Below are positions 1 through 64,000 of a DNA stretch of 64,000 bases, piece after piece. The DNA comes from Closterium sp. NIES-65 (taxonomy: Eukaryota > Streptophyta > Zygnematophyceae > Desmidiales > Closteriaceae), in contig CANXME010002549.1 of assembly GCA_948144175.1 (NCBI GenBank), forward strand, positions 1,951,501 to 2,015,500. Reading direction: 5' to 3'. The notes beneath the pieces are model-generated. The model saw nothing but the letters and a program-made list of their open reading frames with translations. It did no database searches and had not been told where the DNA came from. Position numbers and translations under genes: made by a program. Position 1 is the stretch's first letter. Every line of letters starts with the position of its first letter.

Positions 1-205
1 CATGCCACCATGCCCTTGCCATGCCACCATGCCCTTGCCATGCCACCATGCCCTTGCCATGCCACCATGCCCTTGCCATCCCACCATGCCCTTGGCATGC
101 CACCATGCCTTTGCCATCCCACCATGCCCTTGCCATCCCACCATGCCCTTGCCATGCCACCATGCCCTTGCCATGCCACCATGCCCTTGCTATGGCACCT
201 CCCCC
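1..205. repeat. 19-bp minisatellite
   Basis: About ten tandem copies of a 19-bp unit (CATGCCACCATGCCCTTGC) with a few substitutions. It lies in the intron upstream of the first visible VPS53 exon. Confidence 0.9.
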
Positions 206-298
206 AACCAACACTGCGTGCCTCTCCTTCCTCCCCATCCACTCTGCTCCCCACGCCGCCCTCCCGCGTGCGCAGCACCCCTGTGTGTGATGTCACCA

Positions 299-656
299 CG
301 CCCTTCTCCGTGCCCCCCTGCCCTTCTCCGTGCCCCCCCTGCCCTTCTCCGTGCCCCCCTGCCCTTCTCCGTGCCCCCCTGCCCTTCTCCGTGCCCCCCT
401 GCCCTTCTCCGTGCCCCCCTGCCCTTCTCCGTGCCCCCCTGCCCTTCTCCGTGCCCCCCTGCCCTTCTCCGTGCCCCCCTGCCCTTCTCCGTGCCCCCCT
501 GCCCTTCTCCGTGCCCCCCTGCCCTTCTCCGTGCCCCCCTGCCCTTCTCCGTGCCCCCCTGCCCTTCTCCGTGCCCCCCTGCCCTTCTCCGTGCCCCCCT
601 GCCCTTCTCCGTGCCCCCCTGCCCTGCCCTGCCCTGCCCTGCCCTGCCCTGCCCTG
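299..656. repeat. 20-bp minisatellite followed by CCCTG pentamers
   Basis: Sixteen nearly perfect 20-bp units (CCCTTCTCCGTGCCCCCCTG), then seven CCCTG pentamers that appear to grow from the end of the unit. Strongly pyrimidine-biased, and still inside the upstream VPS53 intron. Nothing gene-like is seen between 657 and 892 apart from the pyrimidine tract and acceptor at 891-892. Confidence 0.9.
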
Positions 657-892
657 CCTGCCTTCAGACACCGCACCCGCACCCACAACCACCCTCGCCC
701 AGCATGCGATGCGCGCCTTCTCCCCTGCCCATCCCATTGTGTCGCTCACTTCGCTTCGCCTGCGCCACAACCATGCTGCACTTACCCACCTACCCTCCCA
801 CACCAAGCATGCCAACTGTATCGCTCCTCCATGCCCCAACCTCCCCAACCCCCCCTGCTTCACCCGCTCCAACCCCCCCCCAACGACGGCAG

Positions 893-3800
893 GCGGTGAC
901 GCAACTGTTGGCGCACTTTGAGGCGTACCGCGACATCCCCAAGATAGCGGAGCTGCAGGGGCGGGTGGCGGCGCTCAAGGCCACGCTCAAGTCGCACATC
1001 TTCTCCGACTTCTCCACGTGTGTGCCGCCCCCCCAACCTGCCCCGCCGCCCTGCACGCCTGCACCTTGCACCACTGCTCTTGCCCTTTTCATGCTCCATG
1101 TGTACCCTGTCATGCCATGTTATGCATTGCCGTCTACCCATCTGCCATGCCATGCTATGTGCACATTACAGCACGACTCCTACTCGCATGCGTGCCACAC
1201 AATGTGCGTGGCTGGAGTGCCACACAATGTGCGTGGCTGGAGTGCCACACAATGTGCGTGGCTGGAGTGCCTCGTGTGGATGGACCAGCTGCGCTGCGCA
1301 CTGCTCCTTGGCTGACTGTCCATCATGTGCATCTCCATTCTTCTCCCTGTCCCCCCCCTCCCCCCCCAGCCTGGGCACGCCAGTGATGAGGGAGAACGGG
1401 CAGGTGATGCAGCAGCTGGCGGACGCGTGTCTGGTGGTGGCGGCGCTGGACGGCGAGGGGCACGCACGGGACGAGCTCGTGCGCTCCGTGTGCAGCAAGG
1501 AGCTCACTGCGTACCAGCAGATCTTCCAGGGCACGGGTCAGTACCAGCAGATCTTCCAGGGCACAGGTCAGTGCCAGCAGATCTTCCAGGGCACGGGTCA
1601 GTGCTTTCCCCTTCCACTCTCACTTTGTCAGTCTTTAAATTGTTGGCTTTGTTTCTCTTCCACTCGCGTCTCTATTCCTGTGCCCCACCTCTGTCCCTTG
1701 TGTCAAACCCCTCTGTCCGCCCCACTGCCGTTCCTGGGTGAGTGCCTCTCTCCTCCCCCTGTCCCCCTCACCCTTTCCACCTCGTGCCCCTCTCGCTCTC
1801 CCCCTCCCCACCTGGCAGACGTGGCGCGGATGGACAAGGTGGAGAGGCGGTACGTGTGGGTGAAGAGGCAGATGAAGCTGAACGAGGACGTGTGGCGCAT
1901 CTTCCCACCCGCCTGGCACGTGCAGCGCCTCCTCTGCTCGCACTTCTGCCGCATCACCCGGTGGGTGGGTGGGCATGGGGGAACCTCATCACTCGGTGGA
2001 TGGGGTGTGTGGTCCCATGGGGGGCCGGTACAGGGGATGGATGAACGCCAGCACGAGGGCTCAGATGGCGCTGGCTGTGATGTGGGCTCAGATGGCGCTG
2101 GCTGTGATGTGGGCTCAGATGGCGCTGGCTGTGATGTGGGCTCAGATGGCGCTGGCTGTGATGTGGGCTCAGATGGCGCTGGCTGTGATGTGGGCTCAGA
2201 TGGCGCTGGCTGTGATGTGGGCTCAGATGGCGCTGGCTGTGATGTGGGCTCAGATGGCGCTGGCTGTGATGTGGGCTCAGATGGCGCTGGCTGTGATGTG
2301 GGCTCAGATGGCGCTGGCTGTGATGTGGGCTCAGATGGCGCTGGCTGTGATGTGGGCTCAGATGGCGCTGGCTGTGATGTGGGCTCAGATGGCGCTGGCT
2401 GTGATGTGGGCTCAGATGGCGCTGGCTGTGATGTGGGCTCAGATGGCGCTGGCTGTGATGTGGGCTCAGATGGCGCTGGCTGTGATGTGGGCTCAGATGG
2501 CGCTGGCTGTGATGTGGGCTCAGATGGCGCTGGCTGTGATGTGGGCTCAGATGGCGCTGGCTGTGATGTGGGCTCAGATGGCGCTGGCTGTGATGTGGGC
2601 TCAGATGGCGCTGGCTGTGATGTGGGCTCAGATGGCGCTGGCTGTGATGTGGGCTCAGATGGCGCTGGCTGTGATGTGGGCTCAGATGGCGCTGGCTGTG
2701 ATGTGGGCTCAGATGGCGCTGGCTGTGATGTGGGCTCAGATGGCGCTGGCTGTGATGTGGGCTCAGATGGCGCTGGCTGTGATGTGGGCTCAGATGGCGC
2801 TGGCTGTGATGTGGGCTCAGATGGCGCTGGCTGTGATGTGGGCTCAGATGGCGCTGGCTGTGATGTGGGCTCAGATGGCGCTGGCTGTGATGTGGGCTCA
2901 GATGGCGCTGGCTGTGATGTGGGCTCAGATGGCGCTGGCTTGTGATGTGGGCTCAGATGGCGCTGGCTGTGATGTGGGCTCAGATGGCGCTGGCTGTGAT
3001 GTGGGCTCAGATGGCGCTGGCTGTGATGTGGGCTCAGATGGCGCTGGCTGTGATGTGGGCTCAGATGGCGCTGGCTGTGATGTGGGCTCAGATGGCGTTG
3101 GCTGTGATGTGGGCTCAGATGGCGCTGGCTGTGATGTGGGCTCAGATGGCGCTGGCTGTGATGTGGGCTCAGATGGCGCTGGCTGTGATGTGGGCTCAGA
3201 TGGCGCTGGCTGTGATGTGGGCTCAGATGGCGCTGGCTGTGATGTGGGCTCAGATGGCGCTGGCTGTGATGTGGGCTCAGATGGCGCTGGCTGTGATGTG
3301 GGCTCAGATGGCGCTGGCTGTGATGTGGGCTCAGATGGCGCTGGCTGTGATGTGGGCTCAGATGGCGCTGGCTGTGATGTGGGCTCAGATGGCGCTGGCT
3401 GTGATGTGGGCTCAGATGGCGCTGGCTGTGATGTGGGCTCAGATGGCGCTGGCTGTGATGTGGGCTCAGATGGCGCTGGCTGTGATGTGGGCTCAGATGG
3501 CGCTGGCTGTGATGTGGGCTCAGATGGCGCTGGCTGTGATGTGGGCTCAGATGGCGCTGGCTGTGATGTGGGCTCAGATGGCGCTGGCTGTGATGTGGGC
3601 TCAGATGGCGCTGGCTGTGATGTGGGCTCAGATGGCGCTGGCTGTGATGTGGGCTCAGATGGCGCTGGCTGTGATGTGGGCTCAGATGGCGCTGGCTGTG
3701 ATGTGGGCTCAGATGGCGCTGGCTGTGATGTGGGCTCAGATGGCGCTGGCTGTGATGTGGGCTCAGATGGCGCTGGCTGTGATGTGGGCTCAGATGGCGC

Positions 3801-6800
3801 TGGCTGTGATGTGGGCTCAGATGGCGCTGGCTGTGATGTGGGCTCAGATGGCGCTGGCTGTGATGTGGGCTCAGATGGCGCTGGCTGTGATGTGGGCTCA
3901 GATGGCGCTGGCTGTGATGTGGGCTCAGATGGCGCTGGCTGTGATGTGGGCTCAGATGGCGCTGGCTGTGATGTGGGCTCAGATGGCGCTGGCTGTGATG
4001 TGGGCTCAGATGGCGCTGGCTGTGATGTGGGCTCAGATGGCGCTGGCTGTGATGTGGGCTCAGATGGCGCTGGCTGTGATGTGGGCTCAGATGGCGCTGG
4101 CTATGATGTGGGCTCAGATGGCGCTGGCTGTGATGTGGGCTCAGATGGCGCTGGCTGTGATGTGGGCTCAGATGGCGCTGGCTGTGATGTGGGCTCAGAT
4201 GGCGCTGGCTGTGATGTGGGCTCAGATGGCGCTGGCTGTGATGTGGGCTCAGATGGCGCTGGCTGTGATGTGGGCTCAGATGGCGCTGGCTGTGATGTGG
4301 GCTCAGATGGCGCTGGCTGTGATGTGGGCTCAGATGGCGCTGGCTGTGATGTGGGCTCAGATGGCGCTGGCTGTGATGTGGGCTCAGATGGCGCTGGCTG
4401 TGATGTGGGCTCAGATGGCGCTGGCTGTGATGTGGGCTCAGATGGCGCTGGCTGTGATGTGGGCTCAGATGGCGCTGGCTGTGATGTGGGCTCAGATGGC
4501 GCTGGCTGTGATGTGGGCTCAGATGGCGCTGGCTGTGATGTGGGCTCAGATGGCGCTGGCTGTGATGTGGGCTCAGATGGCGCTGGCTGTGATGTGGGCT
4601 CAGATGGCGCTGGCTGTGATGTGGGCTCAGATGGCGCTGGCTGTGATGTGGGCTCAGATGGCGCTGGCTGTGATGTGGGCTCAGATGGCGCTGGCTGTGA
4701 TGTGGGCTCAGATGGCGCTGGCTGTGATGTGGGCTCAGATGGCGCTGGCTGTGATGTGGGCTCAGATGGCGCTGGCTGTGATGTGGGCTCAGATGGCGCT
4801 GGCTGTGATGTGGGCTCAGATGGCGCTGGCTGTGATGTGGGCTCAGATGGCGCTGGCTGTGATGTGGGCTCAGATGGCGCTGGCTGTGATGTGGGCTCAG
4901 ATGGCGCTGGCTATGATGTGGGCTCAGATGGCGCTGGCTGTGATGTGGGCTCAGATGGCGCTGGCTGTGATGTGGGCTCAGATGGCGCTGGCTGTGATGT
5001 GGGCTCAGATGGCGCTGGCTGTGATGTGGGCTCAGATGGCGCTGGCTGTGATGTGGGCTCAGATGGCGCTGGCTGTGATGTGGGCTCAGATGGCGCTGGC
5101 TGTGATGTGGGCTCAGATGGCGCTGGCTGTGATGTGGGCTCAGATGGCGCTGGCTGTGATGTGGGCTCAGATGGCGCTGGCTGTGATGTGGGCTCAGATG
5201 GCGCTGGCTGTGATGTGGGCTCAGATGGCGCTGGCTGTGACGTGGGCTCAGATGGCGCTGGCTGTGATGTGGGCTCAGATGGCGCTGGCTGTGATGTGGG
5301 CTCAGATGGCGCTGGCTGTGATGTGGGCTCAGATGGCGCTGGCTGTGATGTGGGCTCAGATGGCGCTGGCTGTGATGTGGGCTCAGATGGCGCTGGCTGT
5401 GATGTGGGCTCAGATGGCGCTGGCTGTGATGTGGGCTCAGATGGCGCTGGCTGTGATGTGGGCTCAGATGGCGCTGGCTGTGATGTGGGCTCAGATGGCG
5501 CTGGCTGTGATGTGGGCTCAGATGGCGCTGGCTGTGATGTGGGCTCAGATGGCGCTGGCTGTGATGTGGGCTCAGATGGCGCTGGCTGTGATGTGGGCTC
5601 AGATGGCGTTGGCTGTGATGTGGGCTCAGATGGCGCTGGCTGTGATGTGGGCTCAGATGGCGCTGGCTGTGATGTGGGCTCAGATGGCGCTGGCTGTGAT
5701 GTGGGCTCAGATGGCGCTGGCTGTGATGTGGGCTCAGATGGCGCTGGCTGTGATGTGGGCTCAGATGGCGCTGGCTGTGATGTGGGCTCAGATGGCGCTG
5801 GCTGTGATGTGGGCTCAGATGGCGCTGGCTGTGATGTGGGCTCAGATGGCGCTGGCTGTGATGTGGGCTCAGATGGCGCTGGCTGTGATGTGGGCTCAGA
5901 TGGCGCTGGCTGTGATGTGGGCTCAGATGGCGCTGGTTGTGATGTGGGCTCAGATGGCGCTGGCTGTGATGTGGGCTCAGATGGCGCTGGCTGTGATGTG
6001 GGCTCAGATGGCGCTGGCTGTGATGTGGGCTCAGATGGCGCTGGCTGTGATGTGGGCTCAGATGGCGCTGGCTGTGATGTGGGCTCAGATGGCGCTGGCT
6101 GTGATGTGGGCTCAGATGGCGCTGGCTGTGATGTGGGCTCAGATGGCGCTGGCTGTGATGTGGGCTCAGATGGCGCTGGCTGTGATGTGGGCTCAGATGG
6201 CGCTGGCTGTGATGTGGGCTCAGATGGCGCTGGCTGTGATGTGGGCTCAGATGGCGCTGGCTGTGATGTGGGCTCAGATGGCGCTGGCTGTGATGTGGGC
6301 TCAGATGGCGCTGGCTGTGATGTGGGCTCAGATGGCGCTGGCTGTGATGTGGGCTCAGATGGCGCTGGCTGTGATGTGGGCTCAGATGGCGCTGGCTGTG
6401 ATGTGGGCTCAGATGGCGCTGGCTGTGATGTGGGCTCAGATGGCGCTGGCTGTGATGTGGGCTCAGATGGCGCTGGCTGTGATGTGGGCTCAGATGGCGC
6501 TGGCTGTGATGTGGGCTCAGATGGCGCTGGCTGTGATGTGGGCTCAGATGGCGCTGGCTGTGATGTGGGCTCAGATGGCGCTGGCTGTGATGTGGGCTCA
6601 GATGGCGCTGGCTGTGATGTGGGCTCAGATGGCGCTGGCTGTGATGTGGGCTCAGATGGCGCTGGCTGTGATGTGGGCTCAGATGGCGCTGGTTGTGATG
6701 TGGGCTCAGATGGCGCTGGCTGTGATGTGGGCTCAGATGGCGCTGGCTGTGATGTGGGCTCAGATGGCGCTGGCTGTGATGTGGGCTCAGATGGCGCTGG

Positions 6801-9800
6801 CTGTGATGTGGGCTCAGATGGCGCTGGCTGTGATGTGGGCTCAGATGGCGCTGGCTGTGATGTGGGCTCAGATGGCGCTGGCTGTGATGTGGGCTCAGAT
6901 GGCGCTGGCTGTGACGTGGGCTCAGATGGCGCTGGCTGTGATGTGGGCTCAGATGGCGCTGGCTGTGATGTGGGCTCAGATGGCGCTGGCTGTGATGTGG
7001 GCTCAGATGGCGCTGGCTGTGATGTGGGCTCAGATGGCGCTGGCTGTGATGTGGGCTCAGATGGCGCTGGCTGTGATGTGGGCTCAGATGGCGCTGGCTG
7101 TGATGTGGGCTCAGATGGCGCTGGCTGTGATGTGGGCTCAGATGGCGCTGGCTGTGATGTGGGCTCAGATGGCGCTGGCTGTGATGTGGGCCACCTCAAC
7201 CACGCTACCCGTGCACTCTCTTGCCCCTGCTTCTTCTGACTCCTTTTCCATTGTGCTTGCATGCTAATGGCTGTCTCACTCACCTTGAACGTGTGCATTC
7301 GCGTGGCGTGAGATGGCATGGCATGGTCTGGCATGGCACGGTCTGTCATGGCATGTCTGGCATGGGGTGGTGTGGCGTGGCATGGCATGGCATGGCATGG
7401 CATTGCGTGGCATGGCATGGCATGGCATGGCATGGCGTGGCATGGCATGGCATGGCGTGGCGGGGCATGGCATGGCATGGCATGGCATGGCGTGGCATGG
7501 CATGGCATGGCGTGGCGTGGCATGGCATGGCGTGGCATGGCATGGCGTGGCGTGGCATGGCATGGCACGGAGCATGCAGGGCGCAGTTGAAGGAGCAGCT
7601 GGACGGATCCAAGGACAGACCAGATGTCACCACGCTCTTGCAGGTCACACCCCGTGCAGGTTATATTATACCTGGTGCAGGTCATTCATACCTGATGCAG
7701 GTCATACCTGGTGCAGGTCATACCCGGTGCAGGTCATACCTGGTGCAGGTCATACCCGGTGCAGAGTCCAGCTGCGCATGTGTGCTGCTGACTCTGACTT
7801 CACGGTGGCGTCAAATTAATGGACTCTAGTGATCAGCATCTCATACCCAGTGTTTCCTGCACTCTCCACGACTCGTTGCCTGAACCTTCCACTTCCCACC
7901 TCGACCCACCCGCTACTTCCCCACCCCCCCTCCCTCCTCCCCTCCCCGCCCTCCCCTCCTCTCCACACTCCCCCTCCCCCCCCACCAGGCGTTGGAGCGC
8001 ACGTTGGAGTTTGAGGACGACCTGGCCAAGCGCTTCCCCCCCGCGCCTGCCGCGGGCGCTGCCTCGCCCTCCTCGCCTGCTGCCGCTGCCCCCGCTGCTG
8101 GCGCCACTGATGTGGATGTGAGTCGCAGCGGGCGGGTGGGAGGGAGGGGAGGAAAGGCAGTGTGGCAGAGGGGGCTTGCGTGGGAAGATTATTAGCAAGG
8201 AAGAAGGCGAGCAGGGCGCGTGACGAATGGCCTTGAACACCAGTTGAACCCGGGCCAACCGGGCCCAGAACATTGCATTGCAGTCACACTCGTCCAACCT
8301 CTCCCGTTCCCGTGCTGCCTGCATGCAGTTTCAGTTCCAAGGGGCCATCTCATCGTGCTTTGAGCCGCACCTGGGGGTGTATGTGGACCTCGAGGAGCGC
8401 ACACTAGTGGACACACTTGACAAGCTTGTGCAGGTGATAGGCTGGTGCAGGTGACAACCGGTGCAGGTGACAACCGGTGCAGGTGACAACCGGTGCAGGT
8501 GACAACTGGTGCAGGTGACAACCGGTGCAGGTGACAACCGGTGCAGGTGACAACCGGTGCAGGTGACAACCGGATAAAAAACGTTGTGACTGACTGTATC
8601 TGTAGGTTGAGCACCATTTCGTAAGAAAGTTAGGATTGACCGTTAAAAATTCTACCTAAAGTTACTTCTCCAACAGGTACACTTAAAGGAGCTCCGCTCA
8701 TTCATCGATTGTCCTGTTTTTCTTTTCTGTGATGGTGCCGTGTGGTGCCGTGTGGTGCCGTGTGGTGCATGATTCACGGCAGGAGGAGACATGGGAGGCG
8801 GAGGAAGGCAGCCAAACCAATATCCTGCGCAGCAGCTCAGAGGTGGGAGGGTAACCGTAGTTGGGAGGAGTTGGGATGTGAGGGGGCATAGAAGCAGTCT
8901 CGACATCGCTGCTCTCAATCGTCCATTTGTTTTCATTGTAAACTTTCCTACAATGCCATCCTGCGTAGCCTGCGCCCCTGCTGTGCGGCAGATGTTTCTG
9001 GCGATCCGCAAGAGCTTCAACCGCTGCTGCCAGCTCACCAGGAAGCAAACGCTGCTCAGCCTCTTCCAGGTGAGCCTTCTTTGAGCAATAATGTGATGCC
9101 AGACTAATTGGCCTTGATGTGATTCTTCCTTTTGGGCGTCCTCAGTGTTCTCCTCTTCCCAAGCCACTTGTCTCCGCCTTTACATCATCAATGTGAGCAC
9201 CAGAGGCTCCTGCTGTTGGAGAGCTAGAATTGATACATTGAATAATGAGCCAAGAGGCTCTTTAGTACAAACAATGAGCAAGAGAGAGATGAGAGGGAAG
9301 CTTACCCTATTGGCCAATAAGTTGGCCAATGGGTGAGCTTGCTTGTGACCCAAGCAACCACAAATGTGTGTTGGTTGGGATTGGTTGAGCTAAGGACCAA
9401 TCCCAACCAACCACAAAATGTGGTTGGAGGGTACACTAAGCAACCCCCCAATTTATAAATGTGCTACACTTCTAGCCTATGTATGTTGTATGAAATATGA
9501 AATTACAACACCTGCTGCATGCACATCACTCGTCTCTCATCAGTGCTACCCCCTCCCCCCTCCCCCATCCGCCCCTCGTCCCGCCGTCTCCAGGTGTTCA
9601 AGCGTGTGCTGCGGCAGTACGCGGCGCGCCTCAGCGCCCGCCTGCCCCGCGCTGCCCAACCCACCGCAGGGGGCGAGTGGCAAGTCAAGGTGGGGCGGGG
9701 GGTAGGGTGAGGCGCATGGGGGTATGGCGGGGGAAGGGCCAAGGGGGCAAGGAGAGCACGGTGGGGATGAGAAGGCGGGGCAAGTAGGCATGCGATGGAT

Positions 9801-12800
9801 GTTGGGTGGGGGGGGGGGAAGGGTGGAGTGGATGAGATGCATGGATGCATGGATGCATGGATGCATATGGATGCATGGATGCATGGATGCATGGATGCAT
9901 GGATGCATGGGCGAGTGGGGAGGGCCGCAGGGAGCTGGCGGGGTGGGGTGGGTGGGGAGGTAGCAGTGGTTACAGGAGGCATGGCTCCACGCATGAGCGT
10001 TCGTGTGCTGTCAGCCTCGGCCGCCGTTGCAGTGCTGCTCCTTCGTGCTCTCTCCTCCTTCCCTTCCTTCCCGCCCACTCCCATTCTCCCCGTTTCTTTA
10101 TTGCACACAAGCTTGCACCTACAAATGGAAAGAAGAGGCGAGTCACACTCATTTCTATGTGCGCTGATTCTCGTCTGCCTCTGCCCACCCCGCACGTCTG
10201 GGCCCATGCGCGCAGATGACAGAGAAGGATGAGCGAGTGGTGTGCTACATCATCAACACAGCCGAGTACTGCCATGAGACGGTGAGTCTAGCTATGCTGC
10301 TCGTTACTCGTGCATCTCTCCATTCTCTCTTTCCTTTACAGTTCCTCCTTTCTACTTCTTCCCTCTCGTTACCACCGCTTCTCATTGCCACCCTCTCGTT
10401 ACCACCGCTTCTCATTGCCACCCTCTCGTCTCCCCTGTGCCCCTTTCCACGCCACCTCCCTTCCCTCTCTCCTCCCCCCATCCCCTCTTCCTTCGTGCCT
10501 CGTCTCTCCTTGGTGGGCAGCACAGCAGGCAGGGAGTGCACAAGCGGTCACCGGCACGACTGCTCCACGGCCGCTTGCATGCACCCACACCTCTCACGCC
10601 TCTATCTCCCTACCCTCTCTTCCTCCCCACTTGGTCTCCCCCCACGGCAGGCGGCATAGCTGGCGGAGAGCGGCGAATCGCGTCGTTGCGACGCTGGTGG
10701 GCTCACACTCATGCAACAGCAATCACCTCGTGTCCCTGCACCCCACCCTCTCGCCCCTTTCACTTGTCTCCCCCATGGCAGGCGGCCCAGCTGGCGGAGA
10801 GTGTGGCGAACCGCATCGATGCGGCGCTGGTGGGGTCCGTCGACATCAGCGACGAGCAGGTGGGATCCGTTGACATCAGCGACGAGCAGGTGGGATCCGT
10901 TGACATCAGCGATGAGCAGGTGGGATCCGTTGACATCAGCGACGAGCAGGTGGGATCCGTTGACATCAGCGACGAGCAGGTGGGATCCGTTGACATCAGC
11001 GACGAGCACGTGGGATCCGTTGACATCAGCGACGAGCAGGTGGGATCCTTCGACATCAGCGACGAGCAGGTGGGATCCGTCGACATCAGCGACGAGCAGG
11101 TGGGATCCGTTGACATCAGCGACGAGCAGGTGGGATCCGTTGACATCAGCGACGAGCAGGTGGGATCCGTCGACACCAGCGACGAGCAGGTGGGATCCGT
11201 CGACATCAGCGACGAGCAGGTGGGATCCGTCGACATCAGCGACGAGCAGGTGGGATCCGTCGACATCAACGACGAGCAGGTGGGATCCGTAGACATCAGC
11301 GACAAGCAGGTGGGATCCGTCGACATCAGCGACGAGCAGGTGGGATCCGTCGACATCAGCGACGAGCAGGTGGGATCCGTTGACATCAGCGACGAGCAGG
11401 TGGGATCCGTTGACATCAGCGACGAGCAGGTGGGATTCGTTGACATCAGCGACGAGCAGGTGGGATTCGTTGACATCAGCGACGAGCAGGTGGGATCCGT
11501 TGACATAAGCGACGAGCAGGTGGGATCCGTCGACATCAGCGACGAGCAGGTGGGATCCGTTGACATCAGCGACGAGCAGGTGGGATCCGTCGACATCAGC
11601 GACGAGCAGGTGGGATCCGTTGACATCAGCGACGAGCAGTTGGGATCCGTTGACATCAGCGACGAGCAGGTGGGATCCGTTGACATCAGCGACGAGCAGG
11701 TGGGATCCGTTGACATCAGCGACGAGCAGGTGGGATCCGTTGACATCAGCGACGAGCAGGTGGGATCCGTCGACATCAGCGACGAGCAGGTGGGATCCGT
11801 TGACACCAGCGACGAGCAGGTGGGATCCGTTGACATCAGCGACGAGCAGGTGGGATCCGTTGACATCAGCGACGAGCAGGTGGGATCCGTTGACATCAGC
11901 GACGAGCAGGTGGGATCCGTTGACATCAGCGACGAGCAGGTGGTGTCCGTTGACATCAGCGACGAGCAGGTGGGATCCGTTGACATCAGCGACGAGCAGG
12001 TGGGATCCGTTGACATCAGCGACGAGCAGGTGGGATCCGTTGACATCAGCGACGAGCAGGTGGGATCCGTTCACACCAGCGACGAGCAGGTGGGATCCTT
12101 TGACATCAGCGACGAGCAGGTGGGATCCGTTGACATCAGCGACGAGCAGGTGGGATCCGTCGACATCAGCGACGAGCCGGTGGGATCCGTCGACATCAGC
12201 GACGAGCAGGTGGGATCCGTCGACATCAGCGACGAGCAGGTGGGATCCGTCGACATCAGCGACGAGCAGGTGGGATCCGTCGACATCAGCGACGAGCAGG
12301 TGGGATCCGTTGACATCAGCGACGAGCAGGTGGGATCCGTTGACATCAGCGACGAGCAGGTGGGGTCCGTTGACATCAGCGACGAGCAGGTGGGGTCCGT
12401 TGACATCAGCGACGAGCAGGTGGGGTCCGTTGACATCAGCGATGAGCAGGTGGGATCCGTTGACATCAGCGACGAGCAGGTGGGATCCATTGACATCAGC
12501 GACGAGCAGGTGGGATCCGTTGACATCAGCGACGAGCAGGTGGGATCCGTTGACATCAGCGACGAGCAGGTGGGATCCGTTGACACCAGCGACGAGCAGG
12601 TGGGATCCTTTGACATCAGCGACGAGCAGGTGGGATCCGTTGACATCAGCGACGAGCAGGTGGGATCCGTCGACATCAGCGACGAGCAGGTGGGATCCGT
12701 CGACATCAGCGACGAGCAGGTGGGATCCGTCGACATCAGCGACGAGCAGGTGGGATCCGTAGACATCAGCGACAAGCAGGTGGGATCTGTCGACATCAGC

Positions 12801-15800
12801 GACGAGCAGGTGGGATCCGTTGACATCAGCGACGAGCAGGTGGGATCCGTTGACATCAGTGACGAGCAGGTGGGATCCGTTGACATCAGCGACGAGCAGG
12901 TGGGGTCCGTTGACATCAGCGACGAGCAGGTGGGATCCGTTGACATCAGCGACGAGCAGGTGGGATCCGTTGACATCAGCGACGAGCAGGTGGGATCCGT
13001 TGACATCAGCGACGAGCAGGTGGGATCCGTTGACATCAGCGACGAGCAGGTGGGATCCGTTGACATCAGCGACGAGCAGGTGGGATCCGTCGACATCAGC
13101 GACGAGCAGGTGGGATCCGTTGACATCAGCGACGAGCAGGTGGGATCCGTTGACATCAGCGACGAGCAGGTGGGATCCGTCGACATCAGCGACGAGCAGG
13201 TGGGATCCGTTGACATCAGCGACGAGCAGGTTGGGGGGAGAGGGGGGTGGGGGGGAGACAGGAAGGAATGCGTGTGGTGAGGAGGAGCTGGTTGGAGGGG
13301 TGAAGTGAAGGCAGGTGGGAGGGGGGAAGGAGGAACTCGTGCGGCTGAAGGGAGATGTGTGTGGGGGAAGCAGCTCTAGTGGTCAATGCACAGTCACAAT
13401 CCCACCCCCCTGCCATGTGCGTTTGTGTACAAAAGTTGGTAGTTTCTTGTATCTAGTAGTAATTGTCCTATTTTACAAACTACACAAACATTTGAAACGA
13501 CTCCATCTCGTGCTTCTTCCTCACCTCACCATGCTGCCATGCCACCCGGTCAACCCCTGTCTCCATGCACTGCTGTTTGCCATGATGTCCTCGCATGGCA
13601 TGGCCAGGAGGAGTTTTCAAGTGCCATCATACGGCCGCTGGCGGTGTTGCTATCATGATGTGTTGCTATCATGATGTGTTGCTATCATGATGTGTTGCTA
13701 TCATGATGTGTTGCTATCATGATGTGTTGCTATCATGATGTGTTGCTATCATGATGTGTTGCCATCATGATGTGTTGCTATCATGATGTGTTGCTATCAT
13801 GATTTGTTGCTATCATGATGTGTTGCTATCATGATGTGTTGCTATCATGATGTGTTGCTATCATGATGTGTTGCTATCATGATGTGTTGCTATCATGATG
13901 TGTTGCTATCATGATGTGTTGCTATCATGATGTGTTGCTATCATGATGTGTTGCCATCATGATGTGTTGCTATCATGATGTGTTGGTATCATGATTTGTT
14001 GCTATCATGTTGTGTTGCTATCATGATGTGTTGCTATCATGATGTGTTGCTATCATGATGTGTTGCTATCATGATGTGTTGCTATCATGATGTGTTGCTA
14101 TCATGATGTGTTGCTATCATGATGTGTTGCTATCATGATGTGTTGCTATCATGATGTGTTGCTATCATGATGTGTTGCTATCATGATGTGTTGCTATCAT
14201 GATGTGTTGCTATCATGATGTGTTGCTATCATGATGTGTTGCTATCATGATGTGTTGCTATCATGATGTGTTGCTATCATGATGTGTTGCTATCATGATG
14301 TGTTGCTATCATGATGTGTTGCTATCATGATGTGTTGCTATCATGATGTGTTGCTATCATGATGTGTTGCTATCATGATGTGTTGCTGTCATGATGTGTT
14401 GCTATCATGATGTGTTGCTATCATGATGTGTTGCTATCATGATGTGTTGCTATCATGATGTGTTGCTATCATGATGTGTTGCTATCATGATGTGTTGCCA
14501 TCATGATGTGTTGCTATCATGATGTGTTGCTATCATGATGTGTTGCCATCATGATGTGTTGCTATCATGTGATGTTGCTATCATGATGTGTTGCTATCAT
14601 GATGTGTTGCTATCATGATGTGTTGCCATTATGATGTGTTGCTATCATGATGTGTTGCTATCATGATGTGTTGCCATCATGATGTGTTGCTATCATGATG
14701 TGTTGCTATCATGATGTGTTGCTATCATGATGTGTTGCTATCATGATTTGTTGCTATCATGATGTGTTGCTATCATGATGTGTTGCTATCATGATGTGTT
14801 GCTATCATGATGTGTTGCTATCATGATGTGTTGCTATCATGATGTGTTGCTATCATGATGTGTTGCTATCATGATGTGTTGCTATCATGATGTGTTGCTA
14901 TCATGATGTGTTGCTATCATGATGTGTTGCTATCATGATGTTGCTATCATGATGTGTTGCTATCATGATGTGTTGCTATCATGATGTGTTGCTATCATGA
15001 TGTGTTGCTATCATGATGTGTTGCTATCATGATGTGTTGCTATCATGATGTGTTGCTATCATGATGTGTTGCTATCATGATGTGTTGCTATCATGATGTG
15101 TTGCTATCATGATGTGTTGCTATCATGATGTGTTGCTATCATGATGTGTTGCTATCATGATGTGTTGCTATCATGATGTGTTGCTATCATGATGTGTTGC
15201 TATCATGATGTGTTGCTATCATGATGTGTTGCCATCATGATGTGTTGCCATCATGATGTGTTGCTATCATGATGTGTTGCTATCATGATGTGTTGCCATC
15301 ATGATGTGTTGCTATCATGATGTGTTGCCATCATGATGTGTTGCTATCATGATGTGTTGCTATCATGATGTGTTGCTATCATGATGTGTTGCTATCATGA
15401 TGTGTTGCTATCATGATGTGTTGCCATCATGATGTGTTGCTATCATGATGTGTACGCTCGACCTTTTTGCCCCAACCACTCCCTCCCACCCCCACCCCAC
15501 CCTCGGCTTCCTCCCATGCTGCGACGTGGCAGGAGGAGTTTTCAAGCGCCATCACGCGCGCGCTGGCAGTGCTGGTGGCGGGGCTGGAGGGGCGGCTGGA
15601 CGGCGAGCTGGACCGCATGGCGCGCATGCCCTGGAGCACCCTTGAGTCCGTGGGCGACCAATCCGAGTGAGCCACGTGGCACTGCTGCTGGTGCGGTCGT
15701 GTTGTGTGATTGTGCAGTGGCTGGCTTGCAGGTGCTGTATGCATTTCACAATCACATTCACATTCACATAGCACGGGTGCACCGGTATGTGCTGCGTTGA

Positions 15801-18800
15801 CAAAGAGCAGCAATACACATTCAGCGTTCCAAGTGGTGCGGGATACACGGCATGGCATGGGAGCACAGCACACACATTTGGCCATGCGCATATGTCTCCC
15901 TCTCCGCAGCCACAACACCTTCCACATCCACCTTCCACCTTCCAACCCACTTCCTTCCCCCCCCCCAATCCCTACTCTCCGCGCTCTGGTCCCCTCGTGT
16001 GGCGCGCAGGTTCGTGAACAATCTGAGCGCCATCTGCTCCAACTCCATCCCCATGCTCGCAGGGCTGCTCTCGCCGCTGCACTTCCACTTCTTCCTCGAT
16101 AAGGTGCGCCCCTCCACCTCCATTACCTGCCCCTTCCGCCTCAGTGCTTTGCCATTGCACGTGTGACTGAATGTGTGCCTTAGCGTCAGTGGGGATGCGG
16201 CGAATGTGCGGTACTGCATGCGGGGTTGACCATGTGCGGTACTGCATACGGTGTTGACCATGTGCCCGATGCCTAAATGCGTCCACCTGCCCGCTGGGCC
16301 CACCATGCCCGCTCGCCTGCTTGCGGCTAGCCCTGTTACAAATCGTTGGTGGGCATTTCACGATTGATGGCGAGCGGACTTGACAGGCAACAAGCACTGG
16401 CCGCACATGCACGGACGAGCACGAGCCAGCGAGGCTTGTCAGCCCCCCTCACATTGCCTGCTTCTACTCAACCCCGCCTCGTCCCAACCTGGCTCAAGCC
16501 GGCCCTGGCGTCCCCCATGCTCACGCGTACTCCCTGTTCTGCTCCCCCAATCTCCCCAACTCCCTCGCCCATCACGCGCGCCTCACTCCCCGAGCGCCAG
16601 CTGGCAGCGTCATTCGGCCCGCGCTACTACGCCACGGTCTTCAAGGCCAAACGCCTCTCCGGCACCGGCGCCCAGCAGGTGATGCCCCCATGCCATGGCG
16701 CCCAGCAGGTGATGCCCCCATGCCATGGCGCCCAGCAGGTGATGCCCTCATGCCATGGCTTAAGCCTTGCGGTGGTAGAACACCCTAGAGATTGGATTTT
16801 GGATGAACAAAGCGTGTGCTCTTCGTAAATTTGCACTTAAACTGCTGTATCAACCATGCTGCCGTGTTGGTCCCTTTCGCACAAGCCCGGCCTTCATCTC
16901 ATTCCCACAGCTCTGTGTCTGTGTGTATGCCTTCCCACAGCTCTGTGTCTGTGTGTATGCCTTCCGATTCTTTATCCCTCTTGCTGTCCCATCTCCACCC
17001 CAACTCCGCTCCATCTCTCCCTCCCGTCTTCCCTGTGCCAACTCTCACTGGGCCCACGTCCCTGCCCCTCGCTGCACCCATGCCCCGCCACACGGATGCT
17101 GCTGGACACGCACGGCATCAAGACCATCCTGCTCCAGCTGCCAGCCCACTGCTCTGATTCCCCATCCCACTTGCTGACACATGTCCCTCTCCCGTCCCCC
17201 ACTGCCACTCCTGCGCGCATGCCCTCTCATTGCCGCCCACACCAGATGCTGCTGGACACGCACGGCATCAAGACCATTCTGCTCGAGCTGCCTGCACTGG
17301 GGGGCCTCGTGAGTCATGCCATGCCATGCCATGCACTGGGGGCCCTCGTGAGTCATGCCATGCCATGCCATGCACTGGGGGGGCTCGTGAGTCATGCCAT
17401 GCTATGTGCGCTGCTCCCACCACTGCACGCACCCGTCTCCCACTCTTGTTGCTGATTCTGTCCACGCATCTCAGTGCCACACAGACCATGCTCCCCCTCT
17501 CCCACCACTCCTGTCTCACCACTTACCCCGCCTCTTCGACCTCTCTGCCTCCTCCCTCACCCCCATGTACCCTCGTGCAGGCGGCCACAGCAGCGTACAG
17601 CAAGTATGTGACGCGCGAGATGGGGCGATCAGAGGCGCTGCTCAAGGTGAGATGGGGCGATCAGAGGCGCTGCTCAAGGTGAGATGGGGCGATCAGAGGC
17701 GCTGCTCAAGGTGAGATGGGGCGATCAGAGGCGCTGCTCAAGGTGAGATGGGGCGATCAGAGGCGTTGCTCAAGGTGAGATGGGGCGATCAGAGGCGCTG
17801 CTCAAGGTGAGATGGGGCGATCAGAGGCGCTGCTCAAGGTGAGATGGGGCGATCAGAGGCGCTGCTCAAGGTGAGATGGGGCGATCAGAGGCGCTGCTCA
17901 AGGTGAGATGGGGCGATCAGAGGCGCTGCTCAAGGTGAGATGGGGCGATCAGAGGCGCTGCTCAAGGTGAGATGGGGCGATCAGAGGCGCTGCTCAAGGT
18001 GAGATGGGGCGATCAGAGGCGCTGCTCAAGGTGAGATGGGGCGATCAGAGGCGCTGCTCAAGGTGAGATGGGGCGATCAGAGGCGCTGCTCAAGGTGAGA
18101 TGGGGCGATCAGAGGCGCTGCTCAAGGTGAGATGGGGCGATCAGAGGCGCTGCTCAAGGTGAGATGGGGCGATCAGAGGCGCTGCTCAAGGTGAGATGGG
18201 GCGATCAGAGGCGCTGCTCAAGGTGAGATGGGGCGATCAGAGGCGCTGCTCAAGGTGAGATGGGGCGATCAGAGGCGCTGCTCAAGGTGAGATGGGGCGA
18301 TCAGAGGCGCTGCTCAAGGTGAGATGGGGCGATCAGAGGCGCTGCTCAAGGTGAGATGGGCGATCAGAGGCGCTGCTCAAGGTGAGATGGGGCGATCAGA
18401 GGCGCTGCTCAAGGTGAGATGGGGCGATCAGAGGCGCTGCTCAAGGTGAGATGGGGCGATCAGAGGCGCTGCTCAAGGTGAGATGGGGCGATCAGAGGCG
18501 CTGCTCAAGGTGAGATGGGGCGATCAGAGGCGCTGCTCAAGGTGAGATGGGGCGATCAGAGGCGCTGCTCAAGGTGAGATGGGGCGATCAGAGGCGCTGC
18601 TCAAGGTGAGATGGGGCGATCAGAGGCGCTGCTCAAGGTGAGATGGGGCGATCAGAGGCGCTGCTCAAGGTGAGATGGGGCGATCAGAGGCCCTGCTCAA
18701 GGTGAGATGGGGCGATCAGAGGCGCTGCTCAAGGTGAGATGGGGCGATCAGAGGCGTTGCTCAAGGTGAGATGGGGCGATCAGAGGCGCTGCTCAAGGTG

Positions 18801-21220
18801 AGATGGGGCGATCAGAGGCGCTGCTCAAGGTGAGATGGGGCGATCAGAGGCGCTGCTCAAGGTGAGATGGGGCGATCAGAGGCGCTGCTCAAGGTGAGAT
18901 GGGGCGATCAGAGGCGCTGCTCAAGGTGAGACGGGGCGATCAGAGGCGCTGCTCAAGGTGAGATGGGGCGATCAGAGGCGCTGCTCAAGGTGAGATGGGG
19001 CGATCAGAGGCGCTGCTCAAGGTGAGATGGGGCGATCAGAGGCGCTGCTCAAGGTGAGATGGGGCGATCAGAGGCGCTGCTCAAGGTGAGATGGGGCGAT
19101 CAGAGGCGCTGCTCAAGGTGAGATGGGGCGATCAGAGGCGCTGCTCAAGGTGAGATGGGGCGATCAGAGGCGCTGCTCAAGGTGAGATGGGGCGATCAGA
19201 GGCGCTGCTCAAGGTGAGATGGGGCGATCAGAGGCGCTGCTCAAGGTGAGATGGGGCGATCAGAGGCGCTGCTCAAGGTGAGATGGGGCGATCAGAGGCG
19301 CTGCTCAAGGTGAGATGGGGCGATCAGAGGCGCTGCTCAAGGTGAGATGGGGCGATCAGAGGCGCTGCTCAAGGTGAGATGGGGCGATCAGAGGCGCTGC
19401 TCAAGGTGAGATGGGGATGTCTCATCGCTGCTCCTGCCCTGCCCTCCCTGCCTGCTATGCATCTTTCCGCTGCAATGCTTGGCTCTCTTCCATTGTAGTA
19501 CTGCCATTGGTCTGCTGGCCATGCTCCCTCTCGCTCACGCCCTGCCTCCATCCCACTCCTGCGCCCCTGTTGGGGGAGCCATCACCCCTCCTCTCCTCCC
19601 CCCCACCAGGTGGTGCTAGCGCCACAGGAGAACCTGGTGGACACGTACCGCACGCTGCTGCCCGATGGCTCCGCTGCTGACTTCCTGCGCACACTCGACC
19701 TCAAGGTGCGCACACTCGACCTCAAGGTGCGCACACTCGACCTCAAGGTGCGCACACTCGACCTCAAGGTGTGCACACTCGACCTCAAGGTGCGCACACT
19801 CGACCTCAAGGTGCGCACACTCGACCTCCAGGTGCGCACACTCGACCTCAAGGTGCGCACACTCGACCTCAAGGTGCGCACACTCGACCTCAAGGTGCGC
19901 ACACTCGACCTCAAGGTGCGCACACTCGACCTCAAGGTGCGCACACTCGACCTCAAGGTGCGCACACTCGACCTCATGGTGCGCACACTCGACCTCAAGG
20001 TGCGCACACTCGACCTCAAGGTGCGCACACTCGACCTCAAGGTGCGCACACTCGACCTCAAGGTGCGCACACTCGACCTCAAGGTGCGCACACTCGACCT
20101 CAGGGTGCGCACACTCGACCTCAAGGTGCGCACACTCGACCTCAAGGTGCGCACACTCGACCTCAAGGTGCGCACACTCGACCTCAAGGTGCGCACACTC
20201 GACCTCAAGGTGCGCACACTCGACCTCAAGGTGCGCACACTCGACCTCAAGGTGCGCACACTCGACCTCAAGGTGCGCACACTCGACCTCAAGGTGCGCA
20301 CACTCGACCTCAGGGTGCGCACACTCGACCTCAAGGTGTGCACACTCGACCTCAAGGTGCGCACACTCGACCTCAAGGTGCGCACACTCGACCTCAAGGT
20401 GCGCACACTCGACCTCAAGGTGCGCACACTCGACCTCAAGGTGCGCACACTCGACCTCAGGGTGCGCACACTCCACCTCAAGGTGCGCACACTCGACCTC
20501 AGGGTGCGCACACTCGACCTCAAGGTGCGCACACTCGACCTCAGGGTGCCCACACTCGACCTCAAGGTGCGCCGCCCCCCCAATGGGTGGCACTCTTGCT
20601 GTGTGCCCCGTATTGCACCCTGCGCACACTTGACCTCAAGATATCCATTGGCTTGAAATGAACTGGCACACTACAGTATCGCTGCTTCCCCTCTTACCTT
20701 CCCTCCCTTTTCCCACTGTACGCATCGCGCTATCATCACCCCCCACCTCTTCGATCATTGTTTCCTCGTCCACCCTCTGCACGCACGTGCCCACCTGTCT
20801 CGCCCACCACAGGGAGTGAAGAAGCCAGAGCAGCAGCCACTGGTAGACGCGCTCACAGCCAAGCTCAGAGCAGCAGCGCCCACTCAGGCCCCGCCCTCCA
20901 AGTCCCCCACCTCCTCCGCGGCACCCTCCACCTCCACCGCCTCTCACCCACTGCCTGCCACGGCTGCTGCCGCTCCCCCAGCTGCCACAGCCACCGCTGC
21001 TGCCGCTGCAGCAGCAGGCATGCTGACGAGCGCTGCCAGCCGCGAGGCCATGATAGCGCGGGCGGCAGCGCTGGGGCGGGGAGCCATGGCGCAGTCAGCG
21101 GCGGCGGCAGCAGCGGTGTCGCAGAACACGGCGCTGAAACGCATCTTTGCCCTCGCTGATTCCTCCACCGCCAGTGCGTCCAAGAAAGACATGTCCTTCC
21201 GCTCCCTCTTCAATGCTTAG
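893..21220 (+). CDS. VPS53: VPS53, GARP/EARP tethering complex subunit (18 exons, 5' end off-window)
   Basis: VPS53 joins VPS51, VPS52 and VPS54 (GARP) or VPS50 (EARP) and tethers endosome-derived vesicles at the trans-Golgi network. Spliced exons give 682 residues plus stop, and reading phase is kept at all 17 junctions. I recognise the order of plant VPS53 blocks: [18 protein letters not shown], then [141 protein letters not shown] and [11 protein letters not shown], ending FRSLFNA. Against an ~830-residue plant protein (from memory) about 150 N-terminal residues should lie upstream; the first exon here starts in phase 0. The last exon carries an Ala/Pro/Ser-rich linker before the conserved tail. 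Identity is near certain. Exon ends at repeat-bearing donors are less certain, because several equivalent donors exist. Confidence 0.95.
1194..1268. repeat. 25-bp tandem repeat, three copies, VPS53 intron 1
   Basis: Three identical 25-bp units containing ACAATGTGCGTGGC. This array is not at the donor, unlike most repeats in this gene. Confidence 0.9.
1507..1600 (+). repeat. 30-bp triplication of exon 2 end plus splice donor
   Basis: The last 30 bases of exon 2 (reading YQQIFQGTG) and the following GTCAGT donor occur three times, ending at 1536, 1566 and 1596. The unit is a multiple of three without a stop, so any of the three donors keeps the frame and adds 0, 10 or 20 residues before [11 protein letters not shown]. 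Comparison with plant VPS53 favours the first donor. Confidence 0.9.
2058..7190. repeat. 27-bp satellite, ~190 copies, VPS53 intron 3
   Basis: A 5.1-kb array of a 27-bp unit containing GGCTCAGATGGCGCTGGCTG. It is very homogeneous: only scattered single substitutions, and one 1-bp insertion at about 2941. Because 27 is divisible by three the array is open in several frames on both strands, which creates very long but meaningless ORFs. A near-copy of the exon 3 end and donor (CATCACTCGGTGGATGG) sits at 1987-2003, between the exon and the array. Confidence 0.97.
7313..7568. repeat. GGCAT/GGCGT pentanucleotide microsatellite
   Basis: About fifty pentamers of CATGG or CGTGG in VPS53 intron 3, just ahead of the exon 4 acceptor at 7578-7579. 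Confidence 0.95.
7640..7766 (+). repeat. 16-bp donor-anchored repeat after exon 4
   Basis: About seven units of TGCAGGTCATACCTGG, partly lengthened in the second and third. The first unit is the end of exon 4 (TTGCAG) plus its GTCACACC donor. A 16-bp period would shift the frame if a later donor were used. Confidence 0.85.
8428..8573 (+). repeat. 16-bp donor-anchored repeat after exon 6
   Basis: Exon 6 ends GTGCAG followed by GTGATAGG. Eight tandem copies of TGCAGGTGACAACCGG follow, each presenting the same GCAG/GTGA border. Unit length and sequence are close to the array after exon 4. Confidence 0.88.
9150..9520. other. AT-richer insert with a hairpin in VPS53 intron 8
   Basis: This stretch is clearly AT-richer than the rest of the gene. 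At 9370-9385 and 9396-9411 lie perfect 16-bp inverted arms (GTTGGTTGGGATTGGT and its complement) around a 10-base loop. A degraded MITE-like insertion is possible, but no target duplication was identified. Confidence 0.5.
9836..9910. repeat. 8-bp ATGCATGG repeat, VPS53 intron 9
   Basis: Roughly nine copies of GGATGCAT. Each contains the palindrome ATGCAT, so the array can fold on itself. Confidence 0.9.
10361..10430. repeat. 30-bp direct repeat, VPS53 intron 10
   Basis: Two identical adjacent 30-bp pyrimidine-rich units (10361-10390 and 10391-10420) starting CCCTCTCGTTACC. Confidence 0.9.
10521..10781 (+). pseudogene. Decayed upstream copies of VPS53 exon 11 with a 131-bp period
   Basis: A copy at 10651-10705 matches the genuine exon from 10782, including its pyrimidine tract and CAG acceptor, but reads GCG GCA TAG at its start and so has an early stop. 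A weaker copy, with its own CAG at 10518-10520, starts 130 bp earlier. The spacing points to a local tandem duplication of acceptor plus exon, in which only the last copy stays functional. Confidence 0.75.
10830..13229 (+). repeat. 30-bp donor-anchored satellite, exactly 80 units, at exon 11 end
   Basis: 2,400 bases in perfect 30-bp register. The first unit is the coding end of exon 11 (GSVDISDEQ, matching the [14 protein letters not shown] junction expected in VPS53). Each later unit repeats the coding text and the CAG/GTGGGA donor. All 80 stay in frame with no stop, reading [10 protein letters not shown]. Variation includes frequent GTT/GTC changes and rarer replacements such as DTSDEQ, DINDEQ, SFDIS and DEQL. 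Whether the array is spliced out from the first donor or partly translated cannot be told from DNA alone. Confidence 0.95.
13608..13656 (+). pseudogene. Ghost copy of VPS53 exon 12 start
   Basis: A CAG acceptor at 13605-13607 is followed by sequence reading [14 protein letters not shown], then a stop. The true exon 12 at 15533 reads [14 protein letters not shown]. Roughly 35 of 42 bases match. The 16-bp satellite that fills the rest of the intron begins inside this ghost. Confidence 0.8.
13644..15453. repeat. 16-bp satellite, ~113 copies, VPS53 intron 11
   Basis: 1.8 kb of TGTTGCTATCATGATG with few variants (GCCATC, GATTTG) and two small length changes near 14570 and 14940. It is AT-richer than its surroundings and has no coding value. 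Confidence 0.97.
16203..16260. repeat. 28-bp direct repeat, VPS53 intron 13
   Basis: Two adjacent 28-bp units containing TGTGCGGTACTGCAT with few differences. Confidence 0.85.
16668..16760 (+). repeat. 30-bp donor-anchored triplication after exon 14
   Basis: The end of exon 14 (GCGCCCAGCAG, reading GAQQ) and its GTGATGCCC donor are repeated in 30-bp units, giving donors at 16679, 16709 and 16739. In frame, the extra units would read [10 protein letters not shown]. Confidence 0.88.
16903..16962. repeat. 30-bp direct repeat, VPS53 intron 14
   Basis: Two identical 30-bp units containing CACAGCTCTGTGTCTG, each with a CAG preceded by pyrimidines that could act as a decoy acceptor. Confidence 0.85.
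17096..17160 (+). pseudogene. Upstream copy of VPS53 exon 15, 150 bp before the real exon
   Basis: Reads [16 protein letters not shown], nearly identical to exon 15 at 17246 ([16 protein letters not shown]) with about three base differences in 48. The base pair ahead of it is GG instead of the AG acceptor, and no GT donor follows, so it should be skipped. The close match implies a recent duplication. Confidence 0.85.
17295..17411 (+). repeat. 39-bp donor-anchored triplication after exon 15
   Basis: Three 39-bp units starting at 17295, 17334 and 17373 repeat the exon 15 end (CACTGGGGGGCCTC) and GTGAGTCATGCC donor. The unit length keeps reading phase. Confidence 0.9.
17617..19405 (+). repeat. 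32-bp donor-anchored satellite, 55 copies after exon 16
   Basis: The final 30 bases of exon 16 (reading [10 protein letters not shown]) plus GT form a 32-bp unit. After the exon end at 17646 there are 55 further units, 1,759 bases in all, with a single 1-bp deletion near 18359. Every unit offers CTCAAG/GTGAGA, a strong donor. Because 32 is not a multiple of three, use of most later donors would shift the frame, so the first donor is expected to be the productive one. Confidence 0.95.
19685..20566 (+). repeat. 21-bp donor-anchored satellite, 42 units at exon 17 end
   Basis: The end of exon 17 (CTGCGCACACTCGACCTCAA plus G, reading LRTLDLK) is followed by 41 in-frame 21-bp units reading VRTLDLK, each with an AAG/GTGCGC donor. 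An isolated decayed copy without the GT sits at 20620-20640. Exon 18 begins GVKKPEQQ, matching the plant junction LELK/GLKKADQQ, which supports splicing from a CTCAAG end. Confidence 0.95.
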
Positions 21221-21435
21221 CTTACACACCTTTGCAGGCATTTCGTTTTGTTGAAAATTTGAGTAGAATCTGGGCGCTATGTTTTGCTTTGTCAAGTTAC
21301 TACTAAGAGGGGACGGGAACACCTCACCTCACCACTCTTTTCATGGTGTTATGAGTGCAATTGAGTGAGCGAACGAGAAATGCACTATCGAAGCAAAACA
21401 GTACAACGAGCGAAGGCATGAGCGAATAATACATA
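21221..21435 (+). other. VPS53 3' flank / presumed 3' UTR
   Basis: A sharp fall in GC follows the VPS53 stop codon. No clear AATAAA signal is seen. The stretch ends at the pogo-type MITE. Confidence 0.5.
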
Positions 21436-21667
21436 CCGTCATCGCCCGAATATAAGACATGTATGTCTTATCTCATACATTAAAAAAATCAGTCTTATAA
21501 ATGGACAAAAATCCGTTTAGAAGATACTTCCTCGTTATACATTTGCCATTTGCCCCTACACACAAATAGGTGTCTTATAATGAGGCTACCCCGTTTTTAA
21601 GAGACACACGTATAATACACAACCCCTGTCTACTATTCAACACTGTCTTATATCCGGGTGATGACGG
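21436..21667. mobile_element. pogo/Tc1-type MITE, 232 bp
   Basis: Ends are inverted (CCGTCATCGCCCG on the left, CGGGTGATGACGG on the right) with one mismatch, flanked on both sides by TA (21434-21435 and 21668-21669), the target of pogo/Tc1-mariner elements. The interior is AT-rich with repeated TCTTATA motifs and no ORF. Its right half is the reverse complement of the left end of the larger element at 21895. Confidence 0.8.
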
Positions 21668-21669
21668 TA

Positions 21670-21892
21670 GCGAACCTACAGTGGTAACGGTAATGCGTGG
21701 AATTGGGGTGCGTGACGGGCCTGGCGCCGAGGTAGGGAATTGTCGAGGCTAAGGTCCGGAGCAGGCCCTCAGATTCATTTTAGCCTGCACTGATGCATCC
21801 GGGCTGTTTAGTAGAAAAGCAGCTTTTGCCCTGATTCATCAGGGCTATACAGGGTAAGATACTCTGATCTGGCAGTGCTATTAAAGACATTA
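21670..21892. other. Spacer between two pogo-type elements
   Basis: No gene, RNA or repeat recognised in these ~220 bases, apart from a loose inverted pair around CCTGATTCATCAGGGC. Confidence 0.4.
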
Positions 21893-22346
21893 TACTGTCA
21901 TCGCCCGGACCGGATAGTAGACAGTGTTGAATAGTAGACAGGGGTTGTCTACTATACGGGTGTCTCTTATAAACAGGCTAGCCTCATTATAAGACACCTA
22001 TTTGTGTGTACGAGATAAGACATATGTCTTATAACAAGAACAGGGGTTTAGGGGTTCTCTTATAAAGAGGGGGTGTCTTCTAAACGATCATTAGTTCCTT
22101 TAGGGGGTACATGCATGTACATCTATGAATATCTACTTCTACCTAGCCCTCCTCAGTCACGGCCTCCTCCCCTGCACTAACACCAGGGTCACTAACACCC
22201 AAGTCTGGCACTCGCCAGGCATGCCTGGCCGTCTCCCTAGGCTCGATCATGCGGTCAGCCTCAGCCGCCGCTTCGCGGTAGTTGGGTGTCTCCTCGTACA
22301 GCACCTCCAGGCTGGTTGCCACGGCCACCTCCCTCACGCCCTCCGC

Positions 22347-22583
22347 CTACATCTCCTCCTCCTCCTCTGGCGCCTGCCCAAGCAAGCATGTGTTGTCGCC
22401 CGTGGTTCCCCCGAGGCTCATGACCTCGGAGACATTGACAATGCTCCTGGCGTGCAGGTGAGACATCACCCGGTGGTTCTCCGTCCCGTCCAGCTTGCTT
22501 GAAATCCCATAGTGGCGGAACGCGTCAACGATGACCTGGCGGGGGACTTGATCCCACGCCTCCGCGATCCACTGCAACATCAC
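22347..22583 (-). pseudogene. pogo/Tigger-type transposase C-terminal fragment
   Basis: 78 residues. The block WIAEAWDQVPRQVIVDAFRH, then YGISSKLDGTENH, resembles the conserved C-terminal end of pogo/Tigger DDE transposases (W..EAW..V....I...FR..GIS..LDGTED). The catalytic aspartates lie outside this fragment and were not found. It ends in a short acidic tail. Confidence 0.55.
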
Positions 22584-22917
22584 GGGGTGCGGAGGCCTTC
22601 ACAGGTTCCCTGCGCGTGGGACAGAGGCATGGGTAGCGAGCTGTTAGAGACATGGAAAGAAAACAAAGCAGAGATGCGCGGTTGAAGTTCCTCCCCGGAC
22701 TGTCGTCATCAAAGAGCACCACGCGGGCACGCTTCAGCTTGGACTGCAAGCGATGATGCAGCGTCACCCGTGATGCTCCACGGGTCGTCATCGTCACCTC
22801 CCTCCGCAGCATCCGCATCCGCAATTGCGACCACAGCCGCGGGTGCAACAGCATCGGCATCCGCTTCCGCCTCCGCCTCGACGTTAGCCTCCGCATCCGC
22901 CTCCACCGTCGTCGTCC

Positions 22918-23346
22918 TCACTTCCGCAGCCGCTCGTCGTCAGCCTCTGCACCGTCATCGCCCGTCGCTCCCATTGCATGCGCAGCTGCCTCCGCGTGCT
23001 CGCCATCAGCATCGGCACCCTCGTCGTTGTCCAAATCACCAGCTCGCCACTCTTCCACTTCGTCATCGCTCCCAACCGGCCGATTCCACCATTCGTCCTC
23101 GCCGATGTCGGCAGGGGCTACTTCATCCCCCGAAGCGCTATTGTCGTGGCCGTTCTCCGGCCAATCCTCGTCGCTGTTGTCTCCGTGTTCTTCGTCGCCG
23201 TCTTCGCTGCCGTGTCCTTCGTCGCCATCGTCCCCGTCACAGCTCGCATGGGAGGCGGCGGTAGATCTTCCCGCCTTGCGCGTATTCTTCACCATGGCTA
23301 CACGGATGTCATCACTGGGCGAGTTAATTCGCCCGTAGTTATTCAC
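22918..23346 (-). CDS. Acidic low-complexity ORF inside the pogo-like element
   Basis: 142 codons starting MNNYGRINSPSDDIRVAMV, then a long Asp/Glu/Gly/His-rich stretch with WWNRPVGSDDEVEEW. Another acidic/Ala-rich frame (22709-22921) abuts it. I recognise no family. It may be an accessory or N-terminal exon of the element, or captured host sequence. Its true start and splicing are unknown. Confidence 0.35.
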   Translation of the reverse strand: MNNYGRINSPSDDIRVAMVKNTRKAGRSTAASHASCDGDDGDEGHGSEDGDEEHGDNSDEDWPENGHDNSASGDEVAPADIGEDEWWNRPVGSDDEVEEWRAGDLDNDEGADADGEHAEAAAHAMGATGDDGAEADDERLRK

Positions 23347-23478
23347 CTACACGTGAGGGCGAGGTGAGGACGTGCCTGCGGGGACTTTGCTGCGCATGGT
23401 TATGGTAAGCCTACCGAGAGCAAAGGTTGAGTTGAGATCTCAACCTCCTTGAGCACAAAATGAAGCTCAAGCCCGACT

Positions 23479-23479
<1 letters not shown>

Positions 23480-23515
<36 letters not shown>
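23480..23515. repeat. Poly-C tract, ~36 bases
   Basis: An uninterrupted C run inside the pogo-like element. Its length is likely unreliable in any assembly. Confidence 0.9.
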
Positions 23516-23518
<3 letters not shown>

Positions 23519-24050
23519 CCGCTTCAGTGCCCCTTTTAAAGGTGCCGAGCCGCTCCTCTATGAGGAATCTCCTCGTAGAGGACAGCCCTCATGCTGCCAT
23601 CGTGCTGGCAGCAGGGTTCTGGAAGCATCCAAGCGCTGCTGGCAGCAAAACGACGCTGGCAGCATCATTAGATGCTGCCAGCACGGAGGGATGTTGCCAG
23701 TAGTGGCAGCTTTGTTGCATCCCTCACGTGGCAAGTGGGGGCGCTGCATGCATCACCACCGAGGTTGCCCTAATTCAAAGGTATAATGGTACAGGGGTGG
23801 TTTCTACACACTTTACAAGTGTTATAGAGTTCTTATATTTTGTTCCATTCATAAGACTTGTATGACACCCTAAACCATCCCAAATACAAGATGACCCAAG
23901 CATTTTTAGTGTACGAGATAAGACATATATGTCTACTATCCGGGCGATGATGGTATCAAAAGCTCAGGGTTGGAAATGCGACATCATGAAGTGGTGTAGT
24001 GACTAAGGAGTTGTCCAGCTTGATTCCTGCTAGCTCCTTCCCGTCGTACC

Positions 24051-24177
24051 TGTGAAAGGAGTAAGCAGGAATGAATGACTAAGGAAAGATTGGGTACAAA
24101 TACAACCCTAGAAACCCTGTACCCCATATGTGCTACCCCACTATAGCCTACAGCAACTATGTCATATAAATCTGACA
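24051..24177 (-). repeat. 3' LTR of Copia A1
   Basis: 127 bp with CTGACA at its right and TGTGAA at its left on the + strand. It shares CTATAG and GGGGTA blocks with the 132-bp LTR of the family-A element at 44186. Confidence 0.8.
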
Positions 24178-24383
24178 CACCCCCATAGGCAAAGTGGGGG
24201 AGAACAAGGGGTCACAAGACCAGTCAAGCAAAGCAAAGCAAGCTCAGGGTGGATCACAAAGTCACCACACAGTCCGAGCACAAGAGTAGGGCCAGAGGCC
24301 AGTTCACATGCAGGAGTACAGACATATATATAAAACTAGACAAACAAGAGCAGGCATAAATATATGTCACAGTACAAGTGAAG

Positions 24384-27300
24384 TCAAGAGGAGAGCAAGT
24401 GAGGCAAGACAGGCACAAGACCCAACTGGGTGCAAAAGCGCTGATGGTCACAAGGCGCGAGTGCCTTGGTGAACACATCAGCAGTGTTGGCCTCAGAGGC
24501 CACGTACGCAAGTCGCAACTGACCACGCTGCTGCAGCTCACGAGCAAGGAAGTAGCGGAGAGCAATGTGCTTCGTTCTGTGCTCCAAGCGCTGCTCTCGA
24601 CACAAGGCCAGCATAGCCTTGTTGTCTACGTACAGCACTGGAGGAGAACGAGGCGGCTCTCCAAGGTCAGTCAGCAGGTAGGTGAGCCAGCGAAGCTCCT
24701 GTGCAGCCATGGCCCGGGCGTAGATCTCAGCCTCACAACTGGAGCCGAGAACCGAAGACGAGCGAGTAGACCGCCACGAGACAGAGCCGGAACCAAGGAT
24801 GAAGGTGTAACCGTGTGACGACCGCTGCGTAGCCTGGTCGTCAGCCCAAGAAGCGTCCGCGTGGCCGGTAAGGACCACTGGACTCCGCCCTCCAAGCACT
24901 AGCCCCATGCCCGACGTACTGCACAGGTAGCGCAATACCCTCTTCGCTGCAGCCATGTGCTCCGGTCTGTGTCTCCCAGGAGCAACATAGCGTGCCAGAA
25001 TGCTCAGAGGGTATGCAAGGTCAGGTCGTGTGCAGGTCATCAGGTACATGAGGCAGCCAACAAGCTCTGCATACGGACCACTCGACTCTACGGACTCATC
25101 CGAAGGCAGAGCTGAGAGTGAGTGGCGAGTAGGCAGAGGAGTGGCCTGAGGCGAGGAGTACGTGAAGCCGAAGCGCTGAAGGACCTGCTGCACCATGTGT
25201 GACTGAGTCAAGGTAATGGTGCGGCGTGCTCTGTCCCGAGTGATCTGCAAGCCAAGGTAGCTGCGCAGTTCACCCAGGTCTGTGCACGTGTGTCTCTTCA
25301 GCAGCTCGGACTTCACGTAGGCGAGTCCAGCAGTGTCTGCTGTGGCAAAGACCAAGTCGTCGACGTACACGAGGATGTAGAACGGCGGCAGGGAAGTGTC
25401 GGTGCGAAGAAACAGCGACGGGTCAGCAGTAGAAGGAGCAAACCCAAGAGCCGCAAGCGTAGTCCTCAGTGTGTCGTGCCACTCACGCGGTGCCTGGCGG
25501 AGACCGTAGACTGGCCGTCGGAGGCTCCACTGGGTGCCAGGAGGGAAAGTCCCAGTAAAGCCAGGTGGACGGCGAAGCCAGATCTCCTCGTGCAGGCTAC
25601 CCTGCAAGAACGCAGTGCTGAAGTCGAGAGAGTGAAGCTCGTAGTCGCGCTGAGCGGCTATGTGCAGCAGCACCCGAAGAGTAGTCATCTTCGGGGTGGG
25701 AGAGAAGGTCTGAAAGTAGTCAACTCCCTGCCGCTGACTGAAGCCACGAGCAACGTACCGTGCCTTGAAGACAGGTGGAGAGCCCGGCGGCCGCTTCACC
25801 CTGAAGATCCACATGCCACTGACGATGTTCGCCCCAGGAGGGGGAACCGCGTCAACGTAGGTGCCTGTGGACTTCCAGGAAGCCATCTCTGCATCCATAG
25901 CTGCCTGCCACTGAGAGGAGTAGGGACCCTCTACGGCCTCCGCGTAAGAACGCGGAGTCGGGATGTCTAGTGCATCCGGGTCTCCCTCAGGGGCAAGCAG
26001 TACAGACGCGAGATGAGGTGAAGCAGCCGCTAGACACTGTAACTCCTCCTGCCTGTCCTCTAGGACGTCCGTGCTAAGAGCACACTCACCCCCGACGGAC
26101 GGAGGACAGACAGACGCAGACTCAGCAACAAGACTAGCAGCGTAGTCGAGACGACAGCGAGCAGCAAAGTCGACGAGCTCAGCGACTAGAGCAGACGCAG
26201 CAGTGGACTCAAAAGAGGGGTCAGTGACGACAGTAGCAAGCAGATGCGTGACAGTAGGACTGGCAGCACGAAGAGAGTCCGACTCAGGGTCGGCAAGCGC
26301 AGGAAGAGAGGACTCAGGAGGAGAAGGCAAAGGGGCACGCAGAGGAGCAGTGGACGGACGTAAAGACATCCGGTGTGTGCCAGGGACAGGAGGAGGACGC
26401 TGACGCGAACTGCGACCACTAGCGCGAGCAGCACGAACAGGCGACGCGGGACGAGACGCAGGCTCACGACGCTCAGCAAGACCTCCAGTAGGACCAGTGT
26501 AAGGAGAGGGAGCCGGCAGTGGAGAGGAAGGCTCCAGCAGGGACTGCGACTGGACAGGCGGTGGACCCTCTACCGGAGGAGAAAGACCAAGAACCTGCTG
26601 CAAGAGCGGAACGAAGTACGACCGAGGCCGCGCGGCAGCTCCAGACGCAGCAGGGTCTGCACCAGCACCCTCAGTGACAGCACCAGCGCCACCCACACCT
26701 CCAGTGGCAGGACCAACAGCAGTAGGCTCAGCACCAGCTCCCTCAGCAGCTCCAGCTCCAGGAGGACCCGCAGGTCCAGCAGCTCCGGGACCGGCAGCAC
26801 CCGCACCCACGACGGTCGAAGAAGCTCCAGCTCCAGCTCCAGCAGCACCTCCAGACTCAGCAGCACGCCTCCAGCGGCGAGCGAACCACTCGCGCAGCTC
26901 CTGTGGAGAGAGGGGCTCCCGGCGAGACGCAGCAGCAGGAGAAACCCCAGGCTCAGCAGCTCCAGACGCAGCACCCCCAGGCTCAGCAGCTCCCAGCTCA
27001 GCACCTCCAGGCTCAGTAGCTCCCGACCCAGCACCCCCAGACTCCGCACCCCAAGGCACAGCACCCCCCGGCTCAGCACCCCCAGGCTCCGCACCCTCCG
27101 CAGTAGCACCCTCAGGCCCAGCACCCCCAGCAGTAGCACCCCCAGGCTCAGCACCCCCGCGCACAGCACCCCCAGAGTCAGCACCCCCAGGCTCAGCACC
27201 CGCAGCAGCACCAGAGTCACCAGTAACCTCGACCGGGTCAACGGCGTCTACCTGGGACACACCTGAGGGGGCAGGAACCTGAGGGGGGAGGGGGTCTACC

Positions 27301-30287
27301 GGGGGGGGAACCGGCACAAGGAAGTCCGGGGGAGGGGGGAGGGAAGGAGTGCGGTAGGGGAAGAGACGGTAGAAGGGGACTGACTCGTCGAACGTGACGT
27401 CCTGGGAGGACAGAACACGACGAGAGGAGGGGTGGTAAAACTGCCACCCTGGGGCGTCAGTGGGGAAGCCAAGGAAGACACAGGGAGCAGCACGAGGGGA
27501 CAGCTTGTCCGCAGACAAGTCGCGGACAAACGCCCGAGATCCCCAGACACGGAACACAGACGCATCGCCAACCTTCCCCGTCCACAGCAAGGCTGGGGAC
27601 ATCGCAGGCCGAGAGACCCGGGGGTGAAGGTTGAGCTGATGCGCCGCGTACCTCACTGCAAACGGCCACAGAAAATGGGGGGCAGCCGCATGCATCATGG
27701 ACGTACGAGCGACATCCTTGACCATGCCAATGCGGCGCTCAGCAATCCCATTTTGCTGTGGTGAGTCCGGAAGCGTGAAGGTCTGGCGGATCCCCCGTGC
27801 ACGACAGTAGTCCCGCAGAAGGCGAGAAGAGACCTCTCCGCCTCTGTCCGAGTGCAGACGCAGAACAGGAAAGTCCGAGCCGAAGCTCTTCCTGAGCTGG
27901 AGACGAGCCTCGCGGATCCAGTCAATCAGCACCTCAGTGACCGCACCCTTGCTGCGCAAGGGGAGGACTGTGGTGTAACGCGAGTAGTCGTCAACCACCA
28001 ACAGGAAGTAGCGCTCGTAACCCTGCCCACGGACGGGGGCTGGGCCCCACACATCCATGTGAAGCGTCTGCAGGGGAGCCTCTGTCGGGGGGAAGTGGGA
28101 GGAGTGAGGAGTAGCCCGGAGGCGACCCTCGACACAGGGGACACAGGAAGGTCCTGGCCCGGAGGGGAGAGGAGGGAGAAACTGGGGAAGACCAGAGACA
28201 AGGACACGGGAAGCCATGCTCCGAAGACGGGGCAAGGAGGGGTGGCCAAGACGGTGGTGCCACAGGAGAGTCTCGTGAGACAGGAGGCGACAAGAACAGG
28301 GGGCAGACTCAGGACCTGACCGGGACGCAGCAGCAAGTACCTGACACGACGCAGCCACCTGACCAGACGCAGGGACAGGAGGAGACTCAACGGTCAGGGT
28401 GTAGAGACTCGACCCCGGCCGACGCGAGAACGTGGCCAGGTGTCGGCCTGTGCGTGCCTCCGTGCAGTGGGTCACCCGCTGACTCGCAGGAGTGAACTGG
28501 TGAACACCCCCATCCTGCAGGTCCGCTCCACTCACCAAGTTCGTGGAGAACGAGGGAAGGTACAGACCCGACAGGGTGCCCGAAGGGGCAGCCGGACACG
28601 GGAGGACAGTGGAGAAGTGAGACAGGACAGGACCTCCAGAGGGGTCAGCAAGGGAGACTGCAACCGGTCGGCCGAGCGGCGTAAGGGTAGTGCGGTCTCG
28701 AAAGAAGGAGCGAGAAGCTCCGGAGTCAAGTGTGAAAGTGAGGGAGGACGAGGACGACGCAGTACCTGAGAGCGCAGTCTCACCAGTACCTGAGAGCGCA
28801 GACGCACTGGCACCTAGAGCAGCAGCCTCACAAGCACCTAGCGCAGCAGTACCAATGCCCGGGTCGGGCTGGAAACAACGATAACCCTCCTTCTCCTCAC
28901 TATAATCCACAACATACATAGCAGTAAGGATAGCATCAAAATCAAGATCAAAGATCGCTACACCAGCCCTGAGAAGCTCATCCCAGCGAGGGATCTCACT
29001 AGCCCCAGGGAACTGCTGACGCCAGGCGTCCGTCAGGCGGCCAAAGCAGCGCTGGGTGGCGTGGGCACCCCCACACTGCTCACCCGCGCGGTCGCCGGAA
29101 CGAAGAACGTAGGTGCAGGGACCAGTACCCCCACCCCTCTGACGCCCAGCGTACCACTCACGAAGCTGCTGAGGCGAAGGGATGTCCCGAGAGCGCTGCT
29201 GCTGCTGCCGCTGCGAGCGCTGGCCACCACCACCGCCGCTACGCTGCTGGGTACCACCCCGACCAGCTCCACCCCCTCCACCACCATTGCCTCCTCCGCC
29301 GCCGCCTCCACCGCCTCCACCTCCGCCGCCTCCACCCCCGCCGCTGCCTCCACCACCACCGCTGGCACCACCACTACTGTCCCCGCCGCTGCTGCCACCA
29401 CCACCACCACCCCCGCCACTAGTCCCGCCGCCACCCCCACTCCCCCCGCCGCCACCGCCGCCACCGCCACCGCCCCCTCCAGCTCCACCCGCGCCCTTGC
29501 CCCCCTTGCCCTTGCTGGAGCGACGTCTCCCACTAGGGGCAGACGCCGCGCCGACCGACTCAAGACCAAGCAGGTCGGCAGCAGCAGCAGAGGCAACAGA
29601 GGGCAGCAAGGGGGAAGGAGAGCACCCCTCAAAGATGGGGGTGCGAGGGTCACCACGAGAAGCACCTACAGCGACTATGCTCTTCTCCGCTGCGAGGAGG
29701 GCCTTCTCGAGGAGGTCGACGGTGAGCGTGGTGGGGCAGACTGCGAGAAAGTGGTCCCTGACGACTCGAAGGGAGTCAGGGAGGCGCGCGACTACGTAGT
29801 AGAGAGCGATGTACATGGGGGGGGGGTTCTTAGCGCAGAACTCAGCAGGAAGGGCGGCGCGGTAGCGAGTGTCACTAGCGCGGAGATGCGTAATGAGGTC
29901 AGCGACAGTGGGAAAGGCAGAGAGGTCAGGAAAGAGGTAGGGAAGCATGAGACGGCTCAGTGCAGCAGTGGCAGGGGAGGAGTAGCGCGCAACTACAGCG
30001 TCGTACAAGGTCTGAGCACTCTTGTACTGACTGAAGTGCGCACGCTCAGAGGTAGGAAGGTGGCGACGCACAGCAAGACGTGCAGCAGCATCGCGGGTGG
30101 CCCACTTAGAGCGGACAGCAGGATCAGCATCAGTAGCAGGAGCAGGAGAGGCGCCAGAGGTGAGGTCAAAGAGAGAAAGGTCGTCAGCTCTGTCGCACTG
30201 TAAGAACAGCTGCAGGTCGTCTAGCCAGACCTCAAAATCAATGGCGCGACCCTCAGCGTCAAAAGCTAGGACACTAGGGGTAGCCAT
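24384..30287 (-). CDS. Copia A1 gag-pol polyprotein
   Basis: One open frame. The start is placed at MATPSVLAFDAEGRAIDF (30287) because the same start is conserved in the related elements at 45111 and 61407; the frame is open 44 codons further upstream. Order: gag; a ~100-residue glycine tract; an unusual Cys/His cluster (C-x13-C-x3-H-x4-C); protease with DSGAS near 28720; integrase with HHRLGHPS zinc site, LHMDVWGP, HSDRGGE and IAERR; a Pro/Ala/Gly-rich spacer of GAEPGGA-like repeats (~26.5-27.2 kb); reverse transcriptase with YVDD near 25365; and RNase H ending in ANTADVFTKAL. Protease-integrase-RT order defines Copia. Confidence 0.93.
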   Translation of the reverse strand: MATPSVLAFDAEGRAIDFEVWLDDLQLFLQCDRADDLSLFDLTSGASPAPATDADPAVRSKWATRDAAARLAVRRHLPTSERAHFSQYKSAQTLYDAVVARYSSPATAALSRLMLPYLFPDLSAFPTVADLITHLRASDTRYRAALPAEFCAKNPPPMYIALYYVVARLPDSLRVVRDHFLAVCPTTLTVDLLEKALLAAEKSIVAVGASRGDPRTPIFEGCSPSPLLPSVASAAAADLLGLESVGAASAPSGRRRSSKGKGGKGAGGAGGGGGGGGGGGGGSGGGGGTSGGGGGGGGSSGGDSSGGASGGGGGSGGGGGGGGGGGGGGGGGGNGGGGGGAGRGGTQQRSGGGGGQRSQRQQQQRSRDIPSPQQLREWYAGRQRGGGTGPCTYVLRSGDRAGEQCGGAHATQRCFGRLTDAWRQQFPGASEIPRWDELLRAGVAIFDLDFDAILTAMYVVDYSEEKEGYRCFQPDPGIGTAALGACEAAALGASASALSGTGETALSGTASSSSSLTFTLDSGASRSFFRDRTTLTPLGRPVAVSLADPSGGPVLSHFSTVLPCPAAPSGTLSGLYLPSFSTNLVSGADLQDGGVHQFTPASQRVTHCTEARTGRHLATFSRRPGSSLYTLTVESPPVPASGQVAASCQVLAAASRSGPESAPCSCRLLSHETLLWHHRLGHPSLPRLRSMASRVLVSGLPQFLPPLPSGPGPSCVPCVEGRLRATPHSSHFPPTEAPLQTLHMDVWGPAPVRGQGYERYFLLVVDDYSRYTTVLPLRSKGAVTEVLIDWIREARLQLRKSFGSDFPVLRLHSDRGGEVSSRLLRDYCRARGIRQTFTLPDSPQQNGIAERRIGMVKDVARTSMMHAAAPHFLWPFAVRYAAHQLNLHPRVSRPAMSPALLWTGKVGDASVFRVWGSRAFVRDLSADKLSPRAAPCVFLGFPTDAPGWQFYHPSSRRVLSSQDVTFDESVPFYRLFPYRTPSLPPPPDFLVPVPPPVDPLPPQVPAPSGVSQVDAVDPVEVTGDSGAAAGAEPGGADSGGAVRGGAEPGGATAGGAGPEGATAEGAEPGGAEPGGAVPWGAESGGAGSGATEPGGAELGAAEPGGAASGAAEPGVSPAAASRREPLSPQELREWFARRWRRAAESGGAAGAGAGASSTVVGAGAAGPGAAGPAGPPGAGAAEGAGAEPTAVGPATGGVGGAGAVTEGAGADPAASGAAARPRSYFVPLLQQVLGLSPPVEGPPPVQSQSLLEPSSPLPAPSPYTGPTGGLAERREPASRPASPVRAARASGRSSRQRPPPVPGTHRMSLRPSTAPLRAPLPSPPESSLPALADPESDSLRAASPTVTHLLATVVTDPSFESTAASALVAELVDFAARCRLDYAASLVAESASVCPPSVGGECALSTDVLEDRQEELQCLAAASPHLASVLLAPEGDPDALDIPTPRSYAEAVEGPYSSQWQAAMDAEMASWKSTGTYVDAVPPPGANIVSGMWIFRVKRPPGSPPVFKARYVARGFSQRQGVDYFQTFSPTPKMTTLRVLLHIAAQRDYELHSLDFSTAFLQGSLHEEIWLRRPPGFTGTFPPGTQWSLRRPVYGLRQAPREWHDTLRTTLAALGFAPSTADPSLFLRTDTSLPPFYILVYVDDLVFATADTAGLAYVKSELLKRHTCTDLGELRSYLGLQITRDRARRTITLTQSHMVQQVLQRFGFTYSSPQATPLPTRHSLSALPSDESVESSGPYAELVGCLMYLMTCTRPDLAYPLSILARYVAPGRHRPEHMAAAKRVLRYLCSTSGMGLVLGGRSPVVLTGHADASWADDQATQRSSHGYTFILGSGSVSWRSTRSSSVLGSSCEAEIYARAMAAQELRWLTYLLTDLGEPPRSPPVLYVDNKAMLALCREQRLEHRTKHIALRYFLARELQQRGQLRLAYVASEANTADVFTKALAPCDHQRFCTQLGLVPVLPHLLSS

Positions 30288-30419
30288 GACGACGACTGTG
30301 AAGCAGTGCAAGCAGTAGGGGGGAGAGCACGCAGTGACAGTGGGACTGTGCTCACCAGGCAGGGCAGGTTGCGTAGCTCGACAGAAAGGCAGCTCGGCGA
30401 CCGGGCGGCTCGGGTGCAC

Positions 30420-31310
30420 AGCAGCTCGGCTCCCGGGCGGCTCGGCGGCAGGGCAGCTCGGGGGCAGGGCGGCTCGGCTCCCGGGCGGCTCGGCGACAGG
30501 GCGGCTCGGGTGCAGGGCGGCTCGGCTCCCGGGCGGCTCGGCGGCACAGCTGCTCAGAGGTCCGCCCGCACAGTCGCTACAGGTGGACGGCGGGGCCGAT
30601 GCGTAGTGGGCGGCGAAGCCGCGGTTGAGCAGGCGGCGGCCGCAGCCTAGTGGGCTGGGAGGCCGCGGTCGTAGCAGGCGGCGGGGCCGTGCGAGCAGGC
30701 GGCTGGGGCCGCGGTAGTAGGTGGGCGGCGGGGCCGCGCGAGAAGACGGCCGGGGCCGCTACGGTAGTAGGCGGCGGGGCCGCGGTCGAACAGGCGGCTG
30801 GCGCCGCGGTCGTAGCAGGCGGCGGGGCCGTGCAAGCAGGCGGCCGGGGCCGCGGTAGTAGAGGGCGGCGAGGCCGCGCTAGCAGGCGGCCGGGGCCGCG
30901 ACAGTAGCGGGCAGCGGGGCCGCGGTCGAACAGGCGGCTGGGGGGCCGCGGTCGAGCAAGCGGCCGGGGCCGCGGTAGTAGCGGGCGGCGAGGCCGTGCG
31001 AGCAGGCAGCCGGGGCCGCGACAGGAGCGGGCGGCGGGGCCGCGGTCGAACAGGCGGCTGGGGCCGCGGTCGTAGCAGGCGGCCGGGGCCGCGATCGTAG
31101 TGGGCGGCGGCCGCGGCGTAGCGGGCGGCAGGGCCGCGTCGAGCAGGCGGCTGGGGGGCCGCGTCGAGCAGGCGGCTGGGGGCCGCGTCGAGCAGGCGGC
31201 TGGGGCCGCGATCGTAGCGGGCGGCTGGGGCCGCGTGTGGGAGGGAGGCGACACGGAGGGTCGCTCGAGAGCAGAAAAAAAAAAGTTGAGCGCGCCTCGG
31301 GGCGCGCTTC
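30420..31310 (-). repeat. GC-rich tandem leader repeat of Copia A1
   Basis: Imperfect units of about 30 bases built from GGCCGCGGTCGTAGCAGGCG-like text fill the element's 5' untranslated leader. Apparent ORFs in it on both strands are composition artefacts. Confidence 0.8.
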
Positions 31311-31362
31311 GGTGGGCCCTAGGCAGAGTTCCACAGGGAACCCGCTCTATACCATGTGAAAG

Positions 31363-32456
31363 TGTTGGGTGCAAATTCAAATTGCACGACATCCTGCCGT
31401 CTGATTGTACGAGTATGCGTATGCGAATGCATTTGCGTGTGAATGGTATGTTCGTGTGTTTGTTTGCTTTCGCAATTTTCGCTTGAAGCATTTGCAGGTA
31501 CTCGCACAATATGCGCTTCGGCATAACATTGTACGCGCTATGAACAGTACAAGCAGAAAGGACGAGCTCGCAAAGGAACCCAAGATGGAAGCTTTGCGGT
31601 TCAACTTACTTGATTGCGCAGATTCAGTTCTATCCAACTCGAAATTGTACTGTTTTGTTTGGTTGACTATAGTGTAGCAGGGCAGGCACTATAGGGGTAC
31701 AATTTAGGTGAAGGTTGGATGTTGTTTGTCTGTATCTGCATGCTACAGGGCCAGGGGAAACCAGCGGAACCAGCATTTGGCTGGTTGGGCAAAGACAAAA
31801 CAGGTTCTGTTTTTAGGACCTGAACCTGGTTGTTGTTTTCCCAGGTTGGAAAAACAGAACCAGAGGTTGTTTACCAACCTACCACCTGCTGTTTTGTCCA
31901 GCCAGGTTGGTTCTGTTGCTTGGAATTATTTGGGATGATCCCTGGTTGTTCTCAGGTTCATTCCCAAGGTCCTTGCTAGCTAGAACTATTTATTCCTTCT
32001 CTGTTTGTACCTGGATATAGTCAAATTGATTCAAGCGAATTCCTTCCTTGCTGGAATTTCGTTTTCTACGCGATGCGACGGCGGAATGCTACCCGAGTCA
32101 ACGCTAGTATGCTAGCACTCCAACGCTAGGCTAACGCTGTCCGAGCCATAACTTCGTAATGGCAGAACTTTTCGCGAGGCAACTTGGTTTATTTTAAAGC
32201 TCTTAGAGTGAGCTTCGATATAGCAAATTCTCAGCTTAATCCGGTCGACGGTCTGCACGATACGCTGCGCGACGTTCAAGGTACTCTTGCTGTTTTGACT
32301 AAGTCCCTCTTGATCCCTCTCTCTACAAACTCGGACCCGAGGATAGGGGCTGGTCTTGTACCGGGCACCCAAGGACCCTTGGAGGTGACCCCGAGGAGAG
32401 GTTTTAAGTTTGATAAAGTCTTAATAGCTTGAGTTTATTAGGCCCTTACACCAACA
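31363..32456 (+). repeat. 5' LTR of Copia B1
   Basis: 1,094 bp. The TGTTGG/CCAACA ends are perfect inverted hexamers. The spacer AGC and primer site follow. Confidence 0.95.
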
Positions 32457-32502
32457 AGCTGGTATCAGAGCTGCGTTATAGTGATCCTCGTTATAGGTAG
32501 CT

Positions 32503-35500
32503 ATGGCGGGCAACACCTCGGCGGTAGCTGGTGAATCTTCAGCCCAAGATCGTAGCGGCAGCCAAGATTCTGGTGTTTCTGCGCCAAGGGGAGCGCGAAC
32601 AAGCCAGGGCTCGCTGATCAAGGAGGTGCTGAAAAACTTCACCGTCGAGAAGTTCAATGGTGAGGGCTATGATGATTGGGCCTGGAAAATGCAACTTTAT
32701 TTCCGTCAGATCGGTTTGCTGAAACTAATGATTGGGGAGGAGCCTAGACCGAGTGACCCCGCCCTTCAGGAAGATTGGGACGAGCGCGCCTCGGCTGGCT
32801 ACTACTTGATGTCGCAGAGTTTGGAGCTGAACCAGCGTCACCACGTCATGCACCTGCTGCCGGAGGTTGAGTGCGGTCCGAAGGCGTGGACCGTGTTGAA
32901 GGAGCTGCACGCCCCGACCTCCGTTGTTGCAACATTGATGCTGGAGAGGGAGCTGTCCGCGTTGCGCCTGAGCGAGGGAGAGCCGGTGCAACCTGTCCTG
33001 GACAAATTGCGCGACCTCTACGCGAAGTTGGCGATCGCGGGAATCACCTACCCGGAGCAGACCAAGTGCCTGAAGATGCTCTCGCTGCTGCCGGAATCGT
33101 GGCTTCAATTCACGAGCGGATTGAGCCTGCCGCAGAACCAGAGCTCGTGGACACTCGAGTGGGTGCGGACAAAGATTCTAGAGGAGGACTTCCGTCGCCG
33201 CCAACTGAGGGGTGGAGATGACGGCAGCAGCGGCTACGGGATGCAAGGGAGCCGACGTGGCAGAGGACGTGGCTTCGGTGGTGCTGGACGCGGTGCAAAG
33301 AAGGACGACGACTCCAACGACCAACAAGGAGGTACCGGTTGGGGTCGCGGTGCGAAATCTGGACGTGGGGGCAAGTCGGGTGCTGGTGGCAAAATGAAAG
33401 GGAGTTGCTGGTATTGTGAGAAGGAAGGGCACCCCTGGTTTTTGTGCTATAAGAAACCCGATGGATGGACCCCCCAGAATCGTCACCAGGATGGCGGCGC
33501 GCGGAGGAACCAGAAAAACGGCGCCAACATGGTCGCTGATTCGTCCGACAACAACTCGAAGGGCAACGGCGGTGCGGAGAAGAAGAAAGAGCGCACAGCG
33601 GGCCAATTCTTCCATGTGGGAGACAAGGGGGAGCAAGGAGACGCATCTGCTAAGGTTGGAGCAGAGCTGCACCCCTTGGACTATTGGGTGTTGGACACAG
33701 GCGCTGCTTGGACAATGACGCCGCGCAAGGACCTGCTGGACCACGTACGCGCTGCACCGATCAACGAGGTGTGCTCCGCCTCTGGACACGCGCTGAAGGT
33801 GGCTGGTGCGGGACGAGCTGCGTTTAAGGGGGCGGATGGCAAGCCGGTGGTGCTGCACGACGTTCTTCTCGTTCCTGAACTCAAGGCCAACCTCATCTCC
33901 CTCCGTAAGCTTGGCAAGGCTGGGGTGAGCACTAGCACGGATGGGGCACGCACGTACAAGGGGCAGCTGGGCAATCGGGTGCTTTGGGATCTGCACGAGA
34001 GCACGGACGTGTACAGATCCATGTGGCAGCTGCCGGCGTTGGCGTGGCATGGTGGGGGGCAGGCTGGAGAGGGGTCTGCATCCCAGGGGGAGTGCAACGC
34101 CGTTGGAGGGGTTGGTGTGAAAGTGTCGGCCAGATCTGGGGAGACGGATTGGGCAACGGCACACCGACGCTTGGGGCATGTGGCAATGCCTTTGCTGAAG
34201 CAGCTGGAGAAGGATGGAGCCGTTAAGGGCTTGAAGCTGAACGGACAACCACCCGATGATAACTGTGAAATCTGTTTGCTCTCAAAGTTTACCCGTTTCC
34301 CCTTCCATAGTGTGGCTGGCAGGAGCAAGAAGCCGTTAGAGCTGGTCCACATGGACTTGGTGGGGCCGCTGCCGGTTCAGGGACACAAGGGGGAGCGGTA
34401 CTTTCTGACCATAGTGGATGATTGGAGCAGGCTTATGTGGGCATATCTGCTGAAGCAGAAGGACCATGCCGCCTCTATGATACGGGAAGATTGGCTGCCA
34501 TTCGTCGAGAAGCAAGCGGAGTGTGTGGTGAAGCGGATTAGGACAGATCGGGGTGGTGAGTTCCTTGGAGCTGAGATGATGGCCTGGCTCAAGAAGCAGG
34601 GCATCCAGAGGGAGCTGACCACGGCTTACACCCCACAGTCTAACGGTGTAGCAGAACGGGCGAACCGGACAATTCTGGAGACAGCTAGGGCGCTGCTCAT
34701 AGAATCTGGGCTGGGCAACTCCATGTGGCCCCATGCTGTTCGGCACGCTACCGTCGCTAGGAACAGGGTACTCACAAAGGTTGGGGATGACTCGTGGGTG
34801 CCGTTGGAGAGGTGGCTTGGGAGGAAGCCGCCGGTGGACATGCTGAGGGTGTTTGGTTGCATGGCAGTCGCCCACGTCCCCAAGACCTACCGCAGTAAGT
34901 TGGGGGCGAGTGCAATCTGGTGTGTCCATTTGGGGCTGGCTGCTGAGAGCAAGGGATGGCTGCTGTGGGAACCTTCCAAGGGTGTGTTGTTTGACAGCAG
35001 GGATGTGAAGTTTGTTGAGGGCATGATGTATGGGAGCTGGGAGAAACAGCCGGAGGCCAGGGTGTCCCAGCAGATGGAGCAGATCACCATGCAGCTGGAC
35101 CTGACTCCTAGTGTGTGGGAGGAGGGAGAGGAGGCAGCTGCAAAAGATGGTGCTGGAGAGAAGGTGCAGGAGGCACCTGCCGGTGAAAACAATTGTGTGG
35201 AGACTAGCGGTAGCACTAGTGGAGCTGCTGGATCCGAGGGAGGAGAGCAGCAGCAGGGGAAAACTAAGAAGCCGAAGGGTGTTGTTATGAAGGGATGGGA
35301 GACACCCGTCTCCAGGCCAGGACGTACCCGTATGGCTACTAAGAAGCTGACCGCAGGAGCTGATGTAGCGGAGCAGCAGCTTGGGACAGAGAAGGCATTG
35401 CTGATTCTACCGCATGGCTATGACCCGGATGAGGAGGATGAGCCTGCGTACTGTTTTCTTGCCCCTGCACCAGAGGAACCAGCTAGCATGGAGGAGGCAT

Positions 35501-37083
35501 TAGCTGGACCAGATAGGGACAAATGGCTGGCTTCTAGGGATGCTGAGTACCAGAGCCTGCTGGAGAATGGGACTTGGGAACTAGTGGTGCTGCCTGAGGG
35601 AAAGAAAGCGGTACAATGCAAGTGGGTGCTAAGGATCAAGACTGACGACAAGGGGCAGGTCACCATCTACAAGAGTAGGTTGGTGGCTAAGGGGTTTATG
35701 CAGAAGGAGAAGCGGGACTTCAATGAGATCTTTGCTCCCACAGCCAAAACCCCTACCCTTCGTGTCTTGTTGGCAGATGCAGCCGTTGGTGGGAAGTTCA
35801 TTATCCAGATGGATATATCAACGGCATTCCTCAATGGAATTTTAGAGGAGGAGGTGTTCATGACGCAGCCGCCTGGGTATGAGGATGGTACGGGCAGGGT
35901 GTGCAAGCTGAAAAAGTCTATCTATGGCTTGAAGCAGGCGCCACGCTGCTGGTACCAGAAGTTGGCAGCTGTTTTAGAGGAGATGGGATTCAAGACCAGC
36001 AGCTGTGATGAGAGCCTCTTTCTCAAGGGGGAGGGGGAGAAGCTGGTTCTGTTTCTGGTCTATGTGGACGACATTCTTCTCTTTAGCAGCAGCATGCAGG
36101 AGATCCAGAAGGTGCAGCAGCAGCTGATGGAGAACTTCAAGTGCAAGAACCTTGGGGAGGTAAAGTACTACCTCGGGATGCACGTAGAGAGGGATCCAGA
36201 TCACAGGTGGTTGAAACTGCACCAGGAGAAGTTAATCAAGGATCTGGGGGAGAAGCAAGGGATTAAGAATGAGCGCAAGGTTGCAACTCCCCTGCCAGCA
36301 GAATTCAAGCTTGTGAAAGCTGCAGAAGATGAAGGGGTTGAAGCCGAGGAGCAGCAGCAATTTCAGTCCTTGGTGGGCAGCCTCTTGTATGCAGCAGTTC
36401 ACACGAGGCCCGACATCTCATTCTCGGTTGGGCAGCTGGCTAGGGTGGTGCAGAAACCATCAGAGGAGCAGGTGGATGCAGCTGAGCGTGTGGTGAAGTA
36501 TCTGAACTCTCACCCAAGCATTGGAGTTCAGTATTCCGCATCTGCACAGGTGAAGCAGAAAGGGGTTGAGGTGCTGAAAGAGAAGGGGGAGAGGCTTGGA
36601 GAAGGCAAGCTCTTTCTCACTTGCTTTACCGATGCTACGTGGGCCTCTGAGAAGAAAGATTCTTCATCTGTGGGAGGATACATCTGCGTAGTAGGGGGAG
36701 GACCTGTTAGTTGGAGGTCCAAGAAGCAGACGGAGACAGCACTCTCTTCCGTGGAGTCAGAGTACATGGCGATGTTCCATGGGGTAAAGGAGGTGATTTG
36801 GCTGAGGAGGCTATTAGAGGAGATTGGCCAGGAACAAAAGATTGCTACGCCGCTGTTTTGTGATAGCAAGGGAGCTCTTGGGATGGCCAGGAACGCTGTG
36901 CTTCATGGGCTGAACAAGCACATGCGTATCAAGTGGCACTGGCTGCGTAAGGAGGTGAAGAGGGGGACGGTGAATCCGATCTACATCAAGACTCACCAGC
37001 AGCCAGCAGACTTCCTCACCAAGAGGCTTGCGGATGAGCCTCATTGGCGTTGTGTGCGCATGAGTGGAATGAGCATGAACTAG
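32503..37083 (+). CDS. Copia B1 gag-pol polyprotein, 1,526 residues
   Basis: Unbroken polyprotein starting MAGNTSAVAGESSAQDRS shortly after the primer site. gag of the UBN2/DUF4219 type occupies ~residues 35-220, with a normal zinc knuckle CWYCEKEGHPWFLC at ~302. Protease has LDTGAAWTM at ~397. The integrase zinc site HRRLGH...CEIC is at ~550-590, and its core has HMDLVGPL, RTDRGGEF and VAERANR at ~613-716. Reverse transcriptase has YVDDILLF at ~1187, followed by RNase H with DATWAS and ESEYMA. It is clearly a different lineage from family A (different gag, long LTR, ordinary knuckle). Confidence 0.95.
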   Translation: MAGNTSAVAGESSAQDRSGSQDSGVSAPRGARTSQGSLIKEVLKNFTVEKFNGEGYDDWAWKMQLYFRQIGLLKLMIGEEPRPSDPALQEDWDERASAGYYLMSQSLELNQRHHVMHLLPEVECGPKAWTVLKELHAPTSVVATLMLERELSALRLSEGEPVQPVLDKLRDLYAKLAIAGITYPEQTKCLKMLSLLPESWLQFTSGLSLPQNQSSWTLEWVRTKILEEDFRRRQLRGGDDGSSGYGMQGSRRGRGRGFGGAGRGAKKDDDSNDQQGGTGWGRGAKSGRGGKSGAGGKMKGSCWYCEKEGHPWFLCYKKPDGWTPQNRHQDGGARRNQKNGANMVADSSDNNSKGNGGAEKKKERTAGQFFHVGDKGEQGDASAKVGAELHPLDYWVLDTGAAWTMTPRKDLLDHVRAAPINEVCSASGHALKVAGAGRAAFKGADGKPVVLHDVLLVPELKANLISLRKLGKAGVSTSTDGARTYKGQLGNRVLWDLHESTDVYRSMWQLPALAWHGGGQAGEGSASQGECNAVGGVGVKVSARSGETDWATAHRRLGHVAMPLLKQLEKDGAVKGLKLNGQPPDDNCEICLLSKFTRFPFHSVAGRSKKPLELVHMDLVGPLPVQGHKGERYFLTIVDDWSRLMWAYLLKQKDHAASMIREDWLPFVEKQAECVVKRIRTDRGGEFLGAEMMAWLKKQGIQRELTTAYTPQSNGVAERANRTILETARALLIESGLGNSMWPHAVRHATVARNRVLTKVGDDSWVPLERWLGRKPPVDMLRVFGCMAVAHVPKTYRSKLGASAIWCVHLGLAAESKGWLLWEPSKGVLFDSRDVKFVEGMMYGSWEKQPEARVSQQMEQITMQLDLTPSVWEEGEEAAAKDGAGEKVQEAPAGENNCVETSGSTSGAAGSEGGEQQQGKTKKPKGVVMKGWETPVSRPGRTRMATKKLTAGADVAEQQLGTEKALLILPHGYDPDEEDEPAYCFLAPAPEEPASMEEALAGPDRDKWLASRDAEYQSLLENGTWELVVLPEGKKAVQCKWVLRIKTDDKGQVTIYKSRLVAKGFMQKEKRDFNEIFAPTAKTPTLRVLLADAAVGGKFIIQMDISTAFLNGILEEEVFMTQPPGYEDGTGRVCKLKKSIYGLKQAPRCWYQKLAAVLEEMGFKTSSCDESLFLKGEGEKLVLFLVYVDDILLFSSSMQEIQKVQQQLMENFKCKNLGEVKYYLGMHVERDPDHRWLKLHQEKLIKDLGEKQGIKNERKVATPLPAEFKLVKAAEDEGVEAEEQQQFQSLVGSLLYAAVHTRPDISFSVGQLARVVQKPSEEQVDAAERVVKYLNSHPSIGVQYSASAQVKQKGVEVLKEKGERLGEGKLFLTCFTDATWASEKKDSSSVGGYICVVGGGPVSWRSKKQTETALSSVESEYMAMFHGVKEVIWLRRLLEEIGQEQKIATPLFCDSKGALGMARNAVLHGLNKHMRIKWHWLRKEVKRGTVNPIYIKTHQQPADFLTKRLADEPHWRCVRMSGMSMN

Positions 37084-37125
37084 TATGAAATGATGGGGAT
37101 GCAGCCGGCAGGCTGAGGGGGAGTG

Positions 37126-38219
37126 TGTTGGGTGCAAATTCACATTGCACGACATCCTGCCGTCTGATTGTACGAGTATGCGTATGCGAATGCATTTGCG
37201 TGTGAATGGTATGTTCGTGTGTTTGTTTGCTTTCGCAATTTTCGCTTGAAGCATTTGCAGGTACTCGCACAATATGCGCTTCGGCATAACATTATACGCG
37301 CTATGAACAGTACAAGCAGAAAGGACGAGCTCGCAAAGGAACCCAAGATGGAAGCTTTGCGGTTCAACTTACTTGATTGCGCAGATTCAGTTCTATCCAA
37401 CTCGAAATTGTACTGTTTTGTTTGGTTGACTATAGTGTAGCAGGGCAGGCACTATAGGGGTACAATTTAGGTGAAGGTTGGATGTTGTTTGTCTGTATCT
37501 GCATGCTACAGGGCCAGGGGAAACCAGCGGAACCAGCATTTGGCTGGTTGGGCAAAGACAAAACAGGTTCTGTTTTTAGGACCTGAACCTGGTTGTTGTT
37601 TTCCCAGGTTGGAAAAACAGAACCAGAGGTTGTTTACCAACCTACCACCTGCTGTTTTGTCCAGCCAGGTTGGTTCTGTTGCTTGGAATTATTTGGGATG
37701 ATCCCTGGTTGTTCTCAGGTTCATTCCCAAGGTCCTTGCTAGCTAGAACTATTTATTCCTTCTCTGTTTGTACCTGGATATAGTCAAATTGATTCAAGCG
37801 AATTCCTTCCTTGCTGGAATTTCGTTTTCTACGCGATGCGACGGCGGAATGCTACCCGAGTCAACGCTAGTATGCTAGCACTCCAACGCTAGGCTAACGC
37901 TGTCCGAGCCATAACTTCGTAATGGCAGAACTTTTCGCGAGGCAACTTGGCTTATTTTAAAGCTCTTAGAGTGAGCTTCGATATAGCAAATTCTCAGCTT
38001 AATCCGGTCGACGGTCTGCACGATACGCTGCGCGACGTTCAAGGTACTCTTGCTGTTTTGACTAAGTCCCTCTTGATCCCTCTCTCTACAAACTCGGACC
38101 CGAGGATAGGGGCTGGTCTTGTACCAGGCACCCAAGGACCCTTGGAGGTGACCCCGAGGAGAGGTTTTAAGTTTGATAAAGTCTTAATAGCTTGAGTTTA
38201 TTAGGCCCTTACACCAACA
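37126..38219 (+). repeat. 3' LTR of Copia B1
   Basis: Same length as the 5' LTR, with about four differences in 1,094 positions. Confidence 0.95.
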
Positions 38220-38335
38220 AGCTGGTATCAGAGCTGCGTTATAGTGATCCTCGTTATAGGTAGCTATGGCGGGCAACACCTCGGCGGTAGCTGGTGAATC
38301 TTCAGCCCAAGATCGTAGCGGCAGCCAAGATTCTG
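38220..38335 (+). mobile_element. Second family-B interior fragment (116 bp)
   Basis: Repeats the primer site and gag start found at 32457-32572, then stops abruptly at family-A sequence. Together with B1 it gives LTR-interior-LTR-interior, the arrangement left by LTR-LTR recombination or a tandem element. Confidence 0.85.
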
Positions 38336-39440
38336 GGTGGATCACAACGTCACCACACATTCCGAGCACAAGTTCAAGGCCACAAGGCCAGTTCACATGC
38401 AAGATCGTATTTAAAGGTAAACAAGCAAGTGCAGGTATAGAAAGATCACAGTACAAGCAAGGTCAAGAAGTGAGCAAGTGAGGCCAAGTAGGCATAAGAC
38501 TCAGCATCATACACAAGCGCTGATGATCACAAGGCGGAAGTGCCTTGGTAAAGATATCAGCAGTGTTGGCCTCAGAGGCCACATAAGCAAGGCGCAGCTG
38601 ACCACGCTGCTGCAGCTCACGAGCAAGGAAGTAGCGAAGAGCAATGTGCTTCGTTCTGTGCTCCAGTCTGTGCTCCCGACACAAGGCCAGCATGGCCTTG
38701 TTGTCTACGTACAGAACTGGAGGGGAACAAGGCGGCTCTCCTAGGTCATTCAGCAGGTAGGTGAGCCAGCGTAGCTCCTGTGCAGCCATGGCCCACGCGT
38801 AGATCTCAGCCTCACAGCTGGAGCCGAGAACAGAAGACGAGCGGGTAGACCGCCACGAAATAGAGCCGGAACCAAGGCTGAAGGTGTAACCCTGTGACGA
38901 CCGCTGAGTAGCCTGGTCGTCAGCCCAAGAAGCGTCTGCGTGACCTGTGAGGACCACGGGACGTCGCCCTCCAAGCACTAGGCCCATGCCCGACGTACTG
39001 CACAAGTAGCGCAACACCCTCTTCGATTACACGACTACTAGTGCGAGCAGCACAAACAGGCGACGCAGGACGAGACGCAGGCTCACGACGCTCAGCAAGA
39101 CCTCCAGTAGGGCCAGTGTAGGGAGAAGGAGCAGGTAGGGGGGAGGCGGGCTGTAACTGGGACGGCGACTGGACAGGCTGTGGACACTCTAAGGGAGGAG
39201 CAGGACCAGTTGAGGGCGGGAGACCAAGAACTAGCTCAAGGAGCGGAACGAAGTACGGCCGCGGCCGTGCAGCGCCTCCAGAACCAGCAGGGACAGCACC
39301 AGTACCCTCAGCGGCAGCACCAGCGCCAGCAGCACCTCCAGCTCCAACAGCGCCAACTCCAGCACCCTCAAAAGCACCAGCGCCAGCAGCACCTCCAGTG
39401 CCAACACCCCCAGCAACTCCAGCTCCAGCAGGACCAGCAG
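38336..39440 (-). mobile_element. Rearranged family-A Copia fragment A2
   Basis: Minus-strand remnant corresponding to the 3' end of a family-A element (RNase H, matching 24240-24946 of A1). It is joined near 39020 to a piece matching the integrase-RT spacer (A1 from ~26406), so an internal stretch of ~1.5 kb is absent. It has no LTR and is broken. Confidence 0.85.
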
Positions 39441-42400
39441 CACCCCCGTGTAAATTGTCCCGTCCGCATTGGTACGGGCAGGGTGTGCAGATGCAGAGTA
39501 TTGAACTCCAATGCTTGGGTCAGAGTTTAGGTACTTCCCCACACGCTCAGCTGCATCCACCTGCTCCTCTGATGGATTCTGCACCACCCTTGCCAGCTGC
39601 CCAACAGAGAAAGAGGTGCCACGCCTCGTGTAAACCGCTGCATTTAAGAGGCTACCCACGAAGGGCTGAAATTGCTGCTGCTCCTCGGCTTCAATCCCTT
39701 CATCCTCTGCTTGAATTTTGCTGGCAGGGGAGTTGCAATGTTGCGCTCATTCTCAATTACGTACTTCTCCCCCAGATCCTTGATGAACTTCTCCTGGTGC
39801 AACTTCAACCACCTGTGATCTGGATCCCTCTTCACGTGCATCCCGAGGTAGTACTTTTCCTCCCCAAGGTTCTTGCACTTGAAGTTTTCCATCAGCTGTT
39901 GCTGCACATTCTGGATCTCCTTCATGCTGCTGCTAAAGAGAAGAATGTCGTTTTCAAGAAACAGCACCAGCTTCTCCCCCTCCCTTCTGAGAAAAAGGCT
40001 CTCATCACAGCTGCTGGTCCTAAATCCCATCTCCTCTAAAACAGCTGCCAACTTCTGGTACCAGCACCGTGGCGCCTGCTTCAAGCCGTAGATGGACTTT
40101 TTCAGCTTGCACACCCTGCTCGTACCATCCTCATACCCAGGTGGCATCTGCCAACAAGAGACGGAGGGTAGGGGGTTGGGTAGTGGGAGCAAAGATCTCA
40201 TTGAAGTCTTGATTCTTCTGCATAAACCCCTTAGCCACCAGCCTACTTTTGTAGATGGTGACCTGTCCCTTGTCATCGGTCTTGATCCTTAGAACCGACT
40301 TGCACTGTACCGCTTTTTCCCATCGGGCAGCACCACCAGATCCCATGTCCCATTCTCTAGCAGGCTCTGGTACTCAGCATCCCTAGAAACCAGCCATTCT
40401 CCCTATATGGTCCAGCTAATGCCTCCTCCATGCTAGCTGGTTCCTCTGGTGCAGGGGCAAGAAAACAGTAGGCAGGTTGATCCTCCTCATCCGGGTTATA
40501 GCCATGCGGTAGAATCAGCAATGCCTCCTCTGTCCCAAACTGCTGCTCTGCTACATCAGCTCTTGCACTCAACTTCTTAGTAGCCATACGGGTACATCCT
40601 GGCCTGGAGACGGGTGTCTCCCATCCCCTCATAACAACACCCTTCAGATTGTTAATTTTCCCCTGCTGCTGCTTTCCTCCCTTGGATCCAGCAGCTCCAC
40701 TAGTGCTACCGCTAGTCTCCACACCATTTCCTCCACCAGCAGGTGCCTCCTGCACCTTCTCTCCATCACCACCCTCTGCAGCTGCCTCCTCTGCCTTCTC
40801 CCACACACTAGGAGCCAGGTCCCGCTGCATGGTGATCTGCTCCATCTGCTGGGACACCCTGGCCTCCGGCTGTTTCTCCCACCTCCCATACATCATGCCC
40901 TCAACAAACTTCACATCCCTGCTGTCAAACAACACACCCTTGGAAGGTTCCCACAGGAGCCATTCCTTGCTCTCAGCAGCCAGCCCCAAATGCACACACC
41001 ATATTGCACTCGCCCCCAACTTACTGCGGTAGGTCTTGGGGACGTGGGCGACTGCCATGCAACCGAACACCCTCAGCATGTCCACCGGCGGCTTCCTCCC
41101 AAGCTACCTCTCCAACGGCACCCACGAGTCATCACCAATCTTAGTGAGGACCTTGTTCCTGGCCACGGTAGCGTGTTGGACAGCATGGGGCCACATCAAG
41201 TTGCCCAGCCCAGATTCTATGAGCAGTGCCATAGCTGTCTCCAGAATTGTCCGGTTCGCTTGTTCTGCTACACGGTTAGATTGTGGGGTATAAGCCGTAG
41301 TCAGTTCCCTGTGGATGCCCTGCTTCTTGAGCCAGGCCGTCATCTCAGCTCCAAGGAACTCACCACCTCGATCTGTCCTAATCCGCTTCACCACACACAC
41401 TGCTTGCTTCTACATGAATGACAAGCAATCTTCCTGTATCGTAAAGGCGCCGTCGTCCTTCTGCTTCAGTGGATATGCCCACATAAGCCTGCTCCAAACG
41501 TCCACTATGGTCAGAAAGTACCGCTCCCCTTTGTGCCCCTGAACCGGCAGCGGCCCCACCAAGTCCATGTGGACCAACTCTAAAGGCTTCTTGCTCCTGC
41601 CAGTCACACTATGGAAGGGGAAACGGGTGAATTTGGATAGCAAGCATATTTCACAGTTGTCATCACGTGACTGGCCATTCAGCTTCAGACTCTTGACGAC
41701 CCCATCCTTCTCCGGCTGCTTCAACAAAGGCATTGCTACATGCCTCAAGCGTCGGTGTGCCGTTGCCCAATCCGTCTCCCCAGATCTGGCCGACACTTTT
41801 ACACCAACCCTTTCAACGGCGTTGCACTTCCCCTGGGATGCAGACCCCTCTCCAGCCTGCCCCTCACTGTGCCACGCCAATGCCGGCAGCTGCCACATGG
41901 GTCTGTACACGTCTCTGCTCTCGTGCAGATCCCAAAGCACCCGATTGCCCAGCTGCCCCTTGTACGTGCATGCCCCATCCGTGCTAGTGCTCACCCCAGC
42001 CTTGCTAAGCTTACGGAGGGAGATGAGGTTGGCCTTGAGATCAGGAACGAGGAGAACGTCGTGCAGCACCACCGGCTTGCCATCCGCTCCCATAAACGCA
42101 GCTCATCCCGCACCAGCCACCTTCAGCGCGTGTCTAGAGGCGGAGCACACCTCGTTGATCGGTGCAGCGCGTACGTGGTCCAGCAGGTCCTTGCGCGGCG
42201 TCATCGTCCAAGCAGCGCCCGTGTCCAACACCCAATAGTTTAGGGGGTGCAGCTCTGCTCCAACCTTAGCAGAGGCGTCTCCTTACCCCCTCTGCTCTCC
42301 AATATGGAAGAACTGGCTCGCGGTGCGCTCCTTCTTCTTCTCCGCACTGCCGTTGCTTTTCGGGTTGTTGTCGAACAAATTGGCGACCATGTTCGCGCCG

Positions 42401-43455
42401 TTTTTCTTCTTCCTCTGCCATCCTGGTGACGATTCTGGGGGGTCCATCCATCGGGTTTCTTATAAAACAAAAACTTGGGGTGCCCCTCCTTCTCACAATA
42501 CCAGCAACTCCCTTTTATTTTGCCACCAGCACCCGACTTGCCCCCTAGTCCAGATTTCGCACCGCGACCCCAACCGGTACCTCCTTGTTGGTCGTTGGAG
42601 TCGACGTCCTTCTTTGCACCGCGTCCAGCACCACCGAAGCCACGTCCTCTGCCACGTCAGCTCCCTTGCATCCCATAGCCGCCGCTGCCGTCGTCTCCAC
42701 CCCTCAGTTGGCGGCGACGGAAGTCCTCCTCCAGAATCTTTGTCCGCACCCACTCGAGTGTCCAAGAGCTCTGGTTCTGCGGAAGGCTCAATCCGCTTGT
42801 GAATTGAAGCCACGATTCCTTCAGCAGCGAGAGCATCTTCAGGCACTTGGTCTGCTCCGGGTAGGTGATTCCCGCGGTCGCCAACTTCGCGTAGAGGTCG
42901 CGCATCTCGTCCAGGACAGGTTGCACCAGCTCTTTCTCGCTCAGGCGCAACGCGGACAGCTCCCTCTTCAGCATCAACATTGCAATAACGGAGGTCGGGG
43001 CGTGCAGCTCTTTCAACACGGTCCACGTCTTCGGACCGTACTCAACCTCCGGCAGCAGGTGCATGACGTGGTGACGTTGGTTCAGCTCCAAACTCTGCGA
43101 CATCAAATAGTAGCCAGCCGAGGAGCGCTCGTCCCAATCTTCCTGCAGCGTGGGGTCACTCAGTCTAGGCTCCTCCCCAATCATTAGTTTCAGCAAACCG
43201 ATCTGATGGAAATAAAATTGTATTTTCCAGGCCCAATCATCATAGCCCTCACCATTGAACTTCTCGATGGTGAATTTTTTCAAAACCTCCTTGATTAGGG
43301 AGCCCTGGTTTGTTCCCGCTCCCCTTGGCGCTGAAACACCAGAATCTTGGCTGCCGCTACGATCTTGGGCTGAAGATTCACTAGCTCCCGTCGATGTATT
43401 GCCCGCCATAGCTACCTATAACGAGGATCACTATAACGCAGCTCTGATACCAGCT

Positions 43456-44185
43456 TGTTGGTGTAAGGGCCTAATAAACTCAAGCTACTAAGACTTAATC
43501 AAACTAAAAACCTCTCCTCGGGGTCACCTCCAAGGGTCCTTGGGTGCCTGGTACAAGACCAGCCCCTATCCTCGGATCCGAGTTTGTAGAGAGAGGAGTC
43601 AAGAATGACTTGGCCAAAATAATAAGAGTACCTTGAACGTCGCGCAGCGTATCGTGCAGACCGTCGATCGGATTAAGCTGAGAATTTCCTACATCGAAGC
43701 TCGCTTCAAGAGCTTTAAAATAAACCAAGTTGCCTCGCGAAGTTCTACCATTACGAAGTTATGCCTTGGACAGCGTTGGCCTATGGTTAGAGTACTAGCG
43801 TACTAGCGTTGAATTGGGTAGCATTCGAACGTCGCACCGCGTAGAAACCAAATTCCAGGAAGGGAGGAATTCGCTTGAATCAAATTTACTATATCCATGT
43901 ACAAACAGAGAAGGAATACCTAGTTATAGCTAGCAAGGACCTTGGGAATCAACCTGGGAACAACCAGGGATGATCCCAAATAATTCCAAGCAACAGAATC
44001 AACCTGGCTGGACAAAACAGCAGGTGGTAGGTTGGTAAACAACCTCTGGTTCTGTTTTTCCAACCTGGGAAAACAACAACCAGGTTTAGGTCCTAAAAAC
44101 AGAAGCTGTTCTGTCTTTGCCTAACCAGCCAAATGCTGGTTCCGCTGGTTTCCCCCGGCCCTGTAGCATGCAGATACAGACAAAC
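43456..44185 (-). repeat. Copia B2 5' LTR, first part
   Basis: Starts TGTTGGTGTAAGG, the reverse complement of the B1 LTR end. It is cut at CAAAC by insertion of A3. Confidence 0.88.
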
Positions 44186-44317
44186 TGTCAGAACATTATA
44201 GCTTACTTATTTGTGTAGGCTATAGTGGGGTATCCCATAGGGGGTACAACCCAATTAGGGTTTCCTATTTGTACTCACTTCGTTCATAGTCATTTCATTC
44301 TCGTTCATATTTTCTCA
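44186..44317 (+). repeat. 5' LTR of Copia A3
   Basis: 132 bp, preceded by target duplication CAAAC and followed directly by the primer site. Confidence 0.95.
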
Positions 44318-46172
44318 TGGAATCAGAGCAGGTCCCTTCCTAGGGATTGTTCCTAGGGCCCACCGAAGCGCGCCCCGAGGCGCGCGTTTTTTTTTTAGCG
44401 ACCCTCCGTGTCGCCCTTACCGCCGTGCTCCCGCTTAGGCCCCTCGTCGGCCCCTCTTAGGCCTCTCGTCGGCCCCGCTTAGGCCCCTCGTCGGCCCCAC
44501 TTAGGCCCCTAATCAGCCCCACTTAGGCCTCGTCGGCCCCGCGTACGGCCCCTCGTCGGCCCCGCCTAGACCCCGTCGGCCCGCCGTCGCCCTCGCTACA
44601 GCCCGCCGTCGCCCCCGCTACAGCCAGCCGTCGGCCCTGCTACAGCCCGCCGTCGGCCCCGCTACCGCCCGCTGTCGGCCCCGCTACAGCCCGCCGCCGG
44701 CCCTACTACAGCCCGCCGTCGGCCCGCCGTCGGCCCCACTACAGCCCGCCGTCGGCCCCAGCTACAGCCCCGCTACGGCCCCCCGTCTGCCCCGCCGCTC
44801 GTGCTGCAGCCCGCCGCGCCACCGTGCAGCCGCCCGTGCAGCCGCCCACCGTGCCGCCCGTGAGCAGCCCCAGCCGCCCGTGCGCCGCCCGTGCAGCCGC
44901 CCGCGCCGCCCGTGAGCCCCTGCGTCACCCGAGCCGCGCGAGCCGCCCGAGCTGCCCGAGCCGCCCGAGCCGCCCGAGCCGCCCGAGCCGCCCGAGCCGC
45001 CAGAGGAGCCGCGCTCCTGCTCCTGTGGGACCACTGCTGCTCCTGGGCTGTGTTACTGTGCCGCTGACCTACCCGACTTTTCCTGCCCGGTGAGACTGTC
45101 AGCTGCTGTCATGGCCACCCCCACGGTCCTGGCTTTTGACGCTGAGGGTAGAGCCATTGACTTTGCAGTCTGGATTGAGGACCTGCAGCTGTACTTACTG
45201 TGTGATGCGATAGATGAGGTCTCTCTCTTTGACTTTGTCTCTGGCGCTGTCCCTGCCCCTCCTGCTGATGCTGACCCCGCCGTTCGCTCCAAGTGGGCAA
45301 CCCGCGATGCTGCTGCACGTCTTGCTGTGCGTCGCCACCTCCCTTCCTCCGAGCGTGCCCACTTTAGTCAGTGCAAGACCGCTCAGGCCTTGTACGATGC
45401 TGTAGTTGCACGCTACTCCTCCCCTTCCTCCGCTACGCTTAGCCGCCTCATGCTACCGTTTCTCTTCCCTGACCTCGCTGCCTTTCCCACTGTTGCTGAC
45501 CTCGTTACCCACCTCCGCGCTAGTGACGCTTGCTACCGCGCTGCCCTTCCTGCTGAGTTCCGCGCCGCAAACCCTCCTCCCATGTACATCACTCTCTACT
45601 TTCTCGTCACTCGTCTCCCTGAGTCCCTTCGTGTAGTCAGGGACCAGTTTCTCTCTGTCTGTCCCACCACCCTCACTGTCGACCTCCTTGAGGAGTCCCT
45701 GCTAGCGGCTGAGAAGAGCATCGTCGCTGTAGGGGCCTCTCGGGGTGACCCTCGCACCCCCATTTTTGAGGGGTGTTCTCCTTCCCCCCTGCTGCCCTCT
45801 GTCGCCTCTGCCGCTGCGGCCGACCTCGCTGGTTTTGAGTCGGTCGGTGCGGCGTCTGCCCCTAGCGGTCGACGCCGCAATGGCAAGGGCAAAGGGGGCA
45901 AGGGAGCGGGTGGAGCTAGAGGGGGCGGTGGCGGGGGAGGTGGGGGTGGCGGGGGGAGTGGGGGTGGCGGTGGAGGTGGTGGCGGGAGTGGGGGTACTGG
46001 TGGAGGCGGTGGAGGCGGAGGTGGCGGCGGAGGAGGTAGCGGAGGAGGCGGGGGTGAGGGTGCCGGTGGGGGCGGTGGCGGTGGAGACGGGGGTGGCGGT
46101 GGAGGCAGGGGTGGCGGTGGCGGCGGGGGTCGGGGTGGCTCGTCTCAGCGGAGCAGCTCTGGGGGTGGTCAG

Positions 46173-46210
<38 letters not shown>

Positions 46211-49200
46211 ACAGCAGCAGCAGCGCTCTCGCACCGTCCCTGCCCCTCAGCAGCTCCGTGAGTGGTACTTGCAGCGTCAGCGTGGTGGTGCGTTTGGTCC
46301 CTGCCCCTACGTTCTTCGCACCGGCGACCGTGCGGGGGAGAGGTGTGGAGGCACCCACACAGCCCGCCGCTGCTTTGGCCGCCTGACCGACGCCTGGCGT
46401 CAGCAGTTTCCGGAGGCCGCTGAGATCCCCCGCTGGGGGGAGCTGTCTAGGGCTGGTGTAGCTATTTATGATCTTGACTTTGATGCTATTCTTTCTGCTA
46501 TGTATGTTGTGACTGGTAGTGATGAGGATGACTGTTACCGGTGTTTCCCGCCCGACCCGGGCATTGGTACTGCTGCGTCAGGTACTCGTGAGGCTGCTGC
46601 TCTAGGTGCCAGTGCGTCTGTGCTCTCAGGTACTGGTGAGTCTGCCCTCTCAGGTACTGTGTCGGCTTCGGCCTCTCACACCTTCACCCTTGACTCTGGA
46701 GCGTCTCGCTCCTTCTTTCGGGACTGCACCACTCTCACGCCGCTGGATCAGCCGGTTGCGGTGTCCCTGGCTGACCCCTCTGGGGGGCCTGTCCTGTCTC
46801 GCTTCTCCACGGTCCTTCCATGTCCGGCGGCCCCCTCTGGCACCCTATCTGGTCTCTACCTCCCCTTGTTCTCGACGAACCTGGTGAGTGGTGCTGACCT
46901 ACAGGATGTGGGTGTCCACCAGTTCACTCCTGCTCGTCAGCGGGTGACACACTGCACGGAGGCTAGCACAGGTCGACACCTGGCTACGTTTACACGTCGG
47001 CCGGGGTCGAGCCTGTACACACTGACCACTGCTTCTCCTCCAGGCAGTGGGTCTGGTAGGGTCCCTTCGTCTGGTCGGGTGTTTGCTGCAGCGTCCAGGT
47101 CTGGCCCTGAGTCTGCCCCCTGTTCTTGTCGTCGTATGTCTCACGAGACCCTCCTCTGGCACCACCGCCTTGGCCACCCCTCTCTGCTTCGGCTCAGAGG
47201 TATGGCCTCCCGTCTTCTTGTGTCTGGTCTTCCCCGGTCCCTCCCTCCCCTTCCTCAGGGCCCTGGCCCTGCCTGTGTCCCCTGTGTCGAGGGGCGCCAG
47301 CGTGCTGCCCCTCACTCCTCCCAGTTTCCTCCGACAGAGGCCCCGTTGCAGACGCTTCATATGGACGTGTGGGGCCCCGCGTCCTTGGACAGGGTCAGGA
47401 GCGCTACTTCCTGCTCGTTGTTGACGACTACTCGCGTTACACCACAGTCTTCCCCTTGCGCAGCAAGGGTGAGGTCACTGGGGTGCTGATCGACTGGATC
47501 CGCGCGGCTCGTCTTCAGCTCAGGCAGAGCTTTGGCACCGACTTTCCTGTGTTGCGTCTGCACTCGGATAGAGGCGGAGAGTTCTCCTCTACCCTTCTCT
47601 GTACCTACTGTCGTGCGCGAGGCATCCGCCAGTCCTTCACGCTTCCGGACTCTCCGCAGCAAAATGGGATTGCTGAGCGCCGCATTGGCATGGTCATGGA
47701 CGTCGCCCGTACGTCCATGATGCATGCGGCTGCCCCCCATTTTCTATGGCCGTTTGCGGTCAGGTACGCAGCGCATCAGATCAACCTCCACCCCAGGGTC
47801 TCCAGGCCGGAGACCTCCCCAGCTCTGCTGTGGACGGGGAAGGTTGGCGATGCGTCGGCGTTCCGGGTCTGGGGATCTCGGGCGTTTGTCCGCGACCTGT
47901 CTGCGGACAAGCTGTCCCCTCGCGCTTCTCCCTGCGTCTTCCTGGGGTTCCCCCCCGACGCCCCTGGGTGGCAGTTCTACCACCCCACCTCTCGACGTGT
48001 TCTGTCTTCCCAGGACGTCACGTTCGACGAGTCGGTACCCTACTACCGCCTTTTCCCCTACCGCACTCCGTCCCTCCCCCCGCCCCCGCTCTTCTTGGTA
48101 CCAGGTCCCCCCCCGGTAGACCCCCTACCCCCTCAGGGTCCTGCCCCTTCAGGTGTGTCCCAGGTAGACGCGGTCGAGCCTGTCGAGGTCACTGGTGACT
48201 CTGGTGCTGCTGCGGGTGCTGAGCCTGGGGGTGCTGGGCCTGGGGGTGCTGAGCCTGGGGGTGTTGAGCCTGGGGGTGCGGAGTCTGGGGGTGCTGAGAC
48301 TGGGGGTGCTGAGCCTGGGGGTGCTGAGCTTGGGAGTGCTGTGCCTGGAGGTGCTTCGTCTCGCCGTGAGCCACTCTCCCCGCAGGAGCTGCGTGAGTGG
48401 TTTGCTAGGCGCTGGAGGCGTGCTGCTGGTGCTGGAGTTTCTTCGCCTGCAGAGGGTGCCACTGCCGCGGGTCCCGGAGGTGCTCGTCTTGGGAGTACTG
48501 GAGCTGCTGGGCCTGCGGTTTCTCCTGGAGCTGGTGCTGCTGAGGGTGTTGGCACTGGGACTGCCGCTGGCGGTCCGCCTGTCAGTGCTCCTGGTGGTGC
48601 TACTGGAGGTTCTGGTGCTACTAGAGGTGCTGCTGGAGGTGCTGCTGGAGGTGCTGCTGGAGGTGCTGCTGGAGGTGCTGCTGGAGGTGCTGCTGGAGGT
48701 GCTGCTGGAGCGGGTACTCCTGCTGGGGGTACTAGTCCTGTCCCTGCTGTTTCTGGCGTCGCCGCGCGGCCCCGACCGTACTTCGTTCCGCTCCTGCAGC
48801 AGGTCCTTGGTCTTACACCTTCTCTTGGTCCTCCTCCTCCTCCCTTAGAGGGTCCGCCGCCTGTCCAGTCACAGCCACCGCTACAGCCTGCCTCCCCTTT
48901 GCCTGCTCCTTCTCCCTACGCTGGTCCGACTGGAGGTCTTACTGAGCGTCGTGAGACTGCGTCTCGTCCTGCGTCGCCTGTTCGTACTGCGCGTGCTAGT
49001 GGTCGTGGGTCGCGTCCGCGTCCTCCTCCTGTCCCTGGCACGCACCGGATGTCACTGCGTCCGTCCACTGCTCCTCTGCGTGCCCCTTTGCCTTCTCCTC
49101 CTCCTTCCTCTCTTCCTGCTCTTGCCGACCCGGAGTCGGACTCTCTTCGTGCTGCCAGTCCTACTGTCACGCGTCTTCTTGCTACTGCTGTCACTGACCC

Positions 49201-51246
49201 TTCTTTCGAGTCTTCTGCTGCGTCTGCCCTTGTCACTGAGCTCGTCGACTTTGCTGCGCGCTGTCGTCTAGACTACGCTGCTAGTCTTGTCGCTGAGTCT
49301 GAGTCTGCCTGTCCTCCGTCCATCGGGGGTGAGTGTGCCCTTGGCATGGACGTCCTTGAGGACAGGCAGGAGGAGTTCCAGTGTCTGGCCGCCGCTTCAC
49401 CTCATCTCGCGTCTGTACTGCTAGCCCCTGAGGGAGACCCGGATGCACCAGACATCCCGACTCCGCGCTCTTACGCGGAGGCGATAGAGGGTCCCTACTC
49501 CTCTCAGTGGCAGGCAGCTATGGATGCAGAGATGGCTTCCTGGAAGTCCACAGGCACCTACGTTGACGCTGTTCCCCCTCCTGGGGCGAACATAGTCAGT
49601 GGTATGTGGATTTTCAGGGTGAAGCGGCCGCCGGGTTCTCCGCCTGTCTTCAAGGCGCGGTACGTGGCTCGTGGCTTCCGTCAGCGGCAGGGGGTTGACT
49701 ACTTTCAGACCTTCTCCCCCACCCCGAAGATGACCACTCTTCGGGTTCTACTGCACGTTGCTGCTCACCGTGACTACGAGCTCCACTCTCTCGACTTCAG
49801 CACCGCTTTCTTGCAGGGCAGCCTGCACGAGGAGATCTGGCTGCGTCGCCCACCTGGCTTCACTGGGTCTTTCCCTCCTGGTACCCAGTGGAGTCTCCGG
49901 CGTCCAGTCTACGGTCTCCGCCAGGCGCCACGTGAGTGGCACGACACACAGAGGACTACGCTCGCGGCACTTGGGTTTGCTCCTTCTACTGTCGACCCGT
50001 CGCTGTTTCTGCGCACCGACACCTCGCTGCCGCCGTTCTACATCCTCGTGTACGTTGACGACTTGATCTTTGCCACAGCTGACACTGCTGGACTCGCCCA
50101 CGTGAAGTCCGAGCTGCAGAAGAGACACACGTGCACTGACCTGGGTGAACTGCGCAGCTACCTTGGCTTGCAGATCACCCGGGACAGAGCACGCCGCACC
50201 ATTACCCTGACTCAGTCACACATGGTGCAGCAGGTCCTTCAGCGCTTCGGCTTCACGTACTCCTCGCCTCAGGCCACTCCTCTGCCTACTCGCCACTCGC
50301 TCTCAGCTCTGCCTTCGGATGAGTCCGTAGAGTCGAGTGGCCCGTATGCAGAGCTTGTTGGCTGCCTCATGTACCTGATGACCTGCACACGACCTGACCT
50401 TGCATACCCTCTCAGCATTCTCGCACCCTATGTTGCTCCTGGGAGACACCGACCAGAGCACATGGCTGCAGCGAAGAGGGTGTTGCGCTACTTGTGCAGT
50501 ACGTCGGGCATGGGGCTAGTGCTTGGAGGGCGCAGTCCAGTGGTCCTCACTGGGAATGCGGAGGCTTCTTGGGCTGACGACCAGGCTACTCAGCGGTCGT
50601 CACAGGGTTACACCTTCGGCCTTGGTTCCGGCTCTGTCTCGTGGCGGGCTACTCGCTCGTCTTCTGTTCTCGGCTCCAGTTGTGAGGCTGAGATCTACGC
50701 CGGGGCTATGGCTGCTCAGGAGCTTCGCTGGCTCACCTACCTGCTGACCGACCTTGGAGAGCCGCCTCGTTCTCCTCCAGTCCTGTACGTAGACAACAAG
50801 GCCATGCTGGCCTTGTGTCGAGAGCAGCGACTGGAGCACAGGACAAAGCACATTGCTCTCCGCTACTTTCTTGCTCGTGAGCTACAGCAGCGTGGACAGT
50901 TGCCACTGGCGTACGTGGCCTCTGAGGCCAACACTGCTGATGTCTTCACCAAGGCACTTGCGCCTTGTGATCATTAGCGTTGCTGCACGCAGCTGGGTCT
51001 TGTGCCTGTCTTGCCTCACTTGCTCACTTCTTGACCTTGCTTGTACCTTCACTTATATATACTCTTGCTCTTGCTTGCTTGACTCTTGTATATCTCTATA
51101 TATGATCTTGCATGCGAACTGGCCTTGTGGCCCTTGACCTTGTGCTCGGAATGTGTGGTGACTTTGTGATGCACCCTGAGCTTTGCTTTGCTTTGCTTGA
51201 CTGGTCTTGTGACCCCTTGTTCTCCCCCACTTTGCCTATGGGGGTG

Positions 51247-51378
51247 TGTCAGAACATTATTGCTTACTTATTTGTGTAGGCTATAGTGGGGTATCCCATA
51301 GGGGGTACAACTGAATTAGGGTTTCCTATTTGTACTCACTTCGTTCATAGTCATTTCATTCTCGTTCATATTTTCTCA
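51247..51378 (+). repeat. 3' LTR of Copia A3
   Basis: 132 bp, preceded by the TATGGGGGTG purine-rich tract and followed by CAAAC. Confidence 0.95.
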
Positions 51379-51383
51379 CAAAC

Positions 51384-51743
51384 AACATCCAACCTTCACC
51401 TAAATTGTACCTCTTTAGTGCCTACCCTGCTACACTATAGTCAACCAAACAAAACAGTACAATTTTGAGTTGGATAGAACTGAATCTGCGCAATCAAGTA
51501 AGCCGAACCACAAAGCTTCCATCTTGGGTTCCTTTGTGAGCTCGTCCTTTCTGCTTGCACTGTTTATTGCGCGTACAATGTTTTTCTGAAGCGCACAATG
51601 CGCGAGTACTTGCAAATGCTTCAAGCAAAAATTGCGAAAGCAAACAAACACATGAAAATTGCATTTATCGCAAATGCATTCGCACACGCATACTCGTACA
51701 AACAAACGGTAGGATGTCATGCAATGTGAATTTGCACCCAACA
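51384..51743 (-). repeat. Copia B2 5' LTR, second part
   Basis: Continues the LTR interrupted at 44185. It matches the start of the B1 LTR in reverse and ends in TGCACCCAACA. Confidence 0.88.
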
Positions 51744-53700
51744 TAAACGTTGCCGATGGTCCGTTTTTGTTGGAGCCGAATCTGTGTCGCTTGAACTTTT
51801 TCTTTAGACCCAGCTGTCGAACCTGCGCAATACCTGCGCTTTTAAACCAGCACAGGGCTAACAGGTCTTATAGTGCCTTCAAGGCACCTGGTTGAAGGTA
51901 TGTGAGCCGTCCTAAGACTTTGGCCGGTAGGGAGCTTGATCTGCTACCGCCGCTTAGTCGTGAAACCCGGCCTCAGCAAAAATGTTGTTTTCGTAGGTCG
52001 TTCTCTCACCTCCAGGAGCCGAAACCCGTTTCTCTTGGTAGACCCGTATTTGACGAAACTCCGTGTATTCTAGCTAGTAGAACACTCAGAATTCGCGGGT
52101 CTAGATGCTGCGCCGAACCGTTGTGCCTTTGGTGAACTGCTCGTCTGCGACACAACTTCCTCTGGTCGGAGAAATTTTGTGCTGCCTGAAGTAATGTATC
52201 GGCTGCCACTGCTGCTCCGATTAATTTCTCCGATTTTTGGTGCAGGCACAGAAGGGACCCTAACGGAACAGTCTGGTCGTAGACAGTCCTGCCACTTGCC
52301 GCACGCATTAACTACGACCACATGCAGACGCCAACTCACACCACGTGTGCCTCCGACAACTTCAGACGTGCACCGACGGCGATCCTGTTGACATAAGCTG
52401 CCACACAAATTTATTTCGAAGCTGACGAAAACGCACACAACTTACATACGCATTAAATGCGACAACAGCCAAAGCTGTCCGCCACCCAGGAGGAGGGAGG
52501 CCACGGTCGATCTCGACCGTTGAGGGCAAGGATCCGTCGGTGCCGCTGGAGCGCCTGTAAAATTCATGGCTGCTAGGAGCAACTACCTGTTCTCCAGGCC
52601 GGCTACTGCGCTGTTCCTGTCACCACATCATCCTTCCGTGTCCCCCACCCCAAGGGGTAATATACTCTATAATGCGGGGTGAGCTAGGAAAATAGCTCTG
52701 ATACCAAGTGTTATGACTTGTACTAAACAGAGTGCGCGGAAGACTTTTTAAAAGGATGTGAAGTATAGAATGACAAAACGATAAAGGAACAATCATTTAT
52801 AGGGTCGAAATCATGCTAGACAAGGATCTCGGGACATGGTTGGTTTGGAAGTATCGCGATTTGTGCGGGACGACTCGGCAGTGGTTCGGGCCGAAATGTA
52901 GGCCGAACCAAAAGCTGACACGCAGTGTTCGGGGCTCTCCTCGCTAAGGGCAGCTTCAGCAGTAATGAATTGTATATTCATTACAGCACGTGTACGCTGC
53001 TATAACCTGCAGATGTAACGCTGGACGGCCACCTTGCTGCAGCGTTGGAAAGCCGCGGACTAGCTACGTTGGCAAGCCACTATTCTGCAGTGTTTGAGCG
53101 GTACGGACTTGCAGTGCTGGCAGGTCGCCGACTTTGCTGCGCTGGAGGTTGACCTGCGTGTGTGCTAGGCGAAATTATTTCGGATGTAGTCAGTTTTGCC
53201 ATTGTTATTGCAACTTTCTCTAGTAAACCTCTTTCCAATTCTCTTTGTGAATCAGCAAGTAGAGAGAACGCTAAGAAAGGTTGCGATCACTCACATAACC
53301 CATGCCTACCCCGTAGTCTCGCTCCCACCATTGTAGAGTGACTCCCCGCATAAGTAATGCACCAAATATTGGTACCAATCATATGGGTAAGTAACGCAGT
53401 TACTCTTAGTACCAACCATATGGGTAAGTGTTGGGTGCAAATCTACTTTGCGTGGGTCAGCTTCTGTCCGCAATTCACCTGACGTTACCACGAGCTAGGT
53501 AGCATTAACAAACCCACTCACTTTGGTCGCGTTTCATGTTTCGTTGTTTTAGCTTCCTTGCGCGATTTACTTGTGGTTACCTCGATGAAGGTAGCAATAA
53601 CGATGTCTCCTAGCAAACATGCCTTGTGACCTCGGTTTCGTTCTATGTTCTGCCTTTGGATATTGTTCATGGTGACCCTATATGTAACGCGACCACATCA
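51744..53700. other. Flank without a recognised gene
   Basis: About 2 kb of mixed composition with only short ORFs. Two landmarks are visible. One is a minus-strand retroelement primer site (GCTCTGATACCA, 52695-52706) next to TGTTATGAC. The other is a pair of copies of ACCAAYCATATGGGTAAGT (~53374 and ~53411), the second running into TGTTGGGTGCAAAT at 53429, which equals the first 14 bases of the family-B LTR. Confidence 0.5.
52695..52717 (-). mobile_element. Possible LTR/primer-site junction of an unclassified retroelement
   Basis: On the minus strand, GTCATAACA is followed by CT and TGGTATCAGAGC, the layout of an LTR end plus primer site. No matching second LTR or protein domain was found nearby. 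Likely an old fossil. Confidence 0.4.
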
Positions 53701-53708
53701 GCCTGCAC

Positions 53709-53966
53709 TTGGTTGTGTTGCCTGTAGATGTGATCACATTACACACAGAGATATGTTTGTACGCGTTGATGCTCTGGCCATTTGTCCGTCACCTCCCGTA
53801 CAGCATGGTTACCAGGAAGTGTGAGACCCAGTCATTGCAGGAGTCGATCAACGTGGTTCCCTCCAATGTTGTTGCGGACATCGTCGCAGGGGGAGAGACC
53901 GCGCACACGGCGTTCGACGAAATGTTTGGCTATAGGCTGGTCGCGTTCTGCCTTTGGTCCGAGTGA
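53709..53966 (+). CDS. Unrecognised ORF, possible exon of the 54-kb coding relic
   Basis: 85 codons including VTRKCETQSLQESINVV and HTAFDEMFGYRLVAFCLW. A GAGTGAGTAC sequence at its end could be a splice donor. No family recognised. It may be chance, or the 5' part of the degraded gene that follows. Confidence 0.25.
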   Translation: MVVLPVDVITLHTEICLYALMLWPFVRHLPYSMVTRKCETQSLQESINVVPSNVVADIVAGGETAHTAFDEMFGYRLVAFCLWSE

Positions 53967-54252
53967 GTACCCCTCTGTCATTTGATAATCGTCTGCATTC
54001 CTACTATATGGGCTCACACGTTTCTTCGTGTGTTATATTCTGATGGCACGGACTTGAGTGACAAGTAGGCTTCAAATACATGCATGCTGCTGCTTTTGCG
54101 CCTAGACCAGCTGGGATTTGAAGGGGGTTGTTGTGTGCACGTGCGTCACGTGCACCACGCGGAGGCGGTGATCATCAAGGAGGCGAAGGCGTCCGCGAAG
54201 GACAGAGCCAAGAACCGCGATCTTCGGGACATGCTGAAACGCACTGCTGCTC

Positions 54253-55332
54253 GTGGAAGACGGCGCGGGTACTTTGAAGGGGGTTGTTGTGGACTCCATG
54301 GAAGCCACCCAGAAGAAGCTGACGGACGAAATCGCCAGGAAGGTTGACGGCTCGTCTACCTCTATTACTGCCACACCCGAACGCGCGATCACGACCAGCG
54401 GCATCACCAACGCCCTCAACACCGTCATTGCCATGCTTTCAGGTCACGGAATGCCACCCTCGGGCACAAATGGACCATAGGAGAAGGAGTCGGCCGAGGC
54501 CGCGGACAAGGAGACAGGGAAGAGGGCCGTAGTGCTGAGGGCTGAAAGCAGCCGGGATGGGAAGCGGCAGAAGGGTCCCGCGGTCCCGAGTGTTACGGAC
54601 ATCTTGAAGAGCAAGGGGGGCGCGGTTGCAACGCGTGTATCGCAATATGTTGTGGCACGGTCGATCTTGCAGGGAACCACTATGGGGGATGCTGCTGCGA
54701 GACCACCGCCTACGCCCGCAGCCGTGGGTAAGGGCAAGGGTAAGGTCAAGGTTGCCGCGCTGGCCACCACCACCACCAACACTGCTGTCGTGCCTGCGGC
54801 TGGCAACACCAACACCAACGCTGCCCATCACGGTCACGTGGGAATGCTTGTCCCGGCAGCAATCGCGAACGCGTCTGGACAGCCTGGACCCAGCGCGACC
54901 GCACCTGCATTACCCCCCGCTGCAGATGTCGCTGTCAAGGCGAAGAATCAGGGCCGTAGAGGTTGTAAGCCGCCTGCACCCGCGATGAAACCGAACGATG
55001 ACGACAACTCCGACGCGGACGATGATGTTGAGCTGGTGCTGCAAAGGTTCATTGGACCGAGCGACACCGGCGGCAATAGCGGCAAGAGAAAGGGCTGTGG
55101 TAGCCGCAATCCGCCCAGGGGTGGAGGGGGGATGGTCGGGGAACCGTGGCTGGGGGGGAGACGTCGGTGGCTAGGACATCACTCCCTCGCAGAGGTGCAC
55201 TACCTCACCGCGATCGCTAAGATGTGTTACGAGAAGAGGGTGGACGCCGGGCTTAAGCTGACTCCGTAAAAGTTAAGGGACTGGGCCGAGGACATCACCG
55301 CACTACGAGTCAGAGTAGGTGTGTTACGCTGA
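54253..55332 (+). pseudogene. Degraded coding region of unknown function
   Basis: One frame stays protein-like for about 355 codons, broken by two in-frame stops (54478-54480 and 55267-55269). Order: a Lys/Glu/Ala segment (EATQKKLTDEIARKVDGS), charged linker (EKESAEAADKETGKRA), Ala/Pro/Thr-rich low complexity with GKGKGKVKV, an acidic run (DDDNSDADDDVELVLQ), a Gly/Arg patch, and a C-terminal LAEVHYLTAIAKMCYEKRVD. An upstream frame (54084-54347) has a similar KEAKASAKDRAKNRD stretch. It faces the recombinase relic at 55665 tail to tail, so it could be a partner gene of that element. Function unknown. Confidence 0.45.
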
Positions 55333-55664
55333 ATCAGGGCCGGTTGATTCGCCAAGGAGACATTTGTAGCCCCATCCGGAAACTCCTCCTTCTGGCAGAG
55401 CGGGTTCCTGTCCACATACGAGTGCTTTGGCTGGTGAATGTAATACATTGCCAGGTCGGTCGCGATCGTCATCCAACCCTCGCCGTCCAGCTCTCGCGGT
55501 ATATTCCCGCGGTGTCCTGCTTCTCCGGCTTCTCCTCTTTGACCATCCGCCTGTTGTAATCCAGCGGCTATTGGCCGAGCAAAACGACGCGGTTAGGAAC
55601 GCGGTGGAAAAAAAATAATCATATTGGGATTGCACGCGATTGACTTAGAGAACAGCGCGGGACC

Positions 55665-56640
55665 TTAACGTGCCTGATTTTGTCCCTTATCAGCGGCGAC
55701 CCATGGAAATATGTGCTCCTTCAGTAGCTTCACCAGCTCTTTGCTGGGCGGGACTTTTGCGCGACCCAAGTAGTAGTTAGCGTCGACCCCTGTAAAACCT
55801 GCCTTCAGCAACATGGCCTCCTTCGGAATCGTGTTGAAGTAATGTTTAGTCATCACATCTATGAAGCGCCAGCCACCCAGCCTCGCCAGCTGATCCAACG
55901 GCATGCCGTCCGCAGACGCATGCTGCGCACCACCTGCCCTGGTCACGTGAATAATTCGAGAGCATGCGATTCCTGTGTCCTCTAGAATTTTTGCCGACCA
56001 GTCGTGATTAGTCGTGGGCGGAATCTGCTTCTTAATTCCTTTCAAAATGGGAAAGAAGAGGTACTGGTCGTACCACTTCGCGGGGTCCGAGAAGTCAAGT
56101 GGGGGGGCTATGTCCTCGTACAGGACGGGAACCACGTTGTATATCCAGTGCAGCCACATTAGTGTGGCACCGACCGCGCACGGCGTCTAGTCGATGTGCC
56201 GCACTGCCGAGATGTAGTTGAGCGAGAAGTTCTTGTTGGTCTTGCGCGTCCTGCACTCGCATACAAACATGAACGCGTCCCTCACCGGACCGGTCTCCGA
56301 TTTAGCGTTGAACTTCCATATCATCATGTCTGGCAGCTGAAGGTTTCTGATGGTGCACCCACATGCTAGAGTGTGAAGACCAAGCACGGTTACTGTCCAG
56401 ATGCAAAGATTGCGATGCAGGCCCAGCGCGTAAACACATTAAACAAGTGCGAAGCTCTTCAAGTTGGAGTCCATGCTGCTCTTCTGCATCATGTTTTTGA
56501 ACCGGTCCAGGCTGTATGTGTCCGCGGCCGTGCCCCAATGTCTGCATCCATGTGTTCCCTGCGCCATCATTAGCACGATAGTACCCGTGTTAGTTGACGC
56601 GGAGTTTCGGATACTGCACGCGGTACAAGCTAGATCACAC
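55665..56640 (-). pseudogene. Crypton/Ndc10-type tyrosine recombinase relic
   Basis: Minus strand. A single frame reads about 325 codons with two in-frame stops, one in the LKSFALV/CVYALGL region (~56440) and one just after VRHID (56187-56189). Blocks: GTIVLMMAQGTHGCRHWG; LGLHTLACGCTIRNLQLPDM; CECRTRKTNKNFSLNYISA VRHID; then MWLHWIYNVV; IIHVTRAGGAQHASADGMPL with an H-x2-R pair; ARLGGW; KHYFNTIPKEAMLLKAGF with the candidate nucleophile Tyr; and DANYYLGR before IFPWV. This order (KTN..., RH.D, H..R, G.W, Y...P, AGF, Y..R) is that of Ndc10-like Crypton recombinases. The N-terminus and ends of the element were not found. Confidence 0.65.
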
Positions 56641-56819
56641 AGACAAGCTACGCATATTCACGCAATAAAACGCTTGTACTGGTCGCGGACTTGTACACGG
56701 ACCCACACACGACACTCTGCAAAGTCACACAGCAGGTTCGGCACTGGTTAGCGGAAGATGGCCCCATCGAGCTTGATGAGCAGGTTCAGGGCCTTGAGAT
56801 GGCCCATCAGCATTGCATG

Positions 56820-57182
56820 TGTGAGAGTACGACGGCAGCTATGTTTGCTTGCCTTTGATTTATTATGTTGTTTCTAGCTTAGATATATTTTATCATGCAT
56901 AGATATGCTTCATTTCCTAAATTAGGTGCATTCCTATATTATATTATAGTTATAGCACCAAACCAGGTTACATGTACCTAACTCAAGCCTTACGGTTCCC
57001 ACCAGATAGCTTTCTAACGAGTTCGGGAAGGTTCTGTTTGGGACGCTTCACAGCCCTCAGAATATTCGCGTAACACCTGGGTTACTTGCCTTGTGTCGAG
57101 ACTATATATAGCCTCGTATTGTACTCGGGTGGAGCAATCAATATTCATTCTGCAATTTTGAACTCGATCCTCGATCCTCACA
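56820..57182 (+). repeat. 5' LTR of the Gypsy element
   Basis: 363 bp with perfect inverted TGTGAG/CTCACA ends, a TATATAT-like box near 57101 and a primer site two bases beyond. Confidence 0.8.
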
Positions 57183-60100
57183 CTTGGTAATCAGAGCTCA
57201 TTTACACGCGAAAATCTTTCGACCGCTAAAAAACAGACTTCAAGAGCCGCGGGGACGACAAACGCTAAACATCGATTTCGGGTACGTAAAACCGGTTCCG
57301 TGTTTTTTTTGTCCCCCTCGATTCAGTTTCGAACGCGATGTTGGCAAGAATGGAAGGGCAAGGCGACAACTTCGTGCAAGAAATCGCCAGCCTTCGCAAC
57401 GACGTGGAACAGACGCGGACGGCACTTCAACGAATTGAAGCCCTCCTCGCGAACCAATCGGCAGCCGCAACAGCAGTAGCAAACGCAGCAGCGAATCCAG
57501 CAGCGATAGCAGCAGCGGTAGAGGCGACATTGACATTTCACACAGCAGTGGCACCACCTTCGCCGAACCTCGAAGCAGCTTGCCCGAGGCTCCCCAAAGC
57601 GTTCGATCCGAGCATGAAGGGATCAGTCGTTCGACAATTCGTGGCAACCCTCGAAATTTACTTCGAGACCATTGGTTGTTCGACCCCGACAAACGACGCA
57701 GCAAGAATTCGGCTTGCAGCAACACTGTTGCAAGGCCCGGCACTCGAGTGGATTTACTACAGTAACATGGTCCGCAGAGAGGGAACGTGGGCGCAATTTC
57801 AGGCAGACCTGATCGAAAGATTCGAACACATTGATTCGACCTACGTGGCGCGGAAGAAGATTCATCGGCATAAGCAATACGGGAGTGTAGCAGAGTACAC
57901 GCAGCAGATGGAGTTATTCAACCGCATTACCGACCTGACCGAAGACGAAAAAATCCAAGTGTATACTGAGGGGCTGAAAATAGAGATACGCCGACAGGTC
58001 ATCGCTGCGAACTACAGTAGCTACCGCGACATGGTACGTGCAGTCGAGCGATACGATGCGTTGACGTGTGGTCAATCCGAAACAGGATGCCACGTGCCGA
58101 ACAGATATTTCGGCATGGAACAATCGGCACCCCCCACGTCCGACAAACCGATGGGTATCGATAGAATCGACTCGAAGCAGCGGCCGACAAAATGCAAATT
58201 TTGCGGCGCAGATCCTGTCGTATTACAAGATGAAGAAAGCACGTGCGGAATTGCTGGGAGGCAACAATGGGGCACCCCCGAAGTAAAAAACCGACAATCG
58301 AGTAGCCGCGGATCGTCCTGGCGATCACGAAAAGATCGGGAAAATAAAAAAGGGCGACGACGTGGCGACTTCGGAGCAAGCGAAAAAAGGAGAAAAAGAT
58401 GGCGCGAATTTAAAACGTCACGACCAGTCGGCACCAGGGGAATTCGCCGATAGAAATGGAGGCTCCGCGAAAGAAGACTCTGCACCGATCGGGAAACGCC
58501 AGCCGAACACCCACAAAAGTAAGAATTTGTTAAAGTTATCCTATACAGATACTTCAACTAAAAATTATACTTCTCGTGGTTTCTCATGAAAAATTCAGGT
58601 GGGAATTAGAGGCCAAGAAAAAAGCCTTTAGAAATTACTCAGGTACCTGAGAAGTTGGGCAAAGTACTACGGATCGTAGGAAAGGATCGTGCATTCTGTG
58701 GAGTTAATATCCGCTCCCCGCAGCACCGTGTTAAGGCTCCCCATGCCCATAGGTGAAGCCTACACAGCTGGAAAGGCTTAAAGGAAAATTCCAGGCTTGG
58801 GAGAAGTTGTTCAAGCATCGGAAAAAATCTCCTACCCCCCAGGTGAAGTTGGAAGTTAAGAGTGTTGAGTCAAGTATAGGAAATTGAGAAGGTGATAATT
58901 TTGATGTACCCTATGATCCTATTAAGGAGACTATCTTTGGCTACTCAGCGCAGCAGAAACCATGACGCCTCCTGGCACTGGTGGAGAGTGGTGCGTCCCA
59001 CTCGGTGTGTGACCGCGGGACGATGGAGAAATTTGGAGAGAAGACGGGTTTAGAGACGTTGCCGATCACGAACATCAAGGGTTTAGATTTCATCTTGGGG
59101 CAAGATTTTTTGAAGCGGTTCAACCCCGAGATCTACTGGGTCAACCGGAAGGCGTGCATCTACAACAACGGGAAGCGTGTGGAGCAAAGAAGCTGGACGA
59201 ATACAAGAAGCGTTCATGAAACGAAACTGACATGGTTCGAACGGACGGTGAACGAGAGTAACAGGGGTTACTTAGCACTGGTGATGGCAGCAGCAGAGGA
59301 GGAGAAGCCAAAAATGGAGCTACCTGCAGCAGTACAAGAGGTGTTGGAGCAGCACAAAGACATCATGCCAGACGACCTGCCTGCAGGAGTACCTCTAGCA
59401 CGCACCCACGAGTACGAGATCGTGGAGCAGCCAGGTGCAAAACATGTCTCACGTGCACCATAGCGCCTCTGTCTGAATGAACTGACACTCATGAAGAAGC
59501 AGATAGGGTATCTACTGGACAGACAACTGATCCGCCCACCCACCTCTCCCTATGGTGCACCAGTTATCTTTACTGCAAAACCAGACGGCACATTAAACAT
59601 GTGCATTGACTACCACGGACTGAACAAACAATCAGTAAAAAAACAAATACCCCATACCGCGCATATACGATCTTGTAGACCAACTCCGTGGGGAAACAGT
59701 ATTCTAGAAGCTGGACCTACGGTCGGGTTACTGGAAGATCAAGATAGCGGACAACTCGATCCACAAGACGGTGTTCCGTACCAGATATGGATCCTACAAA
59801 TATCTAGTGATGCCGTTCGGGCTCTGCAACGCACCAGCAATGTTCCAGGCGGAGATGAATCATATCCTACGGCCTCTGTTGGACGAATGAGTGGTGGTGT
59901 GTCTGGAGGACATCCTGATCTACTCCAAAAATATGTAGGAGCACGTGGAGCATCTTCGAAAAGTCTTCTAGATCCAGTGGGAAAATAATTTTTACGTGAA
60001 GCTGTCTAAAAGCGGCTTCGCTCTGAAGAAGGTGCACTTTCTCGGGCACATGGTGAGTGCCGAGGGCGTACACGTGAACCCGCGGAAAATTGAAGCCGTC

Positions 60101-60432
60101 AAGACGTGGAAAATACAAGAGAACGTGAAGGAGTTGCAGCAGTTCCTAGGCTTCGCCAACTATTACAACAAGTTTGTATCGTAGTACGCTAAGATAGCAG
60201 TGCCACTAACCGACCAACTGAAAAATGATACGCCCTACAAATGGGATACCCCTAATGAGCAAGCCATGGAGCAGCTACAGACAGCACTGACTACAGCACC
60301 AGTAGTCAACCTACTCGATCCGGACAAAGAGTACATGGTGGAAGCAGTCGCTCGTGACCAGGCAGTCGGAGCATTACTGATGCAGGATCACGGACGAGGT
60401 TTGCTGCCCATCGCCTTGTCAAACAATATATA
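56820..60432 (+). mobile_element. Ty3/Gypsy retrotransposon, broken, truncated by Copia A4
   Basis: 5' LTR 56820-57182 (363 bp, TGTGAG...CTCACA), then primer site TGGTAATCAGAGC at 57184. gag (57338 to ~58450) has a retrotransposon-gag domain (VRQFVATLEIYFETIGC, IERFEHIDSTYVARKKIHRH). A protease remnant is at ~58930-59200 (SGASHSVCDRG, FILGQDFLKRFNP). RT is at ~59300-60180 (SPYGAPVIFTAKPDG, LGHMVSAEGVHVNP, FLGFANYYNKFV), and an RNase H start follows until Copia A4 cuts in at 60433. Several breaks; old. The 3' half, if it survives, should lie beyond A4 and so outside the window. Confidence 0.9.
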
Positions 60433-60548
60433 TGTTGTGTTAGTTTAGGCTACAGTGGGTTAGCCTATAGGGGGTACACAATTCTAGGGTTAGGTACTTG
60501 TACTCATTTCACTGCTAGTTCATTCATTCCTGTTCAATGATTCCAACA
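60433..60548 (+). repeat. 5' LTR of Copia A4
   Basis: 116 bp bounded by TGTTGT and CCAACA, followed at once by the primer site. It shares the TAGGCTAYAGTGGG and TAGGGGGTAC blocks with the A3 LTR. Confidence 0.85.
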
Positions 60549-60649
60549 TGGTATAGAGCAGGTCCTTCCTAGGACCGAAATTTTCTAAGGGCCCATCACT
60601 ACGTAACTACCTACCTACCTACCTACCTGTGCCCTAGGGCGCCTCGGCG

Positions 60650-61310
60650 TGTCACGCCCCTAGAGGCCCCTCTTGACGGCCCCGCGCTAGCCCCGTTCAG
60701 GCCCCGTCGGCCCCACGCTCGCTCTCCCTAGCGGCCCCGTTCAGGCCCCGTCGGCCCCGCGCTAGCCCCTCTCAGGCCCCGTCGGCCCGCGCTAGCCCCG
60801 TTTCAGGCCCCGTCGGCCCCGTTTCAGGCCCCGTTGGCCCCGCACTAGCCCCTCTCAGGCCCCGTCGGCCCGCGCTAGCCCCGTTTCAGGCCCCGTTGGC
60901 CCCGTTTCAGGCCCCGTCGGCCCCGCGCTAGCCCCTCTCAGGCCCCGTCGGCCCGCGCTAGCCCCGTTTCAGGCCCCGTCGGCCCCGCTTCAGGCCCCGT
61001 TGGCCCCGCGCTAGCCCCGTTCAGGCCCCGTCGGCCCCTTGCTAGCCCCGTCAAGGCCCCGTTTGTCCCCGCGCTAGCCCCGCTCAGGCCCCGATCGGCC
61101 CCGCGCTCGCCCCTCTAGGGCCCCAACCGGCCCCGTGCCGACCTCGCCGACCCGTGCCCACCACCTAGAGGCCCCGGGCGGCCCGTTCCCGCCGCAGCAC
61201 ACGAGGGAGAGCGGGCGGCCCGTCCCCGCCGTGACGCGAGCCGCGCGACCCGAGCCGCGCGCCCCGAGCCGAGCCGCGCGCCCTGAACCGAGCCGCGCCA
61301 CCCAGCCGAG
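60650..61310 (+). repeat. GC-rich leader repeat of Copia A4
   Basis: Imperfect units combining CAGGCCCCGTCGGCCC and CGCGCTAGCCCC, then GAGCCGCGC-rich text. Same position as the leader repeats of A1 and A3. Confidence 0.8.
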
Positions 61311-62225
61311 CCGCGACCCGACCTGAACCGAGCCGCGCCGCCCTGCCCTACCTGGTTCGTCCTACCTGCTTCTCCTACTGCTACTGCTGCTATTTCTACT
61401 GTTCCTATGGCTAGCCCACAGGTTCTCGTGTTCGATGCTGAGGGCCGCCCTGTGAAGTTTGACACCTGGCTCGATGACCTGCACCTCTACCTACAGCTCA
61501 CAGCCAAGGATGACATCTCAGTGTACGATCACGCCCTAGGCCATGTCACTGCCCCTGCTGCTACTGTTGACAGCACTGCTCGCTCACAGTGGCAGACTCG
61601 TGATGCCCACGCTCGCTTCGCCATTCGCAACTCCCTGCCGATAGACGAACGCGAGCACTTTGGTCAGCACAAGACTGCACAGGCACTGTACACAGCTGTA
61701 GTTGCTCGCTACTCCTCACCTGCCTCCGCCGCACTAGGCCGTCTCTCCCTCCCCTACCTGTTTCCCGACCTGGCCTCCTTTCACACAGTCGCTGACCTCA
61801 TCACGCACCTCCGTACTAGTGAGGCCCGCTTCCGTGCCGCCATGCCTGCTGAGTTCCTTGCCACGCACCCCCCTCCACTCTGGCTCACTCTCTACCACCT
61901 AGTCACCCGCCTCCCTGACACACTGCGTGCTGTCAGGGACCACTTCCTAGCTCGTTGTCCCACTGAGCTCACCATTGCCCTCTTCGAGAAGGAGCTACTT
62001 GCAGCTGAGACTAGCATAGTCGCTGTAGGTGCCTCTCGTGGCGACCCCCGTACCCCGTTCTTTGAGGGGTGTTCTCCTTCCCCCCTTCTTCCCTCTGTCG
62101 CCTCTGCTGCTGCTGTCGACCTTCTTGGTACTGAGAAGGTCGGCACTGCGTCTGCCTCGAGCGGACGCCGCAGCGGCAAGGGCAAAGGGGGCAAGGGTGG
62201 TGGCGGTGACGGCGGGGGAGGCGGC

Positions 62226-62602
62226 TGTCAGTAGAGCTACACTGTGAGATCCCCCATCGATCCTAGGGGGGGTTACAGGCGCGTTTGCCTGGGGGGTTAT
62301 GGGCGCACTGACCCGCTACTGAAATAAGCCCTTTTATCCCAATGGTCTAGTGGTTGGGATTCTGACATGGTATCAGAGCGGTCTCGGGTTCGAATCCCGG
62401 TGTATGCACATGTTGGCCGTTGCCACTGTGCTCAGTCCTGGGCCTCCCAGTGTGGGGGGGTGTCAGTAGAGCTACACTGTGAGATCCCCGATCGATCCTA
62501 GGGGGGGTTACAGGCGCGTTTGCCTGGGGGGTTATGGGCGCACTGACCCGCTACTAAAAAAAGCCCTTTTATCCCAATGGTCTAGTGGTTGGGATTCTGA
62601 CA
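62226..62602 (+). mobile_element. TRIM (miniature LTR element), 377 bp, inside Copia A4 gag
   Basis: Two 142-bp LTRs (62226-62367 and 62461-62602), TGTCAG...CTGACA, differing at about three positions. Between them are 93 bases: a primer site TGGTATCAGAGC starting at 62368 right after the 5' LTR, and a G-run just before the 3' LTR. The flanking 5-bp duplication is exact: GCGGC at 62221-62225 and 62603-62607. There is no coding capacity. Size and layout match terminal-repeat retrotransposons in miniature, which move using proteins of other elements. Young, and later than A4. Confidence 0.93.
62343..62397 (+). promoter_or_regulatory. tRNA-type Pol III A box and B box across the TRIM LTR/primer-site junction
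   Basis: TGGTCTAGTGG (62343-62353) fits the A-box consensus at every position. GGTTCGAATCC (62387-62397) is a perfect B box, 33 bases further on. The B box sits in a CGGG/CCCG stem with a 7-base T-loop-like loop. No acceptor stem pairs, so this is not a tRNA gene. The A box recurs in the 3' LTR but the B box does not. Confidence 0.7.
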
Positions 62603-64000
62603 GCGGCGGTGGGGGCGGTGGAGGCAGTGGGGGTGGTGGCTCGGCTGGAGGGGCGAGTGGTAGCGGTGGGGGTGGTGGCGGCAGCGGCGGGGGAGGTGGC
62701 AGGAGTGGAGGCGGCGGTTGGGGTGGCGGTGGACGAGGCGGCGGCAGGGGTTGGGGTGGTCGAGGAGGTGGCAGCGGTGGTGGTGGCCGTGGAGGCACTA
62801 GCGGTGGCCAGGGCCAGCAGCACACTCCCTCGCCCCAAGAGGTCCGTGAGTGGTACTCTCAGCACGGGGGTGGGGGTGGTCTTAGCTGCACGTACGTCAT
62901 TCGCACTGGTGACCGCACTGGTCAGCAGTGTGGACGACCGCACGCCACACAGCGCTGCTTCGCTCGTCTCGACGACGCTTGGCGTGTTCAGTTCCCTCAG
63001 GCCACTGAGCTGCCCCGCTGGCTTGATCTCCTGAAGAAGGGGATTGATATCTATGCTCTAGACTTTGATGCTATTCTATCTGCCATGTATGTGATGTCTA
63101 CTAGTGGAGAGGGTGCTGAGTACTTGTGTGTGCCGCCCGACCCGGGCATTAGGGCCAGTGCGTCTGCCGCTCCAGGTACTCGCGTGTCGGCTACCCCAGG
63201 TGCTGGTGAGGCTGCTGCTCTAGGTGCTCGTGTGTCTCCCCCCCTTGGTACTGCGTCAACTGCCGCACTGCACACCTTCACACTGGACTCAGGTGCTTCT
63301 CGCTGCTTCTTTCGTGACCGCACTGCCCTTGAGCCGCTTGCTCGGTGAGTTGCTGTCTCCCTTGCTGACCCCTCTGGGGGTCCGGTCATTGCGACCTCTT
63401 CCACTGTCCTTCCCTGCCCTGCGGTCCCGTCGGGCACACTGTCAGGTCTCCACCTCCCCTCGTTCTCTACGAACTTGGTGGCAAGATGTGCACTCCAGGA
63501 CGGGGGTGTTCACCAGTTCACCCCTGCCTACGAGCCCGTGACACACTGCACGTGTGCTCGTACGGGCCGTCACTTGGCTACCTTCACTCGGCAGTCGGGG
63601 TCGGACCTGTACACACTGACTACTGAGTCCCCTCAAGTTGCTGCGACTGCGTCCGCGTCCGCGTCAGGTCAGCTGTCCGCCCCCTGCTCGTGTCGCTCTT
63701 TGGCACACGAGACTGTCCTCTGGCACCACCGCCTTGGCCACCCGTCTGTGCAGCGGCTTCGTGCCATGCACTCCCGGTACCTTGTCTCTGGCCTGCCCAG
63801 GGTCCTTCCTGCCCTCCCACCCTCGCCTGCTCCTACCTTTCTCCCCTGTGTCGAGGGACGGCAGCGCGCCGCTCCTCACTCCTCCTCGTTCCCCCCGACG
63901 ACTGCTCCCTTGCAGACACTCCACATGGACGTGTGGGGCCCAGCCCGCGTCCGTGGTCAGGGTCAGGAGAGGTACTTCCTGATAGTTGTTGACGACTACT

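Follow-up and report, generated by a model that had tools for sequence, protein, structure and literature searches.

In three genes of Closterium, nearly half of the exon ends studied were copied in tandem, together with their splice signal, into the intron that follows, a pattern that points to a hot spot of small duplications at exon-intron borders. The duplications span the border, are in excess at donors, differ in unit length between donors and acceptors and change in copy number between gene copies, and the protein models of relatives carry single copies. We consider it fairly probable (about 0.6) that tandem duplications of the microhomology type arise at the borders and grow into minisatellites, and that they are tolerated where the first donor or the last acceptor still gives a normal mRNA.

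VPS53 and its donor arrays

Closterium is a unicellular green alga and kin of the land plants. The source assembly comprised 874 Mb in 2400 contigs, and the window, i.e., the whole stretch of 64,000 nucleotides analysed, corresponds to C2251:1951501-2015500. A protein search with the translated locus identified VPS53 of Closterium, a membrane-traffic gene; the NIES-64 model was 99% identical over 76% of the query, and the NIES-68 model was 87% identical over the full query. The window holds 18 exons and 17 donors of this gene, with consistent phases and GT...AG at every intron. The five initial exons of the gene are located upstream of the window, and their donors (N1 to N5) bring the total to 22; all exons join in frame over GT...AG introns.

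For spliced alignment three templates were used: P0001 (the NIES-68 model), P0003 (intronless, as 882 amino acids are encoded on a 3.1-kb contig) and P0005 (a transcript). All three agreed on 21 of the 22 donors, and two of the three on that of E5. The position of the E6 acceptor depended on the template, P0005 yielded side-introns near E5-E6, and one template yielded a further one within E18; such single-template solutions were excluded before the counts were made. Since the alignments with three proteins agreed, the VPS53 borders are probably more than a guess of the sequence-only reading on which this study builds.

A second gene inside the window was sought for internal comparison and not found, the open reading frames at 24-64 kb being read as retroelements. 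Long frames at 24384-30758, 32497-37083 and 44916-50977, among others, resembled Copia-type or other retroelement polyproteins, several of them nested or broken. A crude codon-usage scan of the 210 kb to the left of the window gave VPS53 only, the rest being retroelement-like or low-complexity frames.

The gene and its donor repeats in the window are listed below, with units and copy numbers as reported by TRF where indicated.

893..21220, + strand, VPS53 exons E1-E18 (translation, protein search, spliced alignment)
1511..1602, + strand, E2 donor array, 30 bp x 3.1 (TRF); donor after base 1536
1951..2005, + strand, E3 donor duplication, two copies offset by 35 bp (border match with 2 mismatches in 16 at +35); donor after base 1960
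7636..7764, + strand, E4 donor array, about 16 bp, first copies degenerate; donor after base 7643
8428..8573, + strand, E6 donor array, 16 bp x 9.1 (TRF); donor after base 8433
10829..13231, + strand, E11 donor array, 30 bp x 80.1 (TRF); donor after base 10859
16667..16759, + strand, E14 donor array, 30 bp x 3.1 (TRF); donor after base 16678
17289..17406, + strand, E15 donor array, 39 bp x 3.1 (TRF); donor after base 17308
17617..19416, + strand, E16 donor array, 32 bp x 56.3 (TRF); donor after base 17646
19686..20572, + strand, E17 donor array, 21 bp x 42.2 (TRF); donor after base 19705

The sequence-only reading had named eight of the 17 donors (E2, E4, E6, E11, E14, E15, E16 and E17) as bearing repeats. 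All eight had copies, and the unit lengths and copy numbers given for them were borne out by TRF; the list was incomplete, as the two-copy duplication at E3 had been overlooked. E4 was the weaker case, since its TRF array (7654-7764) begins about 10 bases past the donor and the border 16-mer recurs 57 bp further on with three mismatches. Upstream of the window, copies were present at N1 (34 bp, two copies), N2 (19 bp x 3.1) and N4 (21 bp x 28.3), whereas a border copy was sought at N3 and N5 and not found. Three of these five out-of-sample donors were therefore duplicated. Most, though not all, of the donors with copies fitted the AGGT type of border; the exon ends at E2, E3 and E15 were CGG, CCG and CTC, respectively.

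The donor arrays occupied only the 5' part of the introns, the 3' ends of which consisted of unrelated sequence. Their units, of about 10-100 bp, were arranged head to tail with high identity between copies, and the multi-copy arrays were young and near-uniform, with a TRF match of 88-100%. By number, most arrays lay away from donors: 13 of the 20 TRF arrays in the window part of VPS53 had no donor inside. One such array, 27 bp x 190 at 2057-7191, began 97 bp after the E3 donor, within intron 3.

Contig C266 carried a second VPS53 with exons 98.5-100% identical to those of the window copy. All eight arrays named earlier were also present there, and the founding duplications are therefore older than the split of the two copies. 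Copy number differed for five of the window arrays: E2 had 3.1 copies in the window and 2.1 in C266, E6 9.1 and 8.1, E11 80.1 and 150.1, E16 56.3 and 43.3, and E17 42.2 and 43.2. E14 and E15 had 3.1 copies in both, and intron 4, with the E4 array, was of the same length in both. The donor arrays behave like minisatellites. Large arrays away from donors also come and go between the copies: intron 3 measured 5619 bp in the window and 410 bp in C266, where the 27-bp array was not found. Intron 8 measured 524 bp in the window and 6445 bp in C266 (L009-L012), the extra 5.9 kb containing several arrays of its own.

Donor and acceptor duplications in three genes

In the border test, a copy of the 16-mer across the border was sought within 60 bp downstream with at most three mismatches, and positions in array-collapsed introns served as the null; the acceptor version sought copies upstream. 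The test was devised after VPS53 had been seen and treats donors as independent; on these terms 8 of the 17 window donors passed, compared with 4.7% of intron positions outside repeat copies (P ~4e-7). None of the 17 window acceptors had such a copy. In the whole of VPS53, 11 of 22 donors passed against a background of 6.7% (P = 4e-8), rising to 12 of 22 when four mismatches were allowed, and with three mismatches none of the 22 acceptors passed.

A donor lay inside 7 of the 20 TRF arrays of window VPS53 (that of E4 not among them), compared with 1.1-1.3 under random placement, and an acceptor inside 0 of the 20, compared with about 1.1-1.4.

Two adaptin genes were added as an independent test. 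A search for family PF01602 led, among the 41 matches listed, to AP-1 gamma (L034) and to AP-2 alpha, of which the initial part was used (L035 and L036); the templates agreed on 16 and 14 introns, respectively. Before the counts, the intron that one of four templates placed at 8259 in AP-1 gamma was excluded, and one AP-1 gamma donor was shifted by hand from 3754 to a GC donor at 3760 before the border test. This intron, at about 3754-3766 of L034, is a probable GC-AG intron (AAG|GCAAGC, set by hand).

Within 60 bp and with three mismatches, 1 of 16 donors passed in AP-1 gamma (background 4.0%). In AP-2 alpha 6 of 14 passed (background 6.2%, P = 1.1e-4); this gene had been picked partly because the 10 kb between its matches made long introns rich in repeats more likely, while AP-1 gamma appeared compact. 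For both genes together the donor count was 7 of 30 against 5.5% (P = 1e-3), and at the same settings none of the 30 acceptors passed. Comparison of the borders showed, for example, that the AP-2 alpha exon ends CTCACCATG, ACTGACACATG and GATATCAG repeat with the GT as units of 21, 32 and 29 bp, respectively.

When copies up to 250 bp away were admitted, 9 of 14 AP-2 alpha donors passed against 13.3% (P = 1.4e-5), while AP-1 gamma alone showed no significant excess (3 of 16 against 10.4%, P = 0.23). Both adaptins together gave 12 of 30 donors against 12.3% (P = 1.2e-4) and 6 of 30 acceptors against 6.3% (P = 0.01), and at this distance the difference between donors and acceptors was not significant (Fisher P = 0.16). 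A looser threshold of four mismatches within 250 bp weakened the adaptin result to 12 of 30 donors against 22.7% (P = 0.026) and 8 of 30 acceptors against 15.8% (P = 0.09).

The excess in VPS53, found again in AP-2 alpha, is therefore not confined to one gene. The suggestion of a locus- or genome-wide process was borne out in part: short-unit donor duplications were far above the intron background in VPS53 and AP-2 alpha, but AP-1 gamma alone was not significant. That the pattern extends from three genes to the whole genome is something we infer.

Acceptors were duplicated as well, with longer units. Three such copies were found in VPS53.

10608..10704, + strand, E11', decayed copy of acceptor and exon start, 133 bp upstream of the real one
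13605..13649, + strand, E12', copy of acceptor and exon start, offset 131 bp with the intervening 16-bp array collapsed
17079..17145, + strand, E15', copy of acceptor and exon start, 149 bp upstream, AG lost

In array-collapsed VPS53, these three and one extra copy of the E17 exon end were the only local duplications of at least 22 bp at a distance of 40-600 bp. The start of a 16-bp x 113 array at 13644-15453 lies inside E12', and C266 has 21 copies of its unit; dead exon copies may therefore seed arrays too. The adaptins had seven acceptor-side copies, at offsets of 104, 125, 134, 136, 147, 158 and 220 bp, that at 147 being weak. An array of 104 bp x 3.3 at 11218-11564 of AP-2 alpha (L035+L036) consists of acceptor and exon start and was the sole acceptor-containing TRF array in the three genes.

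Acceptor-side copies, partly listed by hand, thus numbered 10 among 52 acceptors, with all units between 104 and 220 bp; matches at VPS53 2398 and AP-1 gamma 2185 were judged unconvincing and left out. At donors, the 24 cases had a median unit of 30 bp, and 22 were shorter than 100 bp, compared with 10 of 10 acceptor units of at least 104 bp (Fisher 5e-7). The AP-2 alpha case at 9625 was entered as 21 bp, the array unit, while its best border match was at 149 bp; scored at 149 bp, it lowers the number of donor units shorter than 100 bp to 21 of 24, and that of multiples of three to 9 of 24. An excess at donors with none at acceptors, which had been proposed as the check, was therefore found for short units (0 of 52 acceptors within 60 bp and three mismatches) but not for duplication as such, since acceptors are copied with units of at least 104 bp. 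The real exon was the copy that adjoins the rest of the exon, i.e., the first at donors and the last at acceptors.

Origin and maintenance of the duplications

Array starts were counted in 30-bp bins over the three genes for TRF arrays with a score of at least 30 and a period of at least 10. Left edges numbered 4 at -60 to -31, 14 at -30 to -1 and 9 at 0 to 29, followed by 2, 2, 2, 4, 6 and 2 per 30 bp up to +209; the low counts farther into the intron are due in part to introns that stop short of these bins and to the room occupied by long arrays. Seventeen of the arrays that start in an exon contain the donor. Near the acceptors, 16 arrays end within the last 30 intron bases, pyrimidine tracts being likely among them.

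The preferred reading supposes a genome prone to short tandem duplications in introns, above all at exon-intron borders. The founding duplication, about 16-80 bp long at donors and 100-220 bp long at acceptors, would put the exon edge and its splice site into the intron. It may have arisen through microhomology: the last partial copy measured 1-8 bases in 13 of the 17 donor-containing TRF arrays (an arithmetic count without a null), which is what microhomology would leave and was therefore counted in favour of this origin. Donor arrays would then expand and contract by whole units through slippage or unequal exchange, and they would be retained because splicing at the 5'-most donor or the 3'-most acceptor gives a normal mRNA; in the living cell the first donor would be the one used.

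At a donor, every unit length should pass this splice filter. A short duplication at an acceptor would set a new AG just past the old branch point and lead to its mistaken use, so that the survivors would be duplications long enough to bring their own branch point and pyrimidine tract. The length rule rests on the choice of the AG downstream of the branch point, which is established splicing knowledge. The filter would thus account for the asymmetry in unit length, but it leaves the excess of donors over the neighbouring intron unexplained. Nor does it predict that array starts should cluster at the border (14 + 9) as against 2, 2 and 2 at +30 to +119, and a local mutation bias or something similar is therefore needed.

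A rival explanation is a mutation process aimed at donors and linked to transcription or splicing (R-loops, nicks, a paused polymerase or RNA-templated repair) that duplicates 5' splice sites. The donor excess over the intron interior and the start peak at the border agree with this explanation, which we nevertheless hold to be doubtful, since acceptor-side duplications occur too and the data favour none of the proposed lesions over another. The R-loop idea put forward earlier found no support, as array-bearing donors were no more G-rich on the coding strand and had no stronger G skew than other donors, and G skew as a cause was rejected. A broader proposal, that the used 5' splice site itself triggers tandem duplication through nascent RNA, U1 or polymerase pausing, and that many Closterium donors genome-wide seed minisatellites, drive intron growth and supply spare splice sites, is likewise put forward only tentatively.

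It is unlikely that ordinary intronic minisatellites met donors by chance, or were better detected there because selection keeps the exonic copy recognisable. Non-donor arrays are common in VPS53 (13 of 20 in the window part) and equally unstable, as the 190 copies in intron 3 against none in C266 illustrate, and old two-copy border duplications do benefit from a conserved exonic side. However, random placement gave 1.1-1.3 donor-containing arrays where TRF found 7, and the multi-copy donor arrays, at 88-100% match, are so young that slow exonic decay cannot matter; for VPS53 this explanation is already unlikely. Random insertion of a dispersed satellite was rejected, as none of twelve unit dimers had a match outside its gene of origin and the second copy of that gene in 338,000 bases searched.

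If the arrays were coding, later donors would be used and exon ends would carry variable peptide repeats. The E11 array is open in the exon frame across all copies, its changes lean towards synonymous (7 of 18 against 21% expected, P = 0.066), and the two differences between exon and array are both synonymous, so that later E11 donors might be used; human genes can also keep such repeats in the exon (PMC2812944). Against this, 14 of the 24 donor units were not multiples of three and 10 were, as expected by chance, and later donors therefore cannot be used much. Among the E17 copies 0 of 6 substitutions were synonymous, which argues that these copies are under no coding constraint. The NIES-68 VPS53 and Yama58-4 AP-2 alpha protein models had single copies at the borders checked. 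The sole model that enters an array, that of NIES-64 VPS53 (P0002) at E16, changes frame with the 32-bp unit and ends there, most likely through a prediction error. We therefore regard coding arrays as very improbable.

Relation to known duplications

The sequence-only reading had known of no described system with this pattern, which proved too strong. In human genes within segmental duplications, minisatellites lie across exon-intron boundaries, with an average unit of 30 bp and about four copies; genome-wide, 27 intron and 53 exon modifications were counted and tied to recent segmental duplications (PMC2812944). The Closterium arrays resemble these in having units of about 30 bp over exon-intron boundaries that vary between recent gene copies. 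They differ from the human set in affecting up to half of the donors of one gene, in reaching up to 150 copies and in combining short units at donors with long ones at acceptors.

Tandem duplication of exon pieces containing AGGT is an accepted route of intron gain (PMC4974935, PMC3443670). In a fission-yeast case described there, several 24-bp AGGT copies are spanned by the intron, and in a potato case the intron end and exon start are duplicated. The tandem copies of exon end and GT in Closterium are of the same kind, and the potato case resembles the acceptor-side copies. However, in the intron gain outlined in these texts a new intron is made inside an exon, whereas the Closterium copies lengthen an existing intron whose acceptor lies elsewhere. 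The change by whole units and the near-identical copies are shared with ordinary VNTRs or minisatellites of introns, but the Closterium array starts within the final coding bases of the exon and takes in the donor.

No description of donor-concentrated arrays was found in the open literature with narrow queries, subscription journals being outside the scope. As far as this search goes, the kind of event is already known, and what is new is its density at donors, the size of the arrays and the rule that separates donors from acceptors.

If the pattern is genome-wide, a normally rare splice-border duplication would become common enough for its process to be studied, and natural arrays with 2 to 150 copies of the same donor would offer a test of how the spliceosome selects one 5' splice site from a set of equals. 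The arrays would also be a live source of intron growth. For annotation, they call for caution: the NIES-64 model of VPS53 already runs on into the array at E16, and further gene models of Closterium may contain errors caused by donor arrays.
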